Assembly (NCBI RefSeq): GCF_005885635.1
Contig: NZ_VATY01000001.1
Location: 372,001-436,000, forward strand
Reading direction: 5' to 3'
Length of the DNA stretch: 64,000 nucleotides
Source of the DNA: Maribacter algarum (ex Zhang et al. 2020)
GTDB taxonomy: Bacteria > Bacteroidota > Bacteroidia > Flavobacteriales > Flavobacteriaceae
The notes under the pieces are model-generated. The model did no database searches. It was not told where the DNA came from and saw only the letters and a list, made by a program, of their open reading frames with translations. Positions 1 to 64,000 of this stretch are shown one piece after another (position 1 is the first letter of the stretch; the number at the start of each line of letters is the position of its first letter). The position numbers were made by a program, and so were the translations under genes.

Positions 1-1
1 A

Positions 2-1093
2 AATATTTGTATTATTCCGGCATCTGCTCACGGTACTAACCCTGCGTCTGCGGTAATGGCGGGAATGAAAGTAGTTGTCACTAAAACGGATGAAAGAGGC
101 AATATTGATGTCGCTGACTTAGAAGAAAAAGTGACCCTACATTCGGAAAATTTGGCTGCGTTAATGGTCACTTACCCTTCAACACATGGGGTTTTTGAAT
201 CATCAATCAGACATATAACAAAACTAATTCACGACCATGGTGGACAGGTCTATATGGATGGAGCCAATATGAATGCACAAGTAGGACTCACAAATCCCGG
301 GATGATTGGTGCAGATGTTTGTCACTTAAACCTTCATAAGACCTTTGCAATTCCACACGGTGGCGGCGGACCAGGAGTCGGACCGATTTGCGTTGCTGAA
401 CAATTAGTACCTTTTTTACCTGGAAATCCTTTGGTAAAAACAGGTGGTGACCAAGCCATAACGGCAATTTCGGGTGCCCCTTGGGGTAGCTCTTTGGCTT
501 GCTTGATTTCTTACGGATATATCAAGATGTTAGGTGAAAACGGATTAACAGATTCTACAAAAATTGCCATTCTTAATGCAAATTATATTAAAGAAAGATT
601 GGAAGGCAAATATGATGTGCTTTACACTGGCGAGCAAGGTCGTGCAGCACATGAGATGATTATCGACTGTAGACCCTTTAAAGCCCACGGAATTGAAGTT
701 ACCGATATTGCAAAGCGTCTGATGGACTATGGTTTTCATGCGCCAACGGTTTCATTTCCAGTGGCGGGAACCATGATGATTGAGCCAACAGAAAGTGAAA
801 GCCTTGATGAAATTGACCGTTTCTGCGATGCTATGATAGCCATTCGGGAGGAGATTGATGAAACGCAATTGGAAAATCCCAATAACGTTTTAAAAAACGC
901 ACCGCATACTATGAGTATGATAACTAGTGATTCTTGGGAGTTTCCATACAGCAGGCAAAAAGCGGCATTTCCATTATCCTATATCGAAGATAATAAGTTT
1001 TGGCCCTCGGTTCGCCGTGTAGATGATGCCTATGGCGACCGTAATCTCATTTGTACTTGTGCGCCGATTGAAGCGTATGCAGAAGTAGAGTAA
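2..1093 (+). CDS. gcvP: Glycine dehydrogenase (P-protein), C-terminal part
   Basis: This is the 3' end of the pyridoxal-phosphate-dependent decarboxylating subunit of the glycine cleavage system, which takes CO2 from glycine and passes the aminomethyl group to the lipoyl H-protein. The open frame runs in from the window edge, so the first ATG inside it (56) is not the true start. The first visible residues, [13 protein letters not shown], are a family signature. NLHKTF holds the lysine expected to bind PLP and is followed by the glycine-rich loop PHGGGGPG. About 364 of some 950 residues are present. A terminator hairpin follows directly. Confidence 0.96.
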
Positions 1094-1115
1094 GCTCAAT
1101 AAAAATAGTACTTTC

Positions 1116-1148
1116 AAGCCTTTTTCTATTTTGAGAAAGGCTTTTTTT
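1116..1148 (+). terminator. Rho-independent terminator after gcvP
   Basis: AAGCCTTT and AAAGGCTT form a hairpin stem followed by a run of seven T, 22 bases after the gcvP stop codon. Confidence 0.8.
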
Positions 1149-1188
1149 ATGTTTCGAAAGGAAGCAAAGTGGTGTTGACCGTCGTATT

Positions 1189-1212
1189 AAATATTATGCA
1201 CGCATAATATTT
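1189..1212. promoter_or_regulatory. Perfect 11-bp-arm inverted repeat upstream of the FabH-like gene
   Basis: AAATATTATGC and GCATAATATTT flank two bases, 45 bp before the likely ATG of the FabH-like gene. The core ATTATGCACGCATAAT (1193-1208) differs by one base from the palindrome at 12911-12926 upstream of another gene. This suggests an operator for a dimeric regulator. A weak AT-rich terminator is the alternative, since a short T run follows, but a better gcvP terminator already lies upstream. Confidence 0.5.
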
Positions 1213-1257
1213 TTAGATTTTTAGAGTATGTTTATTCGACCAAAAACCATAAGTCAC

Positions 1258-2337
1258 ATGCAAATCGCAATCACAGGTACCGGCAGCTACATACCAGAAA
1301 CAGTGGTTGAAAACCAAGATTTTGAAAAACACGAATTTCTAAATTCTGACGGTTCTTCGTTTAAACACGATAATCCTGTAATCATTGAAAAATTTAAAGC
1401 CATTACTGGTATAGGTGAACGACGCTATGTAGCCAAAAACTTGAATACCTCCGATATAGCCTTTCTTGCAGCCGAGCGAGCTATAGCGGATGCAGGAATT
1501 GACAAAGAGGACTTAAATTACATTATTCTTGCACATAATTTCGGCGATGTCGCTTATGGCCAATCTCAGGGAGATACCTTGCCAAGTTTAGCAACCCGCG
1601 TAAAACATCATTTGCGCATCAAGAATCCGAAGTGCGTCGCATATGACCTGATTTTCGGCTGTCCCGGATGGATTGAAGGTGTAAATCAGGCCAATGCATT
1701 TATCAAAAGTGGAATGGCCAAAAAGTGTTTGGTAATTGGTGCCGAAACGCTTTCACGAATAGTGGACCCCTATGACCGGGATTCAATGATTTATTCCGAC
1801 GGTGCTGGTGCAACAATTATAGAAGCAAAAGAAAATGCAGGGCAAATTTTATCTTGCGCAAGTGCAACCTATGCTCACGATGAGGCTTTTCTTTTATTCT
1901 TTGGAAAGTCATATAAAAGTCCATCGGATGCTACGCGTGCCGACCGGCAGGAAAATACAAAGTACATAAAGATGTATGGTCGAAAAATTTATGAGTTTGC
2001 GGTTACATACGTTCCCCAAGCCATGGATGATTGTCTAAAGGATAGTGGGGTATCAATAGCTGATATAAAGAAAATATTCATACATCAGGCCAATGAAAAG
2101 ATGGATGAAGCCATCGTAAAACGATTTTATGGTCTTTATGATATGGAAATGCCAGAAGGAATTATGCCAATGAATATTGGGAAATTAGGCAATAGTTCGG
2201 TGGCCACTATACCTACTCTTTTCGATATGGTTCGTAATGGAAAGTTGGAAAATCAATCTATTCAAAAGGGAGATGTTGTTATCTTTGCAAGTGTTGGCGC
2301 AGGTATGAATATAAACGCCATTGTATATAGGGTTTAA
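1258..2337 (+). CDS. 3-oxoacyl-ACP synthase III family protein (FabH-like)
   Basis: Thiolase-fold condensing enzyme of the FabH/KAS III type, which joins an acyl-CoA to malonyl-ACP. Counting from the ATG at 1258 (359 residues), the catalytic triad is visible: C135 in the FGCPGW segment, H276 in IHQAN and N312 in GKLGNSS. An in-frame ATG at 1228 would add ten residues, but MQIAITGTGSYIPE is the usual family beginning. The order of motifs agrees with an active enzyme. Whether it starts fatty acid synthesis or makes a special ketoacyl product cannot be told. The next two genes (methyltransferase, glycosyltransferase) lie on the same strand. Confidence 0.9.
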   Translation: MQIAITGTGSYIPETVVENQDFEKHEFLNSDGSSFKHDNPVIIEKFKAITGIGERRYVAKNLNTSDIAFLAAERAIADAGIDKEDLNYIILAHNFGDVAYGQSQGDTLPSLATRVKHHLRIKNPKCVAYDLIFGCPGWIEGVNQANAFIKSGMAKKCLVIGAETLSRIVDPYDRDSMIYSDGAGATIIEAKENAGQILSCASATYAHDEAFLLFFGKSYKSPSDATRADRQENTKYIKMYGRKIYEFAVTYVPQAMDDCLKDSGVSIADIKKIFIHQANEKMDEAIVKRFYGLYDMEMPEGIMPMNIGKLGNSSVATIPTLFDMVRNGKLENQSIQKGDVVIFASVGAGMNINAIVYRV

Positions 2338-2406
2338 AGTTTAAGGTCCCATGGTAAAGGTTCGGTAAACTTATAAACCCTGAACATAAAACCTTGAATT
2401 CTCTAG

Positions 2407-2928
2407 ATGTACGAAAAGACTTTTCCGAATAAACGTTTTCAAAATACACTTTCCTTTCTGCAAAAACATATATCAACAGATGAATCTATTTTAGATTTGG
2501 GTGTATCAAATCCCTTTTCCGAAATAATGACCAGAGAGGGTTATTCTGTACAAAATACCTTAGGAGAAGATTTAGATATAGAATTTTCCTCGGTCCAAAA
2601 TTCAACCGCTCAAGTGGTCACCGCTTTCGAAATTTTTGAACACCTCATAGCTCCCTTTAATGTATTAAGAGAAATTAAGGCGAATAAACTGGTTGCTAGT
2701 ATTCCTAGGCGCTTATGGTTTTCTCCTGCATACCAAAGTAAAACGGATCCTTGGGATAGACATTACCACGAATTTGAAGATTGGCAATTTGATTGGCTGC
2801 TCGAAAAAGCGGGTTGGACGATAAAAGACAGTGCTAAATGGACTAACCCAGTCAAAAAAATTGGAATACGCCCTTTACTCCGAAGTTTTACACCTAGGTA
2901 TTACATCGTTTATGCTGAGCGTAAGTAA
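2407..2928 (+). CDS. Small class I SAM-dependent methyltransferase-like protein
   Basis: A 173-residue protein resembling the short Methyltransf_11/23 type. The segment ILDLGVSNPFS stands where the SAM-binding glycine-rich loop LDxGCGxG is expected, but the glycines are largely replaced. A later stretch, VVTAFEIFEHLIAPFNVL, matches the motif (FEVxEHxxDP) common in these enzymes. It ends with a conserved-looking YYIVYAERK. The substrate is unknown. It sits 69 bp after the FabH-like gene and 84 bp before a glycosyltransferase, so shared transcription is possible. The degenerate first motif leaves open whether it is catalytic. Confidence 0.68.
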   Translation: MYEKTFPNKRFQNTLSFLQKHISTDESILDLGVSNPFSEIMTREGYSVQNTLGEDLDIEFSSVQNSTAQVVTAFEIFEHLIAPFNVLREIKANKLVASIPRRLWFSPAYQSKTDPWDRHYHEFEDWQFDWLLEKAGWTIKDSAKWTNPVKKIGIRPLLRSFTPRYYIVYAERK

Positions 2929-2945
2929 TTCCAAGATTAAAATCC

Positions 2946-2987
2946 CAAATTCCAATGTATATTCTTGGAAGTAGCATTTGGAATTTG
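2946..2987. repeat. Intergenic inverted repeat
   Basis: CAAATTCCAA (2946-2955) is the exact reverse complement of TTGGAATTTG (2978-2987), with 22 bases between. It lies in the gap between the methyltransferase and glycosyltransferase genes. A similar AAATTCCAAA-rich stretch precedes uppS near 8785-8810. It may be a remnant of a dispersed intergenic repeat. Confidence 0.5.
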
Positions 2988-3012
2988 TTATTTATAATTT
3001 GGTGCTTGTAAT

Positions 3013-3864
3013 ATGAAATATTATATAATCATTCCCGCGCATAACGAAGAAGCCTTTTTGGCCGACACGCTAAATTCTATTCTAAGACAAAGTTTAAGGC
3101 CGCAAAAGGTAATTGTCGTAAACGATAATTCTTCAGATGGAACGGAAACCATCATAAATGAGTTCACAACGTTAAGTCCTATTTTCTCAAAATTGAATAC
3201 GGCCTCTTCCGAAATTCACATGCCCGGTAGCAAGGTCGTAAATGCATTTAACAAAGGTTTAGCTATTTTGGATGATAATTATGATTTTATGGTAAAGCTT
3301 GATGCTGATATCATTCTACCCGATAATTACTTCGAACGTATCGCTTATATTTTCACTGGAAACCCTAAAGTGGGTATCGCCGGAGGGTTTATATATGAGA
3401 AAGATGCAGAAGGTAGATGGAAATTGAATCACCCAATGAACAAAAACCATGTTCGCGGGGCATTTAAAGCCTATTCTAAGACATGTTTTAAAGCCATAGA
3501 TGGACTTAAAGCAGCAATGGGATGGGATACTATTGATGAGCTTTTAGCACAGTACAACGACTTCGAAATCTTTACCGATGATAGTCTGCACGCCAAACAC
3601 CTAAGACCAACTGGTCACTCTTATAATGAAAAAGCAAAATTGCTTCAAGGAAAGGCCATGTACGCCATGCGCTATGGCTTTTGGATTACCTTTATTGCTT
3701 CTGCAAAAATGGCTTGGAAAGTCAAAAAGTGGAAACGCTTTATTGATAACTTCGAAGGATACTATACTGCAAGAAAAGAAAAGGAACCATTTTTAGTAAA
3801 CGAAGAACAAGGAAAGTTCATTAGGAATCTACGCTGGAAAAACATAAAGAGAAAACTCTTTTAA
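3013..3864 (+). CDS. Family 2 glycosyltransferase
   Basis: A 283-residue GT-A fold glycosyltransferase that would move a sugar from a nucleotide donor onto an unknown acceptor. It starts with IIIPAHNEE, the usual GT2 opening strand. VNDNSSDGT follows in the nucleotide-binding region and KLDADIILPDNY carries the metal-binding DxD. There is no clear transmembrane helix, so it is probably cytosolic or peripheral. The gene converges with the Skp/OmpH operon, with a short hairpin-like sequence between them. It lies far from the main exopolysaccharide locus of the window, so its product may be a different glycan. Confidence 0.88.
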   Translation: MKYYIIIPAHNEEAFLADTLNSILRQSLRPQKVIVVNDNSSDGTETIINEFTTLSPIFSKLNTASSEIHMPGSKVVNAFNKGLAILDDNYDFMVKLDADIILPDNYFERIAYIFTGNPKVGIAGGFIYEKDAEGRWKLNHPMNKNHVRGAFKAYSKTCFKAIDGLKAAMGWDTIDELLAQYNDFEIFTDDSLHAKHLRPTGHSYNEKAKLLQGKAMYAMRYGFWITFIASAKMAWKVKKWKRFIDNFEGYYTARKEKEPFLVNEEQGKFIRNLRWKNIKRKLF

Positions 3865-3869
3865 ACAAA

Positions 3870-3894
3870 AACGTCCCACAAGTTGCGAGACGTT
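3870..3894. terminator. Weak hairpin between convergent genes
   Basis: AACGTC (3870-3875) pairs with GACGTT (3889-3894). The inner stem is interrupted by mismatches. It lies between the 3' ends of the glycosyltransferase and ompH genes and may stop transcription from both sides. Confidence 0.4.
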
Positions 3895-3919
3895 CTTAAA
3901 GTATATCTAATTAAACTTC

Positions 3920-4429
3920 CTAAAAACCTAGCTCTTGTTTTACTTCTGGAAGTAAATCTTTTCCTTTAAATACTATGAGTCCTCCAGGTTGTTGAGCGTC
4001 TAATACGTAGTCAAAACCTTGAGCGGCTGCAACTTTATCAATGGCTGCTTTGGCTCTTTCAGAAATAGGTGCAAATAACTCGGCTTGCTTCTTTTGAATC
4101 TCCTGTTGCGCAGCTTGTTGCGCCTCACCGATACTTTTTTCAAAACCTTGAAGTTCTAAAGCTCTTTTCTGGTTCTCCTCTTCAGTTTTTGCTCCAGCTT
4201 CATTTTTATACAATGTGTACTTATTCTGCAATTCTGTCATCGAAGCTTGAATATCTGCTTGATACGTTTCAGAGAGTTTCTTTAATTCAGATTCAGCAGC
4301 TTTCATTGCTGGCATGTCAGCTAATAATTTCTGAACGTCAATGTGAGCTACCTTGCTCTGGGCGTTTACAAAACTTGATGCCGCGATGAACAAAACTAGT
4401 GCTACAGCAATCTTTTTTAAATGTTTCAT
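3920..4429 (-). CDS. OmpH/Skp family periplasmic chaperone
   Basis: A 169-residue Skp-like holdase that would bind unfolded outer membrane proteins in the periplasm on their way to BamA. An N-terminal signal peptide ends near SSFVNAQS. It is followed by KVAHIDVQKLLADMPAMKAAESEL, the typical first strand and helix, and then by a long alanine/glutamate/glutamine-rich helical hairpin (the tentacle). The C-terminal strand contains VLDAQQPGGLIVFKGKDLL. It is the last gene of the nadK-uppS-bamA-ompH operon and the second Skp copy there. Its length is normal for the family. Confidence 0.93.
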   Translation of the reverse strand: MKHLKKIAVALVLFIAASSFVNAQSKVAHIDVQKLLADMPAMKAAESELKKLSETYQADIQASMTELQNKYTLYKNEAGAKTEEENQKRALELQGFEKSIGEAQQAAQQEIQKKQAELFAPISERAKAAIDKVAAAQGFDYVLDAQQPGGLIVFKGKDLLPEVKQELGF

Positions 4430-4479
4430 GAGTTTAATTTTAAAATTTGAGTGTTAATTTATGTTAGTGAAAATAATAT

Positions 4480-5304
4480 TTATCCGTTTTCTGAATTGTC
4501 TTCAGTATCTTTTTTTCGTTCCTCTTGCTTCGCCTTCTTCTTTGCTTCGCGCTCTTCTAGTAATTTCTTTCTTCTTTCTTCATATGCCTTCTTTCTTTCT
4601 TCCCTCAACTTCAGCTGCTCAGCTCTCTTTTCATCAGCCGTCTTATTTCTTGCGTCGGCCGCTTTCTCCGCCTGCTCCTTTCGAGCCTTCAACTCATCGC
4701 TCATTTCCTCAACTGGCTCTTCCTCATCTTCAAACCGACTTTTCCGAGGTGCCTTTTTCTTAGGAGCACTCACCTTTCTAGTTCGTGCTATACCTCTCAA
4801 AATCTGGTCACTAATATCGTGTCTTTTCTGGGAATACAACATTACGACATCCGCTGATTTATCGAAAATAAAATCATATTTTTTATTCGTTCCTATTTTC
4901 TGTACTTCATTGAAAACTTGATCTTGTATTGGTTGTATCAATTGTCGTTTTTGTAAAACCAAATCTCCCTGTGGACCAAAACGATCTTGTTGATAATCAA
5001 ACATTTCTTTTTCAAGAATCTGAATTTCCTCTTCCCGCTCTGAAATCAACTCATCGGTCAACAAAACTTTTTCAGCCATGAGATCTTTTTTCATTTGCTC
5101 AACCGAATTTTGCTTTTGCTCGATTTCTCCTTTCCATTTTTGCACTTTCGTTTCCAATTGTGCCGTTGCATCACGATACTCTTCTACGTTCTCCAAGATA
5201 TATTCCATATCTACATAAGCTATTCGAACTCCTCTTTGGGCAAAGGTGTACGAAGAAAAAAGTACAGCTATCAGTACAATAAGAACTTGTGTTTTTGCTT
5301 TCAT
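4480..5304 (-). CDS. OmpH/Skp family chaperone with long charged C-terminal tail
   Basis: Second Skp-like protein, 274 residues. A signal peptide ends near SYTFAQRG. The Skp core (RIAYVDMEYILENVEEYRDA, a helical hairpin, then KYDFIFDKSADVVMLYS) ends near residue 170. About 95 further residues are very rich in K, E and R and are predicted to form a highly charged helix or coiled coil. That tail is absent from the neighbouring 169-residue paralog. The gene lies 50 bp upstream of that copy and 93 bp downstream of bamA, so it very likely serves the same outer membrane assembly route. The role of the tail is unknown. Confidence 0.92.
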   Translation of the reverse strand: MKAKTQVLIVLIAVLFSSYTFAQRGVRIAYVDMEYILENVEEYRDATAQLETKVQKWKGEIEQKQNSVEQMKKDLMAEKVLLTDELISEREEEIQILEKEMFDYQQDRFGPQGDLVLQKRQLIQPIQDQVFNEVQKIGTNKKYDFIFDKSADVVMLYSQKRHDISDQILRGIARTRKVSAPKKKAPRKSRFEDEEEPVEEMSDELKARKEQAEKAADARNKTADEKRAEQLKLREERKKAYEERRKKLLEEREAKKKAKQEERKKDTEDNSENG

Positions 5305-5397
5305 TTTTGATTTCGTTTTATCCTATAGAAAATATCGTGCCAAAAATACTAAAACTTTATAAATGAGCGCTTTAGATTTTGATACGAAGCTATTAAA

Positions 5398-8028
5398 TCA
5401 AAACTGTTGGCCGATAATGAAGTGTGTTTGCCAGCCACTCGGCCCATTGCCAATAGATTGTGGTCTTAAGTCCTCATCAAACCCATAACCAAAATCTATC
5501 CCCAATAACCCAAATGCAGGCATGAAAATACGGATCCCCACTCCAGCCGATCGTTTAATCTGAAACGGATTAAACTCCTGAAAATTGTTGAAAGCGTTAC
5601 CTCCTTCTAAAAAAGCTAGTCCGTAGATGGATGCTGAAGGTTTTAAAGTTAGCGGATATCTAAGTTCTACGGAGAATTTATTGTATATCAAACCACCCTC
5701 CTGCTGACCGGTTAATTCATCAACTGGGGTAAGTGATTGGTTTTCATACCCTCTTAATTGAATGATATCTCGACCGTCTAAGGTAAAATTACCTAGACCA
5801 TCACCACCCACAAAAAATCGTTCAAAAGGGACATCACCTACATCATTATTATAGTTTCCTAAAAACCCGAACTCTACATTTGTTCTTAAAACAAGTGATT
5901 TATCAGCACTACCGACTAAAGTGGTATACCAATCTCCTTTGAATTTTAACTTATAATATTCCAACCATCGAAATCGCTCTTGATCTGAATTTTCAAGTTC
6001 AGCAGATTCTTCAGCTGATAAGGTTTCGCCTTGTTGTAAAGTCGATCTTTTAATATTAAGCTCTTCACTTCGGTCTCTGAGTGACTCAAAATCCTTGTCA
6101 CTAAAAAGGGAATAGGGAGGTGTAAACTTGGCCGTTATCTCAAAATTCGACCCTCCTCTTGGGAAAATTCGCCCACCAGAAGTTGCATTCCTAGAAATAC
6201 CCAAGGTATAGGCAATCGAATTTGATTTGCCATTACCAAAATTGAATAGGCCAATATTATAGTTCCTAAAATCATAAAGCTGATAACCCAAAGAGTGAGA
6301 AATGGTAAAAAAATCATCTGGCCATTGTACTCGCTTTGCTAGACCGAGAGTTGCTCCAGTTATAGAAAACTGTTGCTCTTTATTCGGTTGAAATCTACCG
6401 CGATTATCTCTAGTAACACCAAATTGCTGTGTTCTAGACACCGATAGGTTAAATCGTACGGGCTTTTTACCCCCTAACCAAGGTTCAGAGAAATTAAGAC
6501 TGTAGACCCTAAAGGTTCTACTTGCTTGAAGTCTCAAAGCAAAGGTTTGCCCATCACCCATGGGCACTGGCTTGTATGCCTCACCCTTTAAGATATTACC
6601 AATAGAGAAGTTACTAAATGAAAGACCTAGCGTTCCAATAAATCCGCCACCGCCATAACCACCTTGTAATTCAATCTGACTTGAACCAGATTCAACCAAG
6701 CTATAGGCCAAATCTACGGTACCTTCATTTGGATTTGGGTTCTGAATATCCGGCTTAATCTGCTCAGCATCAAAATAACCCAATTGACCTAGCTCTCGAA
6801 TACTACGAATGATATCAGACTTGTTATACTTCTGACCTGGCCGGGTACGGAGTTCTCTAAAAATTACGTGATCGTTTGTTTTTTCATTACCAGTTACCGT
6901 AACATGGTCTAAGAATGTCTCTTTGCCTTCAATAATTCGTATCTCGAAATTTATGGTGTCATTCTCCGCAGAAACCTCAACCGGATTAATACTTGAAAAG
7001 AGATACCCGTTGTTCTGATAAGCGCTTGTAATATCCTCTGCGTCTGGTTTTGAATCATCGGCAATTCTTTTTCGAAGTAAAACACCATTATAGGTAGAAC
7101 CTTTTTTTATTCTTAAAAAGCTATTCAGCTGCCGATCCGTATAAACACTATTACCAACGAAATCAATATCACCAAAATAGTACTTATTACCTTCCTCGAC
7201 TTTGATCTTGATATCAATATTGTTTTCATCGACGTTTACTATAGTATCGGACAAAACTCTTGCGTCTCTGTATCCATTTTCTGCATATTTATCCACAAGT
7301 AGGTCGAGGTCATTGTCATAGTCATCTTGAATATACTTGGACTTTTTCCAAAAACGACCAAACTGTCTTTTCTTCGTTTTCTTTAAGGCTTTACGAAGTT
7401 TCTTAGCCGGCAACTTTTCGTTGCCTTCAAATACAATATCATTGATTTTTACCTTATCTCCCTTTTTAACATTGACTACCATAGAGCGAGTATTGGTATC
7501 AACCGTATCTTTAGCCGTCGCAATATTCACCTTTGCATTTAAATAGCCCTGCTTCTTGTACTTGTTCTGAAGGTAGTTTTTGGTATTCGCGATTAAACTT
7601 TCAGTTATTTTCTTTCCTTTTTTAAGGTCGGTATCCTTAAGGATTTCATCTACTTTTCGCTTCTTCACCCCGTATACCGTTACCTTAGACAAGGTTGGCC
7701 TTTCGTTGATTACCAGCTCTAAAAAGATTTTCTCTCCTTCAACATTCGTAATAAAGAAGTCGATATTCGTAAAGAGCTCTAAACTCCATAACTTATTGAT
7801 AACCGCACTTATCTGATCTCCAGGCACCGTTATAGGCTGTCCAACACGTAAACCCGTATATGTCTTTACAGTTTGCTCGTTATAACTTTGAAGTCCGGTG
7901 ACTTCAAGACCACCGAGAATATATTTTTTACCATTCTCATACGAAGCGCCTTCTTGAGCGCTCAAATTAATCAAGGTAAAAAGTAGTAGGAGTGTAAATA
8001 AGAATTCAAGGGATATGAATTTTTTCAT
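5398..8028 (-). CDS. bamA: Outer membrane protein assembly factor BamA
   Basis: Central Omp85 protein of the outer membrane beta-barrel assembly machine. The start at 8028 gives 876 residues beginning MKKFISLEFLFTLL, a clear signal peptide ending near LSAQEG. A longer reading from 8061 would overlap uppS by 29 bases and hide this signal. Several POTRA domains follow (for example VTVYGVKKRKVDEIL, DIVFEGNEKLPAKKL and DIDFVGNSVYTDRQL) up to about residue 450. The rest is the beta-barrel, with a C-terminal strand ending HFIIGQQF (terminal phenylalanine). The start codon is four bases after the uppS stop, indicating an operon. Confidence 0.96.
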   Translation of the reverse strand: MKKFISLEFLFTLLLLFTLINLSAQEGASYENGKKYILGGLEVTGLQSYNEQTVKTYTGLRVGQPITVPGDQISAVINKLWSLELFTNIDFFITNVEGEKIFLELVINERPTLSKVTVYGVKKRKVDEILKDTDLKKGKKITESLIANTKNYLQNKYKKQGYLNAKVNIATAKDTVDTNTRSMVVNVKKGDKVKINDIVFEGNEKLPAKKLRKALKKTKKRQFGRFWKKSKYIQDDYDNDLDLLVDKYAENGYRDARVLSDTIVNVDENNIDIKIKVEEGNKYYFGDIDFVGNSVYTDRQLNSFLRIKKGSTYNGVLLRKRIADDSKPDAEDITSAYQNNGYLFSSINPVEVSAENDTINFEIRIIEGKETFLDHVTVTGNEKTNDHVIFRELRTRPGQKYNKSDIIRSIRELGQLGYFDAEQIKPDIQNPNPNEGTVDLAYSLVESGSSQIELQGGYGGGGFIGTLGLSFSNFSIGNILKGEAYKPVPMGDGQTFALRLQASRTFRVYSLNFSEPWLGGKKPVRFNLSVSRTQQFGVTRDNRGRFQPNKEQQFSITGATLGLAKRVQWPDDFFTISHSLGYQLYDFRNYNIGLFNFGNGKSNSIAYTLGISRNATSGGRIFPRGGSNFEITAKFTPPYSLFSDKDFESLRDRSEELNIKRSTLQQGETLSAEESAELENSDQERFRWLEYYKLKFKGDWYTTLVGSADKSLVLRTNVEFGFLGNYNNDVGDVPFERFFVGGDGLGNFTLDGRDIIQLRGYENQSLTPVDELTGQQEGGLIYNKFSVELRYPLTLKPSASIYGLAFLEGGNAFNNFQEFNPFQIKRSAGVGIRIFMPAFGLLGIDFGYGFDEDLRPQSIGNGPSGWQTHFIIGQQF

Positions 8029-8032
8029 ACCG

Positions 8033-8773
8033 CTAGTTGAGTTGTTCGCTAGTTTTTCCAAATCGTCTTTCTCTGTTCTGGTAGTTTTGAATGGCCTGTA
8101 CTAAATGTTCTTCGCTAAAATCGGGCCAAAATACGTCTATAAAATATAATTCGGCGTATGCTATTTGCCAAAGTAAAAAATTGCTGATTCTATGTTCTCC
8201 GCTCGTTCGTATTAGCAAATCTACATCGGGCAAATCATGCGTGTAAAGATGGTTATTAATAATCGTTTCATCAATACTTTCAATAGAAATTATATTATTT
8301 TTAACTTTGGTACTTATCTGTTTTACAGCATTTTTAAGCTCTTCGCGGGCACCATAGCTAAGTGCCAGCGTAAGCGTCATTCCCGCGTTTTTTCTTGTTT
8401 TTTCCATTACCTCTATCAACTCTTTTCGTGCCTTATCTGGTAAGGAATCGATATCACCAATAGTGTTCAACCGAACATCATTTTTTATGAAAGTTTTAAG
8501 TTCTTTCTTAAGGGAAGAAACTAGAAGACGCATTAGTGTATCAACCTCAAGCTTGGGTCTTTTCCAGTTTTCTGTTGAAAATGTATAGAGCGTAAGATAT
8601 TCTATTTTAAGCTTCACACAGTTCTCAACAGTTGTCCGAACCGTTTTTACACCATTTTCATGCCCAAATACACGGAATTTTCCTTTTTGCTTTGCCCATC
8701 TTCCATTGCCATCCATAATTATGGCAATATGACGCGGTAGGTTTTTTTCAGTTATGTCTGCGATTGTGTTCAT
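8033..8773 (-). CDS. uppS: Isoprenyl transferase (undecaprenyl diphosphate synthase)
   Basis: Cis-prenyltransferase that extends farnesyl diphosphate with isopentenyl units to undecaprenyl diphosphate, the lipid carrier for peptidoglycan and for the polysaccharides made further along in this window. 246 residues, the usual length. IAIIMDGNGRWA holds the catalytic aspartate. TLYTFSTENWKRP and DLLIRTSGEHRISNFLLWQ are the other family signatures. It is transcribed with nadK and the DUF6089-like gene upstream and bamA immediately downstream. Confidence 0.97.
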   Translation of the reverse strand: MNTIADITEKNLPRHIAIIMDGNGRWAKQKGKFRVFGHENGVKTVRTTVENCVKLKIEYLTLYTFSTENWKRPKLEVDTLMRLLVSSLKKELKTFIKNDVRLNTIGDIDSLPDKARKELIEVMEKTRKNAGMTLTLALSYGAREELKNAVKQISTKVKNNIISIESIDETIINNHLYTHDLPDVDLLIRTSGEHRISNFLLWQIAYAELYFIDVFWPDFSEEHLVQAIQNYQNRERRFGKTSEQLN

Positions 8774-8961
8774 TTAGAATAAATTCCAAAATTCAAAAAA
8801 AACAAATTCCAAAAGAAACTAGAAAGTTTCTGAGGCATTATTTTGAGACTATGCGTTAAATCAAGGGATTAACTTCAAATTTACTCTCTGCTAAAAAGCG
8901 GTGCAAATATAAGCAGACATTTTGGACAAGACGTCACGGAATTGCAATGATTACGAAGAAA

Positions 8962-9660
8962 TTACTCAAAACAATCCATACAAGGCTTTCTGCCGAAGGT
9001 ATATGTGAAAGTTATGCCAGAAAAAACGTACCAATCATCGCTGAAGATATTTCCGAAAGCGGGATTGATTTGCTGCGCAACGGTTGATTTAGTGGGATTG
9101 CTCGCATCTAAATTATCAGTAAACGTGTAACGCGCACCGATTTCAGCTCCCAAAATAAAAAGCTCGCTTATACGGTATTTAAAACCCACTGTCATAGGAA
9201 TAGCAAGAGAACCATCTCTTTGATTTAGCCCATCTTGCAACCTTCCGGCGTCGAAGTAATTGTAATCGTATCGAAAATAGGTCAATCCGGTATATAAATA
9301 AGGAGTAAAAGCTGGGCCTAATTTATGTAAGTTGTATTCTACGAAGTTGAATTCTAATCCGGCAGAAGCTTCTAAAATCGAATTTCCTACCACATAACCT
9401 CTTTGTTGTCTCGAAGAGATACTTGATTTTGAATCGTCAGCTGTAAACTTTCCATAAATAACACTACCACGCCAAGCATACCGTTTACTTTTATTCCACT
9501 TAAACAATCCTCCTACGGCAAAATTAGAGGGTAATATAAAATTAGTTCTGCCTACATCTCCAATATTATTGGTTCCACCGCCAAACACGCCGATTTCATA
9601 GGTTTGGGCACTCAGGCCCATCCAAATAAAAAAAAGGATACAAAAGAGACAACTCCTCAT
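8962..9660 (-). CDS. DUF6089-like outer membrane beta-barrel protein
   Basis: A 232-residue protein with a signal peptide (ending near MGLSAQTY) and many alternating strands rich in Y, G and F, such as AWRGSVIYGKF and FSGITFTYTFGRKP. It would form an outer membrane barrel. I recognise it as the DUF6089 type usually found beside uppS and nadK in flavobacteria. The function of that family is not known. The position between nadK and uppS-bamA suggests a link to envelope assembly, but this is only context. Gaps of 188 and 115 bp separate it from its neighbours. Confidence 0.8.
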   Translation of the reverse strand: MRSCLFCILFFIWMGLSAQTYEIGVFGGGTNNIGDVGRTNFILPSNFAVGGLFKWNKSKRYAWRGSVIYGKFTADDSKSSISSRQQRGYVVGNSILEASAGLEFNFVEYNLHKLGPAFTPYLYTGLTYFRYDYNYFDAGRLQDGLNQRDGSLAIPMTVGFKYRISELFILGAEIGARYTFTDNLDASNPTKSTVAQQINPAFGNIFSDDWYVFSGITFTYTFGRKPCMDCFE

Positions 9661-9775
9661 AGGTTATAAAAGTTTGCAAATACAACAATTGCAATAGCTA
9701 GGACTAGTTCATTTGCCATACTACTGTTCTCACTTGATAAACAGCGTTTAGGAGTTTTTATTGTTTCTGGGATGT

Positions 9776-10657
9776 TCAATTACGCCTGTCTTCGCCCCAA
9801 AGCAATTTATTGCGAAGCGTTTTTAAAAAGCTTTCTGAAGTATACTCAATCATTTTAATGGTAAATGGTGCTTTTCGAATTCTAAGTTCTGTTCCATTGG
9901 CCACGGATGCAATTCTGGAATCTAATGAAACCAAATGATTTTCCTCTCTACCTGATACTTTTAACCGTATCTCTGTTTCGTCTGAAATAACGAGGGGCCT
10001 TGCATTTAAGTTATGTGGAGCAATAGGGGTCAGAACAAGAGACTTCGCCGTTGGAACAATTACGGGACCTCCACAGCTAAGTGAATACCCTGTTGAACCG
10101 GTAGGTGTAGAAATGATAAGTCCGTCAGCCCAATATGAGGTCAAGTACTCATCATTAAGAAAGGTTTCAACGGTAATCATCGACGTGGTATCTTTTCTAC
10201 TCACGGTGACTTCATTAAAAGCAAAATTAAGTTCACTAAATTCAGGAATGCCCGAATCTTTTGTTACCTCTACTAAACTTCTTTCTACAACTGTATATGC
10301 CCCCTGAACAAATTCTTGAACTACTTTTCGAACATCTTCTTTTTTGAAGGTGGAGAGGAAACCTAACCTTCCTGTATTCACCCCAACAATGGGAATACCT
10401 TTATCTTGAACATAAGTAGTGGCTCTTAAAATAGTACCATCACCACCAAAACTCACAAACATATCGAAAGATGAGTCGAGCCCCGAAGAATCAGTAAACC
10501 TTGCATATGAATCCGTATCGTAGTTTTCGGATAAAAGTTCGAGGAAATTTTTCTCAATTGCTATTTCAGCGTCAACCTTTTGTAGCTCGTCTATAAGTTC
10601 AACCACATAAGCTATGGCATTGTCTTGATAGGTTTGACCGTAAATGGCAACTTTCAT
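9776..10657 (-). CDS. nadK: NAD kinase
   Basis: ATP-dependent phosphorylation of NAD to NADP. 293 residues, normal for bacteria. The catalytic GGDGT motif is in VSFGGDGTILRAT, followed by NTGRLGFLSTF. The NAD-binding region reads YWADGLIISTPTGSTGYSLS with GGPVI after it. It begins three bases after the stop codon of the CBS-domain gene, so the two are co-transcribed and head the operon leading into uppS and bamA. Confidence 0.97.
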   Translation of the reverse strand: MKVAIYGQTYQDNAIAYVVELIDELQKVDAEIAIEKNFLELLSENYDTDSYARFTDSSGLDSSFDMFVSFGGDGTILRATTYVQDKGIPIVGVNTGRLGFLSTFKKEDVRKVVQEFVQGAYTVVERSLVEVTKDSGIPEFSELNFAFNEVTVSRKDTTSMITVETFLNDEYLTSYWADGLIISTPTGSTGYSLSCGGPVIVPTAKSLVLTPIAPHNLNARPLVISDETEIRLKVSGREENHLVSLDSRIASVANGTELRIRKAPFTIKMIEYTSESFLKTLRNKLLWGEDRRN

Positions 10658-10660
10658 TCC

Positions 10661-11317
10661 TTATACATTTAGATATTTATCCAAATAATCAGAGCGTTGC
10701 TTTAAATCTTCAAGGAATTGATCATCATGGTTTCCAAAAAGAATATTGTAGTTGTAACGTCGAAACGTTTGGGTAATCTCATTGAAGTTGGTTGTACCTA
10801 CCTTTATAGTAACCTGTACAACATCGTTTTGCATCTCGGTTATAAATCCTCCTATAAACCTAGCATTATTGCTTTCAACAATCTGCGCAATTTCACTAAA
10901 TGAGTAATCTTTTATTCCTTTTGAGACCACTAATATACCGCCAGGTTCTGTAAAGAAAGGGGTATCTATGAAAACACCCATAAAATCCGTCAGGTCATAA
11001 TAGCCGATTACCGTTTCACTGGCACCCAAAATAGGCAGCAAATTTGCCTCATTTCTAGAAAACATCTCCAATACATCAAGCCAATTCGTATCACGCCGAA
11101 CGAAAAAGGTTTCCAAGTTATATCGATAATCCTCTATTTTGTCTTCTATTTTAAAATTTTCAAGGTCATCTTCACTCAATACACCTAAAAATCTATCCTT
11201 TTCAACAACAGCAACATGTGAATAAGTATGGTCTTTGAAAAACTGAACTACTTTTTCAAGGGAATCTCCAACTTTGAAAATCGGAATATTGGGCAATATG
11301 TGGTCGTGGATCTTCAT
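10661..11317 (-). CDS. CBS domain-containing protein
   Basis: A 218-residue soluble protein with two CBS motifs in the first 130 residues: PIFKVGDSLEKVVQFFKDH...HVAVVEKDRFLGVLSEDDL, then NWLDVLEMFSRNEANLLPIL...VIGYYDLTDFMGVF. CBS pairs usually bind adenine nucleotides or other charged adenosyl ligands and regulate a partner. The last 80 residues look like an ACT-type ferredoxin-like domain (GILVVSKGIKDYSFSEIAQIVESNN, then VQVTIKVGTTNFNEI). It is the first gene of the minus-strand operon, three bases ahead of nadK. The ligand and partner are unknown. The gene is divergent from pdxJ. Confidence 0.88.
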   Translation of the reverse strand: MKIHDHILPNIPIFKVGDSLEKVVQFFKDHTYSHVAVVEKDRFLGVLSEDDLENFKIEDKIEDYRYNLETFFVRRDTNWLDVLEMFSRNEANLLPILGASETVIGYYDLTDFMGVFIDTPFFTEPGGILVVSKGIKDYSFSEIAQIVESNNARFIGGFITEMQNDVVQVTIKVGTTNFNEITQTFRRYNYNILFGNHDDQFLEDLKQRSDYLDKYLNV

Positions 11318-11408
11318 AGGTTAAAATATAACGCAAAATACTAATTAATAATATCAAAAGGTGTGCCTAATTTGTATTTTTACCACCTCTTAGAAAGACA
11401 TCGAATTT

Positions 11409-12125
11409 ATGACACACTTAAGCGTGAATATTAACAAAATTGCCACTCTGCGTAATGCCCGTGGCGGGAACGTACCTAATCTTTTAAAGGTTGCCGCAGA
11501 TATCGAAAGATTTGGTGCCGAAGGCATTACCATTCATCCTAGGCCCGATGAAAGACATATTCGATATCAAGATGCTAGGGATTTAACGAAGGTAGTTACC
11601 ACCGAGTACAACATAGAAGGTAATCCCAACCCTAAGTTTATTGATTTGGTTCTGGAGACGAAACCAACACAGGTAACCTTGGTTCCTGACGCCATTGACG
11701 CCATTACTTCAAATGCCGGATGGGATACTATTGCTCACAAAGACTTTCTCAAGGATGTTATCAAAACATTCAAGGAAAACGGAATTCGTACTTCAATCTT
11801 CGTAGATGCAAATACCAAAATGGTTGAAGGTGCTTCGGAAATCGGTACTGACCGAATAGAACTTTATACAGAAAGTTATGCGAAGGCATTTGATGAAAAT
11901 AAAAAGGAAGAGGGAATATCTCCATTTATCCGAGCAGCTATAGTTGCAAACTCTTTGGGTTTAGGTATTAATGCCGGCCATGACTTGAGCTTGGACAATA
12001 TTAAATACTTCAAAGATAGTATTCCGCATTTATTGGAAGTTTCAATTGGTCATGCACTTATTTGTGAATCGCTTTATTTTGGTTTGGACAACGTTATTAA
12101 TATGTATCTCAACAAATTGAAATGA
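11409..12125 (+). CDS. pdxJ: Pyridoxine 5'-phosphate synthase
   Basis: Last step of the DXP-dependent vitamin B6 route: condenses 3-amino-2-oxopropyl phosphate with 1-deoxyxylulose 5-phosphate. 238 residues, matching the family. VNINKIATLRNARGG is the typical N-terminal strand. GITIHPRPDERHI carries the conserved histidine and arginines. INAGHDLSLDNI is the phosphate-binding region near the C-terminus. It is divergent from the CBS-nadK operon. Its stop overlaps the start of the next gene by four bases (ATGA), so the two genes are translationally coupled. Confidence 0.97.
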   Translation: MTHLSVNINKIATLRNARGGNVPNLLKVAADIERFGAEGITIHPRPDERHIRYQDARDLTKVVTTEYNIEGNPNPKFIDLVLETKPTQVTLVPDAIDAITSNAGWDTIAHKDFLKDVIKTFKENGIRTSIFVDANTKMVEGASEIGTDRIELYTESYAKAFDENKKEEGISPFIRAAIVANSLGLGINAGHDLSLDNIKYFKDSIPHLLEVSIGHALICESLYFGLDNVINMYLNKLK

Positions 12126-12895
12126 GTGACTTGTTACATTCAAAGATTTTAGGATCCGGAGAACCGCTGGTAGTTTTGCATGGTTTTCTTGGGATGAGCG
12201 ACAACTGGAAAACACTAGGAAGTAAATACTCGGAAAATGGATTCGAAGTACACCTCGTCGATCAACGGAACCATGGAAGGAGTTTTCACTCAGAAGACTT
12301 TAACTATGATTTTTTGGCGGCTGATTTAAAAACCTACCTTGATTATCACCAAATCGAAAAAGCGAGTATTATTGGACATTCCATGGGCGGAAAGACAGCA
12401 ATGCAGTTCGCCTGCGACTTTCCTAATTTAACAGAAAAGTTAGTAGTAGCCGATATTTCTCCAAAATACTATCCCCCTCATCATAACGAAATAATCAACG
12501 GTCTAAATGCATTAAATTTTGAGTTAATACCTTCACGAAGTCAGGCCGACCAAGAGTTGGCAAAGCATATTGCCGAGCATGGCACACGACAATTTTTACT
12601 TAAAAATCTGTATTGGGTAGAGAAGGGACAACTTGGCTTTAGATTTAACTTGGAGGTATTGAGCACTAAAATGGAAGAAATAGGCGAAAACATATCTGCA
12701 ATTTCCAATTATGATGGGCCCACTCTTTTTTTAAAAGGTGACAAGTCAGAATATGTAGTTGCTGCCGATCTACCTGAAATCAAAATACACTTTCCAAATG
12801 CGGAATTGGATACAATCGAAAACGCCGGACATTGGCTGCATGCCGAAAATCCAAAACAATTTTTTGAAAAATCGATTGCTTTTTTAAATTCATAA
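12122..12895 (+). CDS. Alpha/beta fold hydrolase (YbfF-like esterase)
   Basis: 257 residues with a complete alpha/beta-hydrolase pattern. LVVLHGFLGMSDNW is the oxyanion region and DQRNHGRS a typical second block. The nucleophile elbow is GHSMGGKTA (serine in GHSMG). LFLKGDKSEYV lies near the acid and NAGHWLHAENP holds the catalytic histidine. It resembles the YbfF type of small acyl-ester hydrolases. The substrate is unknown. It overlaps pdxJ by four bases, an arrangement that suggests coupled translation but does not reveal a role in B6 metabolism. Confidence 0.92.
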   Translation: MSDLLHSKILGSGEPLVVLHGFLGMSDNWKTLGSKYSENGFEVHLVDQRNHGRSFHSEDFNYDFLAADLKTYLDYHQIEKASIIGHSMGGKTAMQFACDFPNLTEKLVVADISPKYYPPHHNEIINGLNALNFELIPSRSQADQELAKHIAEHGTRQFLLKNLYWVEKGQLGFRFNLEVLSTKMEEIGENISAISNYDGPTLFLKGDKSEYVVAADLPEIKIHFPNAELDTIENAGHWLHAENPKQFFEKSIAFLNS

Positions 12896-12910
12896 AAAAA
12901 GAATCAATTT

Positions 12911-12926
12911 ATTATGCATGCATAAT
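12911..12926. promoter_or_regulatory. Perfect 16-bp palindrome, operator-like
   Basis: ATTATGCATGCATAAT is fully self-complementary and ends 16 bp upstream of the -33 element of the SGNH lipoprotein promoter. That is a position suited to an activator. It is almost identical to the core of the inverted repeat at 1193-1208. Followed by a T run, it could also act as a weak terminator for the hydrolase gene. Confidence 0.5.
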
Positions 12927-12942
12927 TTTTTAGTCCAAATTA

Positions 12943-12972
12943 TTGCGCGTCTGATAATTTTGGTTAATTTTG
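12943..12972 (+). promoter_or_regulatory. Bacteroidota-type promoter of the SGNH lipoprotein gene
   Basis: TTG (12943-12945) is followed after 19 bases by TAATTTTG (12965-12972), matching the TTG...TAnnTTTG consensus. A second TAATTTTG lies at 12955-12962. The ATG is 31 bp downstream. Confidence 0.7.
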
Positions 12973-13003
12973 ATTTTACACGACTTAACTCAAAAAATCA
13001 AAC

Positions 13004-14509
13004 ATGAAAAAGTTCCTTGCATTACTAGCATTTTCGAGCTTGCTATTCGTTTCTTGCCTAAGCGATGATGCTCAACCCCCAGTATTCGAAGTACCCACGC
13101 CACCGGCCATTAATTTCACAAGTGGCGAAGCTGATTTTTCAAAATTTGTTTCTGTCGGAAATTCATTAACGGCAGGTTTTTCAGATAACGCCTTGTTTAT
13201 GGAAGGGCAAACAAACTCTTTTCCGAATATGATGGCTTCTAGCTTTGCTCAAGTTGGTGGAGGTGCGTTTACAATACCTTTTATGGCTGACAATTTAGGC
13301 GGGGCCACTTTAGGTGGACAACCAATTCTTGGAAATAGACTGTTTTTGTCCTTCGCTTCAGGCTCTCCCCTACCCACTCCGGTTAGTGGGACTGGAAGTA
13401 CCGAAATTTCATCTGTATTATCCGGACCTTTCAACAATATGGGTGTACCCGGCGCTAAAAGTTTTCACTTGTTAGCTCCTGGTTACGGAAATGTAGCCGG
13501 TGTTCCTATTGGAGCTGCAAACCCATACTATGCAAGAATGGCCTCAAGTCCTAACGCAACAGTCTTAGGTGATGCCGCTGGCCAAGCACCAACTTTCTTT
13601 TCACTTTGGATAGGAAATAACGATATTTTAAGTTTCGCTACCTCTGGAGGATTAGGAGTTGACCAACAAGGTAATTTTGACCCCAGTACATATGGCGGTA
13701 CTGACATAACTGATCCAAACGTATTTGCCCAGACGTACAATGGTATTTTACAAACTTTGACCGCAGGTGGTGCAAAAGGGGTTATTGCTAATATTCCAGA
13801 TGTCACTTCCATTCCATATTTTACAACAGTACCCCATAATCCAATTCCACTGGACGCAGCTACAGCAGGAGCAGTTAATACCGCCTATGCAGCTTACAAT
13901 GGAGGGCTAGCCCAACTACAACAACTGGGGGTGATTTCTGCTGAGGAAGTTGCTCGAAGAACAATATCATTTAGCGAAGGAGCAACAAATGCCGCAGTTA
14001 TTATTGATGAAGATTTAACTGACCTGACTTCTTTCAATCCAGCTTTGATTAACATGCGTCAGGCCACGGCAGATGATTTGATGGTTCTTGTCGGACTTTC
14101 TTTCATAGGTACATTAGCCGATCCAAATAATCCTGCCTCTGTAAATGGGGTCGGGGTTCCACTTGGTGATCAATGGGTACTCACGCCAGAGGAACAAGCA
14201 AGCGTTTCACAGGCGCTGTCAGCGTACAATGAAACCATAGCTGCGGCAGCTGCGACTTTTGATTTGGCATTTGTTGATGCAAATGCTTTTCTCAAAGAAT
14301 TGAAAGCAGGTGGTTTCCCTCTTAATGATGGCACCACAGTTACGGCTACTTTTGGTACTGGTGGTGGGTTTTCACTTGACGGAGTACATCCTTCACCACG
14401 TGGTTATGCTTTGTTGGCCAATAAGTTTCTCGAAGAAATAGAAAATAAATATGGAGCTACTCTACCTGAAGTAGAGCCTGAGGCCTTCACTGGTGTATAT
14501 ATAGAGTAG
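13004..14509 (+). CDS. SGNH/GDSL hydrolase family lipoprotein
   Basis: A 501-residue secreted esterase-like protein. The signal peptide ends in the lipobox VSC with C18 as the lipidated residue, so it should be anchored to a membrane. FVSVGNSLTAGF is a GDSL-type block I with S54 as likely nucleophile. SLWIGNNDIL corresponds to block III (GxND) and SLDGVHPSPRGYAL to block V with the catalytic D and H. The spacing between blocks is longer than in minimal family members because of a large insert (about residues 60-190). The substrate is unknown; acyl or acetyl esters of glycans or lipids are possible. It stands alone between its own promoter and a terminator. Confidence 0.88.
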   Translation: MKKFLALLAFSSLLFVSCLSDDAQPPVFEVPTPPAINFTSGEADFSKFVSVGNSLTAGFSDNALFMEGQTNSFPNMMASSFAQVGGGAFTIPFMADNLGGATLGGQPILGNRLFLSFASGSPLPTPVSGTGSTEISSVLSGPFNNMGVPGAKSFHLLAPGYGNVAGVPIGAANPYYARMASSPNATVLGDAAGQAPTFFSLWIGNNDILSFATSGGLGVDQQGNFDPSTYGGTDITDPNVFAQTYNGILQTLTAGGAKGVIANIPDVTSIPYFTTVPHNPIPLDAATAGAVNTAYAAYNGGLAQLQQLGVISAEEVARRTISFSEGATNAAVIIDEDLTDLTSFNPALINMRQATADDLMVLVGLSFIGTLADPNNPASVNGVGVPLGDQWVLTPEEQASVSQALSAYNETIAAAAATFDLAFVDANAFLKELKAGGFPLNDGTTVTATFGTGGGFSLDGVHPSPRGYALLANKFLEEIENKYGATLPEVEPEAFTGVYIE

Positions 14510-14534
14510 TCACTCAAATACTAAAAGTTTTACT

Positions 14535-14566
14535 AAAAGGTATCGTAATTTTTCGGTACCTTTTTT
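14535..14566 (+). terminator. Rho-independent terminator after the SGNH gene
   Basis: AAAGGTATCG and CGGTACCTTT pair with one G-T wobble around an eight-base loop, followed by six T. Confidence 0.8.
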
Positions 14567-14599
14567 GCGTTAGTCAATATTCATTAAAAAATCTAAATC

Positions 14600-14950
14600 A
14601 TGAAATTTATTCTAAGACTACTTTTAAGTGCCCTTGCCGTGGTCGTGTTATCAAAGGTACTACCTAATGTTTCAGTAGACACCTATACCACTGCTCTAAT
14701 TGTAGCAGTTGCATTAAGCCTTTTAAACTTTATCGTAAGACCTATTTTAGTGATTCTTACACTACCCGTGACCATATTGACCTTCGGGCTTTTCCTTTTG
14801 GTTATTAACGCAATAATTATAAAGCTGGCAGATCATTTTGTAGATGGTTTTACCGTCGACGGATGGCTTTGGGCAATTGTGTTTAGCTTGCTTCTATCCT
14901 TACTGCAATCCATTTTGTTTTCTATTTTGAAAAGCGACAAAAAGAAGTAG
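14600..14950 (+). CDS. Phage holin family (superfamily IV) membrane protein
   Basis: A 116-residue integral membrane protein with about four hydrophobic helices, ending in SILKSDKKK. The pattern (VLSKVLPNVSVDTYTTALIVAV, then LNFIVRPILVILTLPVTILTFGLF) is that of the widespread 4-TM family named after a mycobacteriophage holin. In ordinary chromosomes this family has no shown lytic role. No lysin or other phage gene is nearby, so nothing here suggests a prophage. It lies between the SGNH lipoprotein gene and tig, each with its own signals. Confidence 0.82.
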   Translation: MKFILRLLLSALAVVVLSKVLPNVSVDTYTTALIVAVALSLLNFIVRPILVILTLPVTILTFGLFLLVINAIIIKLADHFVDGFTVDGWLWAIVFSLLLSLLQSILFSILKSDKKK

Positions 14951-14980
14951 AAAACGATTGTTTTTCAGCAACTTAAAAAC

Positions 14981-15011
14981 TTGGTAGGATATAGAATTTG
15001 TACTACTTTTG
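14981..15011 (+). promoter_or_regulatory. Bacteroidota-type promoter of tig
   Basis: TTG (14981-14983) is followed after 20 bases by TACTTTTG (15004-15011), a close fit to TTG...TAnnTTTG. The tig ATG is 35 bp downstream. Confidence 0.75.
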
Positions 15012-15046
15012 CATCCCATTTATTTAAGCAATAATACTAGTATAAG

Positions 15047-16369
15047 ATGAATATTACCAAAGAGCAGATTGACGATTTGAATGCAGTAGTTAAAGTAGCC
15101 GTGACTAAGGATGACTACCAAGATAAGGTTGATAAAATTCTAAAGGATTATAGAAAGCAGGCAAATATTCCCGGTTTCAGAAAAGGTCAAGTTCCAATGG
15201 GTCTTATCAAGAAACAATACGGAAAGGCGGTTTTGGTTGACGAAGTGAACAAGTTGATCCAAGATAATTTGAATAAATACTTGACCGAAGAAAAACTTGA
15301 TGTTCTTGGAAACCCCCTTCCGAAACAACAAGATGGCTTTGATTGGGATAAGGAAGATTTCGATTTTGAATTCGAACTGGGTTTGGCCCCGAATTTCGAA
15401 GTTCCTTTGAAAACAAAAAAGGCAATTACCCATTATAAAATCGTTGCTGATAAAAAAATGGTCAACGAGCAAGTCGAACGTATTCAAAAGCAATATGGTA
15501 AACTCGTTAGTAAATCCGAAGTCAGTAAGAAAGACGAAGTAACCGGAACTTTCAAAAACGAAGAAGAAGAAATAGACAACAAAACAACTTTAGAGTTCAA
15601 CATGCTGAAAAGTAAAAAGGCGATTGATATCCTTGTTGGAAAAAAAGTTGGCGATGTTGTTAGCTTAAAGATTAAAGGACTTTTTAAAGAGGATAACTTC
15701 TTGACAAGTGTTTTAGGCGTTTCTGCGGATAAGGCTGAAAAACTAAACATTGAAGTTTCCTTCACAATTGAAGAAGTCAATGAGAGAGAGCCCGCAGAAC
15801 TAAATCAAGAGCTATTTGACAAATTGTTCGGCCCGGATGCAGTGAAATCTGAAAAAGAGTTGAAAGAACGAATCAAAGAAGATTCTGAAAAACAATTCGA
15901 GCAGCAGTCTGATCAAAAATTATTGAACGATGTCACCGAATATTTCATTGAAAATACCAAGTTTGATTTACCAAGTGGTTTCTTAACCAAATGGATTCAG
16001 ATGACCGGCGAAAATCCTTTAACCGAGGAGCAGGCAAGTGAAGAGTACGAAAAATCAGAAAAGGGACTCCGCTACCAACTTATAGAAGGAAAGGTAATTA
16101 AGGATAATGATGTTCAAATTCAGTTTGATGAATTGAAGGAATTTGCGAAAGGGTTTATCAAATCGCAAATGGCCCAATACGGACAGTTAAATCCTGCAGA
16201 AGAGGAATTGGATACTATTGCTGCACGAGTAATGAGCAATCAAGATGAAGTTAAAAGACTATCAGAACAATTGATGAGTCAAAAGCTTTTGAACCTTTAC
16301 AAAGAAAAGGCGAACTTGAAGACTAAAGAGGTTACTTACGAAAACTTTGTTAAGGAGGTTTACGGATAA
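15047..16369 (+). CDS. tig: Trigger factor
   Basis: Ribosome-associated chaperone that receives nascent chains. 440 residues, normal length. The N-terminal ribosome-binding domain includes FRKGQVPMGLIKKQYG (the GFRKGxxP signature). The central PPIase-like domain (about 150-245) is degenerate, as is common in Bacteroidota. The C-terminal half is helical and highly charged. It has its own promoter and a strong terminator before clpP, so the conserved tig-clpP-clpX order here does not imply one transcript. Confidence 0.95.
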   Translation: MNITKEQIDDLNAVVKVAVTKDDYQDKVDKILKDYRKQANIPGFRKGQVPMGLIKKQYGKAVLVDEVNKLIQDNLNKYLTEEKLDVLGNPLPKQQDGFDWDKEDFDFEFELGLAPNFEVPLKTKKAITHYKIVADKKMVNEQVERIQKQYGKLVSKSEVSKKDEVTGTFKNEEEEIDNKTTLEFNMLKSKKAIDILVGKKVGDVVSLKIKGLFKEDNFLTSVLGVSADKAEKLNIEVSFTIEEVNEREPAELNQELFDKLFGPDAVKSEKELKERIKEDSEKQFEQQSDQKLLNDVTEYFIENTKFDLPSGFLTKWIQMTGENPLTEEQASEEYEKSEKGLRYQLIEGKVIKDNDVQIQFDELKEFAKGFIKSQMAQYGQLNPAEEELDTIAARVMSNQDEVKRLSEQLMSQKLLNLYKEKANLKTKEVTYENFVKEVYG

Positions 16370-16397
16370 GTTTCCGAAAAATAATAAGTATATTTAC

Positions 16398-16430
16398 GGT
16401 GCCGAAAATGTTCTTTTCGGCACCTTTTTT
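16398..16430 (+). terminator. Rho-independent terminator after tig
   Basis: Perfect 11-bp stem GGTGCCGAAAA / TTTTCGGCACC with a five-base loop, then six T. Confidence 0.9.
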
Positions 16431-16454
16431 ATCTAAAAAATTGAACGACAGCAA

Positions 16455-17135
16455 ATGGATTACGGAAAAGAATTCAAAAATTACGCTATAAATCATCAAG
16501 GTATCAATAGCATGTATTATGATAAAATCATGAGTAGCATGTATCCTACGAATATGACTCCAAATATTATTGAGGAACGTCAATTAAACGCCATTGCCAT
16601 GGATGTTTTCTCGAGGCTAATGATGGATCGTATTATTTTTCTTGGGACAGGGATTAATGATCAGGTAGCGAATATTGTACAAGCACAATTATTATTTCTT
16701 GAAAGCGCGGATGCCTCTAAAGACATTCAGATTTATATCAACTCCCCAGGTGGAAGTGTTTATGCCGGATTAGGTATTTATGACACTATGCAATTCATAA
16801 AACCAGATGTAGCAACTATCTGTACAGGAATGGCCGCATCTATGGGAGCAGTACTCTTATGTGCGGGAGAAAAAGGAAAGCGAAGTGGACTTACTCACTC
16901 TCGCGTTATGATTCACCAACCTATGGGTGGTGCCCAAGGTCAGGCAAGTGATATCGAGATTACCGCTCGTGAGATTTTAAAACTCAAAGAAGAGCTTTAT
17001 GCAATTATTGCTGACCATTCTGGTCAGACAATCGAGAAAGTTCATGATGATAGTGATAGAGACTATTGGATGAAAGCTGATGAAGCCAAGAAATATGGTA
17101 TGATTGATGAAATTTTAGTAAGAGATAAAGACTAA
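16455..17135 (+). CDS. clpP: ATP-dependent Clp protease proteolytic subunit
   Basis: Serine peptidase that forms the double-ring proteolytic chamber used by ClpX. 226 residues. The nucleophile serine is in [11 protein letters not shown] and the histidine in [35 protein letters not shown] is the family signature. The roughly 35 residues before the conserved core ([19 protein letters not shown]) are somewhat longer than the E. coli propeptide and are probably processed. clpX follows 98 bp downstream on the same strand. Confidence 0.97.
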
Positions 17136-17233
17136 TTTCGACGAATACCCTAAAATTGTTTATATCTGAGGCCTATTTGATGAACCAAAAATCAAATTAC
17201 AGCGTTAGTATCTAATAATACGATAGGACTATT

Positions 17234-18469
17234 ATGGCAAAAGAAAACTTAGAGTGCTCATTTTGTGGAAGAAAAAAACCAGAAACCAATCTTTTGATTG
17301 CTGGTTTAGATGCCCATATTTGTGACCGCTGTATTGAGCAGGCACATGGCATAGTTGCGGAAGAGTCCAAACAAACAAAAACCAACGACTTATCTTCAGA
17401 GTTGGTTTTAAAGAAACCTCTGGAAATTAAGGAATTCCTTGACACTTTTATTATTGGTCAAGAGCGTACCAAGAAAGTAATGTCGGTTGCTGTCTACAAT
17501 CATTATAAAAGGTTGTTACAACCAAAGGCGAAGGAAGATGATATTGAAATACAAAAGAGCAATATCATCATGGTGGGTCAAACTGGTACGGGTAAAACCT
17601 TAATGGCTAAAACCATTGCCAGAATGCTCAATGTTCCCTTAGCCATTGTAGATGCTACCGTACTTACTGAAGCAGGATATGTTGGTGAAGATGTTGAGAG
17701 CATACTAACACGTTTGTTGCAAGCAGCAGATTACAACCTTGAGAAAACCGAACGTGGCATCGTTTTTATTGATGAGATTGATAAAATAGCTCGAAAGAGT
17801 GATAACCCTTCTATTACCCGTGATGTATCGGGAGAAGGTGTACAACAAGGTTTACTCAAGCTTTTAGAAGGTACAGTTGTAAATGTACCACCTAAAGGAG
17901 GAAGAAAACATCCAGATCAAAAATTCATAGAGGTTAATACTGAAAACATATTATTTATAGCAGGAGGCGCTTTCGACGGAATCGAAAGAGCCATCACCAA
18001 GCGTTTGAATATGCAAGCCGTAGGTTATAGTGCTTCAAAGGCAGATGAAAACCTAGATGAAAGCAATATTTTACAATATATTATCCCAAAGGATTTAAAG
18101 GACTTTGGATTAATTCCAGAGATTATAGGAAGGCTTCCTGTATTGACACACATGAATCCGTTAGACGAAAAAACACTTCGTGCGATTCTTACCGAACCAA
18201 AAAATGCTATTATCAAACAGTATGAAAAACTGTTTCATATGGATGGTATTTCTTTTACCATTACTGACCAGGCATTAGAGTACATCGTCAAGAAGGCAAT
18301 AGAATATAAATTAGGAGCAAGAGGACTTAGGTCATTATGTGAAGCTATCTTCACCGATGCCATGTTTGAGATGCCCAGCAGTGGTGAAACCGAATTTAAG
18401 GTTACCAAACCCTATGCTGAAGAAAAGCTATCTTATGAAACTATTAAAAAACTAAAGGCAGTCTCTTAG
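17234..18469 (+). CDS. clpX: ATP-dependent Clp protease ATP-binding subunit ClpX
   Basis: AAA+ unfoldase that recognises tagged proteins and feeds them to ClpP. 411 residues. The N-terminal C4 zinc-binding domain is CSFCGRKKP...[10 protein letters not shown]. Walker A is GQTGTGKT, Walker [11 protein letters not shown], followed by the sensor and pore-loop regions (GYVGEDVE). The C-terminal small domain contains [13 protein letters not shown]. The IGF-type loop that docks to ClpP appears as IGR-type residues in EIIGRLPVL only, so the exact docking loop is left unassigned. The stop codon lies in the terminator hairpin. Confidence 0.97.
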
Positions 18470-18488
18470 AGACTGCCTTTAGTTTTTT
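18452..18488 (+). terminator. Strong terminator overlapping the end of clpX
   Basis: Two perfect 14-bp arms (18452-18465 and 18469-18482, AAAGGCAGTCTC / GAGACTGCCTTT core) surround a three-base loop. Six T follow. The clpX stop codon TAG (18467-18469) falls in the loop and the top of the stem. Confidence 0.9.
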
Positions 18489-18507
18489 ATCAAATAACGA
18501 TTTCGAA

Positions 18508-19077
18508 CTAAGCTATCTTAATTTGTATCGTTTTTTCTTCTTTTTGTTTTTTGGTAACGTTATTTAGGAGGTCTAAACAAATCCTACTAATAATTTTTTC
18601 ATCTGCATACATTGTATGGCCAAAACCTGTAATAAGGTCCGACTTCACGCCAACTTTTTGATGCCAGTCTAATTTAGGTCGATACACATCCTGATCACCG
18701 AATAAAGAAACTGTTTTACATTCAGGTTTCGATTCCTCTGCCCGAATTCGAGTGGAAGAAACCGTATAAAGTGATTTCATAGGAAGACCCATCAATCCAG
18801 CTTTCCAAGCTATCGTACCACCTATACTAAAACCAAGATAATGAGCCGCCTCTGTTTCTTTTTTCAACAAATGTGCAACAGCCGTATCAATACCTCCTTC
18901 AACAAAAGCCCTATGTACATTTTCAGTGGTTTGAACCTTCACGTCAATATTCGAAAGTTGTTGAATATCGTAATAGGTTATATCATAATATTGTTGCAAA
19001 TATCCCAGGTAAGAAGTTATCCAGAGACCTTTTTTGGCACCCCACATATCAGATAATATTACTAGTTTTTCGGCCAT
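18508..19077 (-). CDS. Small alpha/beta hydrolase-like protein
   Basis: A 189-residue protein. LGFSIGGTIAWKA is a nucleophile elbow (GFSIGG), SLFGDQDVYRP a plausible acid turn, and GFGHTMYADE holds a histidine at the expected place near the C-terminus. This gives a reduced alpha/beta-hydrolase without a lid domain. The substrate is unknown. It converges with clpX, with 38 bp between the genes, and has no close partner on its own strand (the next gene is over 230 bp away). Confidence 0.72.
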   Translation of the reverse strand: MAEKLVILSDMWGAKKGLWITSYLGYLQQYYDITYYDIQQLSNIDVKVQTTENVHRAFVEGGIDTAVAHLLKKETEAAHYLGFSIGGTIAWKAGLMGLPMKSLYTVSSTRIRAEESKPECKTVSLFGDQDVYRPKLDWHQKVGVKSDLITGFGHTMYADEKIISRICLDLLNNVTKKQKEEKTIQIKIA

Positions 19078-19311
19078 AATGATAAGCTTATATTAGTTGT
19101 TCGGTTAAGCGATGGAGCTAATTTGAGCATTAAACGTTCGAATTCCTTATTTATTTGTTGAGGTGGGATAATTCTTCGACGTAGTACGTTTTATCCGATG
19201 AACCATGTGTTTATTACGTTTACCGTTGAATTGTGAAATGTATTCCGCAATTGATATCAAAATTGGATCTTATAACTTTCAGAGGACTTTTATAGTTTCT
19301 GTAGGACTAAA

Positions 19312-19854
19312 CTAAAACCGCTTGCCAACGGTTATCCCCAATCTCGGATAAACATCAGGAAAATTTGAGAAGTAACCTTCAGTATCCGTATTTGTATCTT
19401 CATTCAGATTCCAGCCACCACCAGCAACAATTTCTAAACTCCAATTCTTTCGGACCATAAATTTGGCGCCAACAGCCAAACCTATGCCTAATCCAGTTTC
19501 TTTGTCCGTTTCATCAAACGAATCCCTAGAAAAAACCAGACTATTAGCTTCAAAGAAAAATCCTGCAGCAAGTTTTCTACCTAAATAATACCTATAATAT
19601 GGTAAAACAGCAAAATCATAGGTCAAAATATCCGTAACATAGTTCGATTCTTCAGCTATAATGAAACCCCCAATGGTCAAACCGATTGCTGATTTATCTC
19701 CTATTATTCGTTCATAAGACAATTCTGCGTAACCTCCGGGTAAATAAAGTGCGTTGACCTTCATTTCATTTTTAACATTATCAGTCTTGATTGATACTTG
19801 TGAGAAAAGTTGACATGCGCTTAAGCTCATTAAAAGAATCCAAAAAGTTTTCAT
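19312..19854 (-). CDS. Predicted outer membrane beta-barrel protein
   Basis: A 180-residue protein with a signal peptide ending near LFSQVS. It then shows amphipathic strands such as VNALYLPGGYAELSYERII, AIGLTIGGFIIAEES, YYRYYLGRKLAAGFFFEANSL and PRLGITVGKRF, the last ending in phenylalanine as outer membrane barrels often do. The short length suggests eight strands. No family name is certain. The gene lies 95 bp downstream of the AraC-type regulator on the same strand and may be in its transcript or under its control. Confidence 0.7.
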   Translation of the reverse strand: MKTFWILLMSLSACQLFSQVSIKTDNVKNEMKVNALYLPGGYAELSYERIIGDKSAIGLTIGGFIIAEESNYVTDILTYDFAVLPYYRYYLGRKLAAGFFFEANSLVFSRDSFDETDKETGLGIGLAVGAKFMVRKNWSLEIVAGGGWNLNEDTNTDTEGYFSNFPDVYPRLGITVGKRF

Positions 19855-19949
19855 GATTTTTAGTTTTAAAGTTTTCTCAAAACTAGAATAGGTAACAAAA
19901 AAGGAGTCCGAAATTATCCTATTTAGAGGAATTCGGACAACCTTTTCTG

Positions 19950-21074
19950 TTATTTGGAAGTAGACTTTCTATAGGTTGTAGGAGTTTGCCCAGTAAATTT
20001 CTTAAACGCGGTATAAAACGTAGATTTCGAATTAAATCCACATTCTAATCCTATGGAAACAATAGTATACCCTTCAAAATCTGGATTCGCCAACAACTTT
20101 TTGGCATCAGTTACACGCAACGAATTGATGTAATCTGAAAAATTTTTTCCACTGAGCTGGTTAATCAACATGGAAAGCTTACTTGTGCTTATCTCCAATT
20201 CTTCGGATAGTTTTTCCAAACTTAAATAAGGATCTAAGTACTTTTGATTATTGACCACATAATTATTCATCTCATTAAAGACCAAACTTTCCCGCTCCCC
20301 TTTTTTGAAGTCTATGCCCCTATCAGTAGATACTGTTCCGGCAGTTTTATTCACTTCCCTTATCTTCTTCCTTAGGCTTTTTCTGTCCTGAAGGACTACG
20401 AATCTAAAGAAGCCTTGATATCCTATCCAATAAATAAAAATCGAAGTCCCTAAACGTAAAGGATAATAACTATAGGGAGCCTTAATAGTTTCTGACACAA
20501 AGTTCAATAGCACGGCTATTCCCCATAAAACCAAAACAATTCCTCCCAACTGAATTAGGCGTTTAATCCATTTTAAATCATCATAGGCTAGGATAGACGC
20601 ATATAGTTTTTGATATCTAAAAAGGACTTTCAAAACATGATAAAAAATGAATATAGAAAAACCCAAGGTTAATGCGTCCTCAATGGCATTGTACAGTTCA
20701 ATGTACTGAGGGTCTAAAGCTCCACTTGTTATCCGAGATATTATGATTGCTCTTGCAACCAGCTCCAAAACAAATACAAGAGCGGTGAGCTTAAAAAAAG
20801 GTTTTCGTTTTTTTTCAATTCCCAGATAATTGACCAAAAAGGCATGAAACATCGGCGCCAAAAGCACGTAAAAAGGGATTGTGTAGTAGTAAAAAGCTAT
20901 AAAGCCCTTATCAATTAACCATGATTGTAAATTGTTCAGTGATAGAAAGAATACAAAGAGATTTAAAAAAAGAACAGGTGATTCTATCTTCTTACGTGAA
21001 AGAAAGGTTGCTGCATTGAAGATGAAGCCCTGTACTGAACCTGCTATCATCAAGAAATTGAATACAGCAGTCAT
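19950..21074 (-). CDS. AraC family transcriptional regulator with membrane domain
   Basis: 374 residues. The first about 220 form seven hydrophobic helices starting NFLMIAGSVQGFIF. A linker leads to a C-terminal AraC/XylS DNA-binding domain with two helix-turn-helix units: LSLEKLSEELEISTSKLSMLIN and TIVSIGLECGFNSKSTFYTAFK, followed by TGQTPTTYRK. Such membrane-bound AraC proteins are common in flavobacteria and are thought to sense a signal at the inner membrane. The target genes are unknown; the downstream barrel gene is a candidate. It starts three bases after the GH3-family gene's lower end and reads in the same direction. Confidence 0.92.
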   Translation of the reverse strand: MTAVFNFLMIAGSVQGFIFNAATFLSRKKIESPVLFLNLFVFFLSLNNLQSWLIDKGFIAFYYYTIPFYVLLAPMFHAFLVNYLGIEKKRKPFFKLTALVFVLELVARAIIISRITSGALDPQYIELYNAIEDALTLGFSIFIFYHVLKVLFRYQKLYASILAYDDLKWIKRLIQLGGIVLVLWGIAVLLNFVSETIKAPYSYYPLRLGTSIFIYWIGYQGFFRFVVLQDRKSLRKKIREVNKTAGTVSTDRGIDFKKGERESLVFNEMNNYVVNNQKYLDPYLSLEKLSEELEISTSKLSMLINQLSGKNFSDYINSLRVTDAKKLLANPDFEGYTIVSIGLECGFNSKSTFYTAFKKFTGQTPTTYRKSTSK

Positions 21075-21077
21075 TGG

Positions 21078-22592
21078 CTAGGAATTCATATTTAAAAGCT
21101 CTTCTAGGTAATCTCGTTTATTACTAAGCCTTGGGATCTTATGTTGCCCACCGAGCTTGTCTTTTGACTTAAGCCAATCGTAAAACAAATTCTCACGTGC
21201 CATATGAACCGATGGCATATTTAAAGTAGTATTGTTATATCGCTTTGCTTCGTAATCAGAATTCAAAGATTTCAATGCGTTATCAAATATCTCGGTAAAA
21301 TAATCTAGTTTTTCAGGAGGTTTTCTGAATTCTATTATCCATTCGTGCGCACCTTTTTCTTTGCCAACCATAAAAATTGGTCCAGCAGTATAGTCTTTAA
21401 TTTCTGCACCGGTCTTGCTACACACACTTTTTAAGGCCTCTTCGGCATTTTCAATAATCAATTCTTCCCCGAATACATTGATATGGTGTTTGGTACGACC
21501 AGTTACTTTAATTCGATAAGGATCAGTGGAAGTAAACCGAACCGTATCACCAATCTTATAGCGCCATAAGCCGGCATTTGTAGTAATAATTATAGCGTAG
21601 TTAATGTCTTTTTGCACTTCCCAAAGAGGAATTGCTTGTTCTGTTTCAGTACCGAAGACATCCATGGGAATGAACTCGTAGAAGATTCCATAGTCCAACA
21701 TCAACAATAAATCATCGGCATTGTTGCGGTCTTGGATGGCGAAAAAACCTTCGGAAGCATTGTAAATTTCATAGTATTTAAAGCTTTTCCTCGGAAGCAA
21801 TTTCTGATACTGTTCTTTATATGGGTTGAAACTTACGCCCCCATGAAAGTATACTTCCAAATTTTCCCAAACTTGAAATAAATGGTCTTTCCCGGTTTCA
21901 TCCAGTACTTTATTTAGAAGAACAAGCATCCAAGAAGGTACTCCTGCTAAACTTGTAACATTTTCTCGGGTACTTTCGTCTATAATTGCCATGAGCTTGG
22001 ACTCCCACTCTCCCATCAATGAAACCTTATTACTAGGTGTACTACTGAATTCTGCCCAAAGTGGCATATTATCAATTAAAATCGCAGAAAGGTCTCCGAA
22101 GGAAGAACCGTTGTCTTCGTACAATTGTTTACTACCACCCAAACGAAGGCCTTTACCGGTAAAAAGCTGAGAGTTCTCGTTATTGTTCAAATACAGACAC
22201 AACATGTCTTTACCCGATTTGTAGTGGCAATCTTCCAAAGCTTCCGCACTTACCGGAATAAATTTGCTTTTTGCATTCGTCGTACCACTACTCTTCGCAA
22301 ACCACTTTATTGCCGTGGGCCAAAATACATTTTGTTCTCCACGTCGCGTTCGTTCTATATTCGGCTCTATGTCTTCATAAGAAACGATAGGAACACGTTC
22401 TCGAAAGGTTTTATAATTTTCAATGGACTCAAAATCATGACGCTTGCCAATCTCTGTGTCTTCAGCAATTTCCAGCAGTTGTTCCAAAACCTCTTCCTGT
22501 ACCTCGGCTGGGTATTTCAAAAAAAGCTCTATCTGATGATAGCGCTTTTTAAGCAACCATGAAGCAATGGAATTGAATAAAGGTATTGGCAT
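21078..22592 (-). CDS. GH3 (auxin-responsive promoter) family protein
   Basis: 504 residues of the GH3 superfamily, acyl-acid-amide synthetases that adenylate a carboxylate. WFAKSSGTTNAKSKFIPVS is the ATP/AMP-binding P-loop-like motif and WRYKIGDTVRFTS a second adenylate-region motif. Bacterial members are common in Bacteroidota but their substrates are generally not established, so a plant-hormone role should not be assumed. The gene ends three bases before the AraC-type regulator gene begins, so the two are probably co-transcribed. It is divergent from the DUF2797 gene. Confidence 0.88.
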   Translation of the reverse strand: MPIPLFNSIASWLLKKRYHQIELFLKYPAEVQEEVLEQLLEIAEDTEIGKRHDFESIENYKTFRERVPIVSYEDIEPNIERTRRGEQNVFWPTAIKWFAKSSGTTNAKSKFIPVSAEALEDCHYKSGKDMLCLYLNNNENSQLFTGKGLRLGGSKQLYEDNGSSFGDLSAILIDNMPLWAEFSSTPSNKVSLMGEWESKLMAIIDESTRENVTSLAGVPSWMLVLLNKVLDETGKDHLFQVWENLEVYFHGGVSFNPYKEQYQKLLPRKSFKYYEIYNASEGFFAIQDRNNADDLLLMLDYGIFYEFIPMDVFGTETEQAIPLWEVQKDINYAIIITTNAGLWRYKIGDTVRFTSTDPYRIKVTGRTKHHINVFGEELIIENAEEALKSVCSKTGAEIKDYTAGPIFMVGKEKGAHEWIIEFRKPPEKLDYFTEIFDNALKSLNSDYEAKRYNNTTLNMPSVHMARENLFYDWLKSKDKLGGQHKIPRLSNKRDYLEELLNMNS

Positions 22593-22670
22593 TTTGGGTA
22601 TCTTTGGCTATTACGTTGTGTAGCTAAAAATAGCTTTAAAAGTTATCATTTTCAAATAAGAAATACTTTT

Positions 22671-23465
22671 ATGCAGTACGAAGGTGTATTACGAAAAATG
22701 CAGACCGAAATCGCGAGTCCGATTCAATATTATATGGTTTTTAAGGATGATTTTCTAAATGTGAATCAGGTACTGAACAAGACCTTGAAAATCAATTTTA
22801 TCAAGCATCAATGCTTGAACTGTGGCAACGACCGACCTATTTATCGTCAGGGTTTCTGTAAGAGCTGTTTTTTTGAGATTCCATCAGCTGGAGACTGGAT
22901 TATGCGTCCTGAATTAAGCACCGCCCATTTAGGAAAAGAAGACCGTGACCTGGAATATGAAAAAAAAGTACAGCTGCAGCCTCATATCGTTTATTTGGCA
23001 AACTCTAGCAATATCAAAGTTGGCGTAACACGTAAAACGCAAGTCCCGACACGATGGATTGACCAAGGCGCACATGAGGCTATAGAAATAGTTGAAGTTC
23101 CCAATCGGTATTTAGCCGGAATTACCGAAGTAGCCCTGAAAGACCATATTGGAGATAAGACCAACTGGCGCAAGATGCTAACCAATGCAATTGAAGATGA
23201 GAATTTGGTGGAATGGCGAAGCAAGCTCAAACAATACATTCCAATGGAAGCACAGGAATATTTTTTAGACAATAATGGGGAAACACATTTGGAATTTCCT
23301 GTTTTGCAATACCCTAAGACAGTCAAAAGTTTGAATTTGTCTAAAACGCCTGAATTTGAAGGGGTTTTAAAAGGGATTAAAGGGCAGTACCTCATCTTTG
23401 AAGATGATACCGTTTTTAATGTTCGGGGAAGTGAAGGGTATTATGTCGCACTTGGAATTCATTAA
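22671..23465 (+). CDS. DUF2797 domain-containing zinc-ribbon protein
   Basis: 264 residues. A four-cysteine cluster HQCLNCGNDRPIYRQGFCKSCFF (residues about 46-68) looks like a zinc ribbon. The segments DWIMRPELSTAHLGKEDRDLEYEKKVQLQPHIVYLANSSNIKVGVTRK and PTRWIDQGA are ones I associate with DUF2797. The family function is unknown. The region after the zinc ribbon resembles a GIY-YIG-like fold start (HIVYLANSSNIKVGVTR), which is only a suggestion. The gene is divergent from the GH3 gene and convergent with the AsmA-like gene. Confidence 0.78.
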   Translation: MQYEGVLRKMQTEIASPIQYYMVFKDDFLNVNQVLNKTLKINFIKHQCLNCGNDRPIYRQGFCKSCFFEIPSAGDWIMRPELSTAHLGKEDRDLEYEKKVQLQPHIVYLANSSNIKVGVTRKTQVPTRWIDQGAHEAIEIVEVPNRYLAGITEVALKDHIGDKTNWRKMLTNAIEDENLVEWRSKLKQYIPMEAQEYFLDNNGETHLEFPVLQYPKTVKSLNLSKTPEFEGVLKGIKGQYLIFEDDTVFNVRGSEGYYVALGIH

Positions 23466-23475
23466 TAGAACTTTA

Positions 23476-23571
23476 CTTAAACGCAAGGAGTGCAAAGAAA
23501 GCGCAAGGGTCGCAATGAGTTATTATTTCTTTGCGACCCTTGCGAAAAACCTTGCGCCCTATGCGTTTAAG
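23476..23571. repeat. Large nested inverted repeat between convergent genes
   Basis: Outer arms CTTAAACGC (23476-23484) and GCGTTTAAG (23563-23571) are exact reverse complements. Inner arms CGCAAGGGTCGCAA (23502-23515) and TTGCGACCCTTGCG (23531-23544) are a perfect 14-bp pair. Most of the sequence is built from GCAAGG/GCAAAG-like words. It fills the gap between the DUF2797 and AsmA-like genes and could work as a bidirectional terminator. The word composition looks like the dispersed CGCAAAG repeats seen in Bacteroidota. Confidence 0.8.
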
Positions 23572-23572
23572 C

Positions 23573-26326
23573 CTAATTAATGGAATCCTTCTCAGACTTC
23601 GTCGTATCTTTCTTTTTCTTCCGGTTCAGAAATCCACCCAAAATATCTTTTGCTTTTTCTTTTACAACATCTTCTTCCGTCTTTGCTGGAATAGAATCTG
23701 TTTTTGTAGCTGTCGTATCCTTTTTGTTTCCTCCTAAAATTCCGCCTAAAACATCTTTGACGGCATCTTTGGTTGGGTCCTCGGTTTTGGTGGAATCTTT
23801 TTCTTTTGAATTTCCTCCTAAAACATCAGTCAACAGTTCGGTGGCTTTATCTTTTCCTTTATTGATGAGTTTCTGCTTTTGAATTTCAATCAAGCGAGAA
23901 GTCAAAGTTTTAATTCCCGAAGTCAGGTCGGTAGTTACATTCGGATTATTATAATCCCCTCCAATATTGGCAACTACGGGTAGGGTTAAATTATCCAATT
24001 GACTGTCATCAATTTTTGCAATTAGGCTATTTACTTCGCTTCCCAAATATTTTGCAGGCACCTCCATTGATGCTTTATAGTCCATCTTTCTATCAAACGA
24101 ATGCCCACCATCGATATTGATAGCAATGTCTTTATAATTAAGAGTAAAAGGCTTTACACTTACCAATCCGTCTTTGAAAGAAAGCTTTGTTTTTAAATCA
24201 TCAAGGTTCAATTGCTTTAAGTCGATAAAATCGAGTTGACCCGCTAGGGATTGTAACAAAGGAGATGATTCCGTATCAAAATCCTTGGTAAAGATGTTGG
24301 CTAACATATCACCACTTAGCGTCAATAAATCGGGTGTTAAATTATCAGTCAACGCTCCGGATAATTCAATATCTGAATTAAGTTTTCCTTTTAGGATTTC
24401 CGCGACCGGAGCCAATACTTTAAACAGCTCCAAAGACTTGAAAGTTTCTCCAATTTGCAATTGGTCCATTCCCAATTTCATATTGAAAGTTGGTGTTTCT
24501 TCCTTGGTGGATACTTCTCCGTCAAAAGCCATTTTTCCACTGAAAATGGAAGTCGTCATATTACTTAAAGTCGCCTTCTCATCTTTGATTCTGAGGTTTC
24601 CCTTCACATTTTTTAAAACCAAATCATCATACAATACCGTATTTGCAGATGCATTGATATTCGCATCCAGAAAAGAGGGTATTTTAAGTTCTGCTTCTTT
24701 AGTGGTAGTCGAATCGCTTTCTGAATTTGTATCTGTCTCTGAAGTTTCATCTGCAGTCATAAAATCGCTTAGAGCAAAGGTATCGGACTTCAAATCAAAA
24801 TCCCCTTCCACTTTTTCATTATTGAACATATAACCGAGGAGATTGTTAATGGTTCCCGTCGCATTGAAATCTGTTTTACCCGTAGTTCCGTCAAGTTCAT
24901 TCAAAGTCACCGTTTTCGGGTTAAATGTCAAAGCTGTTGCTTTTAGTTTTACAGGATGCAATAACTCCTCTGAATTGTATTCAAAATCCTTTAGACTCAT
25001 CTTTCCAGTGGTCTCCGTTTTCTCATATTGCTGGCTTTCTACGGAAGCCATATCGAATGCTGTTGTGATGTCTGCATCGAGAATCCCCTTTAAATCTAAA
25101 TCTGCAGGCACTGGATAGGCTTGCTCGATATTCGCCAAGTTCATTTTTCCATCCAAATGGGCATTGACTTTGGTGTTGCCCATCAACTCATTAATATTGG
25201 CAACCATATTGAAGGTATCTTCATCAATCATAAAAGAGAGTTTTGTGATATCGACATAGGTATCTTCGGTAACGCCCGTTTTGTTGACAATATCTACATC
25301 AATGAACACATTACGAACTGATTTTGGCAAATCAGGATATTTAAATGAAGCATTATCTGAATTGATTCCGATATGAAACCTTGGGATGTAAGAATCATCA
25401 ACAATTCCTTCAAATTTACCTTCGACTATAAAATCTCCAGTAGTTTGAACGTTTTCAATGTTCTTCGAATACTCTTGAGGAATCAGTGCCAGGAAATTCT
25501 TGAACTCCGAAGAAAGTGTTTTAAAACTGATATCCACTTCTTGATTGTCCTCATTCACTTTCACAAATCCGTCAAAAATCAAAGGCAATTGATTTATGAC
25601 CGCTTCATTCTTCAGAAATGTATATTTACGCTCTTCCAAATCTATACCGATTACGGCATCTAAAAGCACTCTGTTTTCGTTGAGATAATTCGTGCTATCC
25701 ATTTCGAAGGAAACCAAGGCCTCTGTGTGCGTGTCTAATTCGGAAGAAGCAAGAGAGAGGTCTCCTTTTCCTTCGTGCTGCAGATTGGAAAGTTCAAAGG
25801 ACATTCCCGAGGACTTATCCAAATAAGAAATACTAGAGTTTATGATTTCGTAGGATTTCATATCAAGCTGAAATCCGGTCGATTCTTCTGCCTTCAATTC
25901 ACTTTCCGTAGCCGAATCTCCACCAATATCATAGTTCGCATTTTCAGACTCATCCACTACAATATTGAGATTTGCACCGTCAATAAATAGGCTTTCAATT
26001 GCAATGGATTCATTTTCATTCTTGAAAAGCTGACGGATGCCCATTTTCAAATCCACTTGCTTCGCAGCAAACAACGTATCACCTTCAAAAGGAGCTTTGT
26101 TCAATAGAGTAATGTCAGTAAGCGAAACCTCCGCATCTGGAAAGCTACGCACAAGACTCAGACTAGCATCTGAAAAGTCGAGCGTTGCATTGACAGTATT
26201 GTTGACATTGTTCTTTATGATATCACCGATCTTCGCTTCTAGAATAAAAGGTGCAGCAATTAATACCCCTACTACTAACAACAAAAGAATACCAATAATC
26301 TTCAAGAATTTCTTTCCCATATCCAT
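23573..26326 (-). CDS. AsmA-like family protein
   Basis: About 917 residues from the ATG at 26326 (or 915 from 26320). A longer reading to 26374 starts at a TTG and hides the membrane anchor. MGKKFLKIIGILLLLVVGVLIAAPFIL is a single N-terminal membrane helix, then a long periplasmic repeat of beta-strands with the AsmA pattern (DASLSLVRSFPDAEVSLTDITL; LSGDMLANIFTKDFD near the end). AsmA/YhdP/TamB-type proteins are thought to bridge lipid transport to the outer membrane or to control outer membrane composition. The last about 110 residues are lysine/aspartate/threonine-rich and of low complexity, with recurring GGxLGG-type segments. Confidence 0.85.
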   Translation of the reverse strand: MDMGKKFLKIIGILLLLVVGVLIAAPFILEAKIGDIIKNNVNNTVNATLDFSDASLSLVRSFPDAEVSLTDITLLNKAPFEGDTLFAAKQVDLKMGIRQLFKNENESIAIESLFIDGANLNIVVDESENANYDIGGDSATESELKAEESTGFQLDMKSYEIINSSISYLDKSSGMSFELSNLQHEGKGDLSLASSELDTHTEALVSFEMDSTNYLNENRVLLDAVIGIDLEERKYTFLKNEAVINQLPLIFDGFVKVNEDNQEVDISFKTLSSEFKNFLALIPQEYSKNIENVQTTGDFIVEGKFEGIVDDSYIPRFHIGINSDNASFKYPDLPKSVRNVFIDVDIVNKTGVTEDTYVDITKLSFMIDEDTFNMVANINELMGNTKVNAHLDGKMNLANIEQAYPVPADLDLKGILDADITTAFDMASVESQQYEKTETTGKMSLKDFEYNSEELLHPVKLKATALTFNPKTVTLNELDGTTGKTDFNATGTINNLLGYMFNNEKVEGDFDLKSDTFALSDFMTADETSETDTNSESDSTTTKEAELKIPSFLDANINASANTVLYDDLVLKNVKGNLRIKDEKATLSNMTTSIFSGKMAFDGEVSTKEETPTFNMKLGMDQLQIGETFKSLELFKVLAPVAEILKGKLNSDIELSGALTDNLTPDLLTLSGDMLANIFTKDFDTESSPLLQSLAGQLDFIDLKQLNLDDLKTKLSFKDGLVSVKPFTLNYKDIAINIDGGHSFDRKMDYKASMEVPAKYLGSEVNSLIAKIDDSQLDNLTLPVVANIGGDYNNPNVTTDLTSGIKTLTSRLIEIQKQKLINKGKDKATELLTDVLGGNSKEKDSTKTEDPTKDAVKDVLGGILGGNKKDTTATKTDSIPAKTEEDVVKEKAKDILGGFLNRKKKKDTTKSEKDSIN

Positions 26327-26382
26327 ATAAAATTTACCTATTTCTATAACTCTCGGGAAAGCAGAATATTTCAAAAATTGGA

Positions 26383-27093
26383 CTAAATATCCAAGTTAAT
26401 TTCCTCCCCGATTTTAAGACCAAATCGTTTTCTTAGGAGATATACGAAGAAATAGAGAAAAGGGGTGTCAAAGAAGGCAACTAAAACCTTAAAAAGAAAT
26501 CCAGCCACCAATAAACCTTGGAAACGCTCCCATTCTATTTCACGAAAATAACAAAGTAAAAGAAGAACAGTTAACGTATCTACAAACTGCGATAAAAATG
26601 TTGAGAAATTATTCCTTAACCAAAGGTGTTTTCCATTAGTTAGTTTTTTCCAAAAGTGGTAAAGGTGGACATCAACAAATTGGGCAAGTAAATACGCTAT
26701 CATTGAGGCACCTACTGCTAAAATAGTTTTTCCGAAAACCTCCAAAAAAACTTCATCTTGAATCGGTGACCAACTAGTTGCTGGAACAATAGTGGCAACA
26801 TAGACAATAGCAATGGAAAAAACTGACGCGAAAATACCCGCCACAATTATTTGATTTGCCTTTTTCTTCCCAAAGATTTCAGAGATTAAATCGGTAATTA
26901 AAAAAGTAATCGGATACGGCAATATACCCACAGAAACTTCAAAGAGGGAAGATCCAAAAACAGTAACATCCCCAAAAGGTTGCCAATAAAAGAACTTTTG
27001 AAAAATCAAGTTCGAAACTACTAAGGAGGTAATAAATAAAGCTCCTAAGTAGAGGTATGTTTTATAAGCAAGTTTTTTATCCTTTACGGTCAT
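26383..27093 (-). CDS. Queuosine precursor transporter (VUT/DUF165 family)
   Basis: 236 residues with about six membrane helices. The family pattern is seen in NLIFQKFFYW, PYPITFLITDLISEIFGKKKANQI and NNFSTFLSQFVDTLTVLLL. YhhQ-type members import queuine precursors such as preQ0 and preQ1 for tRNA modification. No queuosine gene is next to it, so the substrate is taken from the family only. It begins 72 bp downstream of the sppA stop and runs in the same direction, so the two may share a transcript. Confidence 0.88.
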   Translation of the reverse strand: MTVKDKKLAYKTYLYLGALFITSLVVSNLIFQKFFYWQPFGDVTVFGSSLFEVSVGILPYPITFLITDLISEIFGKKKANQIIVAGIFASVFSIAIVYVATIVPATSWSPIQDEVFLEVFGKTILAVGASMIAYLLAQFVDVHLYHFWKKLTNGKHLWLRNNFSTFLSQFVDTLTVLLLLCYFREIEWERFQGLLVAGFLFKVLVAFFDTPFLYFFVYLLRKRFGLKIGEEINLDI

Positions 27094-27164
27094 TTGTTAC
27101 CCATTGCAACTAAGAAGCATCGTAAAACACCCCTAAAGTCCCCTCAAGGGGACAATCTCTTTTA

Positions 27165-28925
27165 TTACTTGATGTCCAATACAAATGGCATTCTAGCTTG
27201 CGGACCTTTTTGTTCCATCACCGATTTTATTTGCTTTAAAATGGTATACGCCTCCACACCAATCTCGTCTTCGATAATACTCTTTTTCGCCTTTGCACCT
27301 GCACCACCGAAATCTTCCATAAACTGTTCTAGTCCGGTCTTATATCTTGGAAATTTCTTGATTCCGTATTCCTCTATTTCTGCCATTTTCGCCGCTTCTT
27401 CAATAGCATCGTTTAGATTCCCTAATTCATCAACCAAACCGTTGTTCTTCGCATCTACCCCACTCCATACTCTACCTTGCGCTAGACTATCGGCCTGAGC
27501 AACTGTAATTCCCCTACCTTGGGAAACACGGTCTAAAAAGGTCTCATACACATCTTCGATACCTTCTTGAACTGTATTTCTAAAAGTATCGGTCATCGGC
27601 TCAAAAAGGGAATAATCCACCGAATTTTCGTTGGTGCCAACTTGTTCTGCATTGATTCCAATATCTTCTGCCAACTCGGTCATATTGGGAATAGTACCAA
27701 AAACACCTATCGAACCTGTTATGGTTGTAGGTTCTGCAAAAATCTTATTCGCTCCGGCGGCAATATAATACCCACCGGAAGCCGCAACATTGCCCATAGA
27801 AACCACAACTGGTTTCTTCTCTTTGGCCAATTCGATTTCCCTCCAAATAATATCGGAAGTTAAGGCACTTCCTCCGGGAGAATCTACCCTCAAAACTATA
27901 GCTTTGACCTTATCGTCTTCTTTGGCTTTGATTATGGCTTCGTTCATTAAACCTTGCCCAATTTGTTGTGGCCCGCCCTCTCCATAAATGATTTCGCCTT
28001 GAGCGTAGATTACGGCAATTTTATCTTTGCCAGATTTTTTCATTTTCGGATTTGAACGCTTCAAATAGTCCTCAAGTGCTATGATGTTCAAGTCATTATC
28101 CAAAACTGAATCAACAGCGTACTTCAATTTAGCCTCATACTGATCGTGAAAAACGATTCCGTCTATTAGTCCGGATGCTTTTGCTAACTCTGGAGTTCTT
28201 CCTCCTAGGGTATCAGCAATTCGATTTAAATCTTGCGGAAGAATGTTTCGCCCATCCGAAATTTCCTCAACCACTGAATTCCACAAAGAGCTTATCAACT
28301 CCTTGATTTGTGTTCGGTTCGCATCGCTCATTTCATTCTCTAAAAAGGGCTCAACAGCGCTTTTATATTTTCCGTGTCTGATAACCTCCATCTTGACGCC
28401 TGTCTTTTCTTGAAGGTCTTTAAAAAATAGAACTTCAGAAGCCAAACCCTTAAAATCAATGGCCCCAACAGGATTTATAAAAATGGAATCGGCAACACTT
28501 GCCAAATAGTAGTCTTTCTGCATGTAGAAATCAGAAAAGGTATAGATGAATTTTCCCTTGTTCTTAAAGTCTTGTAAGGCTCTCCGAATTTCTTGGGTCT
28601 GGGCATAACCAGCCATCGTAAAATTGTTATTGATGCTAATTCCTTTGATGTCATCATCATTTTTAGCGACTTCAATAGCATTCAAAATTTCATCTAGCCC
28701 TTGAGACTCTTGAAAAAGCGTTCCGAAAGGGTCATCGGCATTAGAACCAACATAATCACTTATAGGCAGTTGAAGTTGCAACTCTAAAACTGAATTCTTC
28801 TTTACCGCTACTCCATCTTCAGCACTGCCAAATAAACTAGCAAATAAGAAAAACATGAAAAAGACAATGCCAAAAGCAACAAGACAGCCTAAGATGGCTG
28901 CCAAAAAATTTCGTAAAAACTTCAT
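27165..28925 (-). CDS. sppA: Signal peptide peptidase SppA, 67K type
   Basis: Membrane-anchored serine protease that degrades cleaved signal peptides. The ATG at 28925 gives 586 residues beginning MKFLRNFLAAILGCLVAFG with a membrane helix. A longer reading from 29012 would extend into the divergent folK promoter and start. Two tandem S49 domains are visible. The serine nucleophile lies in NVAASGGYYIAAGANKIFAEPTTITGSIGVFG, and VLRVDSPGGSALTSD precedes it. The general-base lysine is expected in the N-terminal domain (about residue 180) but was not pinned down. It is divergent from folK. Confidence 0.93.
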   Translation of the reverse strand: MKFLRNFLAAILGCLVAFGIVFFMFFLFASLFGSAEDGVAVKKNSVLELQLQLPISDYVGSNADDPFGTLFQESQGLDEILNAIEVAKNDDDIKGISINNNFTMAGYAQTQEIRRALQDFKNKGKFIYTFSDFYMQKDYYLASVADSIFINPVGAIDFKGLASEVLFFKDLQEKTGVKMEVIRHGKYKSAVEPFLENEMSDANRTQIKELISSLWNSVVEEISDGRNILPQDLNRIADTLGGRTPELAKASGLIDGIVFHDQYEAKLKYAVDSVLDNDLNIIALEDYLKRSNPKMKKSGKDKIAVIYAQGEIIYGEGGPQQIGQGLMNEAIIKAKEDDKVKAIVLRVDSPGGSALTSDIIWREIELAKEKKPVVVSMGNVAASGGYYIAAGANKIFAEPTTITGSIGVFGTIPNMTELAEDIGINAEQVGTNENSVDYSLFEPMTDTFRNTVQEGIEDVYETFLDRVSQGRGITVAQADSLAQGRVWSGVDAKNNGLVDELGNLNDAIEEAAKMAEIEEYGIKKFPRYKTGLEQFMEDFGGAGAKAKKSIIEDEIGVEAYTILKQIKSVMEQKGPQARMPFVLDIK

Positions 28926-28998
28926 AAATGGTGTGTTATAAATATCTTTCAAAGATAATGAAAGTGAATTTGTTTTATTTACTTTGTTACTCCCTATT

Positions 28999-30144
28999 AT
29001 GAGCTCAACCAAAACCGTACATCTTTCCCTTGGAAGTAATATTGAAGATAAACTGAATAATATTCAGGATGCCATCTTTGCTATTCATCAGACTGTTGGA
29101 GAAGTATTACGCATATCACCTGTTTACCAAAGCAGTGCATGGGGATTTGAAGCCGAGGATTTTTTTAATATCTGCATAACGATTCAAACACAATTAGCTC
29201 CGGCAACCTTACTCGATGCTCTATTGAAAATCGAGGTTCAACAGGGAAGAATTCGGTTAAAAGAGGATGGCTACGAACCTCGTAAAATAGATATCGATAT
29301 TCTGTATTATGAAAAGGAAACGATATTTAATGACAACCTGGTGATACCGCATCCCGAATTGCCTTTTCGAAAGTTTGTATTGAGACCCTTGGCGGATATT
29401 GCACCTCAGTTCTATCATCCAGTGTTAAACAAAGATTCACGGAATCTTTTACAAGAATGTAGAGATAAGGGAACACTCGAAAAAAAAACATATCGTCTTT
29501 TCAAGGATAGAAATGACCTTTTTGCACATACCAATTTTATAGCAATCGAAGGAAATATTGGCGCAGGAAAGACGACTCTAGCCAAAAAAATAGCAGAGGA
29601 TTTCAATGGAAAACTAGTACTAGAACGTTTTGCGGACAACCCTTTTTTACCAAAATTTTATGAAGACCAAGGCCGCTATGCTTTCCCTTTGGAAATGTCT
29701 TTTTTGGCAGACCGTTACCAGCAATTTACCGATGACACATCGCAGTACGACCTCTTCAAAAGTTTTATGGTTAGTGATTACGATATTTATAAATCATTGA
29801 TTTTTGCCCAAGTAACCTTGCAAAAAGAAGAATTTGCACTCTATCGAAAGCTTTTCAATTTGATGTATAAGGAGGTTAAGAAACCGAAGATTTATGTCTA
29901 TCTATACCAATCTACTGAACGGCTATTGAAAAACATTAAAAATCGTGGAAGGGATTACGAGCAAAACATTGAACCCGAATACCTTGAGAAAATCAACTCC
30001 GGATATTTCGAATTCATCAAAAGTTACCCGGAGCAAAACAATTTAGTAATTGACTTAGGGGATATGGATTTTGTGCAAAACCCAGAAGACTATGAAACCC
30101 TAATCGATAAAATTCTAAAGTTCGCGGTTCAATTGCCATTTTAA
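28999..30144 (+). CDS. folK: FolK-deoxynucleoside kinase fusion
   Basis: A 381-residue bifunctional protein. Residues about 1-160 are hydroxymethyldihydropterin pyrophosphokinase (folate synthesis): LSLGSN at the start, SSAWGFEAEDFFN, and the signature EPRKIDIDILYY. Residues about 180-380 are a deoxynucleoside kinase: P-loop IEGNIGAGKTTL, then RYAFPLEMSFLADRYQQF, and the lid NRGRDYEQNIEPEYL. The start at 28999 places HLSLGSN close to the N-terminus; an in-frame ATG at 28984 would add five residues. Such fusions occur in Bacteroidota. The dNK substrate (dA/dG or dC) cannot be told from the motifs. A bidirectional terminator follows. Confidence 0.92.
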   Translation: MSSTKTVHLSLGSNIEDKLNNIQDAIFAIHQTVGEVLRISPVYQSSAWGFEAEDFFNICITIQTQLAPATLLDALLKIEVQQGRIRLKEDGYEPRKIDIDILYYEKETIFNDNLVIPHPELPFRKFVLRPLADIAPQFYHPVLNKDSRNLLQECRDKGTLEKKTYRLFKDRNDLFAHTNFIAIEGNIGAGKTTLAKKIAEDFNGKLVLERFADNPFLPKFYEDQGRYAFPLEMSFLADRYQQFTDDTSQYDLFKSFMVSDYDIYKSLIFAQVTLQKEEFALYRKLFNLMYKEVKKPKIYVYLYQSTERLLKNIKNRGRDYEQNIEPEYLEKINSGYFEFIKSYPEQNNLVIDLGDMDFVQNPEDYETLIDKILKFAVQLPF

Positions 30145-30235
30145 GTTAATTTTAAGGAAAATGTTGCATAGAACATATGGATTTCCTTAATTAGCGGCAA
30201 CGAAAACATAACTAACTAACTCAAACTATATACCC

Positions 30236-30260
30236 AGCCCGATTTTATCGGGCTTTTTTT
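30236..30260. terminator. Bidirectional terminator between folK-dNK and trmH-type gene
   Basis: AGCCCGAT and ATCGGGCT form a perfect 8-bp stem around a TTT loop, followed by seven T. The T run includes the end of the opposite-strand methyltransferase gene. Confidence 0.88.
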
Positions 30261-30789
30261 ATGCATTCAACTTTCGCCAAAAATCCCAAATTACAACACC
30301 TGCACTGACGGAGATATTCAGGGAATGCTTTGTGCCGAATTGGGGAATCTCTACCACTTTTGAGCAGATATCGACTACGCTTTGGTCCACTCCTTTCACC
30401 TCGTTACCGAAAACCAGAACATACTTTTTTGAAGTTTCCACTTTTAGTTCGTTGAGCATTATGGCCTTTTCAGCCTGTTCAATGGCTATTGTTTCGTATC
30501 CTTTTGAATTATATTCGGTGATCAATTCAATGGTACTTTCTCTGTACTCCCAATGAACACTTTCTGTAGCTCCCAAAGCTGTCTTTCTAATATCTTTGTG
30601 AGGAGGAGTTGCGGTAATTCCGCAGAGATAGATTTTTTCAATTAAAAAAGCATCCGCTGTTCGAAATACGGAACCGATATTGTTCAAACTTCGAATATTA
30701 TCGAGAACAACTATAATAGGGGTCTTCTTGGCGTTTTTGAATCCGTCAACATCCAACCGGGGTAATTCTTCGTTTTTTAGTTTTCTCAT
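30259..30789 (-). CDS. TrmH family (SpoU) RNA 2'-O-methyltransferase
   Basis: 176-residue SPOUT methyltransferase. Motif 1 is LNNIGSVFRTADAF, motif 2 VLVFGNEVKGV, motif 3 IPQFGTKHSLNISVSAGVVIWDF, the last forming the SAM-binding knot. There is no extra N-terminal RNA-binding domain, so it is of the short TrmL/TrmH-like type, and the target may be a tRNA or rRNA ribose. It converges on folK-dNK. The region upstream of its start holds short tandem repeats. Confidence 0.9.
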   Translation of the reverse strand: MRKLKNEELPRLDVDGFKNAKKTPIIVVLDNIRSLNNIGSVFRTADAFLIEKIYLCGITATPPHKDIRKTALGATESVHWEYRESTIELITEYNSKGYETIAIEQAEKAIMLNELKVETSKKYVLVFGNEVKGVDQSVVDICSKVVEIPQFGTKHSLNISVSAGVVIWDFWRKLNA

Positions 30790-30790
30790 T

Positions 30791-30811
30791 TGGCTATTGG
30801 CTATTGGCTAT
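30791..30811. repeat. Three tandem copies of TGGCTAT
   Basis: Three perfect 7-bp repeats start directly upstream of the TrmH-type gene. They could vary in copy number by slippage. Confidence 0.75.
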
Positions 30812-30838
30812 TCAAAAGATAATTTATCTGAGCTTGAA

Positions 30839-30859
30839 CCTGTCTCGCCGGCAGGCAGG
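30839..30859. repeat. Short GC-rich imperfect palindrome
   Basis: A GC-rich stretch of 21 bases around GCCGGC (CCTGTCT at one end, GGCAGG at the other) stands out in an AT-rich intergenic region. It resembles the CCTGCCxGCCGGCAGG-type dispersed repeats I know from flavobacterial genomes. That comparison is from memory only. Confidence 0.4.
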
Positions 30860-30978
30860 CTTTGTATTTATATAGCAAAAGTTATCCCCATACTATCAAC
30901 AATACTGTGGTTTCCTTGGCAAAAATAGTACATTCGTTTCTACCGATAGGTATGCGATAAAATTTCAATACAATCACA

Positions 30979-33600
30979 TTGGCAAAAAAAGTAAAAGTAA
31001 AGAAGGTAACCCCTTTGATGCAGCAGTATAATACCATCAAGACGAAATATCCTGATGCCTTATTGCTGTTTCGCGTGGGTGATTTCTACGAAACTTTTGG
31101 TGAAGATGCGGTTAAATCTTCTAAGATATTAGGAATCATCTTAACCCATAGAAACAATGGGGGCGATAGAACTGAATTGGCCGGTTTTCCACACCATTCC
31201 TTAAATACCTATTTACCAAAATTGGTAAAGGCTGGTCAGCGTGTTGCCATATGTGACCAACTGGAAGACCCCAAAATGACCAAGACCATTGTCAAAAGGG
31301 GGGTAACTGAATTGGTGACTCCTGGTGTGGCGATGAACGATGACATTCTTGATACCAAGACCAATAATTTTCTTTGCGCGGTTCATTTTGGAAGAAAACT
31401 AATCGGTGTTTCATTCGTAGATATTTCAACAGGAGAATTTTTAACTTCCGAAGGTACTGAAGAGCAAATAGATAAATTACTTCAGAATTTTGCGCCAAAT
31501 GAAGTATTGGTTTCCAAAACACATAGGAAGGATTTTTTAGACGTCTTTGGAAATCAGTTCCATACCTTCTTTATGGAAGATTGGGTATTTCAGGAAGATT
31601 ACACTCAAGAAACCCTTAACAATCATTTCAAAACCAAAACTCTCAAAGGTTTTGGGGTTGACCATTTGAGTAATGGCACTATTGCCTCTGGAGTGGTTTT
31701 ACATTATCTATCTGAAACCCAACATCGCCAATTGCAACATATCAATTCGTTAAAGCGAATTGCGGAAGAGGAATATATTTGGATGGACCGATTTACCATC
31801 CGCAATCTTGAATTGTACCATTCTACCAATTTGAATGCGGTTACGCTTCTCGATATTATTGATAAGACGATTTCGCCTATGGGCGGACGATTGTTGAAAC
31901 GATGGTTGGCGCTTCCCTTGAAGAACGTGGAGAAAATCCGAAAAAGGCATCAGGTTATTGGGCATTTAACACAAGAAGAAGATACCCTTCAAAGATTACG
32001 GCAACATATAAAAAAGATGGGTGATTTGGAACGACTGATTTCCAAAGTCGCTACCGGAAAAATTAACCCGAAAGAAGTGGTTCAGTTGAAGAATTCTTTG
32101 GAAGCCATTATTCCTATAAAACAAATGACTTCCCAGACTGATAATGAAGCTTTGCAATTGATTTCTGACCAATTGCACCCTTGTGATTTATTACGTGACA
32201 AAATAAAGGAGATGCTAAATGAGGAGGCTCCCGTGCAAATTCCAAAAGGAAAAACCATAGCCGATGGGTATTCTGAAGAACTTGATGAGCTACGAGCTTT
32301 GGCTTTTTCAGGGAAAGACTATCTAGCTAAGATGCTTGAGCGAGAAACCGAACGCACTGGCATTACCTCATTGAAAATAGCCTCAAACAATGTCTTTGGA
32401 TATTACATTGAAGTTCGAAATACGCATAAAGACAAGGTCCCCGAAGAATGGATTCGCAAACAAACCTTAGTCAATGCAGAGCGGTATATTACCGAAGAAC
32501 TAAAAGAATACGAGGCTAAAATACTAGGTGCGGAAGAGCGTATTCTAAGTCTTGAAAACCAGTTGTTTTCACAATTGATTGTTTGGATGCAAGAATATAT
32601 TGCTCCAGTCCAAAATAACGCCTATCAAATCGCACAGCTTGATTGCCTTTGTGGATTTACACAGCTAGCCAAGGAAAACAAATATTGTGAACCTATTCTG
32701 AATGATTCTACGGAAATTGAGATTCGAAATGGGAGACATCCGGTAATTGAACAACAATTGCCATTGGGGGAAGCGTACATTGCCAATGATGTTGTTTTGA
32801 ATCGCGATAATCAGCAAATCATAATGATTACAGGGCCGAATATGAGTGGTAAATCCGCTATTTTACGGCAAACTGCCCTAATTGTATTGCTGGCCCAAAT
32901 GGGAAGCTTTGTACCTGCTGAGTCAGCCCAAATAGGCTTTGTTGATAAAATCTTTACGAGAGTTGGTGCAAGCGACAATATCTCTATGGGTGAATCTACC
33001 TTTATGGTGGAAATGAACGAGACTGCTTCTATTTTGAATAATCTCTCTGAGCGAAGTTTGGTCTTGCTTGATGAAATTGGTCGTGGCACAAGCACCTATG
33101 ATGGTATTTCTATTGCATGGGCGATTTCAGAATATCTACATGAACACCCTGCTCGGGCGAAAACCCTTTTCGCTACCCATTATCATGAGTTGAATGAAAT
33201 GACTTCTACTTTTGAGCGTATTAAGAATTTCAATGTTTCTGTAAAAGAATTGAAAGATAATGTGCTTTTCCTTCGCAAACTTACCGAAGGAGGAAGCGAG
33301 CATAGCTTTGGAATACATGTAGCAAAAATGGCCGGAATGCCTCAGGCGGTAATTGCGAAAGCTAACAAAATCTTAAAGAAGCTTGAGAAATCCCATTCTA
33401 ATGAAGAGCTCACTGATAGCCTAAATGCCGCTCAAAACGAAATGCAGTTGAGTTTTTTTAATTTGGATGACCCACTTTTAGAACAGATAAAAGAAGAGAT
33501 AACGCATTTAGATATCAATACCCTTACCCCAGTTGAAGCCCTGATGAAACTGAATGAAATAAAGCGTTTATTGACTAAAAACAAAAAGGCAACAAGCTAA
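30979..33600 (+). CDS. mutS: DNA mismatch repair protein MutS
   Basis: 873 residues, the normal length. The start codon is TTG: an in-frame TAA lies at 30958-30960 and the resulting N-terminus ([17 protein letters not shown]) fits the family. An ATG at 31018 would shorten the lead. The mismatch-reading F-x-E motif is in [11 protein letters not shown] (F36, E38). Walker [18 protein letters not shown] starts near residue 617 and Walker B is [16 protein letters not shown]. The ATPase ends with a helix-turn-helix ([16 protein letters not shown]). It binds mispaired bases and recruits MutL. The gene precedes two tRNA genes. Confidence 0.97.
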
Positions 33601-33633
33601 ATTTAGAGCTGCTATTTTTTAAAAGAAATTCCT

Positions 33634-33662
33634 TTGGATTTTATAGAATTGTATTAAATTTG
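33634..33662 (+). promoter_or_regulatory. Promoter of the tRNA-Gly gene
   Basis: TTG (33634-33636), 18 bases, then TAAATTTG (33655-33662), matching TTG...TAnnTTTG. The tRNA begins 52 bp downstream. Confidence 0.65.
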
Positions 33663-33713
33663 CATCCGCATTAATTAGTAATGCACGTTCTTTTTAATGT
33701 AAGATTACCACAT

Positions 33714-33788
33714 GCGAAAGTAGCTCAGGGGTAGAGCATCACCTTGCCAAGGTGGAGGTCGAGGGTTCGAATCCCTTTTTTCGCTCCA
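33714..33788 (+). tRNA. tRNA-Gly (anticodon GCC)
   Basis: The acceptor arm GCGAAAG pairs with TTTTCGC. The anticodon stem TCACC/GGTGG encloses the loop TTGCCAA with anticodon GCC. The T arm holds GGTTCGAATCC. The CCA end is encoded (33786-33788). Confidence 0.95.
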
Positions 33789-33814
33789 AAAACGCTGCTA
33801 GTCAGCGTTTTTTT
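33789..33814 (+). terminator. Terminator after tRNA-Gly
   Basis: AAAACGCTG and CAGCGTTTT form a stem around CTAGT, followed by more T. It separates the two tRNA genes. Confidence 0.75.
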
Positions 33815-33842
33815 ATTCATGTACTGCGAGTACATTGATGAG

Positions 33843-33926
33843 GCTCGAGTGGTGGAATTGGTAGACACGTTGGACTTAAAATCCAATGGACATTAGTCCG
33901 TATGGGTTCAAGTCCCATCTCGAGTA
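33843..33926 (+). tRNA. tRNA-Leu (anticodon TAA)
   Basis: The acceptor arm GCTCGAG pairs with CTCGAGT (first pair G-T). The anticodon arm TTGGA-CTTAAAA-TCCAA gives anticodon TAA. A long variable arm (about 33892-33903) is present, as expected for a class II tRNA. The T arm holds GGGTTCAAGTCCC. CCA is not encoded, unlike the neighbouring tRNA-Gly. Confidence 0.94.
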
Positions 33927-33929
33927 CAG

Positions 33930-33968
33930 AAAACCCTGATAATCAATTAATTATCAGGGTTTTATTTT
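33930..33968 (+). terminator. Terminator after tRNA-Leu
   Basis: AAAACCCTGATAAT (33930-33943) pairs perfectly with ATTATCAGGGTTTT (33950-33963), followed by a T-rich stretch. Confidence 0.9.
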
Positions 33969-34034
33969 TTATAGGGCTTTGAACAGGTTAACCTTAAATT
34001 TTAAGTATGGTCAGCTTGTTTTCCAATATGATTC

Positions 34035-34385
34035 TTACTCAATCTCACCCTGTTCCCTTTTTTGCCACAAATGAATCCTCACCTCTTCATAAACAGCTTG
34101 TTTAATGACATTATCATTTACAAAGTCATTCATCATAGCCCAACCCAAGGCATATGAACTCGCGAATTCGTCAATGTCGCCAAAACCAAGCTCATAGTAT
34201 TTTTCCTCCACTTCTTTATAGTCCAAATGATAAGGTTTGGAATCTGCCACCTGATATAATAATGTATTGACTTTTTGAAACAATTCTCCAACACCTGTTT
34301 GTAGTCTATTTACAAATCCGAATCTTGTTCCGTCGGATGGTATTGCTTTTTTCAGATGAGACATTTCTGAATCAGTTTTCTTCAT
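34035..34385 (-). CDS. Hypothetical protein, 116 residues
   Basis: No family recognised. It is a soluble, mostly helical protein without signal peptide or membrane helix. Charged residues dominate the first 20 (MKKTDSEMSHLKKA). Aromatic- and acid-rich segments follow (HLDYKEVEEKYYELGFGDIDEFASSYALGWAMMNDF). It is the last of three minus-strand genes downstream of the tRNAs, four bases after the tandem-duplicated membrane protein gene, so it is very probably co-transcribed with it. A partner role with that membrane protein is possible but only by position. Confidence 0.7.
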   Translation of the reverse strand: MKKTDSEMSHLKKAIPSDGTRFGFVNRLQTGVGELFQKVNTLLYQVADSKPYHLDYKEVEEKYYELGFGDIDEFASSYALGWAMMNDFVNDNVIKQAVYEEVRIHLWQKREQGEIE

Positions 34386-34389
34386 ATTT

Positions 34390-35301
34390 CTATATTTTTC
34401 TAGTTACTTTATTTTGAATTTTTACTTTATCGTTAAAAAAGAAATTGAATGCTAGAAGTACGCTAAGTACTAATGTTATATAAAATTTTATATTCGGTTT
34501 ATTAAAGCCTGTCTCTTGCCAGTTCAAAAGGATTATCATAACTGAATACAAACTAATAATAACGGGTACTAAAAGAAATGGTCTTGGTTTCCTTTTTCTT
34601 GCACCGTAGTAAATGAAAGCTCCCAGCCAACCCAGATGGGCATAAAGATGTAGCATTAGGAAATAAATGAAAGATCTGTAGGACCAAAACCCTCCTACCC
34701 CATCACTATTTGTGAGCAAGCTTTCTATTCCAATTATAGGAACCCAGGGACGTAATGAGGCATCTCTTAAAGTGATGATGTCATGTAAATAAGGAAGCGT
34801 ACTAATTAAAATTATAGCAAACCATATCATTGAAGTGGGGAGATCCAATCTATTTTTCTTAAGATAGGCCAACACCGAAATAAGACTAATACCGAGCAAA
34901 AGGATGAGCTTTACTTCCGGTGTGTTGGCCCCTGATTTTCTTAAGTTAAATAGGATTATGAAGATTTGATAAGCTCCCATTATAACTGGTATGAAAAGGG
35001 CAAAATAGTAAGATGTACGTTTTGAAACAAAGAGCCAGGCCAACCAGCCAAACTCGGTGAAGAGAAAAATAAAAATAGTGTAGAGGAACATTCTATAGGT
35101 CGAAAAACCTAAAACCTTTCCTTGACCGTCTGTTAGTAAAATTTCGATGCCGAAGATTGGCACCCATTCTTGTAGACCGCTATTAAAAGTAGTAATTGCT
35201 TCGTGCAAATAAGGAAGCGATGACAAGCTAACAATTGCCATCGCTATCCAAAAACCTTTAGGTATCTTCGTTTTTAACTTCTTTTTTTTCAATTGAGTCA
35301 T
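34390..35301 (-). CDS. Polytopic membrane protein made of two homologous halves
   Basis: A 303-residue protein with about eight hydrophobic helices. No family recognised. The two halves repeat each other at an offset of about 140 residues: LPYLHE (29-34) and LPYLHD (169-174); EWVPIFGIEILLT (45-57) and PWVPIIGIESLLT (185-197); FGWLAWL (84-90) and LGWLGAF (223-229); IPVIMGAYQIFIILFN (104-119) and VPVIISLYSVMIILLN (245-260). This is an internal duplication of a roughly four-helix unit. The gene overlaps the small lipoprotein gene upstream by 44 bases and ends four bases before the 116-residue gene. Its function is unknown; a channel or transporter built from a duplicated unit is one possibility. 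Confidence 0.82.
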   Translation of the reverse strand: MTQLKKKKLKTKIPKGFWIAMAIVSLSSLPYLHEAITTFNSGLQEWVPIFGIEILLTDGQGKVLGFSTYRMFLYTIFIFLFTEFGWLAWLFVSKRTSYYFALFIPVIMGAYQIFIILFNLRKSGANTPEVKLILLLGISLISVLAYLKKNRLDLPTSMIWFAIILISTLPYLHDIITLRDASLRPWVPIIGIESLLTNSDGVGGFWSYRSFIYFLMLHLYAHLGWLGAFIYYGARKRKPRPFLLVPVIISLYSVMIILLNWQETGFNKPNIKFYITLVLSVLLAFNFFFNDKVKIQNKVTRKI

Positions 35302-35398
35302 AAAGATTGTCGTCTGCTTCAGCGTTATCTGAACAAGATGTAAACATGCCAGTAACGAATAAAACAGCTAATGCAAACACTAGGTTTTTTGCTTTCAT
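35258..35398 (-). CDS. Small lipoprotein, 46 residues
   Basis: I read this short frame directly from the minus strand. It begins MKAKNLVFALAVLFVTGMF and has the lipobox TSC (C22), so about 24 mature residues rich in D, E, N and K remain. Such tiny lipoproteins are frequent in flavobacteria and are easily missed. The gene overlaps the start of the membrane protein gene by 44 bases, suggesting coupled expression. Because it is short it could be a chance frame, but the well-formed lipoprotein signal argues against that. Confidence 0.72.
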   Translation of the reverse strand: MKAKNLVFALAVLFVTGMFTSCSDNAEADDNLYDSIEKKEVKNEDT

Positions 35399-36237
35399 AA
35401 TTAACTTTTTTAAGGGTTAAACTATCTTAAGTTAACTATTCAAACATCCCGAAAATTGCATTTTTCAAGCTGCTTTCGACAAACTACCGCTTTTCATTAT
35501 AATAGGACAAATTACGCGGTTTTACCGTAAAAATAGGTATGCAAAACCTTTGATTTCTGGAGGTTTTAACCTGTCGCTACATGAGGCATTTAGTAGATTT
35601 ATTTGAGGTTTTATTTTTAAACCACAATGGGGGTCAAGGAATAACAAGCAATTTTTTATTTTTCAACGAACATTGGGATAGAGAGATTAGATTATAATTT
35701 AAAAGTTAGTGCCGTGAAATGAACAAAGATTTGACATAAGGATCTATCTCGAGTAAATAAAAAGTCAAAACCCTTTGTTCTAGTAATGCCAAGTCGTTTA
35801 CCGAATTTTTTATCCTTTGGTCGTTCCGGCCTGAATTTGAGTTTATCGGATTACTTTAGTAAGAAAAATCTTCGGAATATTGGGCTAGCCTTGCTTTTTA
35901 TTGATGCTTCTTTTTTTCTTTAAATCTAATGAACGTTTTTATCTAGGTGCAGTCATCGAAAAACACCATAAATTGTTGCCCATATTTGTACATAAATCTA
36001 TCTTTACGCAAACATTGAATATGTGTAGTCCCCCGCAATCCGTGTACTTCCTACCTCTTATAACGGCTAATTTTGCAGTAGAATAGATTGGAAAATCGTA
36101 TCTTATTGCAGAACTCTTTTAGTAGTAATACGTTGTATTGTCCAACAAGAGTATTTTAATGATTTATTCAGAATTATAGTACAATAAATTGGAACAATTG
36201 ACAAGGGTAAAATAATTAGAGTTGTTCATTTGGGTTA
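35399..36237. other. Gene-free stretch between the accessory genes and the polysaccharide locus
   Basis: About 840 bp with no convincing coding frame. A 61-codon frame at 35901-36086 has no family pattern and no start signal. The stretch should contain the promoters of the divergent small-lipoprotein and WbaP genes. One TAATTTTG element (36068-36075) resembles a -7 box facing WbaP, but no TTG stands at the right distance. No clear repeat or RNA structure was seen. Confidence 0.6.
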
Positions 36238-37593
36238 ATGAAAAAATTTAAAAAATCAGACTTAGTTATTCCAATCTCCATTGTGATACATCTATGTATT
36301 ATTAATGGCATACTATGGTTGCTTACCCCAGAAACGTACCTCAATAAAATCAATTACATCTACTACAATGTAGCATGGCTAAGTATTGCATATGCAATTA
36401 ATTACTACCCCACAGATAGGAAGGAACGATTCACTACTAATTTTCACAAGAGCTTTCAACTATATATTGTTTTCGGACTAGCATACTTTGCGCTATTTGG
36501 TTTTACAAACCAAAGCTTTGATTCTTTAGAATATCAACTCCTTATTTTCGCCTTAATATGCCTATGTATTACCTGGTATCGGGTAATTTTCTTTTGGGCA
36601 AGGGGTAAGTATCGAAAAGTAGGGGGGAATTCTGTTAACGTTGTGGTTATCGGACGAGACACGATGCTAAAGAAAATTCGCAATGTATTCGATGATCCTT
36701 TTCTTGGGTATCGTTACAAAGGCTATTTTGACGATATACCTTCGACCAGCCCAACCTATCTAGGCAAAGTCTTAGACTGCTTCTTATATATCCTTGAAAA
36801 TGATATCGACGAGATTTATTGTGTTGCCTCAAAATTCAACAAAAAAGAACTCCAGAATCTTATCAATTTTGCGGATAATAATCTGATTCGAATAAAAGTC
36901 ATTCCCGATAACAAACAAATATTTTCTAGGGCAATGTCAATTGAATCTTATGACAATATTCCCGTACTAAATTTAAGAAACGTTCCGTTAGATACAGAAT
37001 ACGCGAGAATATTAAAGCGTACCTTCGATATCGTATTTTCTTCAATTGTAATCGTCGGCGTGCTATCCTGGCTATCACCTATACTTTTTATTTTGGTCAG
37101 ATTAGAGTCACCAGGATCTTTATACTTTAAGCAAAAACGTCACGGCCTTAAAAGAAAACCTTTTTGGTGTTACAAATTTCGATCTATGACCTCATCTGCA
37201 GATGCTCATACAAAAATGGCCACAAAAAATGATATGCGTCTTACCCGTATGGGTAAATTCATGCGAAAGACTAGTATCGACGAACTCCCACAGTTTTTTA
37301 ATGTATTCATGGGAGATATGAGTGTCGTAGGCCCAAGACCTCATATGGAATTACATACTTTAGACTATGAGGTTTCAGTAGACAAATACCTAGTTAGACA
37401 TTTTGTAAAACCAGGCATAACAGGTCTTGCTCAAATAAAAGGTTTTAGAGGAGAAATTATTGAAAAAGCGGATATTCTAAACCGAACAAGACTGGACATT
37501 TTTTATGTTGAAAAATGGTCGTTATGGTTAGATTTTGATATTATTTTCAAAACAGTTTTCAATGTATTCAAAGGGGAGGAACGAGCTTATTAA
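36238..37593 (+). CDS. WbaP-type polyprenyl glycosylphosphotransferase (initiating transferase)
   Basis: 451 residues. It transfers a hexose-1-phosphate (often glucose) to undecaprenyl phosphate, starting repeat-unit assembly. Four or so N-terminal membrane helices precede a CoA-binding-like middle domain (NVVVIGRDTMLKKIR). The catalytic C-terminal half begins RTFDIVFSSIVIV and carries YFKQKRHGLKRKPFWCYKFRSM, then TRMGKFMRKTSIDELPQFFNVFMGDMSVVGPRPH and VKPGITGLAQIKG, the signatures of this family. It is the first gene of the locus on the plus strand and faces the large minus-strand array. Confidence 0.94.
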   Translation: MKKFKKSDLVIPISIVIHLCIINGILWLLTPETYLNKINYIYYNVAWLSIAYAINYYPTDRKERFTTNFHKSFQLYIVFGLAYFALFGFTNQSFDSLEYQLLIFALICLCITWYRVIFFWARGKYRKVGGNSVNVVVIGRDTMLKKIRNVFDDPFLGYRYKGYFDDIPSTSPTYLGKVLDCFLYILENDIDEIYCVASKFNKKELQNLINFADNNLIRIKVIPDNKQIFSRAMSIESYDNIPVLNLRNVPLDTEYARILKRTFDIVFSSIVIVGVLSWLSPILFILVRLESPGSLYFKQKRHGLKRKPFWCYKFRSMTSSADAHTKMATKNDMRLTRMGKFMRKTSIDELPQFFNVFMGDMSVVGPRPHMELHTLDYEVSVDKYLVRHFVKPGITGLAQIKGFRGEIIEKADILNRTRLDIFYVEKWSLWLDFDIIFKTVFNVFKGEERAY

Positions 37594-37749
37594 GAAGATT
37601 TCCAAACGGTATTTTAATCATCAAATAAAGTTATATTTAGCAGAAATATTTTAAAAAGAATTAACCTAGTTTTCTGCTTTTAGCTGTTTTTAGAAAAACA
37701 TATTTAAATTACCATATCCAAATAGTTAAAGTTTTCAAATCCTTATTAA

Positions 37750-38508
37750 GTGATTGATAAAAACCCTTTGATTAGTATAATAACCGTAGTCTATAATGGC
37801 GAACGGTATTTACAACAGACCATTGATAGTGTAGCAAATCAGAGCTATAAAAATATCGAATATATAATCGTAGATGGAGAGTCCACTGACGCTACACTTT
37901 CTATTATTAAAAAAAATAGCAACCATATTTCACAATGGATTAGTGAGCCCGATGAAGGGTTGTACGATGCAATGAATAAAGGTATCGGAATGGCTAAGGG
38001 GGTTTTAATAGGCATCATCAATAGTGACGACTGGTATGAACTTAATGCCGTAGAAACTGTTGTTAATACCTATCTAGAGTTTCCTCAAAAAACAATATTC
38101 CACTCAAATCGTTTTGATGTTGATAATGATACTAAAAAAATCAGAAAATTTAATCCATCAAATTTTAAATTCAAATATTACGGAATGACATACAACCATC
38201 CAAGTATGTTCATTTCTCCCAGGGAATATAAAGAACATTTGTACAATACTACGCTAAAGTCGCTTTCAGATTACGAATTTATACTTACCGCATTTTTAAG
38301 GGATCCTGATAGATTTTACTATATCGACCAAACCTTGGTCAATTATCGACTAGATGGTATAAGTGCTCATATGGGGTTTTTAGAAAGTAAAAAAGAGGCA
38401 TATCTTGCGAGAAGGCAAGCTGGAATGTCAATTTTAGAACGTGTCTTTGCAGTCATTTTCGGGTCTTTAGTTAGACTTTTTTACCCCATTTTTAAATTCT
38501 TGAAATAA
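37750..38508 (+). CDS. Family 2 glycosyltransferase
   Basis: 252 residues. It starts at a GTG: a stop codon TAA lies directly upstream in frame (37747-37749), and no ATG precedes the conserved ISIITVVYNGERYLQQTIDSV. IIVDGESTDAT is the nucleotide-binding strand and GIINSDDWY the DxD-like metal site. DEGLYDAMNKGI is typical of GT2 enzymes that build exopolysaccharide repeat units (WcaA-like). It should be cytosolic and add one sugar to the lipid-linked intermediate. The donor is not known. The next glycosyltransferase begins two bases after its stop. Confidence 0.92.
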   Translation: MIDKNPLISIITVVYNGERYLQQTIDSVANQSYKNIEYIIVDGESTDATLSIIKKNSNHISQWISEPDEGLYDAMNKGIGMAKGVLIGIINSDDWYELNAVETVVNTYLEFPQKTIFHSNRFDVDNDTKKIRKFNPSNFKFKYYGMTYNHPSMFISPREYKEHLYNTTLKSLSDYEFILTAFLRDPDRFYYIDQTLVNYRLDGISAHMGFLESKKEAYLARRQAGMSILERVFAVIFGSLVRLFYPIFKFLK

Positions 38509-38510
38509 TT

Positions 38511-39551
38511 ATGGGTGCGTTTCGAGAAAAAGAAATTCTGAAGGTTGGATTATTTTACCCTGATTTAGACAAAGAAGGGGGCTACCCTCGTGATGTTTTA
38601 CGTTTATTCAAAGAACTGGAGAGTAAAGATGGTATTAAAGTAAAAAAAATCAAAAGTCTACCTCAGCTCCTTGTTTCGCTCAAAAAGTTAGACTGTGTTC
38701 ATGTTTTTGGCTTTTTTTCTTTCAAAATTTTCCTAACATGTCTGTTATGTATTGTCTTTAATAAAAAATATATAGTATCAGTTTTCGGCCAGTTATTACC
38801 GGGAGCCCTATCCATTGGCAAACTAAAAAAGATTTTCTTCATCAATTGCTTTGGTCGTTTTATTTTAAGAAGAGCGAGCAAAATTCATGTATTCACAGAT
38901 TACGAAGCGAAAGAACTTATTAAATATCAAATTTCAACACCAACTTTTAAGAGTTTTTTTGGAATATATCCCGAAGACGTCAAAAATACCCAAGAAATTA
39001 TGCCTTTGGTCATGAAAAAACCATTTTTACTCTTCTTTGGACGACTAGATATCCATCAAAAAGGGTTAAATATTTTATTGGAAGGTTTTAAAAAATATAG
39101 TATCAAAAGTGAAATGTTTGATTTGGTAATTTCCGGACGTAACTACAATAACGGAAATCTGTATATTGAAAATTTTCTAAGGAAAAATAATTCAAAAAGT
39201 AGAATTCATTTTTTAGGCGAGGTTACTGAAGTAGAAAAAGAAGCTTTATACTCTTATGCCGCAGCGATTATATATCCTTGCCATTTTGATGGAAATCCAA
39301 GACCGCTAAGACACGCCCTTTGTAGGAAGAAAAAGATATTGACTACTTTTCAAACTAATTTTGCCGATCAACTAGAACCTCACAACTGGGGGGTACTATT
39401 TGAAAACACTAGTTTGGACTTAGCCGAGGGAATTGAGAAATTTGAGGAAGTATCAACAAAGATTCCTTATGAAGAACCTTCAAAAACGAGATCTTGGGAT
39501 TATTGCAGCAATGAATTTATGGTAGCGTATGCCGCCACAATTAATAATTAA
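38511..39551 (+). CDS. Family 4 glycosyltransferase
   Basis: 346 residues of GT-B fold. The C-terminal Rossmann domain is clear: PFLLFFGRLDIHQKGLNILLEGF, then IHFLGEVTEVEKEALYSYAAAIIYPCHFDGNPRPLRHALC, where the usual E-x7-E motif is partly changed (FDGNPRPLRHAL in place of EGxPxxxLEAM). The N-terminal acceptor domain is less conserved. It follows the GT2 gene by two bases, so the two are co-transcribed, and its stop is one base from the convergent stop of the FAD-type gene. Sugar specificity unknown. Confidence 0.84.
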   Translation: MGAFREKEILKVGLFYPDLDKEGGYPRDVLRLFKELESKDGIKVKKIKSLPQLLVSLKKLDCVHVFGFFSFKIFLTCLLCIVFNKKYIVSVFGQLLPGALSIGKLKKIFFINCFGRFILRRASKIHVFTDYEAKELIKYQISTPTFKSFFGIYPEDVKNTQEIMPLVMKKPFLLFFGRLDIHQKGLNILLEGFKKYSIKSEMFDLVISGRNYNNGNLYIENFLRKNNSKSRIHFLGEVTEVEKEALYSYAAAIIYPCHFDGNPRPLRHALCRKKKILTTFQTNFADQLEPHNWGVLFENTSLDLAEGIEKFEEVSTKIPYEEPSKTRSWDYCSNEFMVAYAATINN

Positions 39552-39552
39552 A

Positions 39553-40617
39553 TCAAGGTAACGAACACCATTCTATCTCGTGCAAGTCACTATATTCCCA
39601 TTGTCCAAAGCGACCAAAAGGTAGAATATTGTTTTCCTTAAGAATAGCGATGTTTTCCAAAGTAGTTTCATCTTCTATATTTTCAGTTGGATAACTCGTT
39701 GGAGCATATAAATCCCGTAAATATTTCAACTCCTTAATTTCAGGCACAATTTCTTTTATGCGCAGTTGAATTGCCTTTTCTTGGACCTCTCCATACTTAT
39801 GTGCTTGCAATTGTACAAGTAATAAAGAATCAGTGACCGAAATACATCTTAAGATTGAAGAATTGTAATCACAATCATAAACAACTTCATTTTCTTCCAT
39901 TTCTCCATCAAAAGTATAATAGAAAAAATAGGCAGGAATACTTTCAAAGTTATAGGCAGAAGGTTTTTGACAAAGACTCAACAATTCGGGCAAATGTATT
40001 GTAGATATAAGGTGATCGTAATTTATAATAATTTCATTGGTAATTACTTCTTTTTTAAGGTAATCAATTTTTTCAATGTCACTGTACTGTATAATATTAG
40101 GCTCTATTTTTTGGATGGCCAGATTAAACAATGAAAGTCCATTGATATAACCGATTCGGGTGGCTTTATTTTTAGATAAATAGTGTCTTTCGATTTTTGA
40201 ACGTACTTGTTTATATGGCTTGGTTAGCATCTTTTCACTCCACTGTTTTAAACCTAAACAAAGCCACTTATTTATACTTTCATTTGAAATCATAAAATCG
40301 GCAAGAGAGTTTTCTCCAATAGTATGTTCTCTAAAATCAAAATTTGCCACATCGGTATACCTAACCCTTATAGGCTTTTGCTTAGGAATATTCTTAAATA
40401 AATCGCTTAGGTAAAGTTCTGATTCAAGTACAGGAAAAATTGGCAGGGGACTGAACTCGATTTCATGGTGCTGTATAGTTAAAAAGTGATTTCTAGAGGA
40501 TTTTTTTAAAATAACAATATCACTAGCATTATATCTTTCCAATAATTTGTGATAAGCTATTAGCGAGGCGTAACCATATCCAAGAAGACATATTTTTTTA
40601 TGTATTTTTTTCTTCAT
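39553..40617 (-). CDS. FAD/NAD(P)-binding oxidoreductase-like protein
   Basis: 354 residues. The N-terminus KICLLGYGYASLIAYHKLLERY is a Rossmann strand-loop-helix; the loop is GxGxxS, so the third glycine of the dinucleotide signature is a serine. The C-terminus ILPFGRFGQWEYSDLHEIEW resembles the last FAD-contacting segment (GRYGxWEY) of UDP-galactopyranose mutase-like and amine-oxidase-like proteins. A middle DHLISTIHLPELLSL also fits that fold. Within a polysaccharide locus, a nucleotide-sugar mutase or dehydrogenase role is plausible. It is the last gene of the minus-strand array, 51 bp after the synthase fusion. Confidence 0.62.
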   Translation of the reverse strand: MKKKIHKKICLLGYGYASLIAYHKLLERYNASDIVILKKSSRNHFLTIQHHEIEFSPLPIFPVLESELYLSDLFKNIPKQKPIRVRYTDVANFDFREHTIGENSLADFMISNESINKWLCLGLKQWSEKMLTKPYKQVRSKIERHYLSKNKATRIGYINGLSLFNLAIQKIEPNIIQYSDIEKIDYLKKEVITNEIIINYDHLISTIHLPELLSLCQKPSAYNFESIPAYFFYYTFDGEMEENEVVYDCDYNSSILRCISVTDSLLLVQLQAHKYGEVQEKAIQLRIKEIVPEIKELKYLRDLYAPTSYPTENIEDETTLENIAILKENNILPFGRFGQWEYSDLHEIEWCSLP

Positions 40618-40668
40618 TTTATTATTGGTTAAAATTGTTTTGGTTCTTTGTAAAATACAATCTAGAAA

Positions 40669-43600
40669 CTAATAGTGGTTCGCTTTATGACCTTCAGATA
40701 GAGGTGTATTTAAAGTTTCGATGACCGAAGTTGCAACGTTCGCTTCAGTATATGTTAGTAAAAGATTGTAATTAGTGTACTCGGTTGGTATGGTAACATC
40801 AATCTTAGAATTAATACCAAGTGGTTTTATTGCTAATACATTGCCACTTTGATCATACTTGATAAACATCCATTCAAATTTATCCTTCAAATTTTTGGTA
40901 TTTGTATGCTCCCATTTCCCATCTTGATTAATTAATGCATGATAACTTACCTTATCACCTGGCATAAGCCTTAAAGAAGGTTTCAAAATTCTAATTTTAG
41001 GCACTAAAAAGGTATGCTTTGGTACATTCCAGATATTTTTAAGTTTAAAAAAATCTGACTTCTTTTTACCTCTAAAATCAAGAACTCCGTCGAAGGTAAT
41101 ATCTTTAACCCTCCATTCATTCTGCCAATTTTTAATGAAAATTGACTTATTTGCCAATACCTTATAGTTATTGATATAGTTCCGTACATCTATGCTACTT
41201 ATAAAATGTTGTATATTATTCGACTCCGCAAACTTCACAAATTCATTCAAAAAGTAATCATCCCCGACTTTTAATCCATATGCGTCGACTGTTATGCCCT
41301 TTGATTTCATGTTACGTACCCTTTCAATAGAAAATTGCGAAAGTTGAATTTCTTGCATGACATATCTTTGACTGTCAACTCGATGAATTTCATTTACCAA
41401 GTCACGGAGCCATTGATAATATGCCTCTTCTTGCTTTAAGAAAACAAAATAATTATTGCAATTTCTAAGTCTAGACCAGAAATCATCCTTTAGTAACCAA
41501 CCCTTTATATGAACATGATTATTTAATTCTTTGATTCTTTGAATAATTTTATTTTTAAGTTCCTCAAGCAATATTTTATCTTTTACAAAATCTACCGTAT
41601 TTAATAAATCGAAACTGTATATTAAGTCGAGTTTATTCTCTTTCGAGTATTTCAAAACATTCTTATCATAAATAGAAGATTCTTTATATTTCAAAAAATT
41701 AATGTTTAGCTCTTTCATCAAACGAAAATCACGTTCGAGCTCCCCTTTTTTCGCCACATAATTATTCTCTATCCAGTTTACATATTTTTCATAACCTGCT
41801 CCTTGTATTTTCTGATCTATTTGTTTGGGAACGTAACTGTTTTTAATAATGGTATCGTTCATTACATTCTCACCATTAAAAGTATCATTCTTCGAGAAGA
41901 AAGAAAAGTTACTGGCATTGTAGTCCGAGAACGACCAATCTAAATATTCATAAGAGTATTCATGCTTATTGATAGGAATATTTTTATCGAAAGATGAGTT
42001 AAAGAAAACTACTGCATTAATTTCTGGGTATAAAGAATCAATTGAACTAAAGGCATTGTGAAACCATTCTTTTCGATTCCCGCCAATTTTCAAAGAACCC
42101 AATTCCGCAAGCAAAACAGGTTTGTAAGGCAGTTGCTTTAGCCCTTCATGAAAAGGGTGGTAAAGTTCTTTGAATTCATACCATTTACCATCCGAATTTA
42201 GTTTTCCATAATTTAACAGGGTTATACCAATCCAATCAACAAATTCATCACCCGGATAATATTTTGCAATTGCATTGTCCTTCCAGGGATTCCATACCCA
42301 TACAACATTTTCAACATGCATATTTTCAAATATTCTATAAACATATTGCCAAGCTTCTATAAACTCCTCAGGCGTATTTTTACCTGTCAAAGACCATGGA
42401 TATCCTGGATTATCAAATTCATGTGCAAATCGCAAAAATACAGGAGCATCAAACTCTTGAATTCTCCTTGCCATTTTTTTTATATAATTGTCAAATGTTC
42501 CCTCGGTAATATGATAAAAAACCTTTTTATTATCGCTAAGTCCAGGAATTGAATCACTAATTTGGAAGTCACTCGTCCAAGGTTCCCAAGATATCATTGG
42601 TACAGCACTACTTGTTTTTATTTGTTGTAGATACTCCATGGAAATGAGACTTTTCTCTGAATCTCCCCAAGGAATATACATTGATACAATTTGATAATTC
42701 AATTTGGTTTTTTTCTGGATTTTACTGATTTGTTCAATATCAGAAATACCCGTAGAATCAGATGGTTCGAAAATCCCATAATACATATAACTCATATTCG
42801 TTTCAGTATATGATTCTACATCTTCCCAGACACTTTCTTCTATTTTATTGAGTAAGAAGTAGGATAAAAATATGGATGCCATCAAAATTGGGAGAGCTAT
42901 TTTACGAATACTAGTAAAAATGATATTGGAAAGATTGCTAATATATTCTTTAATCTTCTTTAGCGAATCAATAGTATGGCTTTCTAAATTGGTCCTTAAT
43001 ATTCTATTTCTATTCATAAGTTTAGAGGCTCCGTAAACACTCATAAACATAAATACAGCGTTTAACAAAGCAAAAAAGGCCATAATAAGACTAAAGGGGG
43101 TTAAATCCCTATTTAGGCCATAAACGATAGCAATTACCGATAGAGCCCCAATAATTATGTTCGGAATAGCGATCGTCAGATTAGTTTCTTGGTTTTCACT
43201 TTTAGGGGTTGGAAGATATGGAATCTTTTTTCTGACAAATGTATAAACTACTCCCAGCGAATAAACCCACCATGTAATTATTTGCAAAAGCCCACCTATA
43301 ATATGAAAACCCCTCTCTCGTTTATCAATAACCCATTGCTGAATATAGGTTCGAATCATGAGAGAACTCATATAAACGGGCATACTAATTATGACAAAGT
43401 ATAAAAAATTACCAGTCCATGGCATTTCAGACATAAACAACGAAATAATCGGGATCAAGAAACTTATTAAGTAAATAAAACCTATCAAATAGTGCAAGGG
43501 CAAAAGCGCATAATGAATTTTTTGTCTAGTAGTGAGTTGTCTAAATATTCTGGGGTAAACTTTGTATAGTAGTTCAAAAGTGCCCCTTGACCATTTTAAT

Positions 43601-44493
43601 TGTTGCTTATAATAAGATGTTAGATCTACCGGAACCATACCCTTTGCTAGAATTTTGGGTACATAAACCGACTTCCAGCCCTTTGCATGAATAAGCATAG
43701 CTGTATGCATATCTTCCGCCAAACCTGGGGCATGTCCTCCAATACTATCAAGAGCTGATCTTCGAAAAGTACAATTCGCTCCAATCGCATTGACGGTACC
43801 ATAAGTGTTCATTCCCATCATCATGGGGCCATAAAAATGAAAAGTCTGTTCTGCTGCTCCTCTAGCTACTAATGTCTCATGCTTGTTGTGGTATGCTTGA
43901 ACAATTTGAACAAACCCGACCTTTTCATCTTTAAAATAAGGTATAACCTCGTTTAGAAGATGAGGCTTTGGTATGTGGTCTGGATCTAAAATCAGACATA
44001 TTTCTCCCTTGGCAAATCTTAGGGCGTTATTAATATTTCCCGCTTTGGCATCTACTCTGTTGTCTCTTGTGACATGTATTATTCCCAATTTTCGACATTC
44101 TTGCTTAAGAAAAGGATCATTGGCCTCATCACATAGATAAGTATTATGCGGATAGGTAATATTCTGAATAGCTTTTAGAGTTTTAAGAGTCATTTCATAA
44201 GGCTCACCCGGAAAATATGTTGTTAAAACATCTACCGTAAATGCCCTATTCAGTTTAGGCTTTTCTGGAATGGAAATACTGAAATAATGATACCATAAGT
44301 ATACTTTCTTCAAGATTCCGTAGAAAATCAAGATTGAGAGGAGTGTATATAAGAGTGTATTTCCCTTAAATTCAGACTTATAGAAGAAATACAAAAAGTT
44401 GACAATACTGAGTAGTCCAATTACGATCATAATCTTGACGGTAATTGATTCAACTCTAGTAGGTGCTTTAACCTCCCTCTTTTTTTTATTCAT
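40669..44493 (-). CDS. Processive GT2 synthase fused to a GH26 domain and a C-terminal barrel-like domain
   Basis: 1274 residues, three parts. (1) Residues about 1-500: two membrane helices, a cellulose-synthase-like GT2 with VDVLTTYFPGEP, CDEAND, LDPDH (DxD at 170-172), AED (259-261) and QQLKW (297-301, K in place of the usual R), then several membrane helices. (2) A further helix near 530-548 leads to a GH26-type domain (about 560-855) with FLRFAHEFDNPGYPW (acid/base E692), VVWVWNP, YYPGDEFVDWIGI and KPVLLAELGS (nucleophile E797). (3) Residues about 880-1274: a possible degenerate TIM barrel and a beta-rich end. The predicted layout puts polymerisation in the cytosol and cleavage outside, on one chain. 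It overlaps the preceding GH2-like gene by eight bases. Confidence 0.88.
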   Translation of the reverse strand: MNKKKREVKAPTRVESITVKIMIVIGLLSIVNFLYFFYKSEFKGNTLLYTLLSILIFYGILKKVYLWYHYFSISIPEKPKLNRAFTVDVLTTYFPGEPYEMTLKTLKAIQNITYPHNTYLCDEANDPFLKQECRKLGIIHVTRDNRVDAKAGNINNALRFAKGEICLILDPDHIPKPHLLNEVIPYFKDEKVGFVQIVQAYHNKHETLVARGAAEQTFHFYGPMMMGMNTYGTVNAIGANCTFRRSALDSIGGHAPGLAEDMHTAMLIHAKGWKSVYVPKILAKGMVPVDLTSYYKQQLKWSRGTFELLYKVYPRIFRQLTTRQKIHYALLPLHYLIGFIYLISFLIPIISLFMSEMPWTGNFLYFVIISMPVYMSSLMIRTYIQQWVIDKRERGFHIIGGLLQIITWWVYSLGVVYTFVRKKIPYLPTPKSENQETNLTIAIPNIIIGALSVIAIVYGLNRDLTPFSLIMAFFALLNAVFMFMSVYGASKLMNRNRILRTNLESHTIDSLKKIKEYISNLSNIIFTSIRKIALPILMASIFLSYFLLNKIEESVWEDVESYTETNMSYMYYGIFEPSDSTGISDIEQISKIQKKTKLNYQIVSMYIPWGDSEKSLISMEYLQQIKTSSAVPMISWEPWTSDFQISDSIPGLSDNKKVFYHITEGTFDNYIKKMARRIQEFDAPVFLRFAHEFDNPGYPWSLTGKNTPEEFIEAWQYVYRIFENMHVENVVWVWNPWKDNAIAKYYPGDEFVDWIGITLLNYGKLNSDGKWYEFKELYHPFHEGLKQLPYKPVLLAELGSLKIGGNRKEWFHNAFSSIDSLYPEINAVVFFNSSFDKNIPINKHEYSYEYLDWSFSDYNASNFSFFSKNDTFNGENVMNDTIIKNSYVPKQIDQKIQGAGYEKYVNWIENNYVAKKGELERDFRLMKELNINFLKYKESSIYDKNVLKYSKENKLDLIYSFDLLNTVDFVKDKILLEELKNKIIQRIKELNNHVHIKGWLLKDDFWSRLRNCNNYFVFLKQEEAYYQWLRDLVNEIHRVDSQRYVMQEIQLSQFSIERVRNMKSKGITVDAYGLKVGDDYFLNEFVKFAESNNIQHFISSIDVRNYINNYKVLANKSIFIKNWQNEWRVKDITFDGVLDFRGKKKSDFFKLKNIWNVPKHTFLVPKIRILKPSLRLMPGDKVSYHALINQDGKWEHTNTKNLKDKFEWMFIKYDQSGNVLAIKPLGINSKIDVTIPTEYTNYNLLLTYTEANVATSVIETLNTPLSEGHKANHY

Positions 44494-45859
44494 TATTTGG
44501 ATTTAGGACATAAAAAGGAACGTTCGCGGTTGCATGGAATTCCTTATTATCTTCAACATATACAAAAAGCCTATAAGGCCCTTCCTTCATTGGTGAAATG
44601 AAACTTGATTTCGTTGAACCACTGCTTAAAAAGAGATTATTTATCGGTGCTGGCTTTGCTTCTTCTCCGTAATGTAGGTAATTCCAATTCTCAGGCCGAA
44701 TTTCCCAACGGGTTTTAAATTGTGAAGAGGATTGATTATCTGCTAGCAATAGTTGTGTATTTACCTTTTCATTAGAGTTGAGAATAATACTTTCCTGCGC
44801 GCCCTTACCATTCAATAGAACATAATTAATTCTTGGACCCAAAAATGTTCGTTCTTGGTTTTTCCATAAGCTTTCCATTTCAAACACGGCTTGAGTCCTT
44901 TTGCCAGTCTCCGAAAAAAAACTGAACCAAGTGTGCGTTCTTTCTTGCTTATGGCCCCAATAAAAAGTCAACGACCCTAAGAATCTTCCATCGTCTAGAG
45001 TTTTAATATACTTTTCATATCTATTTTTATACTGTTCAGCCTTCTTGGTACTTGTCTGTTCTATTGGAGAATTCCATAAAGTTTGTTCTGCTTCCCAAGG
45101 GCCGTTAACTCCGAACTCACTAAAGACATAAGGTCCGTGCCATAGTGGATAAATCAGTTTCTTTCTAGAACCAAATGTACTTAACTCCCCAAAAATATTG
45201 ATGCTTAATAAATCTAGGTTATTGACCTTATGATTAATACTTAAAATTCTACTTCTATCAAAACCTCCCACTGCAGTACTTACTGGATGATTATGATCTG
45301 TTTCTTTAACCAGTCGAACAAGTTTATTAAAATTATCATAGAAATTATCATCACCAGGTAGATCAGGTGCTTTCAGTTCGTTACCTAACATCCAATATAG
45401 CAAGGCAGGGTGATTTTTGTACTTAATGACGAACGCCCTTATATCTTCAAAAAGACGATTCATTTGACTATTATTAGCATAAACCGAATCGGGGACTATA
45501 TATCTTGGTATAGGAATGTCCAAAATAACTGCTAAACCAGCTTTGTCCGCTTCATCTAAAGTCTGTACTAAATTGGTGGTGTCATAAATTCGTATCGTAT
45601 TTCCACCTGCTTTCTTTAGCTCTTTAAAATTAGAATTACCTGAAGTGCCTTTGATTAAGAAAATCTTACCGTTACGCACAAGTTCATAGCCCGAAGAGGT
45701 CTTTCTCACAAATACTGTTGCTTCTATTTTTTCTTGTGAACATGATTGGAATAAACCAAGAAAAAGTATAACGGCGGTTGTACTTATGGCTATTTTATTT
45801 TTATAATTTTCATAAAAAAAGCGCAGTATATATATAAATTTTTGATAAAAAATGGCCAA
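44486..45859 (-). CDS. GH2-like glycosidase-fold lipoprotein
   Basis: About 457 residues from a TTG at 45859; no in-frame ATG lies before the signal, so the exact start is uncertain. A lipoprotein signal ends LFQSC (C40). Next comes a TIM barrel of the GH2-C type: LIKGTSGNSNFKELKKAGGNTIRIYD, AGLAVILDIPI, HPALLYWMLGNELKAPD (acid/base E161), VFSEFGVNGPWE (likely nucleophile E248), FLGSLTFYWGHKQERTHTWFSFF. A small beta domain ends the protein. Both glutamates are present, so it may be active on the polymer of the adjacent synthase. It sits between wzc (7 bp gap) and the synthase (8-base overlap). Confidence 0.8.
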   Translation of the reverse strand: MAIFYQKFIYILRFFYENYKNKIAISTTAVILFLGLFQSCSQEKIEATVFVRKTSSGYELVRNGKIFLIKGTSGNSNFKELKKAGGNTIRIYDTTNLVQTLDEADKAGLAVILDIPIPRYIVPDSVYANNSQMNRLFEDIRAFVIKYKNHPALLYWMLGNELKAPDLPGDDNFYDNFNKLVRLVKETDHNHPVSTAVGGFDRSRILSINHKVNNLDLLSINIFGELSTFGSRKKLIYPLWHGPYVFSEFGVNGPWEAEQTLWNSPIEQTSTKKAEQYKNRYEKYIKTLDDGRFLGSLTFYWGHKQERTHTWFSFFSETGKRTQAVFEMESLWKNQERTFLGPRINYVLLNGKGAQESIILNSNEKVNTQLLLADNQSSSQFKTRWEIRPENWNYLHYGEEAKPAPINNLFLSSGSTKSSFISPMKEGPYRLFVYVEDNKEFHATANVPFYVLNPNNE

Positions 45860-45866
45860 ACGTATT

Positions 45867-48317
45867 TTATGAATTCTTTCTAAAAATTATGGTTTTCATT
45901 TTATCAAAAGTCTTTCGACCAAATGAAATATACTTCACATACAATTTCTTAAGAGTCCCGTAAATGAGGTTCTTTTTGTTTATAACTTCGAAAGATTCGA
46001 CTTCCCCGTAACCATATTCATATCCATAATTATATTCTTTATCATTATGACCAACACCATTCAATAGATATACCATATTTCTTAGCTTGTTCTGAGCAAA
46101 AATCTCTTTAGAGAATTCGAGCAATTTTTTCTTGGTATAATTTGCTCTAGTTACAAAAAGAGTAATGTCTGCAAATGGGGCAATTAACAAAGTATCAGAC
46201 ACCAACATTGTGGGGGCCGTATCTATGACAACAAAATCATACTCTTTTTTAGCATTTTCAATAAAAGTACCGAAGGCATTTCCTGAAAGTAATTCTGATG
46301 GATTGTGAGGAACCTTACCTGTAAAGCAAACCTGGAGATACTTGTTTCTTAAACCATTAGCAGTTATGGGTTCTTTCCAATCAATCTCAGGGTACAACAA
46401 ATAATGTGACAGACCTAATTCGCTGCTTTGGTCAAAAAATGTCTGCAGTTTCGGATTCCTCAAATCACCTCCAACAATCAATATTTTTTTCTTCAAACTT
46501 GTAAGCGCAAATGCCAAATTTAGTGCGGTTAAAGTTTTTCCTTCACCTTTCACTGAAGATGTCACTAAAATTACTTTTCCATTAGCATATTCGGATACTT
46601 TTCCCAAATGATAAATAATATTTGCACTTAATAATCTATACGATTCAGCAAGAACTGAGCGGTCATTCACTTCAAGAAAGCGTTTGTCATTTTCAAAAAA
46701 CGGTATCTCACCTATTATTGGAATTTCAGAATTCGTCTGAATTAAATCTTTTCGTTCATGAATTTTATTGTCAAAAGTAAATCGAACATAAAGAACCAAG
46801 AATGGTATTGCTAGCCCTAAGAAAAGGCAAATAGGATAGGTAATAAGCTTTTTAGGAGAAACCGGTTTTTTTTGCGTTAAACCGTAATCAACTATTTTAA
46901 TTGAAGGTGCCGTAATCGCATAATTAACAGCGGCTTCTTCTCGCTTTTGCAGTAATAACAAAAATAGTTTCTCTTTAATTGATTGCTGCCTTTCAATAGA
47001 TCGCAGCATTTTCTCTTTTTCAGGCAACCTCGAGAACATGTCATTGGCCAAATCTTTCTGTTCATCGAGTTTTTTTAAAGATGAGCCCAATTGCCTTCGA
47101 AACACATTTAACGTCTTAAGAATATTTTGTTTGGCACTTTCTAATTGAGCATTCATATCTTGAAGTGTTGGATGATTAGTTCCAACACTTGTCATAAGTT
47201 TACTTCTTTCAAGAGAAAGCTCATTAAATTCTGAAACTAAGTTATTGATGCTACTATTTTCTAAACCAACATCGGATGGCAGTAAGCTATAGGACTGCTC
47301 GTTAACAAGTGCCGATTTTAGCAAATTTGATAGGGTAATTTGGGTCTCCAAATCAAAAACCTCGTCTTCAGCAACAGATTTTTTCCTTAAGATACTCGTA
47401 GCATCTTCTTCAATATAAGAAAGATTATTAGCCTGTTTATAACCTTGTTTTCCGGCTTCTATTGAATCTAGTTCTCCTGAAAGGTATAGAAAACGTTCAT
47501 CTAAAAAGTCCAAGGTTCGTTTTGAAATTAACTGTCTATCTCGAATACCATCTTCATTAAATTTTTCAATAGTTTTATTCAAAATATCTTCCGAACGTTG
47601 CCCGCTCTCTCCTACGAGCCATAAAGTTAGAATTTCACTTTTCTTGTTTGAAGGTTGAACCTGCAGATTATTAGTCAGGTTCATTACAGCTTCCTTCTTA
47701 GGGTGAATAGCTACTTGATAAACTACATCTTCATATTCTTCTAGAACAATACCCTCCAATGGTCGAATATTGAATGGTAAACCAGTCATAGAACTTCCCA
47801 GATTATTATATTCAACAAAATATTCCCTATCATAATCATCAGTAATATGAAAACCTTCGGCCTTTAATTCAACTTCAAACCATAATGGCTCGATAGCTTC
47901 CTCAGATAACAAATGATCAGCAACAACAAAAGGTTGGTTCCAGATTTCCGAGGTTTTGAAAGTGCCTTTGTAATAGTATGAAATATCTAAGTCTAGGTCG
48001 TTTACAACTTGGTCTAAAAGACGGTATGATTTTAAAATCTCTATCTCATTGTCCATGTTGATTTTGCTATCTGACCAAAATAAGGTAGAGGGGTCTTTTG
48101 CAATATCCAATTCTTTGGTATCGTCTATAATCTTGATTTTGGCCATAGTTAGAAAAGTAACTGAAGCATAACGCATATAAAGAAAACCAATAAAAAGACT
48201 AAGCAAGGTCATGCCTAAAAAAAATGGCCAATACCTAAAATACTTCATAAAAGCATCCGTTAGTGAGAACAAATCCTTTTTCTCGAAATAATCAAAGCTA
48301 TCTTTCAATTCATCCAT
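45867..48317 (-). CDS. Polysaccharide co-polymerase and tyrosine autokinase (Wzc type)
   Basis: 816 residues. The N-terminal Wzz domain has a membrane helix near 31-50, a long periplasmic coiled-coil stretch, and a second helix near 490-512. The cytosolic BY-kinase has Walker A SSVKGEGKT (587-595), Walker A' GGDLRNP (616-622) and Walker B VVIDTAP (696-702). A tyrosine cluster follows (EYNYGYEYGYG, five tyrosines at 762-770), then about 45 further residues rich in K. It should control chain length and export of the polymer. The Wza outer membrane partner usually found beside it is absent from this window. The first gene upstream is a glycosyltransferase, 214 bp away. Confidence 0.94.
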   Translation of the reverse strand: MDELKDSFDYFEKKDLFSLTDAFMKYFRYWPFFLGMTLLSLFIGFLYMRYASVTFLTMAKIKIIDDTKELDIAKDPSTLFWSDSKINMDNEIEILKSYRLLDQVVNDLDLDISYYYKGTFKTSEIWNQPFVVADHLLSEEAIEPLWFEVELKAEGFHITDDYDREYFVEYNNLGSSMTGLPFNIRPLEGIVLEEYEDVVYQVAIHPKKEAVMNLTNNLQVQPSNKKSEILTLWLVGESGQRSEDILNKTIEKFNEDGIRDRQLISKRTLDFLDERFLYLSGELDSIEAGKQGYKQANNLSYIEEDATSILRKKSVAEDEVFDLETQITLSNLLKSALVNEQSYSLLPSDVGLENSSINNLVSEFNELSLERSKLMTSVGTNHPTLQDMNAQLESAKQNILKTLNVFRRQLGSSLKKLDEQKDLANDMFSRLPEKEKMLRSIERQQSIKEKLFLLLLQKREEAAVNYAITAPSIKIVDYGLTQKKPVSPKKLITYPICLFLGLAIPFLVLYVRFTFDNKIHERKDLIQTNSEIPIIGEIPFFENDKRFLEVNDRSVLAESYRLLSANIIYHLGKVSEYANGKVILVTSSVKGEGKTLTALNLAFALTSLKKKILIVGGDLRNPKLQTFFDQSSELGLSHYLLYPEIDWKEPITANGLRNKYLQVCFTGKVPHNPSELLSGNAFGTFIENAKKEYDFVVIDTAPTMLVSDTLLIAPFADITLFVTRANYTKKKLLEFSKEIFAQNKLRNMVYLLNGVGHNDKEYNYGYEYGYGEVESFEVINKKNLIYGTLKKLYVKYISFGRKTFDKMKTIIFRKNS

Positions 48318-48531
48318 CTCGGTACTTGCTTTTTAGGTTTTAAAGCGTTGTCAAAATTAATTTTTAAATTTCAAATATAAAGTTTCTACATCAGAGTATA
48401 AGATTTTACCGACAATCGCATCAATTAGTACGACAGAATAATTCCATACCTAGATTTTCTCATTATGTTGTATTACTCAAGCAAAAAACTCTTGAATAAA
48501 CCATTTCCATACTAAATGATGACCTAAGGCA

Positions 48532-49641
48532 TCAAACAATTCTTTTAAGTATTCCAGTCAAATTATCCTCGAACTTTTTAAGAGTAAACTCCTGCAAATA
48601 GAAATTTCGTCCTTTGACTCCCATTTCAGATCTTAGTGTCGGACTAGCTATCAATTGTTCTAGCCTATTTGCCAATTGTTCAGAATTTTTTTGTTTGACC
48701 AAAAAGCCTGATTGACCTTCTTCGACTATTGCTGCTATGGCACCCTCTGGGGTAGAAACAATTGGCAATCCATACTGCATGGCCTCTAAGAGAACCAAAG
48801 GAAAGCATTCATTATCATAATGTGTAGGCAAAGCAAAAATGTCGGCATTTCTATATGCTTCATCCTTATCCTTTCCATACTTTTTTCCTAAATAAAAGAT
48901 ATCATTCTGTAATTGCAATTCTTCAACCCTACTTTGAAACTGACCTTCTGAAATATCTCCTTCACCCCCAATAAAAACACAACTAAAATCTATACTTCTA
49001 TCCTTTAATACCTTACAAGCATCTATAAGGGTTTGGACTCCTTTTGATTCAATCAGGTTCGAAAGAAACAATATTTGCGGCTTTCCGTTTTGCTTTTGCT
49101 CTTTTATTTCGAATCCCCTTATTTCCGGTACACCATTGGGGCAATAATACACCTTAGATTCGGGAATATATTTTTGAATATCACTATACAATGGAGGAGC
49201 CAGTAGTATGACTTTACATTTTTTGAAAACAAACTTGTATATAAGATTATAAACCCATTTATTTTGTTTGTTACTAACACCTTTATTATGAAAATGATAG
49301 ACCATCTGAATACGAAATAGTCTGATTAGTAGAACAACTAGAGCATCCTTAAAGAAGCCAATTCCTGTAGAGGTTAGGGTGATGTAGACCAAATTAGGTC
49401 TGAAATTTTTCAGAGACCTATAAGTTTCTTTCAGAATTTGAAAAAACCTTTTCACTTTAGACCAACCACCTTTGCCAATGTCATCAACACTTACAGAAGT
49501 ACCAAGGTTTATATAATCACACTTAAAAGTGGTATTGATATCTTGACTTTCCCTTATATATTTACCCACCATAGCGGCACCATGTACTGGCGGTGGGTAA
49601 TGCAATATGAAAAGCACTTTTTTTACAGATTGGTCTTCCAA
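48532..49641 (-). CDS. Family 4 glycosyltransferase
   Basis: 369 residues, GT-B fold. The start is a TTG (49641) in a region without a nearby in-frame ATG. The N-terminus FILHYPPPVHGAAMVGKYI is typical of GT4. In the C-terminal half, ILFLSNLIESKGVQTLIDA, FYLGKKYGKDKDEAYRNADIFALPTHYDNECFPLVLLEAMQYGLPIVSTPEGAIAAIVEEG has the E-x7-E motif (E-CFPLVLLE) intact. It is the fifth of the string of minus-strand genes upstream of wzc. The donor and linkage cannot be told. Confidence 0.93.
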   Translation of the reverse strand: MEDQSVKKVLFILHYPPPVHGAAMVGKYIRESQDINTTFKCDYINLGTSVSVDDIGKGGWSKVKRFFQILKETYRSLKNFRPNLVYITLTSTGIGFFKDALVVLLIRLFRIQMVYHFHNKGVSNKQNKWVYNLIYKFVFKKCKVILLAPPLYSDIQKYIPESKVYYCPNGVPEIRGFEIKEQKQNGKPQILFLSNLIESKGVQTLIDACKVLKDRSIDFSCVFIGGEGDISEGQFQSRVEELQLQNDIFYLGKKYGKDKDEAYRNADIFALPTHYDNECFPLVLLEAMQYGLPIVSTPEGAIAAIVEEGQSGFLVKQKNSEQLANRLEQLIASPTLRSEMGVKGRNFYLQEFTLKKFEDNLTGILKRIV

Positions 49642-49666
49642 TTTTCTAGCTAGTTAATGATTTCTT

Positions 49667-50692
49667 CTATTCGATTGTTGAAATATTTTTATATGACAAA
49701 AGATTCAATAATGACATCTCCATTCCATATGGTTCATCAACCTCTACTTTCATCAAAATTTCTTTTATCAAAAAAACAGAAAAAATAGAGTTAAATTCAG
49801 GTATGCCAACCTCATTTCGAATAGATTCTAATAATTTTTTATCCCGCTTATTATGAAGTAAGTGATTTACCTGAAACTGAAACTTCAATGCGTCTAAATG
49901 TTCAAGTCCGTGTTCTTCGAAATATTCAAAATCGAAAGGCATTAATTCGTTTGCGACCCATATAAGATTCCATGGGGCGAAATCACCATGCTCGAAAACC
50001 TCATAATACTGATTGGTGGAATGGTTTATAGCTTGATCCAGTATTTCACACAACTCCCAAAGTTCCAAAAATTCTAATTGACTCCTAAGTTTATGAATTC
50101 TGGGGTGATCAACTAGTTTGAAAGAATTTTGTTTTTTAAACAAATCCAATACAACCTGATACTGCGAAGGTTCAAGATTGCCTATTGAGCCTTCGACATT
50201 TTGAAGGATAATATATGGTCGTTTATCGTAACTCCCTTCATCAATGAGTTCAGGAATTAAGTCAAGTTCAAAAAGCATTTTAGTCGCTTTTTTTTCATTA
50301 AGGATTCGTTTATGACCTAACGGAGATATAGCATACTTCAGATACCCGAGAATACTTCCATTCTCCAATAATTGTAAAACAACTTTGTCATGCGCGGTCG
50401 ATAAGTAAACTGAACTTTTAATCTCCTTATCAAGCCGCCTCTCTAACTCTTGGATAAATTTTGATTTTTCACTTCGTACAGTTGGTAGAATTATCTTTGC
50501 AAAGAAATTAAAATATATACTTAAGAATTTAGTGAATGTCTTTAAAAGTCTAGCTTTTTTAGAAAAAGGATTGTACAGCTTGAAGGCCTCTCTGGCTGAA
50601 CGTCCATTTTCAATGTTAAGGTAAACTTTGGGATTATTTTTTGTTGGCAACACCAAATTTACACCACCAGATAAAAATTCTGTATTATCCAT
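49667..50692 (-). CDS. Aminoglycoside-phosphotransferase-like kinase
   Basis: 341 residues. The catalytic segment FEHGDFAPWNLIWVANELMPFDFEYFEEHGLEH (from about residue 230) has HGD-x4-N, the Brenner motif of APH/choline kinases, and DFE in place of the DFG-like metal motif. The N-terminal lobe is weakly conserved (LYLSTAHDKVVLQLLENG, with KYAISPLGHKRILNEKKATKML possibly giving the ATP-binding lysine). It probably phosphorylates a small molecule or sugar of the polysaccharide route. It overlaps the P-loop kinase gene upstream by eight bases, so the two are coupled. Confidence 0.78.
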   Translation of the reverse strand: MDNTEFLSGGVNLVLPTKNNPKVYLNIENGRSAREAFKLYNPFSKKARLLKTFTKFLSIYFNFFAKIILPTVRSEKSKFIQELERRLDKEIKSSVYLSTAHDKVVLQLLENGSILGYLKYAISPLGHKRILNEKKATKMLFELDLIPELIDEGSYDKRPYIILQNVEGSIGNLEPSQYQVVLDLFKKQNSFKLVDHPRIHKLRSQLEFLELWELCEILDQAINHSTNQYYEVFEHGDFAPWNLIWVANELMPFDFEYFEEHGLEHLDALKFQFQVNHLLHNKRDKKLLESIRNEVGIPEFNSIFSVFLIKEILMKVEVDEPYGMEMSLLNLLSYKNISTIE

Positions 50693-51317
50693 TTATACTA
50701 TTCCTAATAATACGACCGATTTCAGAGGCTATCTCATCTGGGGGTCGATTAACTTCGATATTGATGTAACGTTTGCCATCGGCTAGATTGCGATACTGAA
50801 CAATTTGTCTTTTTAGCTCGTTCAAAGGAACTTCCTTTTTCCTACTATAAATAACGTCTGCATCAGTGGTTAAAATAAAATAAAATCTAGGTTTTGGAAT
50901 AAAATGCCGTATAAACTTGGCCGTACTCATTGCTCCTCCATACCTATATCGACGGCTATCTACCAATAGATCATCATAATATCTATCAAAAATTATTAAT
51001 GAAGATTGTGATTTTAAACGGAGAATATTATATACCCAGCCGAAATTATATTGAACAACAAAAAATAGCAACTTCAAAAATGACTTGAGGTGGCCGTAAG
51101 GTTTTTGACCATGCGGATTATCCTGTACAACATGCTTACTTCCCTCAGCTTTAAAAAGGGGTTTTAAGTGAAAATAGTCATACCTACTAAAGGGTAGATT
51201 CTTAGCTAATAACTTTTGGATAATAGTAGATTTACCGGAGCCATCTGGGCCTAAAAAGGCAATGGCAAAACCATTATCTGCTGTTTGATTGCGGGGAACG
51301 TTTGTCTTTTTTACCAT
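50685..51317 (-). CDS. Thymidylate-kinase-like P-loop kinase
   Basis: 210 residues. Walker A is FLGPDGSGKST (GPDGSGKS at 23-30). FDRYYDDLLVDSRRYRYGG corresponds to the DRx motif of thymidylate kinases but with an inserted, different loop. KPRFYFILTTDADVIYSRKKEVPLNELKRQ stands where the lid is expected. A housekeeping thymidylate kinase is unlikely because the segment is unlike Tmk and the gene lies in a glycan cluster. It is more likely a kinase acting on a glycan or lipid precursor. It starts 15 bp after a GT4 gene and overlaps the APH-like gene downstream. Confidence 0.75.
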   Translation of the reverse strand: MVKKTNVPRNQTADNGFAIAFLGPDGSGKSTIIQKLLAKNLPFSRYDYFHLKPLFKAEGSKHVVQDNPHGQKPYGHLKSFLKLLFFVVQYNFGWVYNILRLKSQSSLIIFDRYYDDLLVDSRRYRYGGAMSTAKFIRHFIPKPRFYFILTTDADVIYSRKKEVPLNELKRQIVQYRNLADGKRYINIEVNRPPDEIASEIGRIIRNSING

Positions 51318-51332
51318 ACCTATCTCTGATGT

Positions 51333-52571
51333 TTAGGCTTTTGTTTTATTTAAAACATCCTCATAGATATGGCATATCTGTTCCTTACGCCGGACCCAAG
51401 TATACTCTGTCATAATTCTTTTCTGAGCATTCGTACTTAAATCTAAATACTTTTTTTCGTTATGCGACAATTCCATCAGCCCATCACCTATTTGTTCACA
51501 AATCATTTTGGAAGATTTTAAATCTATGAGCAAACCGCAATTTTCGGTAACCATATCTTTAGGCCCGCTGGTATCAAGACAGATAATTGGCAAACCATAA
51601 GACATAGCTTCCATTATAGACCAACTACCCCCTTCACGAAAAGATGGATGTATTAAAACATCGGATTCAACCATCTTCATTTTTATCTTAGCATTATCGA
51701 CAAAGCCTCTAACGAAAATAGAATTTTCAAGCTTATTCTTATTTATATACTTTTCAATACTAGACATTTCCTTTCCATCTCCAAATAATTCAAGTGTACC
51801 ACTTCCGCCTGCTTCCAAAAAACGATGAAACCCTTTGACGGCATATAAAAAACCCTTCCAATAGTTCATTCTACCAACACATATGGCCTTAATGTTTTTA
51901 CTGTGATTTTTCTTAGGATGATTTTTAAAACTAAATGCTGGCATAGCTGTTTCAGAAATAGTTTCATAGATGGTACTTTTTCTCTTGGGGAAAGTTCTTG
52001 CTGAGCTTTGAGTTCGAAATAAAATGGCATCTGCCTTTTTCCTAGTGAAAAATGAAAAAATCGAAATTCGATTGATTTGATTAACAGTAGTATAAATCAA
52101 TTCTTGAAGTACTGCGCCGAATCCCATATTTTTCAAAAATCGCATGGGTACTGTATCGCCACCCCCAATTGGCCCCCAAACAAATGGTTGTTTTAGTAAA
52201 TAACCAGGAGGAGCTATCCATGATATGGCGAAATTTAGATGATGTACCAAATCAATGGGGCGACTATAACTTTTCATAAATTTATTCACATAAAAATAGG
52301 CTCCCCATTGCCATAACGCATAATATATTTGTGTACCCAAGGGCAATCTCTTTTTAAGGGAAGTAAAGAAAGAAGGTAAATCATAATAGATAAATTCAAC
52401 ATTACCCGCTTGCTTCGATTCTATAACCGCACGATTATTTGCACGAGTTAAAATTATGGTATCATAGGCTTTTGAAATATGATTTCCCATATTCCAACCC
52501 ACCCCTGGTTCGGAAGTTTTATCAGGTTCGCATGCATATGCTATTAGAAGTACTCTTTTTGTATTAACCAT
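51333..52571 (-). CDS. Family 4 glycosyltransferase
   Basis: 412 residues from the ATG at 52571; a TTG one codon upstream (52574) gives 413. N-terminal domain: VLLIAYACEPDKTSEPGVGWNMGNHI, an opening shared by several exopolysaccharide GT4 enzymes. C-terminal domain: AICVGRMNYWKGFLYAVKGFHRF, IFVRGFVDNAKIKMKMVESDVLIHPSFREGGSWSIMEAMSYGLPIICLDTSGP, where the E-x7-E motif is REGGSWSIMEAM. It overlaps the NTase-fold gene upstream by eight bases and is followed after 15 bp by the P-loop kinase gene. Confidence 0.93.
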   Translation of the reverse strand: MVNTKRVLLIAYACEPDKTSEPGVGWNMGNHISKAYDTIILTRANNRAVIESKQAGNVEFIYYDLPSFFTSLKKRLPLGTQIYYALWQWGAYFYVNKFMKSYSRPIDLVHHLNFAISWIAPPGYLLKQPFVWGPIGGGDTVPMRFLKNMGFGAVLQELIYTTVNQINRISIFSFFTRKKADAILFRTQSSARTFPKRKSTIYETISETAMPAFSFKNHPKKNHSKNIKAICVGRMNYWKGFLYAVKGFHRFLEAGGSGTLELFGDGKEMSSIEKYINKNKLENSIFVRGFVDNAKIKMKMVESDVLIHPSFREGGSWSIMEAMSYGLPIICLDTSGPKDMVTENCGLLIDLKSSKMICEQIGDGLMELSHNEKKYLDLSTNAQKRIMTEYTWVRRKEQICHIYEDVLNKTKA

Positions 52572-53613
52572 CAATATGAAATCTATTTGGCAAATTATCT
52601 AAAATTGCATGGTAATAAATGTCGACCATTTCATCTATTGATAAACTAAATTCGTTTTTTTTATCTAATGGCACCGAAGCATTTTTAAAATTCAACCAGT
52701 GAGTCCTAACAGCTTTTTCAGGATTAAAACGTTCCTCTGGCTGAATAATCAGTGTACTTCCTGTTATCGCTTTAAAATTGCTCATGAAGGAATTTGCCCG
52801 GCTTAGCTCCACAAAACGAAACAAAATATCAACTTTTGCATTTAACAAACTCACAAATTTGTCAAGTTCTTTTGATTCTAGGTTTGGAATATGCAAAATC
52901 ATTCCCTTAGGCGCTAAAATTCTGTTTAAAATTCTATAGGTATTCCACAAAATATATTGTACTCTTTTCCCCATTGAGGAAATATGATGTAATCGGGAAT
53001 TGTTTAATTCGATTATTTCATATTCATCCAACTTTTCCTTGGTCCCTTTCAGATAGTTCATTAACAAATTTGTACTTTCTTCTTTGAAATGTTGCCTTAA
53101 AAGAGTTAATACCGCTTTAGAATCTGATAACTTGAAATGATTTCTAATGTACCTATCGTCTTGCTCAAGCGACCTTTTTTTAACGACACGTTTTACTACT
53201 TTGTAACAACATGCAATCTCGTTATTAGGAATTGGTATTATCTCATTAAATCGATTACAGTTGTGAACTAATGTATTAGTTTTAAAACTGTACTTTCCAA
53301 TACCTTTAGGGTCAATCAAAAAGTCAAGTGCTAGAAAAATATCCTCGTTGTCCTTTTTCAGAACATAATAGAAACAGTATTGAATATCATACCATAACTT
53401 TTGATACAAGGACCAACCGGTTAATTCTCCAATGTTTACAATTAACTTTTCGAGTTTTGAAACATTGGTGCTACCAAAAGCCATGTCTACGTCAGAACTT
53501 GAAAAAAAAGGTAATGTTTCATAAGAGTGCAAAACGCACCATTCACTGTGAAACTCATTGTTCATAGCCTCGAAAAAGGGCCTTAAATAAGACTCGTGAG
53601 GATTATCGGTCAT
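52564..53613 (-). CDS. Nucleotidyltransferase-fold protein
   Basis: 349 residues. The N-terminal part looks like a minimal nucleotidyltransferase: WCVLHSYETLPFFSSSDVDMAFG with the D-x-D at D41 and D43, and a later FLALDFLIDPKG with D97 that could be the third metal ligand. The glycine-serine step usually before the DxD helix is poorly kept. The middle (residues about 130-230) is helical and charged; the end is a mixed domain with no family recognised. It may transfer a nucleotidyl or phosphate group to a sugar precursor. The genes downstream encode a GT4, a P-loop kinase and an APH-like kinase, so a shared step is possible. Confidence 0.6.
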   Translation of the reverse strand: MTDNPHESYLRPFFEAMNNEFHSEWCVLHSYETLPFFSSSDVDMAFGSTNVSKLEKLIVNIGELTGWSLYQKLWYDIQYCFYYVLKKDNEDIFLALDFLIDPKGIGKYSFKTNTLVHNCNRFNEIIPIPNNEIACCYKVVKRVVKKRSLEQDDRYIRNHFKLSDSKAVLTLLRQHFKEESTNLLMNYLKGTKEKLDEYEIIELNNSRLHHISSMGKRVQYILWNTYRILNRILAPKGMILHIPNLESKELDKFVSLLNAKVDILFRFVELSRANSFMSNFKAITGSTLIIQPEERFNPEKAVRTHWLNFKNASVPLDKKNEFSLSIDEMVDIYYHAILDNLPNRFHIDG

Positions 53614-53733
53614 TGGTGGAAAGTTAGGTCTTTAATGGCTGACCAAAAATAGTGTTTAAATAGAACTATTTAGATTTCTTTCGACAAGATGAGTAAATCT
53701 AAAGGTGAATTTTTAGCGAATCAATTTTTACTT

Positions 53734-56193
53734 TTAACGTTTCAGACTCATATTACCCGTTACAATCGACTCATCAGAAAATATTGCCTTATACCAGTAA
53801 TCGGTTGCGGGTAAAGGACGACCTGCTAACATTCCATTCCAACCTACTGATTTTGGGTCAATTTGGGCAAGCATATAACCGTATCTTGTAAAAATATGAA
53901 TAACATCACATTCAACTTCGCCCTGAACAATTGGAGGAATAAATTGCCAATAATCATTAGCTCCATCACCATTGGGCGTAAAAAATTTCGGGAATCTCCC
54001 AACCGTTAAATCTTGCTCAATTGTTTCACTCGTAACCCCGCAACCGTTTTTATCCCTAACGAAAACATTAATCTCGCCCACAGCTACCACTTGAAGAATA
54101 TTTTCGTCTTGGTAAGTAACTCCATCAAGTGAAAACTCGTAATCTCCTTCTCCGCTAATCGCAACTTGCACAGTGCTTCCATTAACAACGAGATCATCAA
54201 TTGTTGCCGTGGCTGAAGGTGATACTTCAAAACTAGCCGTACTTATACACTCAATCGTGTTTCCATCGAATGAAAAAATATTAATCGCCTCCAAAATATA
54301 GTCTCCCGACTCAATAGCATTAAACTCCTGGGTCTGCGAGACTATACTCGTTTCATTCTCATTTATTTTCAACCACCTGTAGGCATCAAAATTTTCAGGC
54401 CCCATTATTGATAGTTGAGGGTCATTCATACAAATTAAATAAGATTCTTCTAGAACAATAGTCGATTTTGGTTCCACTTGAACAAACAATTCAGCATTAG
54501 AAGAACATCCAGCCGCATTTGAGATCCTATAATAGATACTTTGACCAAATGGCAATGTGTTCATAAATTCTTCTGGGGACGGGATGCTTATATCATCATT
54601 AAGATTATCCAAAGTAAGATAATAGGAATATGTAGACGTGTCGTCATTTTCTATTTCACGAAGGTTTATAGTCGTCAACCCATCTTCAGAATCGGCTATA
54701 TCATCATCGCAAACAATCAATGTTTTAGGATCCGCAACGGGTACTGCGTCAAGAGTAACCGAAATCTCACCAAAAACTGGGCACTCTATTTCATAAGGTC
54801 TCGTAAGCGTCACTTTATAGACGCCTTCATCCGCAGCAGTAGGTGCATCAATTCGGTAAATATTTCGGGTCGGATTGTTAAAGACAACATTGTCCTTCTC
54901 CCAGGTATAAGTACCATCAACAATGTCTTGTACCTCGAGCAAGAGAGGCTCTCCTTCACAAACCACAAGTTCGATTGCGTTGTTATCGTCCGCATCTTTC
55001 GGCAAAAAATCGACACTCTCATAAAATGATGGAACCAAAGGCGGTAGCCCAACCGAAGAGGTTCCAGTGTTCAAAGCCAAACCTTGATGTTGGTAATCAG
55101 CAGCTAACCCAGCCGTATCTGGATTGTTTATAACTCCTAAGAACGGAATTCCAGTTTCAAAATTAACAGACAGTGCCCTATAAATTTTACCATTATTCGC
55201 CATTTGGAGTGCTCCACGATAAATATCGGAAGTATCTAACAGAATTTGAGACCCGGTAATGTCGGCTGCAGTCAAATCATATTGCGATAAATCAGAAGTA
55301 TGCCCATCGTACGCACTTCGGTTGTTAGATGCATGTACATATAAATATCTACTATTTGGAGAAAACTCAACACCGTAAGGTGCATAGTTCAAACCGGACA
55401 TGTGTATACGCTGTTGGTTCGAAAACAACCCCGTGGCTACGTCAAAATCATATATAAGCAAACCATCTCTCATGTTGGCACTTGCCAACTTAGTCTTATC
55501 TGGTGAAATTTTGATGTAACCCCTATCATCCAATACCGTAATCGTATTAAAAGTACTCTTGACTGAGGTATTTGATACCCCAGCCGGTGTAAGTTCAAAA
55601 GCATGAAGAGTATTAAAATCTGGAAATGTCGGAGGTAACACTCTTTGCCCTGTTTCCGTGGCCTGCGCAATAATCCAAATTGATCTGGTCTGACAATCTT
55701 GAATAACCGCAGTAATTTTTTCAGCACAATCTTCAAGCAAATTCGTATTCTTTGTAATTACAGCTCCATTACCATTATTTAAGCGCATGTCAACCACCGA
55801 ATAGTTCAATCCTGTTCCTCTAACCCCACTTGTTGTGGCATCAACAGAAAAGATGTAAAGTAAATTGGAATCTCCAGGGTCTGGAACAATCAAGGCGGTT
55901 TGGGTACCTGTCGGATTGGTAATTAAACCGGTACCGTTCATCATCAAACTATGAGTTCGGTCATAAACGTTGGCTCCATCCGTATAAAAAAGAAGATTAC
56001 CTTGAGCATCTGAAACCGAAGCACTACCCTCGGGTGCGTCAATAACACTATTATCAAATTGCGTTATAGAGCCATCAGCGTTGAATTGTAAACCAACTTG
56101 GTAGCCAAAATACCAATTATTCGATTCACCTTGACCATTTGTATAAATTGGCCAAAGGAAACCTAGAAGTAAAATAACAACTATTCTCTTCAT
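53734..56193 (-). CDS. T9SS type B sorting-domain secreted protein
   Basis: 819 residues. A signal peptide ends near TNGQGE. Residues about 25-400 form repeated beta-rich blades (propeller-like: NLLFYTDGANVYDRTHSLM, LLIYDFDVATGLFSNQQRIH). Residues about 405-720 hold Ig-like or PKD-type strands with scattered cysteines. The C-terminal about 80 residues from TPNGDGANDYW (near 739) are the gliding-motility-associated CHU_C-type domain used by the type IX secretion system, ending in GNMSLKR. It should be secreted to the surface through T9SS. Its place inside a polysaccharide array suggests a role at the cell surface coat, but no activity is evident. Confidence 0.9.
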   Translation of the reverse strand: MKRIVVILLLGFLWPIYTNGQGESNNWYFGYQVGLQFNADGSITQFDNSVIDAPEGSASVSDAQGNLLFYTDGANVYDRTHSLMMNGTGLITNPTGTQTALIVPDPGDSNLLYIFSVDATTSGVRGTGLNYSVVDMRLNNGNGAVITKNTNLLEDCAEKITAVIQDCQTRSIWIIAQATETGQRVLPPTFPDFNTLHAFELTPAGVSNTSVKSTFNTITVLDDRGYIKISPDKTKLASANMRDGLLIYDFDVATGLFSNQQRIHMSGLNYAPYGVEFSPNSRYLYVHASNNRSAYDGHTSDLSQYDLTAADITGSQILLDTSDIYRGALQMANNGKIYRALSVNFETGIPFLGVINNPDTAGLAADYQHQGLALNTGTSSVGLPPLVPSFYESVDFLPKDADDNNAIELVVCEGEPLLLEVQDIVDGTYTWEKDNVVFNNPTRNIYRIDAPTAADEGVYKVTLTRPYEIECPVFGEISVTLDAVPVADPKTLIVCDDDIADSEDGLTTINLREIENDDTSTYSYYLTLDNLNDDISIPSPEEFMNTLPFGQSIYYRISNAAGCSSNAELFVQVEPKSTIVLEESYLICMNDPQLSIMGPENFDAYRWLKINENETSIVSQTQEFNAIESGDYILEAINIFSFDGNTIECISTASFEVSPSATATIDDLVVNGSTVQVAISGEGDYEFSLDGVTYQDENILQVVAVGEINVFVRDKNGCGVTSETIEQDLTVGRFPKFFTPNGDGANDYWQFIPPIVQGEVECDVIHIFTRYGYMLAQIDPKSVGWNGMLAGRPLPATDYWYKAIFSDESIVTGNMSLKR

Positions 56194-56672
56194 TTTATAT
56201 AAGTGTTCTTAATCAAGTGCGCGCAATATAATATAAAAAGTTCTGCTGGCTTATCGTATCAGATTACCTGATACATTTAATAGATAAAAAGTAACCTATT
56301 TTATGTTAAGGAGATAAACTCAGCGTATTTTAGCGGAATACTTCGCACCTTCGAATATAAATATGTAACAATTTGCAAACCATAAACCCTACCTAAAAAA
56401 CTATTTAGAGATTCTTTGGTAGTTGGCACTTCTTTGTGTTTAGAAATGAACTCATTTAGACTCGCTAATTATAGAATAACTTATTATTCTAATGAAGTAA
56501 ATGTCTTAGACCTCGAGTTGAATAGAATTCTAATGCGCTTTAAAAATGACCCCTTAATTCCTTCTCAAAATTACTTTCAATATCTAGAATGAAGTAATAA
56601 ATGGTACAATCCAATATTTGGCATCATTATCATTTTCCATTTAACATAGACCCCAAGGATTTTCAATAGCCT
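56194..56672. other. Gene-free stretch upstream of the T9SS gene
   Basis: About 480 bp. A perfect 7-bp-arm inverted repeat, GTATCAGATTACCTGATAC, lies at 56256-56274, about 63 bp before the T9SS start codon. A 48-codon frame on the plus strand (56446-56592) has no recognisable pattern. Nothing else is apparent. Confidence 0.6.
56256..56274. promoter_or_regulatory. 19-bp perfect inverted repeat upstream of the T9SS gene
   Basis: GTATCAG and CTGATAC are exact reverse complements around ATTAC. It may be an operator for a dimeric regulator. No other copy was noticed in the window by eye. Confidence 0.4.
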
Positions 56673-57908
56673 CTAAACCTTATTGTTTAGTATCTTCTTT
56701 ATTTGATCGTCAGTTAGTCTTCTGAATTTATTTGAAAAACATATTCCCACAAAAAACCAAATAGTAAAGTTATATGTTGAATAACTAATCACATTCTCAA
56801 CAAATAATAATACAGTATGTACCAATAAAATAAATCCAAGACTTATGACAAGTGTATTGTTAGATCTAAAAAAGGCAAGATATATGGCGCTAATAAAAAG
56901 AATAAGGTTTAAAAGAAGAGCTATTATACCTCCCTTTAAAAGAATACCCAATACACCAACTTCAATATTCAACCGTATCGGAGAATCTCCTTCTACTGTG
57001 CTAAAATAATCACTGTAATAACGCCCGTTTGCCCCTTTTCCTATTAGCATACGATTTGTATCAATCAAATCAATATAAACTTCTTTGTATAGAAAGGTTC
57101 TGGTATCAACACTATATTCGTCGTCTGAAGATTTAGACAAATATTTTTCGAAAGGACTTTCACCAGTAACTATTCCTTGTTGCAAAAGCACAAACGGGGT
57201 GATTATTGAGAACAGGGCTAAAACCAAAATAATCTTTACTCTAAAGCGTTGAACGAGATATACAGCGAATAAAGCTAAGAAATGAAGTATTTCTCGTATC
57301 ATCATTGTTCGGATACTAGTTTTTGATGATATGTAAAAAAGAAGAATGACAGCTAACAACACCAATAATACGATCTTCTTATTTTGAAATGGCAGCAGGA
57401 GGATTAAAAAAACAATTGGTTGTAATAAAAGAAACGATATTTGTAGTTGGGTTTGAGTAGCTGAACCTCCACTTAAAATATAGAATACCAAGAATAAAGG
57501 TATTCCTACCAGCATTAGTCGTACAAAAAGATCGTTCATCATTTTTATACTTCTATTACTAATAGAGAAAATAATTACAAAAGGCACCAGTAAGGATAAA
57601 GAAGTAAAAACATTCCCAATAATAGTTATCATCGAACCGTCTCTAGTTAAAATACTTCTGAGCACTCCTAGAATATTCCATCCCAATAGCAAAATCAAGA
57701 CAACCACGGTGAAAGCAGGTATGTTTTTATGTAGAATCTTATGTTTTTTTACATATTGAAATAATGCTATTCCGAAAGAACACCAAACCAGAACTGTAAT
57801 TACAATTTTGAAAATCGAAAGCCCATCTAAATAAAAAATTCTAGTTGAAAGCTCGAAAATCAACAAGAGCAAAAATGATAGTTTAAGCTGTAAATTTTTA
57901 ACTTTCAT
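56673..57908 (-). CDS. O-antigen polymerase/ligase-like membrane protein (Wzy candidate)
   Basis: 411 residues with ten or more membrane helices and a large periplasmic loop near the middle (residues about 270-310: TGESPFEKYLSKSSDDEYSVDTRTFLYKEVYIDLIDTNRMLIGKGANGRYYSDYF). This loop is typical of O-antigen polymerases, where SxxxRxxxY-type and GxGxxG-like residues occur. Sequence conservation in this family is low, so the call rests on topology, length and the position next to the Wzx flippase (69 bp upstream). It should join repeat units in the periplasm. Confidence 0.8.
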   Translation of the reverse strand: MKVKNLQLKLSFLLLLIFELSTRIFYLDGLSIFKIVITVLVWCSFGIALFQYVKKHKILHKNIPAFTVVVLILLLGWNILGVLRSILTRDGSMITIIGNVFTSLSLLVPFVIIFSISNRSIKMMNDLFVRLMLVGIPLFLVFYILSGGSATQTQLQISFLLLQPIVFLILLLPFQNKKIVLLVLLAVILLFYISSKTSIRTMMIREILHFLALFAVYLVQRFRVKIILVLALFSIITPFVLLQQGIVTGESPFEKYLSKSSDDEYSVDTRTFLYKEVYIDLIDTNRMLIGKGANGRYYSDYFSTVEGDSPIRLNIEVGVLGILLKGGIIALLLNLILFISAIYLAFFRSNNTLVISLGFILLVHTVLLFVENVISYSTYNFTIWFFVGICFSNKFRRLTDDQIKKILNNKV

Positions 57909-57976
57909 TTTATAGTATTACATTTTCAAATAACCCAGTTCTATAGGGTATCAATATTAAAACAATTCTTCAACAA

Positions 57977-59341
57977 CTATTTATTCCATATTCCCTTGGC
58001 CCGTTTATTAATAAGCTTTGAATATTGAATGGGAAACAATACGAGATTTGGAGCAACACAAATAATAGTCGCCAATATGACACCCTCTACCCCAAGGTTG
58101 AAATATTTGACAAGAAAAACAGAAAGAGGAATATTTAAAATCGCTCCAATGGCAAAAGAATACATGTGCAGTTTTATCTTACCTACTCCATTTAAGAAAA
58201 AATTAAAGGGCGCATATGAAAGTGTAACAACAAAAAAGACACCCATACATATGGTCAAAATCATAGGGATTTCAACTTTATTCCCAAACCAAAATTGATA
58301 TGACCAAGGGGAGATTAGCACTAAAAAAACGATGAAAACTATTATTAAAAGAGAAAATTTTGTCAAATTACGCATTGACTTTTTAATCCATTCGTATTCT
58401 TTTTTAGTATAAGCCTCTGTAATACTAGACCAAAAAGGTGTGAGTAGAATAACAAATACCATTGAAGAAATACTTACATACTTATGGGAAAGGGTATATG
58501 GAACAACAGCTTCTGGACTAAATAGTTGGGTAATAATAAAGCTATCTGTAGAAAACATAACAATTACCGCAATCTGGATGATAAAAAAGTTGATTCCTAA
58601 ACCGAAAATAGAATTGAAATACTCTTTTTTAAAAAATTTTATGTTGGGCACATATTTTTTATATTTATTTGAAAAGGCGTAAAGATTCAGACCGACTAAT
58701 ATCAAAACTGGTATTACAGAAAAAACTATTCCAAAAAGCAAAAGAGAACTTAAGGCTAACTTTGTTAAAAGCCAAACTGCTAGGAGCGAACTTAAAGCTG
58801 TAATAAAGGTTATTTTGCCTTGTATCGAATGATTCTGATCGGCAGTATAAATCGAAGTTATCAGCTTAACAGTTAAAAGAATACTGAAACAGGCGAAAAC
58901 GACAGGCATAAGATAATTCAGTTGACTATTTAAATCCTCTGAAGTATTGAATATTTTTGCCCAGTCGGCAAAATAACTGACTACCAGAGAAGCGATAAAC
59001 AAAAGCGAACAAATCGCAGTTATCGTAAAATAAGCGGTGCTTACATAGCCTCTGGCAGATTTCATATCGCCGACGGCCTTGGCTTCAGCGTATTTATTTC
59101 GAAGCCCGTTGCCTAGACCAATATCAAAAAACGAAAACCAAGCAACGAAACTGCTTAGAATCATCCACACACCATAATCCTCTGTACTTAAAAACTTTAA
59201 GGTTAAAGGTACGAGCATAAAATTTGCCACTATACTACCACCTTTGTATATGGCAGATAGAAGAACATGTTTAGATATGTTCTTCGTTCTATCACTTTCA
59301 ATACCAAGAAAAGCTTGTATTTTTTTAAAGATTTTTTTCAA
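57977..59341 (-). CDS. Oligosaccharide flippase (Wzx, MATE-like fold)
   Basis: 454 residues with about 12 to 14 membrane helices of the PST/Wzx type, beginning HVLLSAIYKGGSIVANFMLVPLTLKFLSTEDYGVWMILSSFVAWF. The start is a TTG at 59341: upstream in the same frame a stop codon (TAA) follows an ATG, so no longer reading is possible. It should move lipid-linked repeat units across the inner membrane. It heads the large minus-strand array, with the Wzy-like gene next. It is divergent from the GH16-like lipoprotein gene. Confidence 0.93.
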   Translation of the reverse strand: MKKIFKKIQAFLGIESDRTKNISKHVLLSAIYKGGSIVANFMLVPLTLKFLSTEDYGVWMILSSFVAWFSFFDIGLGNGLRNKYAEAKAVGDMKSARGYVSTAYFTITAICSLLFIASLVVSYFADWAKIFNTSEDLNSQLNYLMPVVFACFSILLTVKLITSIYTADQNHSIQGKITFITALSSLLAVWLLTKLALSSLLLFGIVFSVIPVLILVGLNLYAFSNKYKKYVPNIKFFKKEYFNSIFGLGINFFIIQIAVIVMFSTDSFIITQLFSPEAVVPYTLSHKYVSISSMVFVILLTPFWSSITEAYTKKEYEWIKKSMRNLTKFSLLIIVFIVFLVLISPWSYQFWFGNKVEIPMILTICMGVFFVVTLSYAPFNFFLNGVGKIKLHMYSFAIGAILNIPLSVFLVKYFNLGVEGVILATIICVAPNLVLFPIQYSKLINKRAKGIWNK

Positions 59342-59786
59342 GATTTAGTTCATGTATATCATACAAAATTCAACAAGAAGAATTCTATACTTTAGAGTCT
59401 CGAAATGGAGGTCTAACGCTACAAAATCCTTTATTCTCGAACATAGAAATGATTGTGAAAACAATTCATCAGTTTTAGAGAGGGCACCCATTTTACTCTT
59501 AAAACATTTTTTAAAGGAATGTAGTCCATCATAAATTGCAAAACAGTGGGCTATATTTCGGAATGCTTATAGGTTGACTTCTAATGCTCGTAAAATTAAT
59601 TCTTTTTAAATCAAAAAAGTTAGACGTCGGCTAATTCGCCTAATGTTTCGATGTAAAGCACTTTAGGTTGCTATTATCACTCTTTACCGAAAATTTGATT
59701 GAAATAGTAAAAAAACATTTATTTTACGGTTTTGAGATTTCTTCAGGAAGTCGGTATCGTGTAAATTATTTTCAATAAAATATATT
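59342..59786. other. Gene-free stretch between divergent wzx and the GH16-like gene
   Basis: About 445 bp with no convincing coding frame; a 60-codon frame at 59352-59534 has no family pattern. It must hold the promoters for both directions. No clear TTG...TAnnTTTG pair was seen. Confidence 0.6.
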
Positions 59787-60680
59787 ATGAAAACTAAATT
59801 GGTTTCAAAACTTTTTATTTTATCTATACTGATGAGTGCCCTATTAGGGTGCAGCAAGTCCAAAAATTCAGTGGATGATGAAGTGGTTGAAATAATTGAT
59901 AATTCTATTCTTACAGGAGACGTCAATGCTCCAGATTTCTGGGATGGTGATAATTTGGTCTGGAGTGATGAGTTTAATGGATCTTCACTTTCTTTAGAGA
60001 ACTGGGCACCGCAAAGATTTTTAGGTGGTGTTGGCAATACAGAGCTGCAAAACTATAATGGAATTGACAACTTAGAAGTCAGCAACGGAACCTTAAAAAT
60101 CAAGGTGGACAAAATAGGAGAAGGTCAAAATACTGGCGATTACAATTCTGGCCGGCTAAATAGTAAATTCATTTTCACTTATGGTCGAGTTGAAATGAGA
60201 GCTAAACTTCCTGCACAACTCGGAAACGGACTTTGGGCAAAATTATGGCTTTTAGGTAGTAATTTTGAACAGGTCGGCTTCCCAAATTCGGGAGTAATCG
60301 ATATAATGAAATATGTAAGTCATATTCCAGATGAGGTTCTTTCGGAGGCGATAACCGCAGACAATTTAGCAGGCAATGCTCCTCCGGGTACTTCAGGACC
60401 AATTGCACTTGAATCTGCCGAAAGCCAATTTCACAACTATGGTGTTTTATGGACGGATGAATACCTGAAATTCTATATTGATAGTATAGACAATGTTACA
60501 TTTACATACCAAAGACCTCCCAATGCAAATGATAAAAATTGGCCCTTTACAAAGTCTTTTTATTTTATAATGAATGTTGCAGTTGGAGGCGAATTCGGAG
60601 GTGTTGAAGGAGTTGATGACACCATATTTCCTACACAAATGGAAATAGATTATGTTAGAGTATATCATGGAAAAAAATAG
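59787..60680 (+). CDS. GH16-fold lipoprotein without catalytic glutamates
   Basis: 297 residues. Lipobox LLGC with C22. The GH16 (beta-jelly-roll) pattern is complete: NLVWSDEFNGSSLSLENW, TELQNYNGIDNLEVSNGTLKI, SGRLNSKFIFTYGRVEMRAKLP, NGLWAKLWLLG, FYFIMNVAVGG and MEIDYVRVY. The catalytic motif is normally ExDxxE (GEIDIMEY), but here it reads GVIDIMKY, so the nucleophile position is V170 and the acid/base is K175 while D172 remains. Each change is one base from a GAA codon (GTA, AAA). An active hydrolase is therefore unlikely; a glycan-binding surface lipoprotein is more likely. WPAFW is also changed to WAKLW. Confidence 0.9.
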   Translation: MKTKLVSKLFILSILMSALLGCSKSKNSVDDEVVEIIDNSILTGDVNAPDFWDGDNLVWSDEFNGSSLSLENWAPQRFLGGVGNTELQNYNGIDNLEVSNGTLKIKVDKIGEGQNTGDYNSGRLNSKFIFTYGRVEMRAKLPAQLGNGLWAKLWLLGSNFEQVGFPNSGVIDIMKYVSHIPDEVLSEAITADNLAGNAPPGTSGPIALESAESQFHNYGVLWTDEYLKFYIDSIDNVTFTYQRPPNANDKNWPFTKSFYFIMNVAVGGEFGGVEGVDDTIFPTQMEIDYVRVYHGKK

Positions 60681-60846
60681 TTTTCCAGAATAAAAAGAAC
60701 ACATGACCATATTTAAGATGAAACAAGTATCAAAAACGCCCTTGAATCTTAACTTTGGATGACCTTTTTGCAATTAGATTAACACTTATAGCGCACTACT
60801 ACAAAAAGTCAAAGCTCTTTTTTTCTTTGTCTCAAAATATTTATCT

Positions 60847-61590
60847 ATGTCCAAAACAAACCATACTTTTTGCTTAGGGTATGACATTTTTGAAAAGTCG
60901 CTTGTACAGTTACCACTTTACAAAAAAACCTTAATCAGCACAATCAACCAATACTCCTATTGCATTGCTGAAAAAGATTCAGATTTTAAAAAATCTTTAA
61001 AGGAATCTGAAGTATTACTGCCAGATGGTATAGGTATCGTAATGGCCACCAAATTTCTCTATGGAAAAAAAATAAAGAAAATTGCTGGAGCCGATATTCA
61101 CCAATTTCTTTTGGAAAAACTTAACAATGAAAATGGTTCATGCTTCTATCTAGGTTCATCTGATACTACGCTTATGAAGATAAGCAAGCGGATTAAATCA
61201 GAATATCCTAATATTCGTGTTGACACATATTCCCCTCCATTCAAACCTGTTTTTACAGAAAAAGACAACGATGAAATATTTAATGTCGTGAATCAATTCA
61301 AACCCGATGTTCTATTTGTAGGAATGACCGCTCCCAAACAAGAAAAATGGAGCTATGAAAATAAAAATGCTTTGGATGCTAAAGTCATATGCTCAATAGG
61401 CGCCGTATTTGATTTTTATGCCGGCACCGTAAAACGGCCTAAAAAAATATGGATTGATCTAGGATTAGAATGGCTTGGTCGTTTATTTAAAGAACCTAAA
61501 CGAATGTGGAAAAGATATATTTACTATGGCTTTGTATTTCTAGGGTATCTTTTGAAAAACAAATGGACATTAACTTTCAAAAAAAAATAG
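60847..61590 (+). CDS. WecG/TagA/CpsF family glycosyltransferase
   Basis: 247 residues of GT26. LLPDGIGIVMATKFLYGKKIKKIAGADI is the family signature with the catalytic aspartate. FYLGSSDTTLMKIS, PDVLFVGMTAPKQEKWSYENK and CSIGAVFDFYAGTVKRPKKIWIDLGLEWLGRLFKEPKRMWKRYI complete it. Members add N-acetylmannosamine, N-acetylmannosaminuronic acid or similar sugars to a lipid-linked glycan. The basic end suggests membrane association. It lies 166 bp after the GH16-like gene on the same strand. Confidence 0.94.
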   Translation: MSKTNHTFCLGYDIFEKSLVQLPLYKKTLISTINQYSYCIAEKDSDFKKSLKESEVLLPDGIGIVMATKFLYGKKIKKIAGADIHQFLLEKLNNENGSCFYLGSSDTTLMKISKRIKSEYPNIRVDTYSPPFKPVFTEKDNDEIFNVVNQFKPDVLFVGMTAPKQEKWSYENKNALDAKVICSIGAVFDFYAGTVKRPKKIWIDLGLEWLGRLFKEPKRMWKRYIYYGFVFLGYLLKNKWTLTFKKK

Positions 61591-61992
61591 ATTTCGAAGA
61601 TAAAAGAACTTTCGAGGAACGAACTTATTTTGCTAGCGCATTGGAGATTTTATCATCTACCACCCTCTTTATACAAATCAATATTATCGGTCCAAAATTC
61701 ACCTTATTTACTAAGTATTTTTATTGAAATAAGGCGATAAACAAAACCATAATGATTTTTAATTTTTTGTAAATTAAAAGTTGACCCTAGACAGCTTTAA
61801 TTTAAAAAAAGAAAAATCAGAGTAAGTTTAATAGTTTTTTATCGATGTCTTCAAATTATTATCGATAAAAACCCGTGAAATCGGGATATTTTTATAGATT
61901 GATGCGTTATTCGCAAAAAAGTCTTTTTTTTGCCAAATAGCTACCTTTCAATGAGATGACGATTACTATTTATCAAAATAAAATCAAAAAAA
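61591..61992. other. Gene-free stretch before the LRR gene
   Basis: About 400 bp. A hairpin CCCG-TGAAAT-CGGG at 61872-61885, flanked by AT-rich sequence, ends about 107 bp before the LRR start. It may end the WecG transcript or belong to the LRR leader. Small frames here have no family pattern. Confidence 0.6.
61872..61885. promoter_or_regulatory. Short hairpin CCCG-N6-CGGG in the LRR gene leader
   Basis: A four-bp GC stem (CCCG/CGGG) around TGAAAT, embedded in AAAA...ATATTTTT. It could be a weak terminator for the minus direction (T run on that strand) or a leader element. Low certainty. Confidence 0.35.
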
Positions 61993-64000
61993 ATGTCCAA
62001 AATAGGTAGAGTATTTTTTTCTATAATATTCTTTTTTATTTGGTGTTCTGCATCTAGTCAATCTACTCCTATTCCTGACCCGAATTTTGAAGCTCAGCTA
62101 ATCGCACTAGGATATGACTCAAATGGAGCTAACGGAAACATTCTCAATAGTGATGCCGACCTAGTTACTAATCTCACAACCAACAGAAATGACATCACTA
62201 ATTTTGATGGATTACAAGCTTTTAGAAATTTAATTGAGCTCAATTTAGACCGAAACCAGTTTACCACCTTACCAATGAGCAACTTAACTGGCTTAGAAAG
62301 ATTAACTTTTAGGGATAACGAAGTACTCGCAAGCCTTGATTTAACAAGAAATGTCAATCTTAAATGGTTAGATATTCAATCTATACCAGCTATAAACACT
62401 TCTACATTGACAACATTGGATCTTTCTGCAAATATTAGGCTTGAGCACATTCATATTTTTAATTTTCAAGATTTAGAAACGATTGTACTCCCGCGAACTA
62501 AAACATTGACATATTTAGATATTAAATCAAATTTTGATCTAATTGCAGACACCTCATATTATGACAACCTAGAATTCTTAGATATCGAAGTGTTTCGAGG
62601 CATGATTATCACACTAACATTGCCACAGGTTAAAACAAATTTAAGATCGATTCGCGTTGCCAATGGAGAAGTAATAGATTTCAGGGGCTTAGGGGAATTT
62701 GTCAACTTAGAAAAAATAATTCTATTCACACGCACAGAATTTATTGAATTTCCTCAATCAAATAGTCTGACCGATGTTCAAATAATCCCACATTATATTG
62801 CTACTCCTGTTTCTTTTAATGGAGTACCGAATCTAAACTCATTAACCATAGGTTCAAGCAAGGTAGAAACTCCTTTTATAATTGATTTAGGATCTAACTC
62901 CGAATTAGAAATACTGGTGTTGAAAGATACCAAACTGGTCAATCTCGATTTGTCAGGTAATCCAAAATTACGTCTTCTTGAAGTAAAGGAGAATAACCTT
63001 GAAGAGCTTGACTTGAGCAAGAACTCAGAGCTTGAATCTGTAATCGCTTTCAAAAATTTAATTACCAATATAGATTTAAGAAATAGCAATAAAATAACCG
63101 TTTTAGATCTGTCTGATAATAGATTGGAAGGAATAGATCTTAGTCAAAATACAGTTTTGGAAGATTTAAATGTTTCGAAAAACTTATTTTCGGGTGAAGG
63201 GCCAGACATCACTCAAAATACGGAGTTAGTAAAACTTAATATGGCTAACAATAGTATTTCTACCTTAGATATAACTTCATGTCTAAAATTGGAATCTGTT
63301 GATCTTTCTTTCAATCAATTTTCAGGCAATAACATCTTAGAACAAATAGTTCAAAATTATCAAACTGCGGGCAGAACATTAGGCGAAGAGACCTACGCAC
63401 TAAATGACAATCTTTTGTCAAACACGATACCAGATTTCACCTCACTTGTATCAACCACCACAAGAAATTTTAGTTTGAATTTTCAGAATAATAATTTTCA
63501 TTTCGGTGATTTCGAACAGCAGCATGCGCAGTATTTAAGTTATCGAGATACGCCCCGAGGTGGAGGAACAATTTTTAAGAGATATTGGTATGCTGGTCAG
63601 AATAAAGTCAACGTACGAGAGGTAATTACGACGGTACCAGGTCAACCAATTACCTTGGCAACCGTGGTGCGAGGTGCCCGAAATCATTACAAATGGTTTA
63701 AAGACGGGGTTGAAATTCCTGGTGCAGCAGATGCACCCGAGTATACCATTTCTTCACCTGAATCCTGTGAATCTGGTATTTATTATGCAGAAATAACAAG
63801 TGATTTGGTACCACTTGAAGATGGGGATGACCCTGGTAATAATGGAAGGAATCTTGTCTTACAACGAAACGATTTGGTATTAGGCGCTAATGGAGTACCA
63901 ACTTGCGCGCTCTTAATCAGCCCTTTGAACAAGTCGGTCGATGTACCAATTAATACTGGAATTGAATGGGAGAGTGAATCTGGTGCTTGTGGTTTTTTAT
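61993..64000 (+). CDS. Leucine-rich-repeat secreted protein, 5' part
   Basis: A frame of at least 669 residues without a stop runs off the window end. MSKIGRVFFSIIFFFIWCSASSQ is a signal peptide, then IPDPNFEAQLIALGYD, a usual lead-in of flavobacterial LRR proteins. Residues about 60-450 hold irregular leucine-rich repeats such as LDLSGNPKLRLLEVKENNLEELDLSKNSELE and VLDLSDNRLEGIDLSQNTVLEDLNVSKN. From about 545 an Ig-like domain follows (TTVPGQPITLATVVRGARNHYKWFKDGVEIPG). The C-terminus is outside the window, so a T9SS sorting domain is likely but not seen. Surface binding is the probable role. Confidence 0.88.
   Translation, partial: MSKIGRVFFSIIFFFIWCSASSQSTPIPDPNFEAQLIALGYDSNGANGNILNSDADLVTNLTTNRNDITNFDGLQAFRNLIELNLDRNQFTTLPMSNLTGLERLTFRDNEVLASLDLTRNVNLKWLDIQSIPAINTSTLTTLDLSANIRLEHIHIFNFQDLETIVLPRTKTLTYLDIKSNFDLIADTSYYDNLEFLDIEVFRGMIITLTLPQVKTNLRSIRVANGEVIDFRGLGEFVNLEKIILFTRTEFIEFPQSNSLTDVQIIPHYIATPVSFNGVPNLNSLTIGSSKVETPFIIDLGSNSELEILVLKDTKLVNLDLSGNPKLRLLEVKENNLEELDLSKNSELESVIAFKNLITNIDLRNSNKITVLDLSDNRLEGIDLSQNTVLEDLNVSKNLFSGEGPDITQNTELVKLNMANNSISTLDITSCLKLESVDLSFNQFSGNNILEQIVQNYQTAGRTLGEETYALNDNLLSNTIPDFTSLVSTTTRNFSLNFQNNNFHFGDFEQQHAQYLSYRDTPRGGGTIFKRYWYAGQNKVNVREVITTVPGQPITLATVVRGARNHYKWFKDGVEIPGAADAPEYTISSPESCESGIYYAEITSDLVPLEDGDDPGNNGRNLVLQRNDLVLGANGVPTCALLISPLNKSVDVPINTGIEWESESGACGFL

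Follow-up and report, generated by a model that had tools for sequence, protein, structure and literature searches.

A BcsA-like synthase fused to a lichenase-like GH26 domain and encoded beside a GH158 gene: a putative beta-glucan synthase system

Why would a polysaccharide synthase carry a glycanase on its own polypeptide, and which polymer would such a protein make? The question is raised by one open reading frame (ORF) in the window, the 64,000-nucleotide stretch of Maribacter algarum DNA analysed here (contig NZ_VATY01000001.1). A preliminary description had reported a synthase and a GH26-type barrel in a single frame of 1274 residues; the ORF is indeed uninterrupted at that length, and it lies on the minus strand, which the description did not give. 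The motif positions listed there are likewise correct (D170/D172, A259-E260-D261, QQLKW 297–301, E692 in RFAHEF and E797 in LAELGS). It made no mention of a third domain (residues ∼890–1265) or of an overlapping GH158 gene (Table 1).

Table 1. Features of the fusion locus (window coordinates)
Feature	Coordinates	Strand	Basis
GT2-GH26-pseudoGH158 fusion protein	40669..44493	minus	Single open frame; Pfam, PDB and Foldseek matches
Membrane helices TM1-TM2, residues 13-70	44284..44457	minus	AlphaFold2 helices 13-37 and 46-70; hydropathy averaged over 24 rows
GT2 (GT-A) catalytic domain, residues ~80-320; D170/D172, E260-D261, QQLKW 297-301	43534..44256	minus	Pfam PF13641; BcsA chain 5ej1
Membrane part: TM3-TM6, interfacial helix, PYxPTPK loop, positively charged linker, extra last helix (533-557)	42823..43530	minus	AlphaFold2 model; loop charge; Foldseek to BcsA 4p00
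GH26 domain, lichenase-like, probably periplasmic; E692 codon 42418-42420, E797 codon 42103-42105	41914..42786	minus	CtLic26A 2v3g; Foldseek 2cip
Degenerate GH158-like barrel and Ig-like domain, residues ~890-1265; catalytic Glu positions lost	40699..41826	minus	hhalign; Foldseek; catalytic-position check
GH158 protein, directly upstream	44486..45859	minus	Profile search; invariant catalytic residues; 8-base overlap with fusion gene
Wzc-like chain-length/tyrosine-kinase protein	45867..48317	minus	NCBIfam TIGR01007, 123.3 bits (cut-off 108.05)

Architecture of the fusion protein

The fusion consists of a BcsA-like GT2 domain, seven predicted membrane helices, a GH26 domain, and a degenerate GH158-like barrel with an Ig-like domain, in that order. 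A sequencing frame artefact or local chimera can be ruled out because the same three-part frame recurs in many genomes: of 80 named loci, 74 carry it in full.

The GT2 domain matches PF13641 (4.5e-21) and the BcsA chain 5ej1 (8e-34), and Foldseek aligns the GT2 and membrane part with BcsA 4p00 (E 2.5e-24). D170, D172, E260, D261 and Q297–W301 are unchanged in 24/24 alignment rows, a set from which L027 was dropped for an in-frame stop and L032 for lacking GH26. Judged by its motifs (DxD, ED and Q(Q/R)xxW), its GT-A fold and its channel helices, the protein is predicted to be a processive, BcsA-like GT2 synthase. It scores 161.3 bits against TIGR03030 (UDP-forming cellulose synthase; E 2.6e-47), below the cut-off of 699.1. 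The GT2 part carries no linkage signal, and its top matches are cellulose synthases. A plasmid search with this part returned 521 records, all below 60% identity and 0 reaching 80% query coverage; among the matches listed, 20 of 25 records bear the label bcsA.

The system resembles BcsA with its glycanase BcsZ in the GT2 fold, the membrane helices, the Q(Q/R)xxW-type motif and the possession of a glycanase. It differs in that the glycanase is fused and comes from another GH family, in the lack of a PilZ match (Pfam scan at E 0.01), and in the lack of a further conserved neighbour in the clustering described below, where BcsB was not itself a query. A GH17 domain (PF00332) was likewise without a match in the Pfam scan at E 0.01, which sets the protein apart from GT2-GH17 enzymes.

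By analogy with BcsA, the GT2 domain probably lies on the cytosolic side, and the PYxPTPK loop presumably occupies the gating-loop position. The linker ahead of the last (seventh) helix has a mean net charge of +5. Given a cytosolic N-terminus and the seven helices predicted from the AlphaFold2 model and hydropathy, the GH26 barrel would lie outside the inner membrane, in the periplasm, where the preliminary description had placed it. The pTM was 0.62 in both structure models, so the relative placement of the domains is unsure.

The glycanase domains and the upstream GH158 gene

The GH26 assignment is secure at the profile level (PF02156, 7.6e-13; 48.9 bits, with the cut-off at 20.2), and both glutamates of the barrel proposed earlier align with glutamates in the CtLic26A lichenase structure that we take to be its catalytic pair. 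E692 and E797 are unchanged in 24/24 alignment rows. Thus no outcome was seen that the preliminary description had named as fatal to it, be it in the family match, the two glutamates or the predicted topology. By sequence, CtLic26A 2v3g (1.1e-25) scores 93.7 bits, a beta-1,3-xylanase 36 and other chains at most 29.5. By fold, Foldseek aligns the domain with 2cip (E 4.2e-19, TMt 0.81), and among the 50 matches listed TMt is 0.80–0.83 for the lichenase and 0.54–0.58 for mannanase chains. The domain shares the fold, both glutamates and the HE...YPW stretch with CtLic26A, but is only ∼26% identical to it and is tethered to a synthase. Its active-site stretch RFAHEFDNPGYPW is similar to RPLHEANGDWYPW of CtLic26A but unlike RPFHEMNGDFFWWG in the other GH26 of this genome, which is the stronger GH26 match yet differs at the active site. 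The nearest characterised relative is thus a lichenase by both sequence and fold, which makes the domain a candidate member of the GH26 lichenase subgroup.

The C-terminal domain aligns with GH158 in hhalign (98.2%, E 4.1e-14) and matches 6pal and 9p26 in Foldseek, but retains 0/2 of the GH158 catalytic glutamates. The pair is intact in 3/108 rows, which count some genomes twice (unnamed and named copies), suggesting that the fused domain may formerly have been an active enzyme. On its own, the sequence profile of this domain picks up GH2 beta-mannosidases and galactosidases (E 2e-4 to 3e-3) but not a single GH158 chain. Foldseek, sorted by E-value, places a GH2 beta-glucuronidase directly ahead of GH158, but with a TMt of 0.27. 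A plain linker or small binding module was ruled out, since hhalign, the structure model and Foldseek all indicate a barrel with an Ig-like domain.

The protein encoded upstream is an intact GH158, a family whose known activity is endo-beta-1,3-glucanase. It matches 6pal (4.4e-86; profile positions 40–442 of 447 covered) and 9oro (2.1e-84), and the essential GH158 residues, the Asn-Glu acid/base N160 and E161 and the nucleophile E248, are unchanged in 22/22 rows. It shares the barrel, Ig-like domain and N-E and E residues of the endo-beta-1,3-glucanase BuGH158 (6PAL), whereas the C-domain of the fusion has a similar fold with the catalytic residues lost. BuGH158 is a degradative PUL enzyme; the intact GH158 here belongs to a synthase operon. 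The window copy carries a lipobox-like FQSC, and the TTG start given for its gene is merely the first possible one. The Wzc-like gene, 7 bases further upstream, is local context and not a conserved partner; in the window, the fusion and GH158 pair sits within a Wzc/GT4 exopolysaccharide locus.

Candidate products and modes of action

Because the GH26 domain is closest to CtLic26A in sequence and fold, a beta-1,3-containing glucan, perhaps mixed-linkage, appears a likelier product than a beta-mannan. We see about an even chance that the synthase extrudes a beta-1,3-containing beta-glucan, most likely mixed with beta-1,4 linkages, on which GH26 and GH158 act outside. The computation itself shows the domain order, the catalytic residues preserved in GH26 and GH158, the degeneration of the third domain, the predicted helices and a two-gene operon that is conserved. 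How the protein sits in the membrane, which sugar and linkages it handles, how it acts and to what end are our inference, as follows. The inner-membrane synthase would polymerise glucose on its cytosolic face and extrude the glucan through a BcsA-like channel. The tethered GH26 domain would work on the chain as it emerges, GH158, co-translated and probably anchored in the membrane, would act on beta-1,3 linkages, and the dead C-domain would most likely bind or steer the glucan. The net effect may be chain trimming, release or transglycosylation during synthesis. In favour of this reading we counted, besides the likeness of GH26 to CtLic26A, the match of the GT2 part to BcsA in sequence and fold, the GH158 adjacency, the few C-domains with intact glutamates, the tandem GH26 beside L164 and L165 (see next section), and the seven helices with their charged linker. 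Against it we counted the low identity to CtLic26A, the precedent of CcsZ (next paragraph), the loss of GH26 in some relatives, the missing GT2 linkage signal, the occurrence of GH158 elsewhere as a separate gene, the GH2-type profile matches of the C-domain, the Wzc/GT4 exopolysaccharide setting and the modest pTM.

The preliminary description had allowed either a beta-mannan-like or a mixed beta-glucan polymer, and the latter is the better fit. A beta-mannan synthase with its mannanase would agree with the Pfam match to PF02156, GH26 being best known for beta-mannanases. It is nonetheless very improbable: mannanases are more distant from the domain in sequence and fold, the active-site stretch differs from that of the genome's other GH26, the partner gene is GH158, and the two branches of mannanases are separate from that of the lichenases (PMC6556568). 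An exopolysaccharide of cellulose or some other plain beta-1,4-glucan, which GH26 would edit in place as BcsZ does, deserves more credit but still seems quite improbable. The GT2 part is nearest to BcsA/CelA (TIGR03030; 4p00), and CcsZ, the GH5 partner of a clostridial cellulose synthase, is described as having fivefold higher activity on mixed-linkage glucan than on CMC (PMC7710045). Another GH family can therefore fill the BcsZ role and prefer mixed-linkage glucan in vitro, and the substrate that a GH prefers in assays can differ from the polymer made. However, the TIGR03030 score falls well short of the cut-off, PilZ is without a match, and the partner comes from a family of beta-1,3-glucanases, to whose fold that of the dead domain is related.

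Retaining enzymes can transglycosylate, and GH26 is a retaining family of clan GH-A. The extruded chain may instead be cut and cyclised by GH26 (and GH158) acting as transglycosylases, giving a cyclic or short glucan. GH158 is also a retaining, clan GH-A family (PMC7157763), and the layout is of the same kind as that of pseudomonad GT2-GH17 proteins, for which such a role in making cyclic beta-glucans has been proposed (PMC10237404). At one fusion locus, L014, the neighbouring gene encodes a membrane protein that carries a domain of the sulfatase family and looks LtaS-like by eye; the Pfam check of this neighbour covered that one locus. To our knowledge no transglycosylase or cyclase occurs in GH26 or GH158, and CtLic26A is a hydrolase; we consider a cyclic or short-glucan synthase a doubtful alternative to the reading above.

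The pseudomonad fusion is the nearest published layout, and its existence makes the earlier statement that synthase and glycanase are usually separate proteins incomplete (PMC10237404). As described there, the 'Orphan'/NdvB proteins also join a BcsA-like GT2, a channel and a predicted periplasmic, beta-glucan-acting barrel on one chain, but their GH17 is N-terminal, whereas GH26 and the dead GH158-like domain here are C-terminal, after an extra helix; the GH158 partner gene is a further difference (PMC10237404). Synthase-glycanase fusion in general is thus already known; we found no description of the GT2-GH26 layout in the literature searched. Other GT2 synthases bear likeness by description: BgsA, said to lack PilZ, is a proposed (1,3;1,4)-beta-glucan synthase, RiGT2 was shown to make this polymer in yeast, and the available text mentions no fused GH for either (PMC10374906).

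A bolder form of the beta-glucan reading, which we consider unlikely, is that polymerase and retaining glucanases work as a single machine, which by transglycosylation cuts the nascent chain and joins it anew into a mixed-linkage beta-glucan of defined form (cyclic, branched or of fixed length). It would represent a Bacteroidota-wide class in which the fused GH158 copy has turned into a pseudoenzyme that guides the substrate, and in which GH26 switches between cis and trans. Should the product prove to be a mixed-linkage glucan, Bacteroidota would be makers of a polymer that the phylum is better known for breaking down.

Forms of the system in other genomes

The fusion is not a one-off, and cultured carriers of the two genes include Chitinophaga pinensis. 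An alignment query found loci in named genomes where a single-sequence query found none, and its 80 best matches were retained, so their full-length state is partly selected; five of the 80 are cut by contig ends and one is interrupted by a stop. GH158 is adjacent in 80/80, upstream on the same strand in 77/80, and overlaps the fusion gene by 4 bases in 30 of these 77. We clustered neighbours (proteins of at least 120 aa within seven genes) at 95 loci, some genomes being counted twice (unnamed and named copies). GH158 occurs at 88/95, the next largest family, tandem GH26, at 11/95, and no further conserved neighbour exceeds that figure. GH158 is also widespread as a separate gene (41/196 genomes of the order sample). 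Fusion and GH158 together form a widespread, putative beta-glucan synthase system, of which we found no description in the literature searched.

In related operons GH26 is encoded as a separate gene; L164 and L165 lack an internal GH26 and have a tandem-GH26 gene immediately downstream. Of 116 rows, a set in which some genomes stand both as a named and as an unnamed copy, 9 deviate, with GH26 dead or absent. The sole GH26 match of G148 lies ∼250 kb away. G681 has no GH26 match, so its locus L151 is GT2 alone and not 'split' as labelled in the tree, where its long branch is unsure. The fusion is common rather than obligatory, since related operons supply GH26 as a separate protein and several lineages have a dead copy or none. 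The earlier idea that polymerisation and cutting are coupled on one chain would be a reading of the structure, in which synthase and GH26 are joined. Versions found in nature, with GH26 fused, separate, dead or missing, provide a ready-made test of the reasons for which synthases retain glycanases. An acyltransferase pair adjoins eight distinct loci.

Domains and topology of the fusion protein

Translation of the fusion gene (1274 aa) places every GT2 and GH26 motif of the preliminary description at its assigned residues. Pfam identifies both the GT2 (PF13641, 4.5e-21) and the GH26 (PF02156, 7.6e-13; 48.9 bits, cut-off 20.2), and neither PilZ nor GH17 was found in the fusion by the Pfam scan. 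These two domains of the original account stand; it missed a third, at residues 890–1265. The top NCBIfam match is cellulose synthase TIGR03030, yet its 161 bits fall far under the cut-off of 699, and PgaC and NodC score lower, so the fusion is BcsA-like but lies outside the curated cellulose synthase family.

Window coordinates of the GH158/fusion pair and its locus
Feature	Position	Strand	Basis or note
GT2-GH26 fusion ORF	40669-44493	minus	
GH158 partner ORF	44486-45859	minus	
Exopolysaccharide locus	36238-56193	both	Pfam/NCBIfam matches
T9SS type B sorted protein	53734-56193		in exopolysaccharide locus

A model of residues 1–868 (pLDDT 84.9, pTM 0.62) contains long helices at 13–37, 46–70, 322–354, 363–388, 439–462, 466–489, and 533–557, as well as an interfacial helix. 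BcsA is its top fold match in Foldseek, and the barley (1,3;1,4)-glucan synthase CslF6 is among the matches (rank 36, E 7.4e-10). With a cytosolic GT2, the seven modeled helices would leave the GH26 domain on the periplasmic side of the inner membrane, as originally suggested. The extra last helix lies where BcsA runs on into its cytosolic PilZ part; the linker ahead of this helix averages a net charge of +5 (range 1 to 10).

In an AlphaFold2 model of residues 545–1274, built from 24 aligned sequences (mean pLDDT 83.4, pTM 0.62), the third domain forms a barrel plus a sheet domain. Its profile matches the upstream GH158 protein (98.2% probability, E 4.1e-14, 319 columns), and Foldseek pairs the domain with two GH158 structures, 6pal and 9p26 (E about 3e-13, TMt 0.58–0.66). 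The E of a GH2 beta-glucuronidase is marginally lower (1.4e-13), but its TMt is 0.27. Evidence to the contrary comes from the domain's sequence profile, which in the PDB reached no GH158 chain and matched just GH2-type enzymes, at E 2e-4 or weaker. The window copy has lost the glutamates at both catalytic positions. Just three of 108 sequences keep both (two from Pontibacter, one from Catalimonadaceae), and these lie outside the window's 26-member group in the GT2 tree. The best interpretation of this domain is a former GH158 that turned into a pseudoenzyme.

A lichenase-like GH26 and the proposed product

The PDB sequence closest to the GH26 domain is the Clostridium thermocellum lichenase CtLic26A (2v3g, listed there as Endoglucanase H; 93.7 bits, 1.1e-25). 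A beta-1,3-xylanase follows at 36 bits, and the remaining chains, including GH26 proteins, a mannanase, and AlXyn26A, score 29.5 bits and less. CtLic26A also ranks first in Foldseek with the 545–1274 model (E 4.2e-19, TMt 0.81); mannanase chains among the 50 matches listed have TMt values of 0.54–0.58. The acid/base stretch reads RFAHEFDNPGYPW in the fusion, RPLHEANGDWYPW in CtLic26A, and RPFHEMNGDFFWWG in this genome's other GH26 protein, which matches PF02156 far more strongly and which we take to be of the mannanase type. In a published GH26 tree, lichenases separate from both mannanase branches (PMC6556568). The catalytic glutamates E692 and E797, already recognized from the sequence, are invariant in all 24 full-length sequences; in a wider set of 116, glutamate occupies these positions in 111 and 107, respectively, and nine sequences deviate at one or both.

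Our best reading is that the fusion is a beta-glucan synthase whose product has beta-1,3 linkages, probably alongside beta-1,4 ones. On its way out of the channel, this glucan would be handled by the GH158 and by the GH26 tethered to the synthase, through trimming, release, or transglycosylation. Bacterial mixed-linkage glucan is documented in Romboutsia ilealis and Sinorhizobium meliloti (PMC10374906). CcsZ, the partner of a clostridial cellulose synthase, is reported to show higher activity with mixed-linkage glucan as substrate than with CMC (PMC7710045); a glycanase's preference thus leaves the polymer unfixed. The closest published layout found is that of pseudomonad GT2-GH17 proteins, for which cyclic beta-1,3-glucan synthesis has been proposed (PMC10237404); the main text of that paper contains neither ‘GH26’ nor ‘Bacteroid’. 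Among the matches listed from titles and abstract starts of open-licence PMC papers, GH158 and lichenase literature included, there was no published GT2-GH26 fusion.

The GH158 partner and distribution of the pair

The partner gene lies directly upstream of the fusion and overlaps it by 8 bases. Pfam gives a GH2-barrel match alone (3.3e-7); the partner's profile covers GH158 at nearly full length (6pal, 4.4e-86; GH158(Pro) 9oro, 2.1e-84). N160, E161, and E248, which correspond to essential GH158 residues, are unchanged in 22 of 22 sequences. A script found a lipobox-like pattern in seven of the 22 N-termini, the window copy included; by eye, the others start with a hydrophobic stretch, which in two also ends in cysteine. 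The partner probably carries a membrane anchor and is exposed to the periplasm.

In the window, the pair comes after a Wzc-like gene and two GT4 genes on the same strand, and the plus strand carries Bac_transf sugar transferase, GT2, and GT4 genes. Because these neighbors are not conserved in relatives' loci, they say little about the fusion's function. Proteins of 341, 349, and 354 aa in this exopolysaccharide locus have no Pfam match.

Matches at E <= 1e-60 occur in 25 of the 397 genomes of a family sample; 22 of these genomes, the window's own among them, have a full-length or nearly full-length fusion, with one copy truncated by a contig end. At 1e-50, a phylum sample of 395 genomes yields 16 with a match, variant forms counted in. 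Thirteen other genomes of the genus, several incomplete, gave nothing beyond GT2-type or GH26-type partial matches, so the distribution is patchy. An alignment query returned at least 588 candidate stretches, of which 557 encode some relative (tblastn E <= 1e-3), fusions only in part. The best 80, which were retained, come from Flavobacteriaceae genera, Pedobacter, Chitinophaga, Dyadobacter, Larkinella, Lewinella, Pontibacter, Prolixibacteraceae, Balneolaceae, and others. The three-part frame is complete in 74 of these loci, cut by a contig end in five, and interrupted in one. GH158 adjoins it in all 80 (77 upstream on the same strand, two upstream on the opposite strand, one downstream). Across 95 loci surveyed, no other neighbor family occurs in more than 11.

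Chitinophaga japonensis (locus L095) has two GH158/fusion gene pairs in tandem. A stop interrupts the fusion gene of Gelidibacter sediminis (L118), with the same two pieces in L027, and the GH158 gene is split in two in L050 and L106. In eight distinct loci (L012, L040, L043, L047, L065, L066, L071, and L082), genes for a membrane-bound O-acyltransferase (MBOAT, PF03062; confirmed by Pfam in L065 alone) and for a partner of ∼320 aa adjoin the operon on the opposite strand; O-acylation of the glucan is therefore possible. In locus L014, the fusion is followed directly downstream (15883-18366) by a membrane protein that ends in a sulfatase-family domain (PF00884) and is reminiscent of phosphoglycerol/LtaS-type transferases.

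GH26 in cis, in trans, or lost

Genomes G215, G249, and G611 encode GT2 and GH26 as separate genes within one cluster. The G215 cluster additionally encodes a nucleotidyl transferase, two dehydratase/epimerase-like proteins, and a TPR protein whose C-terminal part looks like a putative outer-membrane barrel. At loci L038 and L039, the unfused version comprises in one cluster a TPR protein, GT2, nucleotidyl transferase, GDP-mannose-dehydratase-like protein, epimerase, and GH26, the last with a single hydrophobic stretch at its N-terminus (Pfam-checked in L038). G630 and G675 retain GT2 and the C-terminal domain but lack GH26; immediately downstream, 7 bases off or overlapping by 4, is a tandem-GH26 gene, whose product seems to replace the missing domain (loci L164 and L165). 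G148 has no GH26 in its synthase, and the sole GH26 match of that genome is about 250 kb away. GH26 is degenerate in two Dyadobacter copies and in five further sequences from four genomes.

In a midpoint-rooted tree of 43 GT2 domains, with some long branches, fused forms and loss variants make up one group of 34 (96/99). GH26-less and Dyadobacter sequences nest among the fused ones and split forms fall outside, which favors a single fusion event followed by losses. The evidence also favors GH26 being supplied in cis or in trans in many, not all, lineages. Near the fusion in 11 loci (L070, L079 in the genome of L014, L085, L093, L096, L105, L112, L119, L124, L130, and L135), and also in L164 and L165, is a separate protein of ∼560–590 aa with two GH26-like units, the first weaker.
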